Origin: Brunnivagina elsteri CCALA 953
Lineage (GTDB): Bacteria; Cyanobacteriota; Cyanobacteriia; Cyanobacteriales; Nostocaceae
Direction of reading: 5' to 3'
Assembly (NCBI RefSeq): GCF_002289455.1
Contig: NZ_NTFS01000006.1
Coordinates: forward strand, 1 to 42,618
Length of the DNA stretch: 42,618 nt
The position numbers and the translations under genes were made by a program. Positions 1-42,618 of this stretch are shown piece by piece. Under the pieces are notes generated by a model. That model was not told the DNA's origin. It made no database searches and saw only the letters and a list, made by a program, of their open reading frames with translations. Positions within the stretch are counted from its first letter, which is position 1, and the number at the start of each line of letters is the position of its first letter.

Positions 1-189
1 TTCTGAATATAGCTTATTGCTCGCCAAAATGACCCCTCTGCATCAATACAAACATTTTAAGGCTTCAGTACTTTATTTATACAAACCATGTATAAAAATT
101 AAGCTAATATATCCCCTATTATCCTCGTGAAATAACTACGAGAGTTGGGAAGCTCAAAATTAAGTCAAAATTAAGTCAAAATTACAAAT
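1..189. other. Leader region with 11-bp tandem repeat before the first gene
   Basis: No gene is seen here. An 11-base unit TCAAAATTAAG occurs at 154-164 and 165-175, with a partial third copy at 176-185, ending a few bases before the ATG at 190. There is no recognisable Shine-Dalgarno sequence in front of that ATG. A short inverted repeat (CTCGT at about 124, ACGAG at about 138) lies just upstream. Confidence 0.5.
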
Positions 190-1314
190 ATGACAAAAGA
201 AGTTAAAACACAGCGCACAGAATATCCATTATTTATTGCCGAACAATTTGCCCTTCAAAGTAAAATTACTGAAGTGAGAGCATTTGGCAGTGGTAATATT
301 AACGACACATTCTTGGTCGCGATAGATACCCCTAGCAAACCACATTTTGTCCTACAACGGATTAATACAAAGGTTTTTCGACAGCCTCAACTGGTGATGG
401 AGAATATGCGTACCCTCACAGAACATGCTTGTCAAAAGCTACAAAATATGACTTTAAACCGTCGTTGGCAAGTACCTCGTGTATTATTAACCAAAGATGG
501 CTTTGACCATTGTATTGATGCAGAGGGGTCATTTTGGCGAGCAATAAGCTATATTCAGAATTCCCAATCTTTTGATACCATCGAGAATATTCAACATGCT
601 AGGGAAGTTGGCTATGCTTTAGGTATGTTCCACAATCTGATTGGTGACTTACCAGCCGCAAAGCTTGCCGATACACTGCCAGGATTCCATATTACACCAG
701 CCTATCTACAACAATACCAACAAATTTTATCTTTACATACCGACACAAATATCTCTGCCGAAGTCAAGCATTGCCTACAATTTGTGAGCGATCGCACTCA
801 ATGGGCACATGTATTGGAAAATGCTCAAGCAGAGGGCAAGTTACCGTTACGTTTGATACATGGCGACCCCAAAGTAAATAATGTAATGTTCGATACTGAT
901 ACCCAACAAGCAGTAAGTATCATAGACTTGGACACAGCAAAACCGGGATTAGTTCATTACGACATTGGTGATTGTTTGCGCTCTGGTTGCAATCCTGTGG
1001 GGGAAGAAATTGAAGATTGGGAGAGCGTCTATTTTGATACAGATTTGTCCCAGGGAATACTACAGGGTTATCTGGCGATCGCGAAAGATTTTTTGACTGG
1101 CAATGATTATTTATACATATATGATGCGATTCGTTTGATTACATTCGAGTTGGGATTGAGGTTTTTTAGTGATTATTTAGCAGGGAATGTTTACTTTAAA
1201 GTTAAGCATCCAGAACATAATCTTTTGAGAGCATTAGTTCAGTTTAAATTAACAGAGAGTATTGAATCTCAAGAAGGGAATATTCGTCAGGTTATTCAAG
1301 ATTTGCAGAAATAA
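190..1314 (+). CDS. APH-fold phosphotransferase (sugar/aminoglycoside kinase-like)
   Basis: A 374-residue soluble protein of the aminoglycoside phosphotransferase superfamily. The Brenner motif HGDPKVNNVMF begins at His224, with catalytic base Asp226 and metal-binding Asn231; the metal-binding aspartate follows in IIDLDT (Asp246). The N-terminal lobe begins with a nucleotide-loop-like GSGNINDTF stretch and VLQRIN, the equivalent of the ATP-lysine strand with Gln-Arg. This layout resembles N-acetylhexosamine 1-kinase (NahK)-like proteins, often annotated as phosphotransferase or mucin-desulfatase-like. The substrate cannot be deduced; a small sugar or amino sugar is an inference. The start is the first ATG and has no clear ribosome-binding site. 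It stands alone, 179 bases before the next gene. Confidence 0.75.
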   Translation: MTKEVKTQRTEYPLFIAEQFALQSKITEVRAFGSGNINDTFLVAIDTPSKPHFVLQRINTKVFRQPQLVMENMRTLTEHACQKLQNMTLNRRWQVPRVLLTKDGFDHCIDAEGSFWRAISYIQNSQSFDTIENIQHAREVGYALGMFHNLIGDLPAAKLADTLPGFHITPAYLQQYQQILSLHTDTNISAEVKHCLQFVSDRTQWAHVLENAQAEGKLPLRLIHGDPKVNNVMFDTDTQQAVSIIDLDTAKPGLVHYDIGDCLRSGCNPVGEEIEDWESVYFDTDLSQGILQGYLAIAKDFLTGNDYLYIYDAIRLITFELGLRFFSDYLAGNVYFKVKHPEHNLLRALVQFKLTESIESQEGNIRQVIQDLQK

Positions 1315-1420
1315 GTAAGTTGGTACAAATAAACCTAATGATGTAATAAAAAGGAAAATACTCATAAACTTTGAAATCCCATTGATTTTAACGTAAATTT
1401 GACAAAACAAAGCATTAAAA

Positions 1421-1458
1421 GCCTCTCCTCTTAATAAGGGAAGAGGTTGGAGAGGGGT
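1421..1458. repeat. Degenerate copy of a dispersed pyrimidine/purine palindrome
   Basis: A CCTCTCCTCTT arm, AAT loop and AAGGGAAGAGG arm form an imperfect hairpin followed by TTGGAGAGGGG. The layout matches the cleaner copy at 22735-22768 (CCCTCCCCTT-AAT-AAGGGGAGGG followed by TTAGGGTGGGG), so both belong to one dispersed family. It lies 36 bases before the next coding region and may affect its transcription. Confidence 0.6.
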
Positions 1459-1493
1459 AATATTTTATTTATTGAAACTCTGGTACAACCAAA

Positions 1494-2042
1494 ATGGAAC
1501 AGACATTTTCACTCAAACCTTTTCCTGCTACGGAAACCCAATCAGATATCAAAATTACTGGGAAAATTGCCCGAAATGAGAACCTATTACTTATCAGTTA
1601 TGCACTCACAGGGAATATTTCCGAAGTCGAAATTCTAACCCCATCAGATAACCCAACGCGAAAAAATGAACTTTGGGAACATACATGTTTCGAGTTCTTT
1701 ATTGGGATTAAAAACTCACCTCGCTATTGGGAATTTAATCTTTCCCCTACGAGTGATTGGAATATTTATCGTTTTGATGGATATCGTCAAGGAATGCAAG
1801 AAGAAACTGCATTTTCCACACTACCATTTAGTATTTCTCAAAGTTCAGATTGTTTAGCGATCGCATTAGATTTTGACTTGAGTAAAATTATCCCTAACGA
1901 AGAAATAGTAGATGTTGCGATCGCATCTGTGATTCAATCTAAAAATAGCCAAATAAGTTATTGGGCATTGACTCATTGCGCTGGAGAAGCTGATTTTCAC
2001 CAACGTGGTAGCTTTGTTTTGGATTTTTCCCAGGATAGTTGA
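1494..2042 (+). CDS. DOMON-like domain protein
   Basis: A 182-residue protein resembling the cyanobacterial 'DOMON-like domain-containing' family, a beta-sandwich related to carbohydrate-binding module 9 and DOMON folds. Characteristic stretches are LWEHTCFEFFIG near residue 60, YWEFNLSPTSDWNIYRFDGY near residues 78-97 and a C-terminal SYWALTHCAGEADFH. It has no signal peptide and no membrane segment. Family members may bind haem or sugar, but the role of this cyanobacterial subgroup is not established. The ATG at 1494 fits the family's usual start; a TTG/GTG-initiated reading frame overlapping from 1447 is a shadow. Two HIP1 octamers fall inside the gene. Confidence 0.7.
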   Translation: MEQTFSLKPFPATETQSDIKITGKIARNENLLLISYALTGNISEVEILTPSDNPTRKNELWEHTCFEFFIGIKNSPRYWEFNLSPTSDWNIYRFDGYRQGMQEETAFSTLPFSISQSSDCLAIALDFDLSKIIPNEEIVDVAIASVIQSKNSQISYWALTHCAGEADFHQRGSFVLDFSQDS

Positions 2043-2345
2043 TAAAATCCCTGCGTTTCTCTGGGTTTAAAATCCAATATTTGCCTCTTTTGGTGGATAT
2101 TCTCAGATTAATCTCATCAATTATAATAATATTTGATTTATGTCACGCAGAGGCGCGGAGAAGAATATACAGGAATTACACCAACCAAAATTGTCATTGT
2201 CACCGAAACCGAGTGTAGGGAAGCAATCTCAGTATTTTGGGAGATTACGTAGCTATTACTCGTAATGACGTAATTATGTTACTTGTGCGTAAGTCCTAAT
2301 CTAAAATCGTAAGATAAAATACACAAAAATATATCAAAAATACTT
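2043..2345. other. Intergenic region with a dispersed-repeat copy
   Basis: No gene is seen. Bases 2134-2163 (GATTTATGTCACGC and onward) are the reverse complement of the family seen at 32427-32460, which ends GCGTGACATAAATC. The remainder is AT-rich with no clear promoter or terminator. Confidence 0.5.
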
Positions 2346-4121
2346 ATGCAAACGAGCGAACAACCAAAAGAGTCTAATAATCCCCTAGCAAGATTTGAAG
2401 GATTTTTCATTCAAATGGTAATGCCAGGATTAGAGGGAAGATGTGGGGAAATAGTGACTCAATTCCTGGGTTCAGATTGGCAAATTAAACCGATTGGTGA
2501 TAACTATACAGAATTTGAGATAACCCTAAACGATGATGCTTTATCCGCAAAACAGGCTTGGGATAAAAGTTATGAACTGCGATCACAACCTGGTATTATC
2601 GATGCAGAGCCATTATTTACTGTCCCCATAGCAGAAAATAATAACTGGGATGAAGAATTAAAACCTCAGTCTCTAGACTCAGAAAATCAAGCGAATCAAA
2701 TATCTGAAGATGGTGAAAACCCAGATTGGAGTCTAAAGCAACTTCGAGTTTTTGAAACATGGCAACGTTTTTTCCCCGACCCCAATAAATTACCAGGTCA
2801 TGGGATAATTATTGGACATCCCGACACTGGATATACACCACATCCAGAAATAGTTAATAATTTACTCACAGCACAAGGTTTCGATTTCCTCAAGAATGAT
2901 AATAACCCAACCGATGAACTACAAAGGTCAGGGGGAGAAGTTATCAATAATCCAGGACATGGGACATCAACTGCTAGTGTTATCGTTAGTCCCCAATCTG
3001 CACAAGCAAATTATCCTAACGGCAAGTATGTCACAGGGGTTGCACCAGGAGCAAAAATAATTCCCCTACGAGTCACATATTCAGTCGTACTTTTGAGCAT
3101 TCGCAATCTTGCCGAAGCAATCGAGTATGCAGCAAACAATGGAATACATATACTCACAATTAGCTTAGGTGCTGCTTTTCCTAACCAACGCTTGCGAACC
3201 GCGATAATTTATGCTCAAAAGCGAGGTGTAATCATTGTATCAGCATCGGGGACATCGGTTCCCTTTGTGGTTTATCCTGCGGCATATGATGAAGTAATTG
3301 CCGTTACAGGTAGCACAGTCGAGCGGGGAATTTGGATAGGGGCAACGACGGGGAAACAGGTAGATGTAGTAGCTCCAGGAGCTTCGATTTGGTATGCTAA
3401 AACTCGTAAGCAAGAGAATAGCGATGAATTTGAATACAGTATAGAAAGTGGTGCGGGGACTTCATTTTCTGCCCCATTTGTCGCAGGCGTAGCAGCTTTG
3501 TGGTTATCATATCATGGAAGAGATAATTTAATTGAACGCTACGGAGCCGAGAAAATTCCGTTTATTTTCAATCAATTATTACGGGATACTTGTGATACAT
3601 TCCCGACATGGAAACCAAATAAACATGGTGCGGGGATTGTGAATGCTGAGAAGTTACTTGATGCACCTTTACCTGACAATGTCAATCAATCAATTATTGT
3701 ACCAGGTATGGCATTGCAACAGTATTCACCTGTAGATAGCGGTAATATAGATACTTTTAGTCATCTATTTGAATCCCAATTACCAACAAGTGAATCGGCA
3801 AATAGTTTCCTATATCGAGACGATGAAAAATTGAATTCTAGTCTTGGTGAAATATTACAAGTCAGTGAAGCCGAATTACCCCAACGCTTGAAGGAAGTCG
3901 GTCAAGAATTAGCCTTTTACTTAACAACTAATCCAGAGCTTTATAAACAATTTGCAGCCAGTTTACAGAATCAAGAACCATCCCCAGAATTGTCATCAAA
4001 ATCCTTATTAACCCAGTTCAAATCGAAAGAAGCCGAGAATCTGAATTCGATGCGTGGAATGTTATTAAAACAGGGAATTTCAGAAGTCTTGAAAAAGAAA
4101 ATAGAGAACAAATTGCCTTAG
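2346..4121 (+). CDS. Subtilisin-like S8 serine peptidase with altered oxyanion residue
   Basis: A 591-residue subtilase. The catalytic triad is visible: Asp160 in HPDTGYT, His205 in GHGTSTASV and Ser373 in GAGTSFSAPFVAG. The roughly 130 residues before the peptidase domain may act as an inhibitory propeptide-like region. No signal peptide or membrane segment is seen, so a cytosolic enzyme is likely. The C-terminal part (about 440-591) is hydrophilic and helical and carries no recognised domain. The oxyanion-hole asparagine of subtilisins, normally in an AAGN context, appears as Thr303 in SASGTS, so activity may be low or altered. Family assignment is firm; the substrate is unknown. Confidence 0.85.
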   Translation: MQTSEQPKESNNPLARFEGFFIQMVMPGLEGRCGEIVTQFLGSDWQIKPIGDNYTEFEITLNDDALSAKQAWDKSYELRSQPGIIDAEPLFTVPIAENNNWDEELKPQSLDSENQANQISEDGENPDWSLKQLRVFETWQRFFPDPNKLPGHGIIIGHPDTGYTPHPEIVNNLLTAQGFDFLKNDNNPTDELQRSGGEVINNPGHGTSTASVIVSPQSAQANYPNGKYVTGVAPGAKIIPLRVTYSVVLLSIRNLAEAIEYAANNGIHILTISLGAAFPNQRLRTAIIYAQKRGVIIVSASGTSVPFVVYPAAYDEVIAVTGSTVERGIWIGATTGKQVDVVAPGASIWYAKTRKQENSDEFEYSIESGAGTSFSAPFVAGVAALWLSYHGRDNLIERYGAEKIPFIFNQLLRDTCDTFPTWKPNKHGAGIVNAEKLLDAPLPDNVNQSIIVPGMALQQYSPVDSGNIDTFSHLFESQLPTSESANSFLYRDDEKLNSSLGEILQVSEAELPQRLKEVGQELAFYLTTNPELYKQFAASLQNQEPSPELSSKSLLTQFKSKEAENLNSMRGMLLKQGISEVLKKKIENKLP

Positions 4122-4504
4122 GAATATGAGCAATATTATATAACCGCCAAGTCGCCAAGGGAAGAAGGAAAGAAGAAAAGAAGTTCATGAATCATTTAGG
4201 GTTACTATAGCAGTCCTAAATCATTTGTGTTGGCGTAGCCTGCGCTTAAATTATATATCAATATATTTCTTTATTCTCTCTGCGTCTACCCTGCGGGTAG
4301 GCACGAAGTGACTTCCAAAGGTAGTCACTCCGTGCCTATGGTGGTTTATCTCCTTATTTATATTTTCATGAATCAAATAGGATTGCTATATAGTATTTTG
4401 TCCAAATACTTAACTTGCTTCCAAATAAAAATAATTCACGAGAATGATGTTAAGGGGACGCGATCGCATTAAACTAGTACGGTTGCACTCTCACATTTGT
4501 TAGA
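4122..4504. repeat. Intergenic region built from dispersed repeats
   Basis: No gene is seen. It holds an AACCGCCAAG-type repeat at 4141-4160 (relatives at 30511-30540 inverted and 37229-37254), a CTACCC-TGC-GGGTAG hairpin near 4286-4300, and a long hairpin with arms 4299-4313 and 4323-4337. In the long hairpin 14 of 15 positions pair, flanked by further pairing. A HIP1 octamer lies near 4460, 40 bases before the photolyase start. Confidence 0.6.
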
Positions 4505-5947
4505 ATGTCCGATTTAATTTTGTTTTGGCATCGTCGCGATTTACGCACTTCCGATAATACAGGACTAATTGCAGCAAAAGAGCAAACCCGCAAAGTTGTG
4601 GGTATATTTTGCCTCGATCCAAATATTTTAGAAAGTGATGATATTGCCCCAGTGCGAGTGACGTATATGATTGGTTGCTTGCAAGCACTGCAAAAAAGCT
4701 ATGTGGAAGCAGGAAGTCAGTTATTGATTTTGCATGGCAATCCCACACAAGTGATACCCCAAATGGCAGCAGCATTGACTGCAAAGGGGGTATTTTGGAA
4801 TTGGGATGTGGAACCCTATTCCCAGAAACGGGATACTGTAATTGTTGATGCGTTGAAAGAAAAGGGGATTGAGTTTCTAGATCGAAATTGGGATCAAATT
4901 TTGAATGTACCCGATGAAATTCGCACAGGAACAGGCTCACAATACACCGTTTACAGTCCTTTCTGGAAAAATTGGAGTACCAAACCAAAAGCCAAACCTG
5001 TCCCTAAATTAGAGGATATATCCGGGTTAACAGCAGCAGAAATGCAAATTGCCCAGGCAAATGGTGCGATCGCATTACCCAGTGCGAAGGATTTAGGATT
5101 TATTTGGGATGGGGATTTAGTCATTGAACCGGGGGAAGTTGCAGCGTTGGAAAGGTTAGAGGAATTTGCAGCGACTGGGATTAATTCATACCAAGAAGAT
5201 CGGAATTTCCCTGCTGTTGATGGCACATCAAGATTGAGTGCAGCATTGAAATTTGGGGTAATTGGCATTCGCACGGTATGGCAAGCAACCCTGGAAGCAA
5301 TGGAAAATAGCCGCAGTGACGAAACAACAGCAGCAATTCGTACCTGGCAGCAAGAAATTGCATGGCGAGAATTTTACCAACATGCGATGTATAATTTTCC
5401 TGAACTTGCGGAAGGTGCATTTCGGGAAACCTTTAAAAATTTCCCTTGGGAAAGCAATGATGAATATTACCAAGCATGGTGTGAAGGTAGAACTGGATAC
5501 CCCATAGTTGATGCAGCAATGCGACAAATGAACGAACTCGGTTGGATGCATAACCGTTGTCGGATGATTGTAGCGAGTTTCTTTACCAAAGACTTGCTAC
5601 TCGATCCACGCTTGGGGGAAAAGTATTTTATGCAAAAATTAATTGATGGGGATTTATCAGCAAATAATGGTGGTTGGCAGTGGAGTGCATCGAGTGGAAT
5701 GGATCCCAAACCAGTGCGTATTTTCAATCCTGCCAGTCAAGCGCAGAAATTCGACGCTGAGGGGGAATATATTCGGCAATGGGTTCCCGAATTACGTTCT
5801 GTGGATACAGGGGATTTATTAACGGGAAATATCACACCATTGGAGCGGGATGCTTTAGGTTATCCCCAACCGATAGTAGACCATAAAATCCAACAGAGAA
5901 TATTTAAAGATAAATATCAGCAGAGGAAAGGGGTTATATCCTCGTAG
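4505..5947 (+). CDS. phr: Deoxyribodipyrimidine photolyase (CPD photolyase)
   Basis: A 480-residue class I photolyase that would split cyclobutane pyrimidine dimers in DNA using blue light. The N-terminal Rossmann antenna domain starts [15 protein letters not shown], the usual photolyase opening. The C-terminal FAD domain has [14 protein letters not shown] near residue 285, the conserved GWMHNRCRM and ASFFTKDLL segments near 350-370, and [19 protein letters not shown] near 395-413, including the Trp-rich electron-transfer region. The length is typical. Cyanobacterial members usually carry 8-HDF as antenna, but that cannot be read directly here. The start at ATG 4505 agrees with the family N-terminus. 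It is a single gene with repeat-rich DNA on both sides. Confidence 0.92.
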
Positions 5948-6379
5948 AGCAATACAAAATTTTCAGATTGCGATCGCTTTCCTTGAGTTACTTGCTTCCA
6001 CAACTTGAGAAATATTGCGAGATATATTGCGATCGCACTGGATATGGGGAAAACGAAAATTGGTAATAAAGTGTTGGGTTACGACGCAATCTAAATTTAT
6101 CGTCTGGTTACAAATATAACTCGTGCCTCTTCATCCAACCTACGAATTTAACTACAAATTTAACTGATTTAAATCTCAATCTTTTCCTTGTTCAGTTATA
6201 TAGTTTTGAATTTCCCGTGGTTGTACTTCCATACCTCGCTTGATGCACCAATTATCACGTAATTCCTAGCATTGTATTCCTCCTAACCTTGCAATTTTGA
6301 CTACTCTTTACGAAAATCAAAACATTTGTTGGTAAATATCAGCTAAAAATAAAGTCAGTAACAACACGCAATTATCACT
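5948..6379. other. Intergenic region before acs: HIP1 sites, dispersed repeat, toxin stub
   Basis: Contains two HIP1 octamers (near 5970 and 6030), a dispersed repeat at 6072-6164 that starts TGTTGGGTTACG and ends AACTACAAATTTAACT (relative at 32366-32418), and a minus-strand toxin remnant at 6176-6232. Bases 6233-6379 presumably hold the acs promoter, but no clear consensus is visible. Confidence 0.55.
6176..6232 (-). pseudogene. N-terminal stub of a RelE/HigB-like toxin gene
   Basis: Reading the minus strand from ATG at 6232 gives MEVQPREIQNYITEQGKD followed by a stop, 18 residues in all. This matches in style the first residues of cyanobacterial RelE/ParE/HigB-type mRNA interferases, whose next residues are usually of the PFxEWLxSL kind. 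Here the frame stops, and 12 bases further on a dispersed repeat (6072-6164) begins, so the rest of the gene seems to be lost. No antitoxin gene is present. The similarity is from memory over a short stretch, so this is tentative. Confidence 0.45.
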
Positions 6380-8353
6380 ATGTCCCAACCCACGATAGAA
6401 TCAATCCTCAAAGAAAAGCGTTTATTCCCCCCCAGCAGTGAATTCTCCCAAAATTCTCAAATCAAAAGCCTTGCAGATTACGAAAAGCTCTACGACAAAG
6501 CAAAGGCAAACCCCGAAGCATTTTGGGCTGAACTTGCGGAAACTGAATTACACTGGTTCCAAAAATGGGATACTATCCTCGATTGGACAAACCCTCCCTT
6601 TGCTAAGTGGTTTGTCAATGGCAAGATTAATATTTCTTACAACTGTATTGACAGACATCTGACTACATGGAGAAAAAATAAAGCGGCAATTATTTGGGAA
6701 GGGGAACCAGGAGACTCCCGTACCATCACTTACGCACAACTACACCGAGAAGTTTGTCAGTTTGCAAACGTACTCAAAAACCTGGGTGTAAAAAAAGGTG
6801 ATACCGTCGGTGTCTACATGCCGATGATACCAGAAGCCGCCGTGGCGATGCTCGCCTGTGCCCGGATTGGTGCGGTACATAGTGTTGTTTTCGGTGGTTT
6901 CAGTGCCGAAGCATTACGCGATCGCTTGAATGATGGTAAGGCAAAACTAGTGATTACAGCCGATGGTGGTTGGCGAAAAGATGCGATCGTCCCCCTCAAA
7001 CCCCAGGTTGATAAGGCTTTGGCTGATGGTGCTTGTCCCACGGTGGAAAATGTCTTAGTCGTTAAACGTACCGCCCAAGATGTAACAATGGAGACAGGGA
7101 GAGACCATTGGTGGCACGAATTGCAAAAAACTGCGATCGCAGATTGTCCCGCAGAACCAATGGACAGTGAAGATATGCTGTTTATTCTTTACACTTCGGG
7201 AAGCACGGGAAAACCAAAGGGTGTTGTCCATACCACTGGTGGTTATAATTTATACTCCCACATGACTACCAAGTGGATTTTTGACCTGAATGACCAAGAT
7301 GTATATTGGTGTACTGCTGATGTCGGTTGGATTACGGGACATAGTTACATTGTTTATGGTCCCCTTTCTAATGGAGCAACGACGGTAATGTATGAGGGAG
7401 CGCCCCGTGCTTCCAATCCTGGTTGTTTTTGGGATGTAATTGAAAAGTATGGTGTAAATATTTTTTATACCGCACCAACTGCGATTCGTGCTTTCGTCAA
7501 AATGGGTGAACAGCATCCAAATGCCCGTAATCTTTCATCTCTACGGCTGTTGGGTACTGTTGGTGAACCCATCAACCCGGAAGCTTGGATGTGGTATCAC
7601 AAGGTGATTGGTGGGGAAAAATGCCCCATTGTTGATACTTGGTGGCAGACGGAAACCGGGGGAATCATGATTACTCCCCTTCCTGGTGCTATCCCCACCA
7701 AACCCGGTTCCGCAACCCGTCCTTTCCCTGGTATCCTTGCAGATATCGTCGATTTGGATGGTAATTCTGTCCCCGATAACGAGGGGGGTTATTTAGCTGT
7801 AAGATACCCTTGGCCTGGGATGATGCGGACTGTGTACGGTGATGATGATAGATTCCGTCGTACTTATTGGGAACATATTGCCCCCAAGGATGGTAAATAT
7901 ACTTATTTTGCTGGGGATGGGGCAAGAAAGGATGAAGATGGCTATTTTTGGGTCATGGGTCGGGTTGATGATGTATTAAATGTATCTGGGCATCGACTGG
8001 GGACAATGGAGGTCGAATCGGCGTTAGTTTCCCATCCTGCGGTTGCTGAAGCTGCTGTAGTGGGTAAACCGGATGAGTTGAAAGGTGAGGAAATTGTTGC
8101 TTTTGTGACTTTGGAAGGTACATATACAGGTAGCGACGAACTCAGTAAGGAATTGAAGCAACATGTGGTCAAGGAAATCGGTGCGATCGCACGTCCCGGT
8201 GAGATTAAGTTTACCGATGCCCTACCGAAAACACGCTCTGGAAAGATTATGCGACGGTTGTTACGGAATCTTGCAGCCGGAGAGGAGGTATCTGGTGATA
8301 CTTCAACATTGGAGGATAGAAGTGTTTTGGATAAATTGCGTGAGGGTACGTAA
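6380..8353 (+). CDS. acs: Acetyl-CoA synthetase (AMP-forming)
   Basis: A 657-residue acyl-adenylate-forming enzyme that activates acetate with ATP and CoA to acetyl-CoA. The P-loop-like A3 motif [19 protein letters not shown] starts at Tyr271. [11 protein letters not shown] (A5), [14 protein letters not shown] (A7) and the C-terminal catalytic SGKIMRR with Lys622 are all present; this lysine is the one acetylated in regulated Acs enzymes. The N-terminal [17 protein letters not shown] stretch and the overall length (about 650 in the family) fit Acs rather than propionyl-CoA synthetase. It lies alone upstream of a repeat-containing gap, so there is no operon evidence. Confidence 0.96.
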
Positions 8354-8773
8354 TTTAGAAATATACTCCAGTAAACTAATTGACGCTTTCTAAATAAAGT
8401 ACATTTTTCTGGGATGGGCAATATGTCCATCCTTATATATTGGGAAAATCAAATTATTTACGTTAAAGATTCTATAATTCTGCGTTCTAGATTCTATCTT
8501 CTTGTTTTGGTAAAAAGGGATTAGAGATTTTGCTTAAGATTAACGTGAGTACCCTGCGGTTCGCAAGCGATGACAGAATATTAATATTATCTATTTTCGG
8601 TAGTGAAATTGCGAGATAAATATTCCTCAAAATTTGATTGTATTCACCAAAAATATAAAAATACCAAAAATGTTTGCAAGTTAAATAAGATTGCTGTATT
8701 ATCTTGGGTTAGCAATTCATGACTGGGAATTTTGCCCACGATTTTTTTGAATATACTTTACTTTTAATTTCTA
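8354..8773. other. Intergenic region, no gene seen
   Basis: AT-rich spacer. A partial dispersed-repeat fragment (ACCCTGCGGTTCGCAAGCGA, near 8552-8571) is present. No convincing terminator follows acs and no clear promoter precedes the next gene. Confidence 0.4.
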
Positions 8774-9205
8774 ATGAGCGAACAAACTATTTACGATGAA
8801 ATTTTGGGTGAATTAGTCTGGAATCAGGACGATGAATGTTGGACAAGTCAAGTCCAATTTACTTTAGAGCATATAGTTAATATTACTATAGACCCAGAGG
8901 ATGTAGAAACGGGTTCGATAATTTTGATGGCAAGAAAATCTTTTTCTCAGCTTCAGCAAAATGAAGATAATATACGTCATCTAATTTCTGAACAAATGCT
9001 GGGTGATTATAATGAGAATTGGAATGATGGCGAAAAAATTGATATTCAAGACTTTATCGACAGTATCAAACTTGAAGATATTGTGTTTAATGCAAATGGA
9101 AATATTCAGCTTTTTTATAATGATGGATATTTATTTGCAGGTCATGGAATAATGGTAACAATCGATGATACAGGTAGTTATCAAGAAGCTATTTTGTTTG
9201 GTTAA
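8774..9205 (+). CDS. DUF2262-like protein
   Basis: A 143-residue acidic cytosolic protein. It opens with DEILGELVWNQDDECWTSQV and has a central WNDGEKIDIQDFIDSIKLEDI and a C-terminal IQLFYNDGYLFAGHGIMVTID. This pattern (short beta N-terminus, W-x-D helical middle, then a YxDGxLFxGHxI strand) is what I recall of the DUF2262 family, of unknown function. Such proteins are often scattered among toxin-immunity or accessory genes, but nothing here supports such a role. It is not in an obvious operon. Confidence 0.55.
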   Translation: MSEQTIYDEILGELVWNQDDECWTSQVQFTLEHIVNITIDPEDVETGSIILMARKSFSQLQQNEDNIRHLISEQMLGDYNENWNDGEKIDIQDFIDSIKLEDIVFNANGNIQLFYNDGYLFAGHGIMVTIDDTGSYQEAILFG

Positions 9206-9412
9206 ATTCTGATTTTCTACTGTTGATGTTAAACAGTCTCCTATATCGATCGAGGTATGAGTAGAAAATCAAATCATAAATTTTTATTTCTTCTTGGTGA
9301 GGAATTACCCTCAGTCAGAAAAGTAGTATTATTTGAAGTAGTGGTTATTGATGGTAAAAATTTCCCAAAAATACCCATCGATTGACCTAATAAATTTAAC
9401 TAGATTGGCTGT

Positions 9413-9799
9413 ATGTATAAGCTAAAATTATTACTTTTACCAGTTTCCCTGTCACTTTTTATAAGTACCCTATTTGTTAACTTTTCGTCACCAAGGGTAC
9501 TAGCTGAAACTGTATCTTTTGTTGCTCGCGATGTTGAAAATTTACATCAGAAACAAACTAAGAACGGGAATTTTAACCCGCAAGGTTTTTCCCAAGACAT
9601 TCAAAGATGGCAAGATTACGATCGCAAATTACAAGAACAACGCGATCGGCAATGGCAAAATAATAAACGTCAATGGCAAGATTACAACTGGAGATTACAA
9701 CAACGCGATCGGCAATCGCTCGATTACAATCGTCAATGGCAACAACAGCAAAGACAATGGGATAATAATCCCCAATGGCAAGATTATTATCCCCAATAA
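9413..9799 (+). CDS. Small secreted Gln/Arg/Trp-rich repeat protein
   Basis: A 128-residue protein. Residues 1-31 form a signal peptide (KLKLLLLPVSLSLFISTLFV, cleavage probably near VLA-ET). The mature part is dominated by degenerate repeats with the core RQWQDY or RQWQxx, each about 7-14 residues, rich in Gln, Arg, Asp, Asn and Trp. They would make a charged, possibly helical or disordered periplasmic or outer-surface protein. No known domain is seen and no function is proposed. Several in-frame GCGATCG sequences suggest that repeat expansion took place in the local HIP1-rich sequence style. The next gene, 166 bases on, also encodes an exported protein. Confidence 0.6.
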   Translation: MYKLKLLLLPVSLSLFISTLFVNFSSPRVLAETVSFVARDVENLHQKQTKNGNFNPQGFSQDIQRWQDYDRKLQEQRDRQWQNNKRQWQDYNWRLQQRDRQSLDYNRQWQQQQRQWDNNPQWQDYYPQ

Positions 9800-9965
9800 T
9801 TACCAGGCAAAATCTAGGGAAATAGATAAATTATTAACATCTACCTGAAGACAGATTGTGTGAATGGGAGCAAAATCACGACATTTTACGTCTTATATAT
9901 TTTGGATTGTAAAAGCTAGTTACATTGAACTAGTTTGTAGAGACTAAATATAAACGGAAGCATTT

Positions 9966-10631
9966 ATGAAGCTCAAAAGTCAATCGAAGTCAGTATTAGT
10001 CATGCCTTTTCGCTGCTTGACATTGGGCATTTTAGGTGTATATTTTGCCTCATCATCTGTAATAGCGAGTACAACATTATCGAAAAAATTCCCACCATCT
10101 TCGGGAATAGTTGTAGCGCAATTATCAGAACGGGAACAATCAGAAAGAGCGCAGCTAATCCAAACTGCAAATTCCCAATTAAATCAAGGAAATTTAGTTG
10201 GTGCGGAAGAAAATTTACAGAAATTTGTGAAAAAATTCCCAAAAGATGCATTCGGACACTATCAACTAGGTAATATTTTTCTACGTCAAGAAAAACCAGA
10301 AGATGCAATCAAATCATTTCAAGAAGCAACTCGTTTAAATCCCCGTTATGCACTTGCTTATAATGGAATAGGTGTTGGTTATGCAAGTCAGGAAAAATGG
10401 GATGATGCAATTATCCAATTTCGCAAAGCACTAGAGATTAATCCTGAATATGGGGATGCTTTAATGTTTTTAGGACAGGTACTTATGCAAGTCAACAAAA
10501 AGGATGAAGGTATTGCATCTTTAAACAAAGCCCTAAATATATTTAAACAGCAAAATCGTAATGAACGTGTTAAGCGTATCGAAGAAATGTTGCAGAAAAT
10601 AAAACAATCTGATGACCCTAGTCTATCTTGA
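9966..10631 (+). CDS. Exported TPR-repeat protein
   Basis: A 221-residue protein. A hydrophobic N-terminal segment (CLTLGILGVYFASSSVIAS) gives a signal peptide or anchor over residues 17-35. At least three tetratricopeptide repeats follow: about 78-110 (LNQGNLVGAEENLQKFVKKF), 112-145 (AFGHYQLGNIFLRQEKPEDA) and 146-180 (ALAYNGIGVGYASQEKWDDA), with a partial fourth. TPR proteins act as protein-interaction scaffolds, here probably in the periplasm or thylakoid lumen. The partner is unknown. Transcription would run into the hairpin at 10681-10700. Confidence 0.75.
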   Translation: MKLKSQSKSVLVMPFRCLTLGILGVYFASSSVIASTTLSKKFPPSSGIVVAQLSEREQSERAQLIQTANSQLNQGNLVGAEENLQKFVKKFPKDAFGHYQLGNIFLRQEKPEDAIKSFQEATRLNPRYALAYNGIGVGYASQEKWDDAIIQFRKALEINPEYGDALMFLGQVLMQVNKKDEGIASLNKALNIFKQQNRNERVKRIEEMLQKIKQSDDPSLS

Positions 10632-10680
10632 TTCTGGATAATTTTGCCATTATTGCGGTTGTTTTGATAAATTCAAGTAG

Positions 10681-10700
10681 GGGCAAACGGTTGTTTGCCC
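10681..10700. terminator. Bidirectional hairpin between the TPR gene and cpcT
   Basis: GGGCAAAC (10681-10688), loop GGTT, GTTTGCCC (10693-10700): a perfect 8-bp stem followed on the + strand by a T-rich tract (TAATTTTATTTG). It sits between the ends of two converging genes (10631 and 10735). The same sequence, inverted, is at 41022-41041. Confidence 0.65.
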
Positions 10701-10734
10701 TAATTTTATTTGATTTTTATTTTATAAACATCAT

Positions 10735-11328
10735 CTAAGAAACTTTAACTTCATCAGCAAAATTATTCCATCTAACAAAATGAAAAGCACCAGCAATCGA
10801 ACCCCAAGCATGTTCATTGGTTTCAAAATCTCTTCCTCGATCTAAACTGAGGAATTTTTCGCCATCAATTTCAAACTCATTATCCAAGTAAGTTCTTATA
10901 CCATCACGGACAACAACACAACCTTTACCTGGTTCCACTTGACCTTTAAAGCTGTTACCGGTCCATTCAACAATCATATTACAACCCGGCATTTTTTCTA
11001 ACTCCTCAGCAGTCAGAGTTTGCAAACGTTCAACATCACGGGATGCACCATAATATTTTTGCTCATCTTTGAGGGTGTAATGTTCGATAATAATATGGTT
11101 ATCGCTCAAACTCAACTTCATGACACGCATTCGATAAGGTTGATTCAGGGCAAAATCATAAGCTTGTTCAAGAAATAAATTTACCCCAGATAACAATTCC
11201 TGTGGTAGTGGACGAATACATACACGGATGTGAGCAAAAAAAGGTGGATTCTCAAATGCTTGTTCTTGGTTACTAAAGTCTGCTGCCATCCAACGGGCTA
11301 AAGTGGTAATGTCTGTAGAGTGGGTCAT
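10735..11328 (-). CDS. cpcT: CpcT/CpeT-type phycobiliprotein chromophore lyase
   Basis: A 197-residue protein of the CpcT/CpeT (DUF1001) family, which in cyanobacteria attaches phycocyanobilin to the second cysteine of phycobiliprotein beta subunits (Cys-153/155 type) in phycobilisome assembly. Family-like stretches are LARWMAADFSNQEQA at the N-terminus, RMRVMKLSLSDNHIIIEHY near 82-100, YYGASRDVERL near 108, GCNMIVEWTGNSFKGQVEPG near 134-153, and DRGRDFETNEHAWGSIAGAF at the C-terminus. The length is typical. From memory, the Anabaena PCC 7120 CpcT gene (all5339) also sits beside the hgl island, which supports orthology. It diverges from the next TPR gene across a 213-base promoter region. Confidence 0.87.
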   Translation of the reverse strand: MTHSTDITTLARWMAADFSNQEQAFENPPFFAHIRVCIRPLPQELLSGVNLFLEQAYDFALNQPYRMRVMKLSLSDNHIIIEHYTLKDEQKYYGASRDVERLQTLTAEELEKMPGCNMIVEWTGNSFKGQVEPGKGCVVVRDGIRTYLDNEFEIDGEKFLSLDRGRDFETNEHAWGSIAGAFHFVRWNNFADEVKVS

Positions 11329-11541
11329 TATATCAGGTTTCAGGATTAAAGTTTGGAATCAAAGTTTGGGAGAATTGCGATCGCTTGTCATTATGAATAT
11401 TTTAAAACTTATGGGAACTTATTTCGCAGGAGAATTTTTGACTTGATGTCGTCTATCTAAAAAGTTGATGATTACCTGTCATTTGTCTTAACCTTCAGTA
11501 AAACTCTTGCCCTAAACCCCATACCCAAGATTAAATTAGAT

Positions 11542-12759
11542 ATGATTATTCGCCATTTCAGTATTATTACTACATTATCATTGTCGTTAATTTTTAGTTC
11601 TTCAGTGCTAGCACAGGGGAAAAAACAGCCGACTCCCGATAAATTTCCTCCTAATCCCTTAGAAATTAGAGTATCAGACCCTCTGTTACCGCGCAACCCC
11701 GATAAACAACCGTTGACGGAACAAGAAAAGCAACAGTTAGAAGTCGCGCTAGAGCAATTAAATACAGACGCGATCGCGAAACTTGAATCTGGTGACAAGC
11801 TAGCAGCATTTGATACTTGGAATAGGGAAATACGCCTGCGTCGATACTTAGGAACGATTGACGAAGTTCAGGCTCTAAGCAGAGTTGGGGAAATTGCTTG
11901 GCGAAACAACGAACGCCCCCAAGTGCAATTTATTACACAACGTCTCCAATCAATTCAAAAGCCGAAAAAATCCCTACCTGTGACAGATGTGGCGATATTA
12001 CAAGCATTAGGGGAAGGATATCAGAAAGTGCGATCGCCTAAATTAGCAATTGAGGTTTACAATCAAATTTTAGCAACTGTAAGACAGCAGCGAAACCAAA
12101 CAGAGGAAATCAATACTTTGCAAACAATTGGTACAATTCACATGAGTTGGTTCGATTATTCCCAAGCTGCTGCTACTTATGAAGAATTATTAGGTTTAGC
12201 ATCAGCAAAAAACGTACGAATAGATGAGTTAGTATATCTGAAACAACTAGCTTACATCTATGACCAAAGTAAACAACATCAGCAAGCAATAAATACCCGC
12301 AGCAAAATTGCCGAAATTTACACAAAAGAAAATAATTTACTCGAATTACCTGAATTACAAATAGCTATAGGTTCCGATTACGAAATCTTGGCAAAACAAA
12401 ATCCCAGCATCTTAGAAAACGCATTTCAAAACTACCAACAAGCCTATATTACCGCTTGGGAACAGCAGCAATATGCCCGTTCTGGGGAAGCACTACAAAA
12501 ATTAATCGCACTTTATCGTTCCCAAGAACAAATCGACGAAGCGTTACAAACCAGCCAAATTTTACTGCAAAGTGAAGAACTAGCGGGTAATTTTTATGGT
12601 GTAATGAAAACCTACGAAAATATTGGACAAATGCATCTGCAACGCAAAGAGTATCCCCAAGCGCGATCGGCATTTGAACAAGGATTAAAGTTTGCTCAAC
12701 AACTCCAATATGATGAAAGTTATTTTACCCAACAAATTCAACAAATTCCCACAAATTAA
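11542..12759 (+). CDS. Exported TPR-type repeat protein
   Basis: A 405-residue protein with a signal peptide over residues 1-24 (SLSLIFSSSVLAQ). A Pro-rich segment follows (PTPDKFPPNPL), then a wholly helical region of TPR-like repeats from about residue 70 to 395, for example LQTIGTIHMSWFDYSQAAAT, YENIGQMHLQRKEYPQARSA and ALQKLIALYRSQEQIDEALQ. It is probably a periplasmic interaction protein; a gene in this position appears conserved beside hglT in related genomes (recollection), but no function is established. Its end converges with hglT across a 92-base gap that carries a strong hairpin. Confidence 0.75.
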   Translation: MIIRHFSIITTLSLSLIFSSSVLAQGKKQPTPDKFPPNPLEIRVSDPLLPRNPDKQPLTEQEKQQLEVALEQLNTDAIAKLESGDKLAAFDTWNREIRLRRYLGTIDEVQALSRVGEIAWRNNERPQVQFITQRLQSIQKPKKSLPVTDVAILQALGEGYQKVRSPKLAIEVYNQILATVRQQRNQTEEINTLQTIGTIHMSWFDYSQAAATYEELLGLASAKNVRIDELVYLKQLAYIYDQSKQHQQAINTRSKIAEIYTKENNLLELPELQIAIGSDYEILAKQNPSILENAFQNYQQAYITAWEQQQYARSGEALQKLIALYRSQEQIDEALQTSQILLQSEELAGNFYGVMKTYENIGQMHLQRKEYPQARSAFEQGLKFAQQLQYDESYFTQQIQQIPTN

Positions 12760-12771
12760 TTATCCACAATT

Positions 12772-12798
12772 GTAAGGGTGGGGAGACCCCACCCTTAC
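12772..12798. terminator. Perfect 12-bp hairpin between converging genes
   Basis: GTAAGGGTGGGG (12772-12783), loop AGA, CCCCACCCTTAC (12787-12798): 12 perfect base pairs in the 92-base gap between the TPR gene and hglT. It is the likely transcription barrier for both strands. It resembles a dispersed palindromic repeat more than a classic terminator, since no long U-run follows. Confidence 0.65.
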
Positions 12799-12849
12799 GA
12801 ATGATATGATTGATAAGTCTATGGTTGGGATATTTTATTTTCTGGACTT

Positions 12850-12870
12850 TCCTAATTCCTAATTCCTAAA
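12850..12870. repeat. Heptanucleotide tandem repeat overlapping the end of hglT
   Basis: Three CCTAATT-like heptamers in a row, the last diverging, cover the stop codon and the last four sense codons of the minus-strand gene. This is a short version of the short tandemly repeated repetitive (STRR) sequences known from heterocystous cyanobacteria. Confidence 0.7.
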
Positions 12871-14096
12871 ATTTCATAAAGTTTAGCTTCAAATTGTTGC
12901 ATACAAGCTGACCAATCAAATTTAAGTACTAACTGACGTGCTTGTCGTGACATTTCTGCTTTCAACTCAGGGTTTTCGAGAATCGTAATAACTTTATTAG
13001 CAAAGTCAATCGGGTTATTTGCTTCTGCAATAAAACCATTAATTCCTGGATATACTTGTTCTGCTGCTGAGGGTGATTTTGCCAAAACAAGAGGTGTTCC
13101 CGATGCTAATGCTTCGTTATTTGAAGTACAAAGATTCTCAGTGACTGATGGATTTATAAAGACATCAGCACGAGCATACCATCCCAATAATTCAGTACCA
13201 TAACATTCACCATAAATTGTGATATTGGACGCATATTTTTGGGTAAGTTTGCGAATTTCTTTATCGAAAGGTCCACTACCAATAATTACTAAATGAGCAT
13301 CAGGAATTTTAGCTACAATATGTGGAAATGATTCAATTAGTTGATTGACATTTTTTTCTTTAGTAATCCTACCAACAAATAATAATATTTTTCGTCCGTC
13401 ATCAGGAATAGGATTATAAGTTATATTTGTTGGTTGAAATTTTTGACAATCAACTCCTTGATAACGTAAATATTCACTGCGCTGAGAATTTAGTTCTTGG
13501 TAGCGAGTTAATTGTTCTTCTGATGGGAAAAAATTATAATCATATACCTTAGTAAACTCCTTAATTGTCAAAGGTAAAATCGGGCTAATTAGCTTAAATA
13601 TTTGATTACCTAAATAGTATTTGATATAAGCAACTATGTCAGTATGAAATAATGAAATAGTCGGAGTACCCGTTAATTTTCTATATTCTACACCGATAGG
13701 ACGACCATAACCTTGCATAAATAAAGAGTAGAATCCTCGCATTTGCGGAGCTTCTTCAACAACGACAATATCAGGCTTAAACTGTTTTAAAACCTGAGTA
13801 TCGCTCCAATATTTATAACTTAAAGGTTGGGGAAGAGACTTATAAAATATTAATGGTTCTGTTGGATATGCAAAGGAAGTAAAATTAGTAAATGATTCAA
13901 CCTCATTCAAACCCCGCATTGGGCGATCGCCAACTTTTTTGGGATATTTACTATTGAATTCTGGGTGAATTAAAAGAACATGATGTCCTTGTTGAAGTAG
14001 CCATAAAACCCGTTGATGAACTCCAGTTGAAACTCCTGACAAAAATGGTGCATACAAACTCGTAATAATGGCAATCCGAAGTGGCTGCTTACTCAT
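12852..14096 (-). CDS. hglT: Family 4 glycosyltransferase, probable heterocyst glycolipid glycosyltransferase
   Basis: A 414-residue GT-B glycosyltransferase. The N-terminal domain opens IAIITSLYAPFLSGVSTGVH. The C-terminal nucleotide-sugar domain has LFVGRITKEKNVNQLIE (239-255), IIGSGPFDKEI (271-281) and the EX7E motif with Glu320 and Glu328, followed by ALASGTPLVLAKSPSAAE. It resembles the SqdX-like branch of GT4. In Anabaena PCC 7120 the GT gene near the start of this island (all5341, hglT) puts glucose on the heterocyst glycolipid aglycone; location and family point to the same role here. The last residues (GIRN) and the stop codon are encoded by a 7-bp tandem repeat. The next gene upstream on the same strand is 390 bases away, so it probably has its own promoter. 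Confidence 0.75.
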   Translation of the reverse strand: MSKQPLRIAIITSLYAPFLSGVSTGVHQRVLWLLQQGHHVLLIHPEFNSKYPKKVGDRPMRGLNEVESFTNFTSFAYPTEPLIFYKSLPQPLSYKYWSDTQVLKQFKPDIVVVEEAPQMRGFYSLFMQGYGRPIGVEYRKLTGTPTISLFHTDIVAYIKYYLGNQIFKLISPILPLTIKEFTKVYDYNFFPSEEQLTRYQELNSQRSEYLRYQGVDCQKFQPTNITYNPIPDDGRKILLFVGRITKEKNVNQLIESFPHIVAKIPDAHLVIIGSGPFDKEIRKLTQKYASNITIYGECYGTELLGWYARADVFINPSVTENLCTSNNEALASGTPLVLAKSPSAAEQVYPGINGFIAEANNPIDFANKVITILENPELKAEMSRQARQLVLKFDWSACMQQFEAKLYEILGIRN

Positions 14097-14486
14097 AATT
14101 TTAATTCTATCCGTATTATTTAGAGAAGATTTACTTATTTACAACTAGGTCAAATAATTAATATTACGACTCATGAAATTAGGTGGCAAGTCTCAACTAC
14201 ATTATGATTAAAATATTTTATTTGTTTGGTAAAAGTATAAATGAATGATTTGTAACAAAAATACGAATAATTTACTCGAATATCTGTCATACTGACGAAG
14301 GAAGTATCTAATCAAAAATAAACATCTGTCAGACTAACAAAAGTAGGTAAAGACTTCCCGAAGGTTAGTATCTTAAAGTTTTTCACTTAATTTAAAAGTA
14401 GAGCCATAATCCGTTTTTAGCATAACAAGAGAAAAATCAGATTCTCAACTTATAAAATCGAGAATCTTTAATACAGACTATTGAAT
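14097..14486. other. Intergenic region upstream of hglT, no gene seen
   Basis: AT-rich spacer that should contain the hglT promoter on the minus strand. I looked for a GTA-N8-TAC NtcA box and found none. Confidence 0.4.
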
Positions 14487-14957
14487 TTATGAATCGAGCG
14501 AATATTTCATATTAATGTTAATTGTGATATTTTTCCTCACTGGAAAACTCGCATCACCAAACTTTGGTGTACCAGTTGTCACAGATACTTTCGGGTTGCG
14601 AGACATACCAAAACCTTCTTTGGGAATACCCAACCAATCAGTATTAAGTTTCTCATCTCCATTCTTGTCATCAATTATACCAACAGCATAAGTGCCAGGT
14701 TTTAAACCACTGAACTGCTTCGTAACTGAATTTCCTGTAATAGGAACGCAAGCACTTTTTACCCCACTCTCATCACTATTGGGAAATCCCTTGTTACCTG
14801 AAAACACTCGCATACATATCTGTCCATTATGCGATCGCTGCACTCCATTTACCACTACTGTTAGTGTTGGATTAGACTCAGCATTCACTATTGTAGCCAA
14901 GCCAATACCCGCTATACTTGTTAAGCAAACTAGACTCCAGAAAAATTTGCGTTTCAT
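14487..14957 (-). CDS. Secreted DUF2141 protein
   Basis: A 156-residue protein. Residues 1-26 form a signal peptide (FFWSLVCLTSIAGIGLATIV, cleavage after VNA). The mature part matches DUF2141: LTVVVNGVQRSHNGQICMRV, FSGLKPGTYAVGIIDDKNGD near 97-116, and LGIPKEGFGMSRNP near 124-137. DUF2141 proteins are small secreted beta-sandwiches of unknown function. Its place between two glycosyltransferase genes, on the same strand as the hgd genes, suggests a link with envelope glycolipid deposition; that is inference only. Confidence 0.8.
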   Translation of the reverse strand: MKRKFFWSLVCLTSIAGIGLATIVNAESNPTLTVVVNGVQRSHNGQICMRVFSGNKGFPNSDESGVKSACVPITGNSVTKQFSGLKPGTYAVGIIDDKNGDEKLNTDWLGIPKEGFGMSRNPKVSVTTGTPKFGDASFPVRKNITININMKYSLDS

Positions 14958-15100
14958 GTTAATTAATCCTATTTTTTCAGCAGTAAACTATTTGAATTGA
15001 ATATTTTGAAAAGGTTGATATATAACGTTTCCTAAGCAACTGAAATATACCTCGCCAGTTGAGAAATCGCTATATGTTAAACAAACCCACTATTTCAACA

Positions 15101-16093
15101 TTATAAAACCGAAGGTTTACGCAACTCAACTTTAATTGATATTGACAACTTAGGTAACTTTTTCCAAAGAGATTGCGAAGCATTGAATATATCTGTAGCA
15201 AGTAAATACTCAGTACCTTTTAATCTATTGAAAATACTAACATGGCAGCAAAAACGCTCATACATGTTCATCTTTCCCATTGATGCAGAGCGTAAATATT
15301 CCCAGAATATTCTCCAATGTGGTAATAAAATTTTACCTTTATTATTGGAATCAAACCATACAGCATAACTATGAAAATCAGGTAAACTTTTTAATTCACG
15401 ACGATTATTATTAGCCAATTTTAGATATTCCGGGAAGAACATGCTTAATGACTGCTGTGAATGATGACGTGCTAAGAAAAGATATTCGGGTATTTCGTAA
15501 AAACGACCAAGTAAGGAAAGCCTTAACAAGAAAATTGCATCTGCAGCTCCATAACCCCCCATTGGAGGGGCAACATTAAGTGCATTACGTCGAATGACTC
15601 CATAACATTGATAACACAAATGTTTTACCAATAATTCATCAAAACGCTGATGTATTTTGAATGAATCTGCATGGAAGTGAATATCATAATCGCCAATAAC
15701 TTGATTTTTTTCATCAATGAATTTCACTAGGGAGTGACACAAAATAATACTAGGATTTTCATCAAGTATCTCAATACATTTTGTTAAAAAAGTGGGATGA
15801 TGAAGGTCATCATATGATGCCCATTTAAAGTATTCACCAGAAGATAATTCAAAAACCCGATTGAAGTTACGAGCGCAACCAAGATTAGTGTCATTACGAT
15901 AGTAGCTAATCCGACTATCTTTCGCTACATAACTTTTACAAATATCTGCTGTTCTATCAGTAGAAGTATTATCTGAGATAATTATCTCAAAGTCTTGAAA
16001 TGTTTGTTCTAAGAGCGAATCTAGTGCAGCTTCTAGAAACTTTTCACCATTATATACAGGTAGTCCAATACTTAACTTAGGTTGGTTATTCAT
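15101..16093 (-). CDS. Family 2 glycosyltransferase
   Basis: A 330-residue GT-A glycosyltransferase. The N-terminus LSIGLPVYNGEKFLEAALDS, the nucleotide-binding IIISDNTSTDRT (Asp41) and the metal-binding WASYDDLHHP (Asp95-Asp96) are all typical of GT2. The C-terminal third is basic and may associate with membrane, but it has no clear transmembrane helix. It lies 176 bases downstream of hgdA on the same strand. In Anabaena PCC 7120 a GT2 gene also lies between hglT and hgdA (recollection). It may add or modify a sugar on heterocyst glycolipids, or serve the envelope polysaccharide; the acceptor is not known. Confidence 0.8.
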   Translation of the reverse strand: MNNQPKLSIGLPVYNGEKFLEAALDSLLEQTFQDFEIIISDNTSTDRTADICKSYVAKDSRISYYRNDTNLGCARNFNRVFELSSGEYFKWASYDDLHHPTFLTKCIEILDENPSIILCHSLVKFIDEKNQVIGDYDIHFHADSFKIHQRFDELLVKHLCYQCYGVIRRNALNVAPPMGGYGAADAIFLLRLSLLGRFYEIPEYLFLARHHSQQSLSMFFPEYLKLANNNRRELKSLPDFHSYAVWFDSNNKGKILLPHWRIFWEYLRSASMGKMNMYERFCCHVSIFNRLKGTEYLLATDIFNASQSLWKKLPKLSISIKVELRKPSVL

Positions 16094-16269
16094 AGTAAGT
16101 AATGTTTTAGAGATTCCATGAATTTGAAAGTGGGATAACTAAGAAAAATGGTAGTTATGCACATAAAAAAGAAGATATTACGCTAGTAAAAAAATGTAGA
16201 ATAAAGAATGAATAATTATTTATCTATAAGATTTTTAGATAAGATAAATAATTATTTTATTTGACTAAA

Positions 16270-17283
16270 CTATTCGCAATTAGTTTGTAACCATTCCTTT
16301 GTAAGCTGCATACCTTTATCAAGGTTAATTTTAGGTTCGTAATTCAATATATTTCTAGCCTTAGCTATCGAATAAGCATAAGGACGAGACATAAAATCAA
16401 CAGATTCTGGTAAGATATCTGCTTCTTTACGAAAAAGCTTTTGTCCTTGACAACGAACACGAAGAAATAGCTTCATTTCCTCTTTTGGTAATGAAGAAGG
16501 TTCTGGTAAATCTACCATTGCTGCGAGTTTAGTAAAATATTCCTTCCAAGTAGTTTCAGAACCATCTGTGATATTAAATATTTCACCATATGCTTGTTTT
16601 TCAATTGCTAAAAAGATAGCATCAACAAGATTATCGATATATACGTGGTTAATTACTCCCTTCCCATCATTAACGCAAGCGAATAAGTTTTGACGCATTA
16701 AAGAAAGAGGACGAATTATCCAAGGTATACTTTCAGGTCCATAAACATCTCCTGCACGGATGACAATTACACCAAATTCAGGTGGAGAATTAAATTTTAG
16801 GATTGCGGATTCAGCTTCAATTTTACTTTGACAGTAAGGATTATTTTCGCTTGTCAAACTTACATTTTCCGTAATGCCATTAGAATAATCAAATCCATAT
16901 ACAAGTACACTAGATAGATGAACAAAAGCCTTAACACCAGCCTTTTTAGCAGCAGTTGCTATATTTGTAGTTCCACCTACATTTATGTCTTGAAACTCTT
17001 TAAGTTTTCCACCTTCCTTAGCCATCTCTGCTGCATGTAAGACAATATCCATACCCTCACAAGCCTTTTTTACCACATCCGTATCTGTTACATTTCCAAA
17101 TATTAATTCAACTCCTAATTTTTCAACTTGATTGTAATTTTTTATGTCCTTTTGTTTACCTTTTTCTGACGTATGTACTAAACCTTTAACCTTAATTCCT
17201 TGTGCGATCGCAAGTTCAGCAGTACGTAAGCCAACACATTCGTTAATACCAGTGATGAGAATTGTTTGATTTTGGATGTTCAT
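16270..17283 (-). CDS. hgdA: NAD-dependent epimerase/dehydratase family protein, HgdA-like
   Basis: A 337-residue extended short-chain dehydrogenase. The Rossmann opening ILITGINECVGLR has Gly12 and Gly18, but the middle glycine of GxxGxxG is Glu15. FVHLSSVLVYG (Ser124-Ser125) and NPYCQSK (Tyr150, Lys154) supply the catalytic Ser-Tyr-Lys. Further typical stretches are VIRAGDVYGP and the C-terminal Arg/Tyr-rich sugar-binding half. In Anabaena PCC 7120 HgdA (all5345) was described as a UDP-galactose 4-epimerase needed for correct heterocyst glycolipid composition, and its gene lies next to hgdC and hgdB as here. Another nucleotide-sugar or hydroxy-lipid oxidoreductase activity is possible. Confidence 0.75.
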   Translation of the reverse strand: MNIQNQTILITGINECVGLRTAELAIAQGIKVKGLVHTSEKGKQKDIKNYNQVEKLGVELIFGNVTDTDVVKKACEGMDIVLHAAEMAKEGGKLKEFQDINVGGTTNIATAAKKAGVKAFVHLSSVLVYGFDYSNGITENVSLTSENNPYCQSKIEAESAILKFNSPPEFGVIVIRAGDVYGPESIPWIIRPLSLMRQNLFACVNDGKGVINHVYIDNLVDAIFLAIEKQAYGEIFNITDGSETTWKEYFTKLAAMVDLPEPSSLPKEEMKLFLRVRCQGQKLFRKEADILPESVDFMSRPYAYSIAKARNILNYEPKINLDKGMQLTKEWLQTNCE

Positions 17284-17429
17284 GTATTTTAGTGCTTGGA
17301 AATAGTTAGTGGTAATTTTGATTAGGGCTGCAAGTAGTAGCTTTTTCAGATTTAAGCTAAATGAAGTACCCTGTAGAGACGAGACATATCACATCTCTTT
17401 ATATTCAATAAAAATGCATCATACCCTAA

Positions 17430-18605
17430 TTAGAAAATGTCAGCAGGGTCAGCAGAACGTAGTTTATTGATTGCTAAAGTTCCAGAAAGGATGCACATAA
17501 CAATTGCTGAAACAAATACAAGTATTGCATTATGAGCAGTCATCATGATTGGTAATTTTGTTGTGTTCATCGCAAAGTCATATAATCCTAACGATAGTAC
17601 AAAGCCTGGGAAATAACCTGAGATTGCTAAGATTAATGCTTGCTGAAATACGACAACTAGCAAGTAATTATTCTCGTAGCCAATAGCTTTTAAAGTTGCA
17701 TAAGCAACAAACTGACTGGAGATATTACTGTAGAGAATTTGATAGACAATCACAATCCCTACTATTGAACCCATCGTCAGCATTATATTTAGAATAAAGC
17801 CAATTGGAGTTCTTGCAGCCCAATATTTTTTTTCATAATCACTAAACTCTTTAAAACTAAAAATAGTCACATCATTAGCAAGATTTTTGCGAATATTTTC
17901 AACTACTTTCTCTACATTTGCACCAGGTTTTAGAGAGATAACACCAATATCAACTCTATCAGGTGTTCTATTGGGAAAAATCCTTCTAAATGTTGTGTCA
18001 CTGACAATTAAATTACCATCAACACCAAAGGATGGACCAATACTAAATAAACCACCAACCCGAACTCTATAACCTGTGGAATTATTGAAGGGAAAAATTT
18101 CAAGTACTTGCTCTGGTTTTCCTTGCTCAAAATTTTTGACTATATCACCGAAATAAGTGCGGGAATCTCGGTCAAATAGGATGACATCTGGTATTTTTAA
18201 CTTATCGAGATTGTCCTCTACTTCGGGTAAGTTAATAACAGATTTTCCGGGTTCAAATCCAATTACATATATCGGATATTTTTCTCCTGTCTCAGGATTT
18301 TTGAATTTAGCAAATTCCAAATACATTGGACTCACAGATTCAACATCATTAAATCCTAATACTTGATATAAACTAGTGCGGGCAAAACTTTGATTTGATG
18401 TTAGAGCTTTGTACTGAGAACTAACAAGAAATAAATCGCCACGTAAACTTTGATGTACTGATGTAGCACTGGAATAAAGTGCATCTTGAAAGCCTAATTG
18501 TACAAACATTAATAGTACAATAAAAGCCATACCAGCGATAGCTACGACAAAACGTCCTTTTTGTTGAATTAGTTGCAACCATGCCAGGGGAGTCTTAAAA
18601 ATCAT
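17430..18605 (-). CDS. hgdC: DevC-like ABC exporter permease, HgdC
   Basis: A MacB/FtsX-type permease of about 391 residues. One transmembrane helix near the N-terminus (VVAIAGMAFIVLLMFVQLGF) is followed by a large periplasmic domain (about 40-260) and three C-terminal helices (FILNIMLTMGSIVGIVIVYQ and two more), the DevC layout. I chose the ATG at 18605 (MIFKTPLAWLQL, the usual DevC start, with GGAAGA upstream) over the TTG at 18620. In Anabaena HgdB and HgdC are a membrane-fusion protein and permease without their own ATPase, involved in glycolipid layer formation, probably borrowing an ATPase such as DevA. None is encoded in this window. It lies 144 bases after hgdB, separated by an inverted repeat. 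Confidence 0.85.
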   Translation of the reverse strand: MIFKTPLAWLQLIQQKGRFVVAIAGMAFIVLLMFVQLGFQDALYSSATSVHQSLRGDLFLVSSQYKALTSNQSFARTSLYQVLGFNDVESVSPMYLEFAKFKNPETGEKYPIYVIGFEPGKSVINLPEVEDNLDKLKIPDVILFDRDSRTYFGDIVKNFEQGKPEQVLEIFPFNNSTGYRVRVGGLFSIGPSFGVDGNLIVSDTTFRRIFPNRTPDRVDIGVISLKPGANVEKVVENIRKNLANDVTIFSFKEFSDYEKKYWAARTPIGFILNIMLTMGSIVGIVIVYQILYSNISSQFVAYATLKAIGYENNYLLVVVFQQALILAISGYFPGFVLSLGLYDFAMNTTKLPIMMTAHNAILVFVSAIVMCILSGTLAINKLRSADPADIF

Positions 18606-18637
18606 GATTCTGTCTTCCAAAATTGGGTGTGAAGAAT

Positions 18638-18715
18638 AATACCAATTTGGGATTTGGGATTTTAGATTGTTGATTATCTAAACCAAATTTTGTGAACCTA
18701 AAATCAAGTGGTATT
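18638..18715. repeat. Inverted repeat between hgdB and hgdC
   Basis: Nested arms AATACCA (18638-18644) with TGGTATT (18709-18715), and GATTTTAG (18658-18665) with CTAAAATC (18698-18705). The left arm contains GGGATTT heptamer-like repeats (STRR style). The structure lies in the hgdB-hgdC spacer and might lower readthrough into hgdC. Confidence 0.55.
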
Positions 18716-18749
18716 GGTGATGTTTAAATATTGAAGATGGGATTTTGAT

Positions 18750-19949
18750 TTAGATGTGAATCGCGACATCAACTTGTAGATTAGTTAAACCTGCAACTCT
18801 TTTACTATCACTGGGATTGTCTATACGAATTTTGACCTCAACTACTCTACGATCTGTATCAGCAGAAGGGTTGACGCTAAGAATACTCTGACGTTCAATT
18901 TGTAGTCCAATATCGTTGACAGTTCCGGGGATTTTGCCGCTAAATGCTGTACTAGTAATGAGCGCTTTCTGTCCAATCCGCACCTTTTCAACATCGGTTT
19001 GATACACTTCTGCGACTACGTACATCTGCGATGTAGTGCCAAGTTCAACTATTCCATTACTACCGATAACCTCTCCAGATTTAGCATGAATTTTGAGAAT
19101 TTTGGAGTTAATTGGGGATTTAACATAGGTAAGTTCATGTTCTGCTTGGGATTGTGTGACTGCACTAATAGCACTTTTGACTTCCGCTTCAGCAAGTTGA
19201 ACATCAACTGGACGTACTTCACTCAGACTTGCTAACTTTGCCTGTGCTTCCTGAATTTGGTCTTGTAAAGTGCTGACTGTGCGAGTTAATCCAGCTTGAG
19301 CTTCACGGATTTGTTGTTCGACTGTTTGCAACTGCAAGCGTTTAGTATCGGCAATTGATGCGGAAACAGCACCTTGTTTATATATTTGCTGGTAGCGATT
19401 ATTTTCCGTGCGAGCATTATTCAACTGTGCTTGCAACCTGGCAATTGTGGCTTGTTGGGCTGCGACTTCACCTTTTACTTGAGCTTGTAATCTGGAAATA
19501 GTCGCCTTTTGAGCGCTAATATCTCCAGTTTTAGCTCCCGCTTTAATTTGAAGAAGTTTGGCTCGCGCTACACTCACTTTATCAATTGCTTGCTGAAGTG
19601 CAGCAGCAGTTCTAGCATATCCTTCTAACCAGGCAACGACTTGTCCTATACGAACAGATTCACCATCCTTGATGAGAACCTTTTCAACTCGTACACCACT
19701 CAAAGAACTCGGTGCTGATAAGCGTCGCACTTCACCTTGAGGTTCGATGCGTCCTAATGCTGTCACGGCAACTCTCGCTGGAACTGTTTTTGTTGCTTTT
19801 TCCGCTTCTTTCTGAACCGATGCTTGATATCTTGTCAGGCTGTAAATAGATAACAGTGCAGCGATTAATCCTACTGTTAAAGCAAAAATTATTCGCCAGC
19901 GATAATTAGGTTTTGGTGTATAAAACTGACTATCATTGTCTACGGTCAT
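18750..19949 (-). CDS. hgdB: DevB-like membrane fusion protein, HgdB
   Basis: A periplasmic adaptor (HlyD/DevB family) of about 399 residues. A single transmembrane segment sits near the N-terminus (IIFALTVGLIAALLSIYSL). The first half of the lipoyl/barrel-sandwich domain follows (VTALGRIEPQGEVRRLSAPS), then a long coiled coil rich in Gln/Ala/Arg (about 110-265), the second lipoyl half (YVKSPINSKILKIHAKSGEV) and a beta-barrel with QTDVEKVRIGQKALITST. The ATG at 19949 (MTVDNDSQ) puts a short cytosolic tail before the membrane helix; a longer start at 19988 is possible. It is the first gene of the minus-strand hgd series and would work with HgdC and a TolC-like outer membrane channel to export heterocyst glycolipids. 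Confidence 0.85.
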   Translation of the reverse strand: MTVDNDSQFYTPKPNYRWRIIFALTVGLIAALLSIYSLTRYQASVQKEAEKATKTVPARVAVTALGRIEPQGEVRRLSAPSSLSGVRVEKVLIKDGESVRIGQVVAWLEGYARTAAALQQAIDKVSVARAKLLQIKAGAKTGDISAQKATISRLQAQVKGEVAAQQATIARLQAQLNNARTENNRYQQIYKQGAVSASIADTKRLQLQTVEQQIREAQAGLTRTVSTLQDQIQEAQAKLASLSEVRPVDVQLAEAEVKSAISAVTQSQAEHELTYVKSPINSKILKIHAKSGEVIGSNGIVELGTTSQMYVVAEVYQTDVEKVRIGQKALITSTAFSGKIPGTVNDIGLQIERQSILSVNPSADTDRRVVEVKIRIDNPSDSKRVAGLTNLQVDVAIHI

Positions 19950-19988
19950 ATTCTTATCCCAATAATGTACGCAAAGAATTAGCCCCAT

Positions 19989-21274
19989 TGTCTGAATCTA
20001 TTGCGAGAATGCGATCGCATTTATTCGACTCCCGGAGGGAGTATTCTGAAGATTCGCAGTAATTTAAGTAATTGAATACTTACTTTTGTAATGCTTCTGA
20101 AGTTTATAGGTTTGATATTGGAGCTTGAGAAGATTGCTGAGTGCAATGTCTTAAAAACATCATCTTTAAAAATATAGTCTTTAAAAATATAGTCTTTAAA
20201 ACATATCCATCACCAAATTTCGTAATGACTGCAATTGTAGAGATTTGCTGCCATATTTAGTAATTTGCCTTATAAATATACACCCAATTCCCGCAATTTT
20301 ATCTAATAATTTAGAGTCAATTTTTATGCAGTAAAATTTACTTAATCAGCATCAACATACTGAGGAATTTATTGTTAGAGATATAACAAAATACTATTAG
20401 ATATTTATTGGATAAACTTGTCTTTAAATATGACAAACTAGTTTATTTTTGTCAAGCGGGTAGAATTAATTAAAATAATTGCTAAACCAAGACAAATAAT
20501 GAGTGATTCGCAACTCTGATAGTTAACTTTATTCGCGATTACTTCAGAAAAAAGTCATATAAGCTACAGAATTTACACTGCATTTCCAAATATTTCTGAT
20601 AAAAGGTAAATAGTTTAATAATGGTAGTTTAGCTGCATATACCCACCCCCTTCTCCCTACCTTGCGGGTAGAGGGAGTCAAATCATGTTCACTAGGGTGG
20701 AGTCGAAATAATATGCGGCTTCACATTAAATTGGTATTAGACAATTTTCTTTGATTTGAAACACAATTCTGATATGGGCTAACTCCCGCATCATACCTCG
20801 ATGCGGTAGATTATGCTTTATCTAAGATATTTACAAATAAAAAGTGAGAAATAATATAGGGAACAAGAGACTACTAATATCAGTCTCACACCCTAATTGT
20901 TAGTCATGTACTTATTAGTGGGAAAGAAATGTAAATAGCGAACAAAAATTGTTTAGTGGTGCTTTTCTGGTTTTCCAAAATTTATTTATAGGGTGTATTG
21001 ATTAAGTACATTCATAATTGCTAGCTACTTGCTGAATCACAACATCTAATTCTAGAATAAATCCACTTTCGATTTTACTATTGCTCTTCAGTTTTAGGTT
21101 AAATTTCAGTTGTAGTTTAATTTGTAGTTTATAAGTTAGCTGGAATTCTTAATAATTAAGACATGTCAATCAGAATTCTCACTTACCTGCTTAACCTTTG
21201 TCTGAATACTCATCAAATATATTGGGTATCTTGTTCTATTAGTAATTTAACTTGGCACTAGGAGGAACCCAATT
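19989..21274. other. Large divergent intergenic region between hgdB and the ParB-like gene
   Basis: About 1.3 kb without a supported gene. It holds a HIP1 site near 20011, an ACTCCC-GGA-GGGAGT hairpin (20028-20042), a 15-bp tandem repeat (20163-20206) and a dispersed palindromic repeat near 20653-20677. It must carry the promoters of hgdB (minus) and the ParB-like gene (plus). No GTA-N8-TAC box was found by eye. Confidence 0.5.
20163..20206. repeat. 15-bp tandem repeat upstream of hgdB
   Basis: TCTTTAAAAATATAG at 20163-20177 and 20178-20192, then a partial third copy (TCTTTAAAACATAT) to 20206. It lies about 210 bases upstream of the hgdB start. Confidence 0.8.
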
Positions 21275-22657
21275 ATGCCTACTGTGCTAGCAGTACTTAT
21301 CGATCAAATCAATATTGGTTCCAACCGTCGTCCAATTAAGGACAATAAGGTTGTCGAATTAATGCAGTCAATTCGTGCCAATGGTTTATTAAATCCAATT
21401 ACAGTCGATCGCAAATTTACTTTAATTGCGGGATTGCATCGACTTACCGCTTATAGATTGTTGGGGTTCGAGCAAATCGAGTGTAAAATCGTTAATTTTG
21501 AGGATGCTGATCATGCGAGGTTAGCAGAAATCGACGAGAACTTTATTCGTAACGAACTCGAACCTCTAGAGCGATACGAACTTTGGTTAGAACGCGATCG
21601 CATTCTGGAACGGATGGGATTGCGCTTCAAGCCGGGTGACAATCAGCACACTCACAAGCTAAGTGCAATAGGTGGTGAAATTAATTCACTACCTCCAAAA
21701 ACAACTTTGGACTTGGCAAAGGGTTTTGGTTACAGCGAGCGTTCTTTCCAGCAAGGGAAGCAAATAGCTAGGGATATTCATCCCGATATCAAGCAAAAAA
21801 TTATTGATACCAGGCTAGGCAAAAGTCGTACTATCCAACTAAAAATAGCAAGAACTGCCAACCTTGAACGCACGCAAGCAGAAACAGCCGAGAAAGCCTT
21901 TGAAGCGGCAATGCAACAAGGTGATAAAGTAGAAGCCGAATATCAAGCTAATTTAGCAAAGGAAGCTAGGGAAAAGCAAAAAGAGCTACAGCTACTAGCT
22001 TTCCAGCGTGAAACATCACCAGACAAAGCTGCTAATGGCTATGCCAAAAAAATCACAAAACCAATACCTAAAAAAGAGCTACCCGAACCCATTAATAATG
22101 GCAAACCTGTAGCAGCAGCAAATCAAACTGGGGTTGAACATGGTGAAAAATGGATGTTAAACAAGCATCTAATTTACTGTGGGAATACGGCAGGCAAGCA
22201 ATTTATTAACCTGTTACCCTCCGATGCCGCTCTTGCGATCGCAACCCTGTCATCCTTCTGGGAACACGATTATCTCGTTAATGAAGCTAGGGTTGTAGCA
22301 GTATTGCGATCGCAGGGAAATATCAATAATTTTTGCAGCAGTCATCAAATGCCATTTCAGCATGAGTTTATTTTAAATAACATCTACGTCGGTATTTTTT
22401 CCCATCACCTAATCCCTAAACCAGAAAATACCATTAATCTTGAAGGAGTCGAGGGGATTATCAGTTATTTGTTAAATATGTACAGTAACCCCAATAGCTT
22501 TGTGATAGCTCCATTTATGGGACATGGGGAAATTTTGGTTGGTTGCGATCGTTTATCACGTACATGTTTTATTGGTGACGAGAATCCAGAATTAATCAGT
22601 CGGGGTATTCAACGCTGGCAAAATTTAACTGGGAAACAGGCAAGAAAAATCATTTGA
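21275..22657 (+). CDS. ParB-like protein with degenerate DNA-methyltransferase C-terminal domain
   Basis: A 460-residue protein. Residues 1-95 are a ParB/Srx-like domain (QSIRANGLLNPITV, LIAGLHRLTAYRLLG, AEIDENFIRNEL). Residues 95-200 contain helices including the GFGYSERSFQQGKQIAR helix-turn-helix-like part, and 200-280 is a charged coiled-coil linker. The C-terminal third resembles the ParB-linked N4/N6-adenine methyltransferases: GEKWMLNKHLIYCGNT echoes their GDHRLLCGD start, and APFMGHGEILVGCDRL near residue 412 echoes their DPFMGSGTT. The catalytic DPPY loop is not there; the expected place (about 315-334) reads ALAIATLSSFWEHDYL. Methylation is therefore unlikely. A strong ribosome-binding site (AGGAGGAA) precedes ATG 21275. 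It may be a regulator; its role in the hgl island is unknown. Confidence 0.7.
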   Translation: MPTVLAVLIDQINIGSNRRPIKDNKVVELMQSIRANGLLNPITVDRKFTLIAGLHRLTAYRLLGFEQIECKIVNFEDADHARLAEIDENFIRNELEPLERYELWLERDRILERMGLRFKPGDNQHTHKLSAIGGEINSLPPKTTLDLAKGFGYSERSFQQGKQIARDIHPDIKQKIIDTRLGKSRTIQLKIARTANLERTQAETAEKAFEAAMQQGDKVEAEYQANLAKEAREKQKELQLLAFQRETSPDKAANGYAKKITKPIPKKELPEPINNGKPVAAANQTGVEHGEKWMLNKHLIYCGNTAGKQFINLLPSDAALAIATLSSFWEHDYLVNEARVVAVLRSQGNINNFCSSHQMPFQHEFILNNIYVGIFSHHLIPKPENTINLEGVEGIISYLLNMYSNPNSFVIAPFMGHGEILVGCDRLSRTCFIGDENPELISRGIQRWQNLTGKQARKII

Positions 22658-22691
22658 TTTCCCTCATATCCCGGAAATTACCCCCCTTAAT

Positions 22692-22757
22692 CCCCCCTTG
22701 GAAAGGGGGGAAACTAGAAATCAGAAATCCAGTTCCCTCCCCTTAATAAGGGGAGGG
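22692..22757. repeat. Pair of palindromic dispersed repeats
   Basis: First hairpin CCCCCCTT (22692-22699), loop GGA, AAGGGGGG (22703-22710). Second hairpin CCCTCCCCTT (22735-22744), loop AAT, AAGGGGAGGG (22748-22757), followed by TTAGGGTGGGG. A diverged copy of the second unit is at 1421-1458. These are typical cyanobacterial intergenic palindromes. Confidence 0.75.
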
Positions 22758-22870
22758 TTAGGGTGGGGTTCTTTTATTTTATTTGGGTTAATTTTTATAG
22801 ACTTTCAAATTTAATTGGTATTAACTCTACACATTTTCTTAATTCAAAATTACAATATCAAACTACAAAA

Positions 22871-22899
22871 CCCGGTTTCCTCAGGAAATCGGGCTTTTT
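22871..22899 (+). terminator. Rho-independent terminator
   Basis: CCCGGTTTCC (22871-22880), loop TCA, GGAAATCGGG (22884-22893), all ten positions pairing with one G-T wobble, followed by CTTTTT. It closes transcription from the ParB-like gene about 210 bases after its stop. Confidence 0.85.
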
Positions 22900-23342
22900 A
22901 ATTACTTTTCAATAAATTTTAAAAAAATATTTATAATATCAATTGCAGATACTATCTGAAAAACTACTAAAAAACGTACATGAATAACAAATTCAATTAT
23001 TATCTAATACCGAGCGATCGTAACATTATATACTGTTTTATTCTACTTTACATTTACATTATTAATTATGCACCAAATTCATAAAAATCTTGAAGTTCTT
23101 ATCCGAAATTTTATAGATATGTTAGTGTTTAAAGTAATTATGAAGCTCTCAATTGATAAAGCTCCTAGCGACTCAATCACGAGCGCATAATATCCAAAAG
23201 ATGGGAATAATTGATGGATAATGTGGTGTTATTCGATTGATTAGTAGAAAAGACTTATGAATAGGGGTGTTTTTGTAACGAATTTGCCAGACTCAAGTTT
23301 GTCAAAACTTTAAATTATATTATCTCGGACGCTAAATTAGCT

Positions 23343-23621
23343 ATGGCATTTATCAAGATACAAAACGTTGTTATTAACACGAGTTATGTTGCCGCAGTAA
23401 AATTGGATAGCAGGACTAGCTCTGGCGAAAAAAGCGTTTCTGTCTTAATAGCTACTCCCAAGTATCCATTATTTCAATTAGAATCAATTTCCCAAAATCT
23501 GTGCCACAACGAATGGATTGAGTTTACTGGTCAAGCAGCTAGCGCATTACAAGATTATTTTACGAGTTTCAACAATGTAATTGACCTATCACCACAGTAT
23601 CAGGAATCCACCGTGGTATAG
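23343..23621 (+). CDS. Small protein of unknown function
   Basis: A 92-residue protein without signal peptide or membrane helix. The first half is beta-rich (FIKIQNVVINTSYVAAVKLD, then KSVSVLIATPKYPL). The second half contains NEWIEFTGQAASALQDYFTS, ending FNNVIDLSPQ. I do not recognise a named family. The codon use looks real and a small gene in the corresponding place upstream of hglE exists in Anabaena-type islands as far as I recall. No Shine-Dalgarno sequence is visible before the ATG. It lies 478 bases upstream of hglE on the same strand. Confidence 0.55.
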   Translation: MAFIKIQNVVINTSYVAAVKLDSRTSSGEKSVSVLIATPKYPLFQLESISQNLCHNEWIEFTGQAASALQDYFTSFNNVIDLSPQYQESTVV

Positions 23622-24099
23622 CAATATTTGCAATTATATCATTTTGTTTGGAGCTAGTTATAGATATAGTTTAGGGGAATCACAAGTAAGCGACTTCAGA
23701 CACCTCAACTGATAAATCTGTAGCATTTTTTAGACTAAAATGGGATTAAAATTGCTGTTACATGGCTGAAATAATCAGAAGTGTCAGTTTTATTAGTTAT
23801 TCGTTATTTGTTATTAGTTATTAGCTATTAGATATGTGTTATTAAGTATTAGTACTTATTAACCAAGGGTGGGTAATGCTCACCCTAGAAATATCTCACA
23901 ACTAACTGTTAACCATTAACTATTAACACTTATTAATTGACGCAAAGGCTTCGATTACTGCAAATAAATAGCTGCTGTAAAGAACAGATAGCTCGTTTTT
24001 GGTTGGTAACAGAAATTACCGTAGCTTCATCAGAAGTTTGTGGGTCAGGGGTTTCCTTCCACAAAACTTCTCATCATCAACACTACCAAAGATTAGCCT
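23622..24099. other. hglE upstream region with tandem-repeat-like tracts
   Basis: No gene supported. It contains TTAGTTATTAG-like tracts (about 23794-23830) and TTAACTATTAAC-like tracts (about 23900-23940), typical of STRR sequence. A hairpin AGGGTGGG-TAATG-CTCACCCT lies at 23866-23886, and a GTA-N8-TAC sequence at 24006-24019. The main promoter of the hgl PKS genes should lie here. Confidence 0.55.
24006..24019 (+). promoter_or_regulatory. Candidate NtcA-binding site upstream of hglE
   Basis: GTA (24006-24008), eight bases, TAC (24017-24019): an exact match to the NtcA consensus GTA-N8-TAC, about 80 bases before the hglE start. A good TAN3T -10 box at the spacing expected for a class II NtcA promoter is not evident, so the site is tentative. 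NtcA drives many heterocyst genes, directly or through HetR. Confidence 0.4.
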
Positions 24100-27000
24100 A
24101 TGTCTGCTTCTTGGATAGATACTGCTTTGTCGCAATTAGAAGACCAAATTAAGGATTGTGAACAGGCATTATTAAAGTTTATTGAGGAGAAAAAGAGGAT
24201 GTCGGACAAACCTATGTCAACCAACAAGATGAACAGGAAACTGCAAGATAATCCGATTGCGATTATTGGGATGGCAAACCTCTTTCCCCAAGCAAGAAAT
24301 CTGCGTGAATATTGGGAAAATATTATTAATAAAGTTGACTGTATTACTGAGATTCCAGACTCCCATTGGAATGTCGATGATTATTATGATCCTAATCCAC
24401 GTACTAAAGAAGATAAAACATATTGTAAACACGGTGGGTTTATTCCTTATGTTGATTTTAACCCGATGGAATTTGGCTTACCACCAAATATTTTGGAAGT
24501 TACTGATGTGTCGCAATTGCTAAGTTTGGTGGTTGCGAAAGAAGCGATGGAAGATGCTGGGTATAGCACAACTAGCGAATTTAATCGCGAAAATGTAGGT
24601 GTAATTCTTGGTGTTGCTTCCGGAAAACAACTGGCAATGCCTTTGGCTGCAAGGTTGGAGTATCCAGTTTGGCAAAAGATTCTTAAAAGTAGTGGTTTAT
24701 CCGATGAGGATACTGAGAAAATTATTGGCAAATTCAAAAGTGCCTATGTGAAGTGGGATGAAAATGCTTTCCCTGGAATGCTAGCGAATGTTGTTGCTGG
24801 ACGAATTGCCAACCGTTTGAATTTTGGGGGTACTAACTGTGTAGTTGATGCTGCCTGTGCAAGTTCATTTGCGGCGTTAAAAATGGCGATTAGCGAATTA
24901 GTTGAACATCGTAGCGATATGATGCTTACGGGTGGGGTGGATACAGATAACTCCATCATGGCATATATTTCCTTTAGCAAAACTCCGGCTGTTTCTCCTG
25001 GTGATAAGGTTCAACCATTCGATGCTAAATCTGACGGGATGATGTTAGGTGAAGGCATTGGGATGGTTGTATTAAAACGTTTGCAAGATGCTGAACGGGA
25101 TGGAGACAAAATCTATGCGGTGATTCGCGGGATTGGCACATCAAGCGATGGACGCTACAAGAGTATATATGCACCTCGTCAAGAAGGACAGGTGAAAGCG
25201 TTACAGCGTGCTTACGATGATGCGGGGATTAATCCGGCAACCGTTGGGTTGGTTGAAGCCCACGGAACGGGAACAATGGCTGGTGATCCAACTGAGTTTG
25301 CATCGTTGCGGGAGTTTTTTGGCGATGACAATGCCAGAAAGCAGTATATTGCTCTGGGTAGTGTAAAATCCCAAATTGGGCATACGAAGGCGGCTGCGGG
25401 TTCTGCTAGTTTGATAAAAATGGCGCTGGCATTGCATCATAAGGTTTTACCAGCGACGATTAATGTTACCGAACCAAATCCCAAACTCAACATTAAAAAT
25501 TCGCCATTTTACCTGAATACGGAAACTCGTCCTTGGATTCGGGCAGAGAATGAAGCTCCACGACGCGCTGGTGTTAGTTCGTTTGGCTTTGGTGGTACTA
25601 ATTTCCACGTTATTTTGGAGGAGCATGTAACCCCAACAGCTAATACTAATCCCTATCGTCTCCACAGTACACCAGCAGAAATACTTCTATTTGCTGATAA
25701 TGTGACATCGTTACAAAGTCGATGCGAAGAAGTGTTAGCAAAGTTGCAATCCCACGCTGGGCAAAAAGATTATCTCGAACTAATTAAGGAATGCAAAGGT
25801 AATGAAATTCCTCTAAGTGCTGCGAGAGTGGGATTTGTGGCAGAATCTAGGGTTGAAGCTGCGAAATTGCTGCAAATGACCGTGGAGTTGTTGCGAACCA
25901 AATCTTCCTTACCAGCTTGGGAACATCCCCAAGGTATTTTCTACCGACAAAGCGGGATGGAATTGGGGGGTAAGGTTGTGGCTTTGTTCTCTGGACAAGG
26001 TTCCCAATATCTGGAAATGGGACGGGAATTGGTGATGAATTTCCCCAAAATGCAGCAAATGTTCGGTTACATGGACAGTTTGTTGCTGAAGGATAATTGC
26101 GCTCCACTTTCGGAAGTTGTTTTCCCCCATCCAGTGTTTGACGAGGTGGAGAGAAATGCTCAAATTGCGGCATTACAATGTACTGAATATGCTCAACCCG
26201 CAATTGGGATGTTGAGTGCGGGAATGTACAAAATCTTGCAGCAAGCTGGGTTCAAATCAGATTTTGTCGCTGGACATAGTTTTGGAGAATTGACAGCATT
26301 GTGGGCTGCGGGAGTCTTCAGTGATGAAGATTATAGCTTATTAGTGAAAGCACGGGGACAGGCAATGTCACCACCCCAAGACCCAGATTACGATGCCGGG
26401 GCAATGTTGGCAGTGAGAGAGGATTTGAGCAAAGTTGAAGCCGCGATCGCAAATTATCCTGGTGTTTCTGTTGCTAATTATAATTCTCAAAATCAGGTGG
26501 TTTTAGCTGGTCCTACGGCTGATATTCACCAAGCTCGCCAAGCTTTGCAGGATAAGGGTTATACTGCGATATTGCTACCTGTTTCGGCTGCATTTCACAC
26601 ATCCCTAATTGCCTTTGCCCAAAAGTCATTTACGATCGCACTACGTACTGTCAATTTCCAAACACCAAAAGTTCCCATTTACAGCAACGTCACAGGCAAT
26701 GTTTATCCCCAGGAACCCCAAGGGATTCAACGAATCCTGGAAACCCACCTTGCCAGTTCCGTACTATTTAAGCAGGAAATCGAGAATATTTATGGTGCTG
26801 GTGGTTATTGCTTCGTAGAATTTGGTCCCCGTAAAGTTCTCACCAACCTAGTTAAAGACATTTTGGGAACCCGTCCCCATATTGCCGTAGCCTTGAATGG
26901 TAGCAGCCATAAAAATAGCGATCGCACGCTGCGGGAAGCTGTTGTACAATTGCGTGTGGCGGGATTGCCCCTCAAAAATCTCGATCCTTACCAAGTACCG

Positions 27001-29808
27001 CTTTCTTTACCTCCAACTGAGACAACTAAAAGCATAAATATTCGTCTCAACGGTGCTAATTACATTTCCGAAAAAACTCGAAAAGGATGGACAGAAGCAC
27101 TGGAAGATGGATATAAAGTTTCCACCACAGAAGTAAATGCGATCGCCGAAGGCGGGGCTTTGCCCATCGCGGAAAATGTAGCTGAAGAAACACGACTCAT
27201 TTGCAACGTTGAATCTGAAAAGCAATTAATTCAAACCTCTAGCATGTCAATCTCTGCGAATTCCTCACCCAACTCTAGTAATGGACATCACTCCAATGCA
27301 CAAGTTGCAACCATTACTACCAATGGTGTTAAACCCGACTTAACATCAAATACCACATCAAATATCCCATCAACAGTGTCAGGTTCGCATCCAGAATCAA
27401 AACCAGCCACTTTTACGTCAAACCATACGAATGGCAGTAAAAATGGTAATTCTGAAGTGAAGTCTAATTTAATACCCAACACTCAGATTAACCTTCATAA
27501 CTCAGAACCAGAAAAATCTGTCCCACCTGTTACTCAACCAGCAAGACAGTCACAAATGCAACCTACATCAAACAATCTGGCTTATTACCAACGGGTTTTA
27601 GAAAGCTTAGAGTACGTCCTGGCACAGTTTCAACAAAATCAAAGTGAAAATTTACAAGTTCACGGATTGTATCTAAATCATCAACAGGAATACGCACAAA
27701 CCTTTTTCCAACTGATGCAGCAACAAAATAGCTTATTTGCTAACTTTGACGCTGCAAATCCCACCAAAGCAGTGGTGATGGAGAGTTTGGAACGCAGTAT
27801 GATGCAATTCCATTCCCAGCAAGGTGAAACTCTGCGGGTTCACGAACAATACCTTCAGCATCAAGTTGAGTACACTAAGCAATTTTTCCAAGTCATCCAG
27901 CAAGAATATGCACAGATTATTTCTGGTGATTCTGGGAATGCTGAAGTTGAAGAATTATTAACAACTGCACCAAGTCGACAAACTTCAGATACTCAGTCAG
28001 TCGAAAAGCAGGTTGACTCTATACCTGTTATTCGCAAACCAGCTACAAATAAGGTTGTAGAAATCTTACCTATAATTCCTACACCTACGGCGATACAAGT
28101 ACCGACAGAAGTTTTTAATCATAGTTCATCTTCCGTACAAGCTAAATCAATTGTTCAACCAGTAATTGAAAAAACAGTAATTGGAAAGCCTGTAATTGAA
28201 CAAACTGTAATTAAAGAAACAGTAATTAAAGAACCAATAGTTACAGCAATTACAAACTCACCAACTCCAACAATCGACTTATCAGACTTAAGTGATAGAC
28301 TACTAGCCATCACCAGCGAGAAAACAGGTTATCCAGTCGAAATGCTCGAACTCGACATGGACATGGAAGCTGACTTGGGAATCGACTCAATTAAACGAGT
28401 CGAAATCTTGGGAGGATTGCAAGAAATCTACCCAGAACTACCCCAACCAAACCTCGAAGAACTGGGTGAAAAGCGCACGATCGCACAAATAGTAGAATAT
28501 CTGCAATCGAATAATTCAGCGACTCCCAACGGTAGTATCGCGTCAGTAGCAAATAACGCAGATATAATACCCGTAGTTACATTCGCTGCAACAACACCAT
28601 TAATTGTTGAACCTTTAATTCCTGAAGTGACAGCAGCAGTTGCAACCCTAAATCAACCTTTAAACTTAGAAGTCGAAGTTCCCACAATTGCGTTAGCGAA
28701 GCTTACCGAAGGTATCGCAGACGCACAAACAACAACAGTTAATGTCGAAAACCTTGACCAAGCATTACTAGCCATCACCAGCGAAAAAACAGGTTATCCA
28801 GTCGAAATGCTCGAACTCGACATGGACATGGAAGCGGATTTGGGAATTGACTCCATCAAACGAGTCGAGATAATGGGAGCATTGCAAGAAGCATTCCCCG
28901 ACTTACCCAAACCCGATAACATGGAGGAAATAGCCGAACTTCGTACCATCGGACAAATCGCTAATTACCTCCAGAACCTTGCTGGGGGTGAAAAAAAAAA
29001 GCTTGAATTTGATTCGATTGACAGACGAACCGATGTAAGCATTGTTGATGATATCGATTTGGATGTAGATTTAGATACGGGGATTCAGAGACTCCCCGCA
29101 TCTCTCCAAATCCTCAACCAACCAGATTGGCTAGATTTTCAACCAGCAAGCGGTTACATAGCACTGATTACCGACGATGGTTCTGATACAACAGTAGAAG
29201 TTGCCAGTGGTTTAAGCGAACAAGGTTGGAAAGTCGTTATCTTGAACTTTCCTGCGATCGCACCAAACAAATCAACATTACCTGCGGGTATTGAAAGGGT
29301 AGTACTGACAGAACTGAGTGAAGCACATTTGCAAACACAACTGAATGCAATAACCACCAACTACGGTTCCATCGGTGCATTTATTCACGTCCATCCAACC
29401 TTCCCAGTACCCAACGACAACGGTATCTATTACAACCCAGCAGAAAAAGCCATCGTCAAACAGGTATTCTTAATCGCCAAACACCTGAAAAAATCCCTAA
29501 ACGAAGCAGCATCACAAACACGTAGTTGTTTTTGTACAGTAGCTCGTCTTGATGGAGCTTTCGGACTAGCACATCAAATAGATGGACAGCAAACAAAATA
29601 TAGTGCGATCGCAGCAGGTTTATTTGGGTTAAGCAAAACCATGATTTGGGAATGGTCAAACGTATTTTGCCGAGCGATCGATATTAGTCCAGCAATCGAC
29701 GCAGAGACATCAGCAAAACACATCATCGCAGAATTGCATGATTCAAATCGTAACCTCACCGAAGTAGCTTATGGAACCCAAGGAAGAGTGACACTGATAG
29801 CGAAATAA
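24100..29808 (+). CDS. hglE: Heterocyst glycolipid polyketide synthase HglE (KS-AT-ACP-ACP-partial KR)
   Basis: A 1902-residue type I, PUFA-synthase-like protein (PfaA type). An N-terminal helix (1-45) precedes a ketosynthase (about 50-510) with Cys253 in DAACASS, His388 in EAHGTGT and His428 in GHTKAAAG. The acyltransferase (about 615-935) has FSGQGSQY, Ser727 in GHSFGE and His833. A low-complexity linker (1050-1390) carries a 60-residue duplicated helix and five VIxxT/P pentapeptides. Two acyl carrier domains have phosphopantetheine serines Ser1430 and Ser1585, each in GIDSIKR. The C-terminal 240 residues match the structural, non-catalytic half of a ketoreductase; the catalytic half is in the downstream hglD. 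It elongates the glycolipid acyl chain. An alternative ATG at 24199 has the better ribosome-binding site (GAGGAG, AAGAGG). Confidence 0.92.
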   Translation: MSASWIDTALSQLEDQIKDCEQALLKFIEEKKRMSDKPMSTNKMNRKLQDNPIAIIGMANLFPQARNLREYWENIINKVDCITEIPDSHWNVDDYYDPNPRTKEDKTYCKHGGFIPYVDFNPMEFGLPPNILEVTDVSQLLSLVVAKEAMEDAGYSTTSEFNRENVGVILGVASGKQLAMPLAARLEYPVWQKILKSSGLSDEDTEKIIGKFKSAYVKWDENAFPGMLANVVAGRIANRLNFGGTNCVVDAACASSFAALKMAISELVEHRSDMMLTGGVDTDNSIMAYISFSKTPAVSPGDKVQPFDAKSDGMMLGEGIGMVVLKRLQDAERDGDKIYAVIRGIGTSSDGRYKSIYAPRQEGQVKALQRAYDDAGINPATVGLVEAHGTGTMAGDPTEFASLREFFGDDNARKQYIALGSVKSQIGHTKAAAGSASLIKMALALHHKVLPATINVTEPNPKLNIKNSPFYLNTETRPWIRAENEAPRRAGVSSFGFGGTNFHVILEEHVTPTANTNPYRLHSTPAEILLFADNVTSLQSRCEEVLAKLQSHAGQKDYLELIKECKGNEIPLSAARVGFVAESRVEAAKLLQMTVELLRTKSSLPAWEHPQGIFYRQSGMELGGKVVALFSGQGSQYLEMGRELVMNFPKMQQMFGYMDSLLLKDNCAPLSEVVFPHPVFDEVERNAQIAALQCTEYAQPAIGMLSAGMYKILQQAGFKSDFVAGHSFGELTALWAAGVFSDEDYSLLVKARGQAMSPPQDPDYDAGAMLAVREDLSKVEAAIANYPGVSVANYNSQNQVVLAGPTADIHQARQALQDKGYTAILLPVSAAFHTSLIAFAQKSFTIALRTVNFQTPKVPIYSNVTGNVYPQEPQGIQRILETHLASSVLFKQEIENIYGAGGYCFVEFGPRKVLTNLVKDILGTRPHIAVALNGSSHKNSDRTLREAVVQLRVAGLPLKNLDPYQVPLSLPPTETTKSINIRLNGANYISEKTRKGWTEALEDGYKVSTTEVNAIAEGGALPIAENVAEETRLICNVESEKQLIQTSSMSISANSSPNSSNGHHSNAQVATITTNGVKPDLTSNTTSNIPSTVSGSHPESKPATFTSNHTNGSKNGNSEVKSNLIPNTQINLHNSEPEKSVPPVTQPARQSQMQPTSNNLAYYQRVLESLEYVLAQFQQNQSENLQVHGLYLNHQQEYAQTFFQLMQQQNSLFANFDAANPTKAVVMESLERSMMQFHSQQGETLRVHEQYLQHQVEYTKQFFQVIQQEYAQIISGDSGNAEVEELLTTAPSRQTSDTQSVEKQVDSIPVIRKPATNKVVEILPIIPTPTAIQVPTEVFNHSSSSVQAKSIVQPVIEKTVIGKPVIEQTVIKETVIKEPIVTAITNSPTPTIDLSDLSDRLLAITSEKTGYPVEMLELDMDMEADLGIDSIKRVEILGGLQEIYPELPQPNLEELGEKRTIAQIVEYLQSNNSATPNGSIASVANNADIIPVVTFAATTPLIVEPLIPEVTAAVATLNQPLNLEVEVPTIALAKLTEGIADAQTTTVNVENLDQALLAITSEKTGYPVEMLELDMDMEADLGIDSIKRVEIMGALQEAFPDLPKPDNMEEIAELRTIGQIANYLQNLAGGEKKKLEFDSIDRRTDVSIVDDIDLDVDLDTGIQRLPASLQILNQPDWLDFQPASGYIALITDDGSDTTVEVASGLSEQGWKVVILNFPAIAPNKSTLPAGIERVVLTELSEAHLQTQLNAITTNYGSIGAFIHVHPTFPVPNDNGIYYNPAEKAIVKQVFLIAKHLKKSLNEAASQTRSCFCTVARLDGAFGLAHQIDGQQTKYSAIAAGLFGLSKTMIWEWSNVFCRAIDISPAIDAETSAKHIIAELHDSNRNLTEVAYGTQGRVTLIAK
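28162..28236 (+). repeat. 15-bp coding tandem repeat in the hglE linker
   Basis: Five in-frame 15-base units, each starting GTAATT, encode pentapeptides VI(E/G/K)xT or P. They sit just before the first ACP and probably form a flexible tether. Confidence 0.85.
28301..28403 (+). repeat. First copy of near-identical ACP-coding direct repeat
   Basis: Bases 28301-28370 match 28766-28835 with a single difference, and similarity continues with a few changes to 28403/28868. Both copies encode the ACP core up to and past the GIDSIKR motif. The offset is 465 bases (155 codons). Confidence 0.85.
28766..28868 (+). repeat. Second copy of near-identical ACP-coding direct repeat
   Basis: Partner of the copy at 28301-28403; it encodes the second ACP with Ser1585. 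Synonymous positions are also conserved, which points to a recent duplication or to gene conversion. Confidence 0.85.
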
Positions 29809-29909
29809 AAGAACTAGCTAGCAAGAGGAACGCAGACAGAAAACAACGGAAAACATGGAGAAACAATATCTCCATGTTCCTCCATCCCAACTTCCAAAAC
29901 TAATTAAAT

Positions 29910-30413
29910 ATGTCAAAAAAAAACACAATAAATTATATCGGTCGTATAATTGACTACGAAAAACAAGCACCGATTCGAGGAGCCAAAGTTTCATTAAAAA
30001 CCGATGAAATTTCCCTGACTTCCCACACAGACTTAGAAGGAATTTATCTCTTTCAAATCAACCCAGACAAAGCTAAAAACGTCCAAGGTCAAATATACGT
30101 AGAAGCATCAGGATATAGACCTTATCAATATTCAATTTGGCTATCATCCGACAAAAAAGACTTAGGAGATGTTCGCTTAGGAAATTCAGGAGGAAGTAAC
30201 ACCAGCCTCGCAAGTAATAGTAGTAGTAGCAGTTCCAACAATAGTAGCAATAGTAATAGTAATAATAATTTAATTGCAATTATCACTATTATCATGATTG
30301 GGTTTTTCATTTTCATTTCCCAAACAATTAGAAACCCCAATGAAAGTGATGATAACAACGACAATAACAACCCCCGTAGAAACTCACCTAATTCACTATA
30401 TTACGATAGATAA
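29910..30413 (+). CDS. Membrane-anchored carboxypeptidase-regulatory-like (Ig-like) domain protein
   Basis: A 167-residue protein between hglE and hglD. Residues 6-92 resemble a CarboxypepD_reg beta-sandwich: GRIIDYEKQAPIRGAKVSL, a turn with TDLEGIYLFQI, then VEASGYRPYQYSIWL and DLGDVRLG. A Ser/Asn-rich low-complexity linker (95-120) encoded by AGT/AAT repeats follows, then one transmembrane helix (LIAIITIIMIGFFIFISQTI) and a polar Asn/Asp/Arg tail. It has no signal peptide, so topology is uncertain. Only 101 bases separate it from hglE, so co-transcription is likely. It may anchor the PKS to a membrane (inference). The name hglF or hglG may have been used for a gene in this position; I cannot confirm this. 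Confidence 0.7.
   Translation: MSKKNTINYIGRIIDYEKQAPIRGAKVSLKTDEISLTSHTDLEGIYLFQINPDKAKNVQGQIYVEASGYRPYQYSIWLSSDKKDLGDVRLGNSGGSNTSLASNSSSSSSNNSSNSNSNNNLIAIITIIMIGFFIFISQTIRNPNESDDNNDNNNPRRNSPNSLYYDR
30213..30270 (+). repeat. AGT/AAT trinucleotide repeat within the coding sequence
   Basis: An imperfect run of AGT, AGC and AAT codons encodes the Ser/Asn linker of the small membrane protein. Changes in copy number would alter linker length without breaking the frame. Confidence 0.7.
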
Positions 30414-30510
30414 GAGATAAAAACCGCAGATAAACGCAGATAAACGCGGATAAATATAGATAGAAGGTATCGCTTATCCAAACACAAAATTTGATATTCT
30501 CTTCATTTAT

Positions 30511-30540
30511 TCCTTGGCGTACTCCGCGTCTTGGCGGTTT
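30511..30540. repeat. Dispersed repeat, inverted copy of the CCGCCAAG family
   Basis: TCCTTGGCGTACTCCGCGTC followed by TTGGCGGTTT is the reverse complement of the sequence type at 37229-37254, with a shorter relative at 4141-4160. It lies in the spacer before hglD, beside a tandem CGCAGATAAA-type repeat (about 30424-30452). Confidence 0.7.
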
Positions 30541-30604
30541 CCTCCTCCATATTTCTAAAGCTTATCTCCTCCCAACATAAACACCATCTCCCCGAATAAA
30601 ACCT

Positions 30605-32329
30605 ATGCCAATCAAAACCCACATCAACAGCGACTCCGTATTTGTAGTTAGCGGAGGAGCCAAAGGAATCACCGCAAAATGTACAATCAAACTAGCCCAA
30701 AAATATCCCTGTAAATTCATTCTTTTAGGACGTTCCCAACTAATAGAAAGCGAACCCGAATTTGCCAAAAACTGCATTGACGAAGCAACATTAAAAAAAC
30801 GCATCATGGAATACATTTTAGCAACTGGTGCAAAACCAACACCAATCAGCGTCCAAAAAATGTACAACCAAATCGCATCCAATCGCGAAATAAAACAAAC
30901 ATTAGCAGCAATAAACCAAGCTGGTGGAAACGCCGAATACTTAAGCATAGATATCACCAACCTAGAAACATTAAAAACAAAACTAGCAGAAACAACCAGC
31001 AAACTTGGGAAAATCACCGGAATCATACATGGAGCAGGTAATTTAGCAGATAAACTAATAGAAAAGAAAACCGAAGAAGACTTTGAAAAAGTATATACAG
31101 CCAAAGTACAAGGATTAGAAAACCTACTTCACTGCATACCCGTCAGTCAACTAAAACACCTAGTATTATTTTCCTCCGTCACCGGATTTTACGGAAACAT
31201 CGGACAATCAGACTATGCGATCGCAAATGAAATTCTCAACAAATCAGCCCATTTAATCAAACAGCAGCATCCCGAATGTCACGTAGTAGCAATTAACTGG
31301 GGTGGTTGGGATAGCGGAATGGTGACACCTCAACTCAAACAGGAATTTGCCCGTCGGGGTATTGATATTATCCCAGTCGATGCGGGTACGCAGATGTTGG
31401 TCAACGAACTCAACCCAGCACACCAAAATACTACCCAAGTAGTTATCGGTAGTCCAATGTTTTTTCCACCTGCACCTTTGGGTACTGAGTTACGCACACA
31501 TCGAGTACATCGTCGTCTCCAAGCTGAAGCAAACCCATTTTTAATCGACCACACCATTGCTGGTAACTTGGTATTACCTGCTACTTGTGCTGTATCTTGG
31601 ATTGCAGATACTTGCGAACATTTATATCCAGGATATCGATTTTTCAGCGCTAACGATTTTAGAGTTTTGAAAGGTATCATTTTTAACGAAAATCTTGCCA
31701 GCGAACATATTCTAGAATTGCAAGAAATCTCAAAAATTGAAGGACAAGAAATTGAATTTCAAGCCAAAATTTTCAGCCATAATGCTGCCGGTAAACCAGT
31801 ATTTCATTTCAGTGCAAATCCTAAATTAGTTCGAGAAATTCCCCCAGCACCCAAATACGAAAATCTCAACCTCGAAACAGATAACATAATTACATTACGA
31901 GGCAAAGAATTTTATCAACAAAATCCATCATCATTATTTCATGGTGCTGCATTCCAAGAAATAAAACGTGTAGTTAATATTAGTCCGGAAAAAATCACCA
32001 CTGAATGCTTTTGGAAACCAATTAGTTCCAAACAACAAGGACAATTTCCAGTTGGTTGGATGAATCCCTATGCAACTGATATAAGTACCCATGCACTGTG
32101 GATTTGGCTGTATCATTTCCACAAACAAATTTGTCTTCCTGGACAAATGGTAAAAGAAGAAAAATTTGCCAGCATACCAGCAAATCAACTGTATTATGTT
32201 TCCTGCGAAATCCAGCAAAAAACAGCAACATCTGTTACAGCTAATCTCATAGTTCACGATATTGAAGGTAATATATTCTCACGTTTATTAGGAAATAAAG
32301 GTATTATTTTACCAAAACTATTAGAATAA
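30605..32329 (+). CDS. hglD: HglD: catalytic ketoreductase half plus dehydratase
   Basis: A 574-residue protein. Residues 8-240 are the NADPH-binding catalytic subdomain of a PKS ketoreductase: VVSGGAKGITAKCTIKL, LLGRSQ, GIIHGAGNLADKLIEKK, then LFSSVTGFYGNIGQSDYAIAN with Ser191, Tyr204 and Asn208. It starts at this subdomain, with the structural half left at the end of HglE. From about 295 a double hot-dog dehydratase follows, with the first-half motif HTIAGNLVLP (His316) and a second half around LFHGAAFQEIK and NPYATDISTHALWIW. It would reduce and dehydrate beta-ketoacyl-ACP intermediates. No good ribosome-binding site precedes ATG 30605. The symbol follows the hglEDCA order as I recall it; hglG is the alternative name. 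Confidence 0.82.
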   Translation: MPIKTHINSDSVFVVSGGAKGITAKCTIKLAQKYPCKFILLGRSQLIESEPEFAKNCIDEATLKKRIMEYILATGAKPTPISVQKMYNQIASNREIKQTLAAINQAGGNAEYLSIDITNLETLKTKLAETTSKLGKITGIIHGAGNLADKLIEKKTEEDFEKVYTAKVQGLENLLHCIPVSQLKHLVLFSSVTGFYGNIGQSDYAIANEILNKSAHLIKQQHPECHVVAINWGGWDSGMVTPQLKQEFARRGIDIIPVDAGTQMLVNELNPAHQNTTQVVIGSPMFFPPAPLGTELRTHRVHRRLQAEANPFLIDHTIAGNLVLPATCAVSWIADTCEHLYPGYRFFSANDFRVLKGIIFNENLASEHILELQEISKIEGQEIEFQAKIFSHNAAGKPVFHFSANPKLVREIPPAPKYENLNLETDNIITLRGKEFYQQNPSSLFHGAAFQEIKRVVNISPEKITTECFWKPISSKQQGQFPVGWMNPYATDISTHALWIWLYHFHKQICLPGQMVKEEKFASIPANQLYYVSCEIQQKTATSVTANLIVHDIEGNIFSRLLGNKGIILPKLLE

Positions 32330-32365
32330 ATCATAATTCAGACAACTCTTAAATAGGCTGATTAA

Positions 32366-32460
32366 TGTTGGGTTACGCAAAGCCTCCACCCAACCTACAA
32401 ATTAACTACAAATTAACTCTCCTCTTCTTCGCGTCTCTGCGTCTCCGCGTGACATAAATC
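32366..32460. repeat. Two dispersed repeats in the hglD-hglC spacer
   Basis: Bases 32366-32418 (ATGTTGGGTTACG to TTAACTACAAATTAACT) share ends with 6072-6164. Bases 32427-32460, ending GCGTGACATAAATC, match 2134-2163 in inverted orientation. The hglC start follows 35 bases later. Confidence 0.65.
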
Positions 32461-32495
32461 CATATTCATATCCCACACCTCACACAAAAAACACC

Positions 32496-35400
32496 GTGGA
32501 AAAAATAGCAATTATTGGATATTCATGTTTATTTCCTGATGCTAAAAACCCTGATGAATTTTGGCATAATCTCATCGCTCAAAAAGACTCTACCTCAACA
32601 ATTACTGCTGAAGAAATGGGAATAGAGCCTAATATATTCTATGACCCCAAAAAAGGCAAAGCCGACAAAATTTACTCTTTAAAAGGGTCATTTATTCGCG
32701 ATTTTAAATTTGATTCTAAAGGTTATAAACTGCCTGCTGAATTTCTCGATCGTCTCGATAATACTTTTAAATGGTCGTTATATGTCGCAAAGCAAGCTTT
32801 ACGAGATTGTGGCTACTTAACCAATCCCGAAATTCTCGCTAAGTGTGGAGTAATTTTAGGCACTCTATCTTTCCCAACAAAATCATCAAACCAACTATTT
32901 GCGCCAATTTATCAGCAACTTCTCGCATCTACAATACGTGACTTGATCCAAAAAGAAGATTTTGATTTATCAACTCTGTCAGCAAATGGGAATATTTCTG
33001 CCCATAATGCAATGATATCAGGCTCCCCAGCCGCAATTATTGCTCAAGCACTGGCATTATCAGATATTCATTGCTCTATTGATGCAGCTTGTTCATCTCC
33101 TTTATATTCAATTCGATTAGCATCCCATTATTTGTGGACACATAAGGCAGATATAATGCTGGCAGGTGGAATTAGTGCATCTGACCCATTATTTGTACGA
33201 ATGCTATTTTCTAGTATCCAAGGATACCCGGAAAACAACGATATTAGCCGTCCACTTGACAAATCATCAAGGGGATTAATGACTGCCGAAGGAGCAGGAA
33301 TCTTTGTCTTAAAGCGTTACAGCGATGCAGTCAGAGATGGAGACAGAATCTACGCAGTTGTCGCTGGTAACGGACTTTCCAATGATGGAAGAGGCAAACA
33401 TTTACTTAGTCCAAACTCCAAAGGACAGGTTCTCGCATTTGAACGTGCTTATGCAGAGGCAAATCTCAACCCGAAAAATATTGATTACATGGAGTGTCAC
33501 GCTACGGGTACTTTACTCGGTGATACCACTGAATTTAATTCCATTGAAACCTTTTTCGGCAAACATCAAGCTTCACCCCTAGTTGGTTCAGCGAAGGCAA
33601 ATGTGGGACACCTTTTGACTGCTGCGGGTTCTGTGGGGTTAATCAAGGTGCTTCTGAGCATGTCTAAGGGGGTTATCCCAGCGACAATCAACATCAAGGA
33701 ACCCTTGGGAACTGGGAGCAATGTGATTTCTCCAAAAAATGTTGTTCGCAGTGCCACCAACTGGGCAAGTAAAGCACCCGTAAAACGTGCTGCTGTGAGT
33801 GCATTTGGATTTGGTGGTACCAATGCACATATAATTTTAGAACAAGGGATGACAACACACCCAACCTATGCTGAGGAAGCACTGATACCAACAAAAATTG
33901 CGATCGTGGGAATGGATGCTTTTTTTGGAAATTGTAATGGGTTGGATGCTTTTGAACGCAGTATTTACGACGGAACGCAGCATTTTGTCCCTTTACCAGC
34001 AGAACGTTGGTATGGTGTGGAAAAGCAAGCAGATTTACTCAAGCAGTATGGAATCGAAGCGGGAAATTTGCCCCAGGGAGCATATCTTCAAAATTTTGAT
34101 GTCGATACGTTAGCTTACAAAATTCCACCGAATGAATTAGCAAAGTTGAATCCGCAGCAATTGCTCTTATTGAAAGTTGCCGATCGCGCTTTAGAAGATG
34201 CGGGTATTAAAGAAGGTAGTAATGTCGCGGTATTAATTGCTACGGAAACAGAGTTTTCGGTTCACCATTTGCAGCAGCGTTGGAATTTGGATTGGCAGGT
34301 AAAAGAAGGCTTGATTGCGGGGGAAATTTCCCTACCTGCCGAGAAAGTAGCTCAACTGGAAACAGTTGTTAAAGATGGGATTCACAACCCTGTGGAGACT
34401 AGCGAATATGTCAGCTACATTGGCAATATTATGGCAAGTCGGATTTCCGCTCTATGGGATTTATCAGGACCAACTTTCACTGTAGCAGCAGGTGAGAACT
34501 CAACATTTAGGGTATTAGAAATTGCTCAGAATCTCTTGACTACTGGGGAAGTTGATGCAGTTTTAGTTGGTGCTGTGGATTTAGCGGCAGGTTTGGAAAA
34601 TATCTTGTTGCGGAATCAATTAGCACCGATAAATACAGGTACAAAAACCCTAAGTTTCGACCAAAAAGCCAATGGTTGGAATGTGGGAGAAGGTGCTGGT
34701 GCGGTAGTATTGAAACGTCATGATGTTGCGATCGCAAATCAAGAACGTATTTATGCGGTGGTTGATGGGATTAGTTTTAGTCAGCAATATGCTACTGAAA
34801 ATAATTTCGATAAATTAGATAAATCCCTCGTTACTCCCAATCCATCCCAAGTACATCAAGTTTGCACTTCAGCATTTAAAACTGCAAATATTCCAGCCAG
34901 CGAAGTGGAATACGTAGAAGTGTATGGTAGTGGTGTCACTCAAGAAGATGATGCGGAAATTGCCGGATTATTACAAGCATATTCTGTCGGCAAGAATGGA
35001 TTGAGTTGTGCAATTGGCAGCGTAAAATCAAACATCGGTCATACTTACACTGCATCAGGAATTGCCAGCTTAATCAAAACAGCATTATGTCTGTATCACC
35101 GATATATCCCCGGTACACCAAAGTGGAATGGGGTAAAAAATCCAGAACTATGGCAAGGTAGTCCATTTTACGTAGCTTCCGAATCACGACCGTGGTTTTT
35201 GGGTAAAGATGCGAAAAAACGTGTCGCAGCAATCAACGGTATGGATATCAATGGTACTTATGCTCACCTAATCTTGTCGGAAGATGCAGAACAGGTAGAG
35301 CGTCAGAGTAAGTATTTGCACCAAACTCCATTTTATCTATTCCCAGTGGGGGGTAGTAACTTAGCAGATTTGCTTACCCAACTCGAAAATCTGCAAAATC

Positions 35401-37202
35401 TGATTACCCAGGATTCCCAACTAGCTAAACTTGCTAGTCAGACTTTTACAATATTCCAAACCAAAGAAAAATCAGCATATACCCTCGCAATAGTTGGACG
35501 GAATCAAACCGAACTCACAAAAGAAATCGATAATGCAGTCAAAGGAATTACCAAAGCTTTTACCACAGGGGAAGACTGGTTAACACCATTAGGTAGTTAT
35601 TTCACCCCTAAACCTTTGGGTAAAGATGGTCAAGTCGCATACATCTACCCTGCTGCCGTCAACTCATATATTGGTATTGGACGTAACCTTTTCCGCTTAT
35701 TCCCACAGGTTCATGAAGATACAGCACTAAAAAATTTGTACAGCATTGTTGCAGATGTTTCCCGTCTGGTATTTCCCCGCAGTCTCAACAAACTTTCCAA
35801 CCGTCAACTAGAAAACCTCGAAAAGCAGCTCCTTGAAGACTCACGAGCTATTTTTGAAACCGACATGGGTTTTGCTCGGTTAATCACAACTATTATTCGT
35901 GATGATTTCCAAGTCAAACCTAAGTATGTATTCGGTTACAGCTTAGGAGAAACAAGCATGATGTTATCAACAGGTGTTTGGAGCGACTTTAGTCAAAGTG
36001 TTAGCGCTTTGCATACCTCCCCCCTATTTGTAGACAGGGTATCCGGAGTCAAAAATGCCGTGCGGGAATATTGGGGAATGCCAACGGAACACCATACAGG
36101 AGATGATAGCTTCTGGAGTACCTACCTATTAATGGCAGAACCCGACAAAGTACGGGAAGCTTTGAAAAACGAACATCGCGTTTACCTCACCCAAATTAAT
36201 ACACCCGAAGAAGTCGTTATTGCCGGAGATACTCAAGGGTGCGATCGCGTGATTCAATCCCTTGGCTGTAATGCCTTTCGCGCTCCCTTCAACCACGCCA
36301 TCCATAACGAGGCAATGCGTTCTGAATACGGAGAAATTGTCAGAATTAATACATCGCCAGCCGTAAAATTACCTGATATAAAATTCTATTCCTCCGCAGA
36401 ATATCAACCAATCGATTTAGAGTGCGATCGTATTGCCCATAGTATTGGCAAATGTCTGTCTGAACCTCTCGATTTTCCCCGTCTCATCAACCAAGTTTAC
36501 AACGATGGAGCCAGAATTTTTCTGGAAACAGGTTCTGGTAATATTTGTTCCCGTTGGATTGACAAAACTTTAGAGACAAAACCCCACATTACTATACCCT
36601 TAAATCGTCGGGGAGTTGATGACCATACCTCTATTGTCAGAGCATTAGCAAAACTACTCAGTCATCAAGTTCCCCTGAATTTAGCACCGCTTTACTCAAC
36701 AGAAGAAGTCAGCATTAAACCTAGTAAAGTGAATATGAAAACTGTGACAGTTGGTGGGGATTCAATAATAGGAAAAATACTTACACCCGAAAATAGACAA
36801 ATCTTCCAAAATCTATCTGTCGAAGCACCGAAAGTAAGTATTAAAGTTGAGACAAGTACTTTTATTCAGCAAGAAAAAATAATTAAAAAGCAAGAGAAAT
36901 TACCCATGAAAAAGGTCACGAATAACAGTTTTAGTTCCAGCAAACATATAGAATTTGAAGAGTTATCTGGAGTCGTCAAACCAGAACCTTTTTCGCCGCT
37001 ACCCGTAGCAACACAGAATTCTGAAACCAAAACTTATCGTTCTCATATTAGTCAATTACACTTGGAAAAGTTAACTGCTAATAATTATAAGGTTACTCAG
37101 AACCACGCAAGCTTCTTAAATAATCGCCAAGAATATAGCAAGCAAATCAGTGATATTATTCAATTGCAATTAGCTTGTGCTGAACATTTATTATGTGAAT
37201 AG
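32496..37202 (+). CDS. hglC: Heterocyst glycolipid synthase HglC (KS-CLF-AT)
   Basis: A 1568-residue PfaC/PfaB-like protein. The first ketosynthase (1-460) has Cys199 in DAACSSP, His335 in ECHATGT and His372 in GHLLTAAG, so it is active. The second, KS-like unit (465-925) has Glu667 where the cysteine should be (VAAGENST) and Tyr in place of the first histidine (VEVYGSG), so it is a chain-length/initiation factor. The acyltransferase (about 1010-1420) has the PfaB-like GYSLGETSM with Ser1149. The last 140 residues form a linker ending in a helix related to one in HglE. It starts with GTG at 32496. It would condense and extend the chain together with HglE; a class with two partners of this type is typical of PUFA-synthase-like systems. 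Confidence 0.9.
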   Translation: MEKIAIIGYSCLFPDAKNPDEFWHNLIAQKDSTSTITAEEMGIEPNIFYDPKKGKADKIYSLKGSFIRDFKFDSKGYKLPAEFLDRLDNTFKWSLYVAKQALRDCGYLTNPEILAKCGVILGTLSFPTKSSNQLFAPIYQQLLASTIRDLIQKEDFDLSTLSANGNISAHNAMISGSPAAIIAQALALSDIHCSIDAACSSPLYSIRLASHYLWTHKADIMLAGGISASDPLFVRMLFSSIQGYPENNDISRPLDKSSRGLMTAEGAGIFVLKRYSDAVRDGDRIYAVVAGNGLSNDGRGKHLLSPNSKGQVLAFERAYAEANLNPKNIDYMECHATGTLLGDTTEFNSIETFFGKHQASPLVGSAKANVGHLLTAAGSVGLIKVLLSMSKGVIPATINIKEPLGTGSNVISPKNVVRSATNWASKAPVKRAAVSAFGFGGTNAHIILEQGMTTHPTYAEEALIPTKIAIVGMDAFFGNCNGLDAFERSIYDGTQHFVPLPAERWYGVEKQADLLKQYGIEAGNLPQGAYLQNFDVDTLAYKIPPNELAKLNPQQLLLLKVADRALEDAGIKEGSNVAVLIATETEFSVHHLQQRWNLDWQVKEGLIAGEISLPAEKVAQLETVVKDGIHNPVETSEYVSYIGNIMASRISALWDLSGPTFTVAAGENSTFRVLEIAQNLLTTGEVDAVLVGAVDLAAGLENILLRNQLAPINTGTKTLSFDQKANGWNVGEGAGAVVLKRHDVAIANQERIYAVVDGISFSQQYATENNFDKLDKSLVTPNPSQVHQVCTSAFKTANIPASEVEYVEVYGSGVTQEDDAEIAGLLQAYSVGKNGLSCAIGSVKSNIGHTYTASGIASLIKTALCLYHRYIPGTPKWNGVKNPELWQGSPFYVASESRPWFLGKDAKKRVAAINGMDINGTYAHLILSEDAEQVERQSKYLHQTPFYLFPVGGSNLADLLTQLENLQNLITQDSQLAKLASQTFTIFQTKEKSAYTLAIVGRNQTELTKEIDNAVKGITKAFTTGEDWLTPLGSYFTPKPLGKDGQVAYIYPAAVNSYIGIGRNLFRLFPQVHEDTALKNLYSIVADVSRLVFPRSLNKLSNRQLENLEKQLLEDSRAIFETDMGFARLITTIIRDDFQVKPKYVFGYSLGETSMMLSTGVWSDFSQSVSALHTSPLFVDRVSGVKNAVREYWGMPTEHHTGDDSFWSTYLLMAEPDKVREALKNEHRVYLTQINTPEEVVIAGDTQGCDRVIQSLGCNAFRAPFNHAIHNEAMRSEYGEIVRINTSPAVKLPDIKFYSSAEYQPIDLECDRIAHSIGKCLSEPLDFPRLINQVYNDGARIFLETGSGNICSRWIDKTLETKPHITIPLNRRGVDDHTSIVRALAKLLSHQVPLNLAPLYSTEEVSIKPSKVNMKTVTVGGDSIIGKILTPENRQIFQNLSVEAPKVSIKVETSTFIQQEKIIKKQEKLPMKKVTNNSFSSSKHIEFEELSGVVKPEPFSPLPVATQNSETKTYRSHISQLHLEKLTANNYKVTQNHASFLNNRQEYSKQISDIIQLQLACAEHLLCE

Positions 37203-37355
37203 GTAATAGGCAATAAATGAAATGAGTAACCGCCAAGACACAAAGTACGCCAAGAAGAGAATAAAGAGAATTTATCTTTATTGTTTAGGATTGCTATAGG
37301 TAATTGTTGATAAATAATTAGGGTGGATATTTACCAAGATTAAGTTATAAGTCGA

Positions 37356-37548
37356 TGCTCTAAGAGGATATTTAGAGAATAATTATTAAGCACCAAAAAC
37401 CTTATTATTCATTCAGTCCTCTTTAGAGGAGTTGAGCTATTAGACAGGGAATTAATTCCCTGGCTGGCTGGCTTTGACTCTGGCTAATTAGCCGATTTGT
37501 GATATGAATTATGCTTCATATTTTATTTATAAACATCCTCTAAGCATT
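37356..37548. mobile_element. MITE-like element with imperfect terminal inverted repeats
   Basis: The left end CTAAGAGGATATTTAGAGAA (37361 onward) and the reverse complement of the right end (37523-37544, CTTAGAGGATGTTTATAAAT) match with few changes. In between are perfect palindromes CAGGGAATTAATTCCCTG (37445-37462) and GGCTAATTAGCC (37482-37493) and the near-palindrome TCCTCTTTAGAGGA. No coding capacity and no clear target duplication are present. A lone relative of the end sequence lies at about 10716-10737. Confidence 0.5.
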
Positions 37549-37622
37549 CCCAATTCCCAATTCCCAATTCCCAACTTCTAACTCCTAACTTCTAACTCCT
37601 AACTCCTAACTCCTAACTCCTA
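37546..37622. repeat. Heptanucleotide tandem repeats (STRR)
   Basis: Eleven 7-base units in a row: four ATTCCCA (37546-37573) and seven ACTYCTA (37574-37622). They abut the MITE-like element and end 45 bases before the hglA start. This is the classic short tandemly repeated repetitive DNA of heterocystous cyanobacteria. Confidence 0.9.
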
Positions 37623-37667
37623 ACTAATTATCTCTCTGCGTTTTGAATATATTCGAGGAATAAATCA

Positions 37668-39332
37668 GTGAGAACTGTTGGTACAGTGATAAATCCACAA
37701 ACAAATGGTCTTAATTTTCCAACCTTTTCCTTTTACCAAAATCAAATATGGAAAGGTTCGCTAGATTGCATATCTTTTGACATTAATAGTATCAAAGAAA
37801 AATTATTAACTTTAAATAAACCTTGTTATATAGTTAGAGTTGATGGCAACATTGGTGCTACTAATGATGGCTACATTTGTCCTACAGAAAATTCTATAAC
37901 TGGACAAGTTGAGTTATTAGCAACAGTTGCACCTCTTTCCACAAGAAACTTAGGCGACCCAAATTTCCTAACAGATTATGGTGTAAAATATGCTTATTCA
38001 ACTGGTGCAATGGCGGGTGGAATTGCATCGGAAGAAATGGTAATTGCATTGGGAAAAGCAAAAATTCTAGCCTCATTTGGTGCAGGTGGTTTGACTCCTG
38101 ATAGACTCGAAGCTGCTATTAATTGTATTCAATCTGCATTACCTCTTGAACCTTATGCATTCAATTTAATCCATAGTCCTAACGAACCAGCAATGGAACG
38201 TCGTGCTGTTGATTTGTATCTCAAATATGGGGTACGAGTCGTTGAAGCATCGGCATTTTTAGATTTAACCCCCAATATTGTTTATTATCGTGTTGCTGGA
38301 TTAGGGTTAAATTCGAGTAATGAAATCGAAATTAAAAACAAAGTAATTGCTAAAGTGTCCCGTCGAGAAGTCGCAAGCAAATTTCTCCAACCAGCACCAC
38401 AACGTTTGCTTAAACAACTTGTCGAACAAGGTTTAATTACTGAGCTTCAAGCATCATTGGCTGAGAAAGTTCCGATGGCTGATGATATTACCGTAGAAGC
38501 AGATTCTGGGGGACATACTGATAATAGACCTCTTGTATCTTTGCTGCCTTCAATGTTAGCTTTACGGGACGAAATTCAGGCACAATATAACTATAAAAAA
38601 CCAATTCGTATCGGTGTTGCAGGTGGAATTGCAGAACCGCGATCGGCATTAGCTGGGTTTATGATGGGTGCAGCATATATTGTTACAGGTTCAATTAATC
38701 AATCCTGTATAGAATCGGGAAGTTGTGAACATACAAAACAGCTACTTGCACAGGCAGAAATGGCTGATGTAATGATGGCTCCTGCGGCAGATATGTTTGA
38801 AATGGGAGTCAAATTGCAGGTTCTCAAACGCGGCACAATGTTCCCGATGCGGGCACAAAAGCTATATGAATTGTATCGAACATATGACTCAATAGAAGCG
38901 ATTCCCTTAGCAGAACGGGAAAAGCTAGAAAAGCAGGTTTTTCGCAAGTCTATTGCTGAAGTTTGGGAAGGAACAGCTACATATTTATCGCAACGCAATC
39001 CAGAAAAATTAGCTAAGGCGATTAATAATCCTAAGCTGAAAATGGCTTCGATTTTTAAATGGTATTTAGGGTTATCCTCACGATGGTCAAACTCTGGGGA
39101 AAAAGGACGGGAAGTTGATTATCAAATCTGGTGTGGTCCAGCAATGGGTGGTTTTAATGACTGGGTAAGAAGTTCATATTTAGCTGAACCAAAAAATCGT
39201 CAGGTTGTTGATGTTGCTAATCAGATTATGAATGGTGCAGGCTATTTATACCGGGTTCAAAGTTTAAAAATTCAAGGTTTACAACTGCATGATTTTTACT
39301 CCCAGTATTATCCGGAAAAATCGACTTTATAA
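37668..39332 (+). CDS. hglA: PfaD-like trans-acting enoyl reductase HglA
   Basis: A 554-residue flavin-dependent (2-nitropropane dioxygenase-like) TIM-barrel protein of the PfaD family. Features include CYIVRVDGNIGATNDGYICP in the N-terminal region, LASFGAGGLTPDRLEAAI, the flavin/active-site stretch ITVEADSGGHTDNRPLVSLL and IRIGVAGGIAEPRSALAGFM, then the PfaD-specific C-terminal region with MASIFKWYLGLSSRWSNSGE and DYQIWCGPAMGGFNDW. In PUFA-type synthases PfaD reduces enoyl-ACP in trans, which supplies the enoyl reductase missing from HglE, HglD and HglC. It starts with GTG at 37668, with GAGGAA 7 bases upstream. Confidence 0.88.
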   Translation: MRTVGTVINPQTNGLNFPTFSFYQNQIWKGSLDCISFDINSIKEKLLTLNKPCYIVRVDGNIGATNDGYICPTENSITGQVELLATVAPLSTRNLGDPNFLTDYGVKYAYSTGAMAGGIASEEMVIALGKAKILASFGAGGLTPDRLEAAINCIQSALPLEPYAFNLIHSPNEPAMERRAVDLYLKYGVRVVEASAFLDLTPNIVYYRVAGLGLNSSNEIEIKNKVIAKVSRREVASKFLQPAPQRLLKQLVEQGLITELQASLAEKVPMADDITVEADSGGHTDNRPLVSLLPSMLALRDEIQAQYNYKKPIRIGVAGGIAEPRSALAGFMMGAAYIVTGSINQSCIESGSCEHTKQLLAQAEMADVMMAPAADMFEMGVKLQVLKRGTMFPMRAQKLYELYRTYDSIEAIPLAEREKLEKQVFRKSIAEVWEGTATYLSQRNPEKLAKAINNPKLKMASIFKWYLGLSSRWSNSGEKGREVDYQIWCGPAMGGFNDWVRSSYLAEPKNRQVVDVANQIMNGAGYLYRVQSLKIQGLQLHDFYSQYYPEKSTL

Positions 39333-39461
39333 AGCCTAATAATTACCCAGCTATTGAATTGGGATACTCCGCAGAGATTTACGAAAGTATTTTTGATTCA
39401 GTATTTTCAGTTATTTTACTCGAAATAATTGCTTGTTAACTTACATTTTAGAGATAGGTAA

Positions 39462-40967
39462 ATGATAGTTCCAAAAAAAATAGAATCCGCAGCAGACATT
39501 CAAGAGTGGATGGTGACGAAATTAGCTGAGTTACTATCAGTTGAACCTGAGACTATTGATGTTGAACAACCTTTAGAAAGTTATGGTTTGGATTCGTCAC
39601 GAGCAATGGTTTTGGTGACACAGTTGGAGAAAATATTGGATGTAGAAGTTTCTCCTGTGTTGTTATGGCACTATCCAACTATTGAAGCTTTATCACAAAG
39701 GTTGGCTGAAGATTGCGAAGAAAATACTTATGACACTCCAAATACAAGTGTTACTAGTAAATTTAGTCCTGTCGTGAATTTACAAGATGAGGCTGTTCTT
39801 GACCCTAGAATTTACCCTGCTTCTTCTTCTTTTGCCTTTACTTCTACACCAGATAATGTATTTTTGACAGGTGCTACTGGGTTTTTGGGTGCATTTCTTG
39901 CTTATGAGTTGTTGCAGCAAACAAATGCAGATATTTACTGTTTAGTACGTGCTGCTAATATTCACGCTGGGAAGAGTAAGATTAAGAGCAACTTAGAAAA
40001 ATATGGTATCTGGGAAGATAGTTTTGAACCCAGAATTATGCCTATTTTAGGTGATTTATCACAGCCACTTTTAGGGATTAGTCAAGAAGCTTTTGAAATG
40101 TTGGCTGCAAATATGGATGCTGTCTATCACAGTGCGGCAACATTGAATTATGTTTACCCTTATTCGGCACTTAAAGCTCCGAATGTTTTGGGTACTCAGG
40201 AGCTTTTACGGTTAGCAAGTTCGATTAAAGTTAAACCTCTGCATTATGTCTCTAGTGTAGCTGTATTTGAGTCTCCTATTTATGCAGGTCAGGTTGTTAA
40301 GGAAGATGATGATTTTAAACATTGGGAAGGTATTTTCCTAGGTTATTCCCAGACTAAATGGGTAGCTGAAAGATTGGTAAAAATTGCCAAGGAAAGAGGG
40401 CTTCCTATTACTATTCATCGTCCTCCGTTGATTTCTGGTCATAGTGAAACTGGTATTGGTAATATTGATGATTTCATTAATTTAATGATTAAGGGTTGTC
40501 TACAAATGGGAAGTTTCCCTGATGTAGATTACATGATGGATATGTCTCCTGTGGATTATGTTAGTAAATCGATTGTTCATCTTTCGCTACAAAAAGAGTC
40601 TCTGGGTAAGGCTTTTAATTTACAACATCCCCAACCTGTTCCTTTACAAGACTTAGTAAATTGGGTAAGAAAATTTGGTTTTTCTGTTGAGCTTATTCCC
40701 TATGAAGAGTGGCAAAATCAGTTAGTTAATATTAGCTCTTCTGACAATCCTCTGTACACACTACGACCATTTTTACTTGAGCGCTGGTCAAAAGAACAAC
40801 TCACAATTCCTGATTTATATTTGAAGGCAAAACGACCTTTTATTAGCTGTGAGGCGACAATTAAGGCGTTAGCTGGTAGCAATATTGTATGTCCTCCAAT
40901 TGACTCAAATTTGTTTATGATATATTCTGCTTTCTTGATTGAATCTGGGTTTATTCAGATGGGTTAG
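39462..40967 (+). CDS. hglB: HglB (HetM): ACP-thioester reductase
   Basis: A 501-residue protein. The N-terminal acyl carrier domain (about 8-85) has phosphopantetheine Ser45 in YGLDSSRAM. The thioester reductase domain (from about 130) has TGATGFLG (136-143), [12 protein letters not shown] and YSQTK with Tyr295 and Lys299. It would release the finished acyl chain from the ACP by NAD(P)H-dependent reduction to an aldehyde or alcohol, giving the polyhydroxy fatty alcohol aglycone. The length agrees with Anabaena HglB/HetM (about 506, from memory). A GAGATAGG-like ribosome-binding site precedes ATG 39462. It is the last gene of the plus-strand hgl series. Transcription runs toward the hairpin at 41022-41041; hetN, its usual next neighbour, is absent. 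Confidence 0.93.
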
Positions 40968-40970
40968 CTG

Positions 40971-41018
40971 AAAGGGTAAATATCAGGGCAAATAAAAGGG
41001 TAAATATTAGGGCAAATA
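40971..41018. repeat. 24-bp direct repeat after hglB
   Basis: Two 24-base units starting AAAGGGTAAATAT (40971-40994 and 40995-41018) differ at one base. A shortened third (AAAGGGCAAAC) runs into the hairpin at 41022. The tract starts a few bases after the hglB stop. Confidence 0.85.
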
Positions 41019-41021
41019 AAA

Positions 41022-41041
41022 GGGCAAACAACCGTTTGCCC
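41022..41041. terminator. Hairpin between hglB and hetI
   Basis: GGGCAAAC (41022-41029), loop AACC, GTTTGCCC (41034-41041): the same palindrome as at 10681-10700, inverted, and again between two converging genes. It is a likely bidirectional terminator or barrier. Confidence 0.65.
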
Positions 41042-41243
41042 CTACCAATATAAATTTATGCTGTTTATATCCCTGACTTCTTGAAGAGGTTGGGGATATT
41101 GGTTTTAGGGTTAGTGCTAAATATAAATAAGATGATGAATAAAGGGTGTAAATTCTACACCCTTTATTTTTGGGATTGATGCACATTAAAATTTAGGTTG
41201 GGAAAAGGTATTATAAATGATACTATATGACCTTTTCCCCTAA

Positions 41244-41990
41244 TTAAAATTCCCAGAGCTTAAGTTTTCCTCGGTTTCCAGATACTGCGATCGCAGCAAT
41301 CGAATTACGTGCTGGGGAAAGCTCTAGCAAGTTCCAATCTGGGGCATTTTTGATTTTGGTTGGTTCGTTGGAACTAAAAAGAACTTCGATTTGTTGAAGT
41401 TGGGAAATACCCGCACCAGTCGCTTTGAGATATGCTTCTTTGCAAGTCCAGTAACGGAAAAATACTTCTTGCTTTTGGTTCGGAGGTAGGGATTTCATTG
41501 CCGCATATTCGTTTACCGAGAAAAATTGCTGCGCTAATGTCAACACATCCGTAATTGGACGAATATACTCCAAATCTATGCCAATTGGACGGTTGAGACA
41601 TACCGCACATAATGCCATACTTTGACAGTGGGATAGGTTAAACCACAGGTTACTAGAACTAAATTTCTCGGCTAAAACTGGTTTACCAAAAGCTTCATAG
41701 GAAAATTCTAATTCCTGCGGTGCTACATCTAAGTACTTGCCCAATATTGTCCGTAGTATACCGCGACCGATAATAAAACGCTGCCGATGCTGTTGGAAAT
41801 ATAAGCGATCGGCTCTAGCAAGTTCGTCATCGGAAAGCAATTTGATGAACTGCTTTAATTGAGATTCCGGTCTATCTAATTCTAGCCGCCAAACATGAAT
41901 TTCATCTTGTAGCAGCTTTAATTCGGCTGGCACAGCTAGCCATTGGGAATTGCTATCTGTCACTAAGTTACGCAGTTTTGAATTTTGCAT
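41244..41990 (-). CDS. hetI: 4'-phosphopantetheinyl transferase HetI (Sfp type)
   Basis: A 248-residue Sfp-type phosphopantetheinyl transferase. The CoA/Mg-binding motif GIDLEYI has Asp139 and Glu141, and WTCKEAYLKATGAGI has Trp181, Lys184 and Glu185. Upstream, RFIIGRGILRTILG and LWFNLSHCQSMALCAV (His121) complete the family pattern. It would move the phosphopantetheine arm from CoA to the two ACPs of HglE and the ACP of HglB, and is probably the general PPTase of the cell. It converges with hglB across a 276-base gap. In Anabaena hetN lies in between; here it does not. Confidence 0.93.
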   Translation of the reverse strand: MQNSKLRNLVTDSNSQWLAVPAELKLLQDEIHVWRLELDRPESQLKQFIKLLSDDELARADRLYFQQHRQRFIIGRGILRTILGKYLDVAPQELEFSYEAFGKPVLAEKFSSSNLWFNLSHCQSMALCAVCLNRPIGIDLEYIRPITDVLTLAQQFFSVNEYAAMKSLPPNQKQEVFFRYWTCKEAYLKATGAGISQLQQIEVLFSSNEPTKIKNAPDWNLLELSPARNSIAAIAVSGNRGKLKLWEF

Positions 41991-42618
41991 CTTTATTTTA
42001 GATTATTGACTCCCGTAGTAATTGTTAATTGTTGGTTATTGGTTTTCCAGCACTATGCTTCTACCTGTAAGGACTACAGTTTATGTTTAAAAGCATTGCC
42101 AAATGTCTCTGTCGGATTTGCCGAAAAAGTTTCACCACTAACCGTCTTTTAATAACTGATGGCTATCTATCAACTATCAGATGCTAATTCTTACCCATTA
42201 ATAACCACTACTCACTCACCACTCAAAGAAAGATAACTTGCCTCTATTAGCAATTTTCGCCATAGCAATATATGGTATTTATCTAGGAAGCTGTTGTATT
42301 TTATAGAAACAATAAAGATACATAATCTGTATATTTATCTGTATATTTACAGTTACATAAATATAAAAATTATGATTTGCAAACCCTTATTAATAAAGGT
42401 AAAATTATGAAATATTACCCCTATTAATATCATATAATATCGAATTTGCAAGTCTTTCACTTCCTTGTGTCCTCATGGAACTACGGCAACTACAACCATC
42501 AAGTTATTATTAACCTCGCAGAGAGAAGGAAATAGTTAGCCAATAGCAATACCACTTTATAATTACCTATTTTAACTGGTTTTTGTGAAAAATAAACGTA
42601 TAAATCACCGATAAATAT
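41991..42618. other. Right-end region, no gene seen
   Basis: 628 bases upstream of hetI with no open frame of useful length. It contains STRR-like TTGGTTATTGG and CCACTACTCACTCACCACTC tracts. No NtcA consensus box was found by eye. Confidence 0.4.

Follow-up and report, generated by a model that had tools for sequence, protein, structure and literature searches.

It is generally assumed that the structural subdomain of a ketoreductase (KR) cannot be separated from the PKS or FAS reductase to which it belongs. How, then, should one read a heterocyst-glycolipid (hgl) synthase in which the structural half of the KR closes one gene, the catalytic half opens another, and a gene for a small membrane protein lies between the two? 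We addressed this question for a window of 42,618 nucleotides from Brunnivagina elsteri CCALA 953 (NZ_NTFS01000006.1), the term window denoting the whole stretch of DNA analysed. Heterocyst glycolipids are lipids that serve nitrogen-fixing cyanobacterial cells as an oxygen barrier, and such a lipid is the product to be expected from the gene content of the island described here.

The window reads as the sole hgl synthase island of a Calothrix-type cyanobacterium; a search of its own genome with HglE and the KR-DH protein returned no second hgl island, and the closest relatives found were Calothrix genomes (KR-DH protein identity 91% and 87%). By Pfam, the gene set is complete, comprising hglE, hglG, the KS-CLF-AT gene, PfaD, the ACP-thioester reductase and the phosphopantetheinyl transferase, together with the hgd transporter genes and a glycosyltransferase. 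On the forward strand, hglE (24100-29808, 1902 aa; hglEF in publications) encodes, by Pfam and NCBIfam, KS-AT-ACP-ACP and then the KR structural half, and is followed by the small-protein gene (29910-30413) and by hglG (30605-32329, 574 aa; KR-DH). Farther downstream on the same strand are the KS-CLF-AT gene (32496-37202, Pfam and NCBIfam domains; HglC of the Nostoc cluster), a PfaD-type enoyl reductase gene (37668-39332; PF18328, PF21607) and hglB for the ACP-thioester reductase (39462-40967; PF00550, PF07993), while a HetI-like phosphopantetheinyl transferase gene (41244-41990; PF01648) lies on the reverse strand. The reverse strand also carries the accessory block at 12852-19988, recognised by Pfam, with an hglT-like glycosyltransferase (12852-14096), an hgdA-like epimerase (16270-17283), an hgdC-like, FtsX-like permease (17430-18620) and an hgdB-like membrane-fusion protein (18750-19988). 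Between hgdB and hglE, at 21275-22657, we also observed a protein of 460 aa; it begins with a ParB N-terminal domain, and its match to a DNA methylase is weak and partial.

The break itself is sharply placed. In profile searches, HglE residues 1633-1902 matched positions 1723-1979 of TIGR02813 (PfaA; E = 1e-37) and HglG matched positions 1991-2566 (E = 4e-129), and the two stretches are therefore neighbours in the PfaA profile. The structural subdomain (KRs) occupies HglE residues 1667-1902 (29098-29805, forward strand), and the catalytic subdomain (KRc) occupies HglG residues 1-281 (30605-31447, forward strand), followed by a DH-like domain (31448-32329, forward strand) that extends to TIGR02813 position 2566 and matches PF21089 (PKS_DH_N) just below the cut-off. 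Only HglG matched the KR domain PF08659 (profile positions 2-179 of 180); a Pfam scan of the HglE tail matched no domain, and phmmer against PDB sequences gave weak SDR matches only. In the tail, the cofactor-motif position reads TDDGSDTT instead of the usual SDR motif, the SDR Tyr-x3-Lys pair is missing, and the C-terminal end reads GRVTLIAK. HglG, starting MPIKTHINSDSVFVVSGG, has the NADPH motif SGGAKGIT at residue 16 and the K-S-Y-N tetrad K167, S191, Y204 and N208, the residues being spaced as in modular PKS KRs. Judged by sequence, HglG holds the catalytic subdomain only. The two open reading frames are separated by 796 bp and lie in different frames (start-to-start distance 6505, i.e., 1 mod 3), with the small-protein frame intact inside the gap; promoter-like and terminator-like sites, searched for on the coding strand of this gap, were not found. 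The original prediction, which had HglE ending in about 240 residues of a KR structural half, the next protein opening directly on the NADPH-binding half, and an intact frame within the gap, is borne out on all of these points.

Structure prediction agrees with the profiles. The AlphaFold2 model of the HglE tail (pLDDT 85.5, pTM 0.87) adopts an SDR-like fold, and its Foldseek matches are SDRs; by both profile and model the tail is SDR/KR-like. We conclude that these some 236 residues are a degenerate SDR fold that lacks an active site, namely the structural half of a PfaA-type KR. A natural fused homologue, L042, was folded with the split halves supplied as separate alignment rows (pLDDT 83.0, pTM 0.83), and the single stretch below pLDDT 50, residues 221-226, is the linker where the genes break. 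Foldseek aligned about 500 columns of this model to the full PKS KRs 5d2e, 5ktk, 4j1q and 2fr0, and L042 is thus predicted to form a complete two-subdomain PKS KR in which the structural subdomain packs against its catalytic partner. Assembly of the window KR from its two chains is inferred from this homologue.

Taken together, sequence and models make it probable that the window encodes a PfaA-type KR made as two chains, KRs on HglE and KRc on HglG, which would dock with each other. Reassembly from two chains, which the original prediction had presented as a necessity, is supported as the most likely consequence of the split. HglE would carry KS, AT and ACPs together with the KR scaffold, KRs adjoining the ACPs, and HglG would supply the KR active site and DH. 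Non-covalent docking of KRs and KRc would restore a normal PKS-type KR and, at the same time, would bring the reductase and DH to the HglE ACPs on the other chain, coupling reduction to the ACP-bound chain. Co-expression of the two partners is supported by Nostoc PCC 7120, where hglEF and hglG share one transcript (PMC10287535), and a published list counts hglE, hglF and hglG as essential for glycolipids (PMC11804610), although polar effects may contribute to the disruption phenotypes of hgl genes.

Among the competing explanations, the one that survives best, improbable as we consider it, is that HglG is a self-sufficient SDR-type reductase, the HglE tail being either a relic or no more than a platform on which ACPs or other subunits dock. 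KRc has all four catalytic residues and the PF08659 domain in its entirety; it reads as a complete SDR-type catalytic fold that might conceivably act alone, and free-standing SDRs of the FabG type require no structural subdomain. KRs is, moreover, the less conserved half (mean identity 0.65 vs 0.76 for KRc) and evolves somewhat faster. Against this, the fused homologue L042 models as a normal two-subdomain PKS KR, and KRs is kept wherever both halves are placed, even as a gene of its own, and is under purifying selection. Measured against L003, dN and dS are 0.030 and 0.33 for the HglE tail, 0.026 and 0.36 for KRc, and 0.042 and 0.46 for the small protein; all three are under purifying selection. 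KRs as its own gene (about 180-240 residues), placed between the KS-AT-ACP gene and the KRc-DH gene, was found in eight genomes (loci L102, L130, L131, L133, L141, L129, L138 and L139); Pfam, run on two of these stand-alone proteins (L141 and L102), recognised neither. One genome with such a gene, G258 (12.3 Mb), has the stand-alone KRs in a second island (L102), next to a standard island that includes the membrane gene (L101).

The halves may even part company altogether. In the assembly G176, HglE-KRs and KRc-HglC-PfaD (the L186/L187 pair) are each located inside a different long contig (265 and 216 kb), so that in this one assembly the halves appear unlinked and the island broken exactly between them. 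A PapA-like gene is left upstream of KRc there.

Less probable still is the proposal that the KR halves cannot assemble without the small membrane protein, which would tie them together at a membrane. This 167-aa protein (forward strand), characterised through sub-cut-off Pfam matches, a family alignment and slot occupancy, comprises an N-terminal CarboxypepD_reg-like domain (PF13620, 23.4 bits, below the cut-off of 32.3), a Ser/Asn-rich linker, one hydrophobic TM-like segment and a polar tail. Its family is tied to the slot: strong matches occur in 24 of 60 Nostocaceae genomes, all 24 of them between the KR halves, with four weak matches sitting elsewhere, and the purifying selection on the protein likewise speaks for a requirement. 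However, the other 36 genomes lack it in the slot, and nearly all of these have the split; Nostoc-type islands do without it, with gaps of 18-345 bp. As most split genomes lack the small protein, the split does not need it. Unrelated genes, for an SDR or a PapA-like acyltransferase, occupy the slot elsewhere, and the hydrophobic segment is directly followed, in some relatives, by a cluster of positive charges, a pattern that would favour a folded domain outside the cytoplasm rather than within it. On the tree, its presence requires three changes. From its distribution, we regard the small protein as an island-tied optional accessory outside the KR proper; the suggestion in the original prediction that it may hold the KR at a membrane is weakened both by its absence from 36 of the 60 genomes and by the charge pattern. 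As to the other occupants of the slot, a canonical SDR gene is found in L129 and L137 and a PapA/condensation-like acyltransferase gene in L135 and L146, the latter suggesting that the product of that genus may be esterified.

Whether the split is a true one was judged across the family. About 160 KR loci, some overlapping, were collected, and each of the 51 Nostocaceae genomes retrieved for their standard island (L077-L129) had the KR halves in separate open reading frames. The break always falls in the same inter-subdomain linker, 0-10 aa past the GRVTL motif and some 8-35 aa ahead of VSGG, the latter distance varying with the choice of start. Over 128 split locus entries, the relative frames of the halves are distributed 41/45/42, and this randomness excludes frameshifting, readthrough and sequencing error; the gene split put forward in the original prediction is therefore genuine. 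Both halves do occur in one frame in second hgl-like islands, often in the same genomes as split islands, as well as in the deltaproteobacterial locus L040 and in outgroups within the phylum, as is expected of PfaA-type relatives; in the fused hgl-like islands and in L040 the linker between KR domain matches measures about 40-70 nt. In the islands L041-L045 the cuts lie elsewhere and leave one gene each for KS-AT, ACP and KRs-KRc-DH. Some open frames of 2395-2658 aa at first suggested fused standard islands, a reading dropped because every one examined has in-frame stops. That the split reflects an error of sequencing or assembly, or that frameshifting or readthrough overcomes it to give one chain, has next to no chance and is excluded by conservation for the window-type split, for in spite of the one to three in-frame stops in the short gap of some relatives and of frameshifts elsewhere in several MAG loci (L003, L039), it is contradicted by the random frames, single-contig genomes included, by gaps that reach about 1.7 kb, by whole genes in the gap and by the unlinked halves in G176.

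On a tree of 64 rows built from the concatenated KR halves, all rows of the hgl clade are split, and splits also occur within a mostly fused clade (L142, L185); fused and split states require at least five changes, the direction of each not being firm because of the long branch that leads to the outgroup L040. In Plectonema cf. radiosum LEGE 06105 (L011, 750-3900), we also noted an insertion with a 491-aa minus-strand ORF inside hglE; it sits in the linker just before KRs, leaves the downstream KRs frame intact, and contains none of the Rfam elements searched for.

The gene names deserve a comment. In Nostoc sp. 'Peltigera membranacea cyanobiont' the order is HglE, HglG, HglC, PfaD, HglB, HetI, and HT-58-2 has the same order plus a carboxypeptidase-regulatory protein between HglE and HglG (PMC8073705); the PCC 7120 transcript is asr5350-hglEF-hglG-hglD-hglC-hglA-hglB (PMC10287535). 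Because these published clusters name the KR-DH gene HglG, the name HglD given to it in the original prediction is wrong. The KS-CLF-AT gene of the window probably corresponds to hglD-hglC of PCC 7120, and the PfaD-type enoyl reductase gene probably to hglA. At 4,626 bp, hglEA of PCC 7120 (PMC11804610) has about the length of a tail-less HglE in relatives, and hence the HglE tail is probably the equivalent of hglF. On this reading, hglF and hglG would be two halves of one enzyme.

Returning to the two-chain KR, we also considered that the split is a working device, with KRs on HglE as a docking site from which the KR-DH chain comes and goes. We think this rather unlikely; were it true, the iterative synthase could skip reduction or dehydration in chosen cycles, which would leave heterocyst glycolipids with their keto and hydroxyl groups, and the stand-alone and unlinked halves would show KR subdomains working as separate, exchangeable subunits. 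More generally, the family-wide split and the stand-alone structural halves suggest that KR subdomains can live as separate proteins. Natural split KRs would offer ready pairs for reconstitution tests, and the break a natural cut point for engineering iterative PKSs.

Among the closest known systems is the heterocyst glycolipid island itself (Type F secondary lipid synthase; hglE-F-G-D-C-A-B), whose gene content and order the window shares; the HT-58-2 island, like the window, has its carboxypeptidase-regulatory-like gene between HglE and HglG (PMC8073705). We found no description of a split KR, whether for hgl or for other synthases, in what were mostly open-access main texts, so that priority is not certain; neither the main text of PMC3098273 nor that of PMC11804610 mentions a KR cut between its subdomains. 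The Type D PUFA synthase of Psychroflexus (pfaA1/pfaA2) resembles the window in that pfaA is split near the KR, but by its description the cut lies before the KR (KS-AT-ACP | KR), whereas that of the window lies inside it (PMC3098273). Clade II cyanobacterial PKS-NRPS-PUFA clusters have, in the available part of their description, pfaA in separate pieces and, between them, a Rossmann protein to which no function is assigned (JACS Au 2026, PMC13291983). The layout is that of L141/L183/L184 (G232), where stand-alone KRs lies between two pfaA pieces of a PKS-NRPS-lipid cluster that also carries a tryptophan-halogenase-like gene. The Rossmann protein, which that part of the paper does not identify as a KR structural half, is probably one, and stand-alone KRs would thus offer an identity for this unassigned protein; these clusters, as far as that part describes them, are cut on both sides of KRs and make a product other than that of the window. 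PfaA of PUFA synthases (TIGR02813, Shewanella/Moritella type) has the same domain order, KS-AT-ACPs-KRs-KRc-DH, yet is one chain, whereas the window synthase is cut between KRs and KRc. Finally, the modular PKS KRs EryKR1 (2fr0), PksJ (5ktk) and MlnE (5d2e) have the structural plus catalytic architecture predicted for the fused homologue L042 but, unlike the window KR, are made as a single polypeptide.
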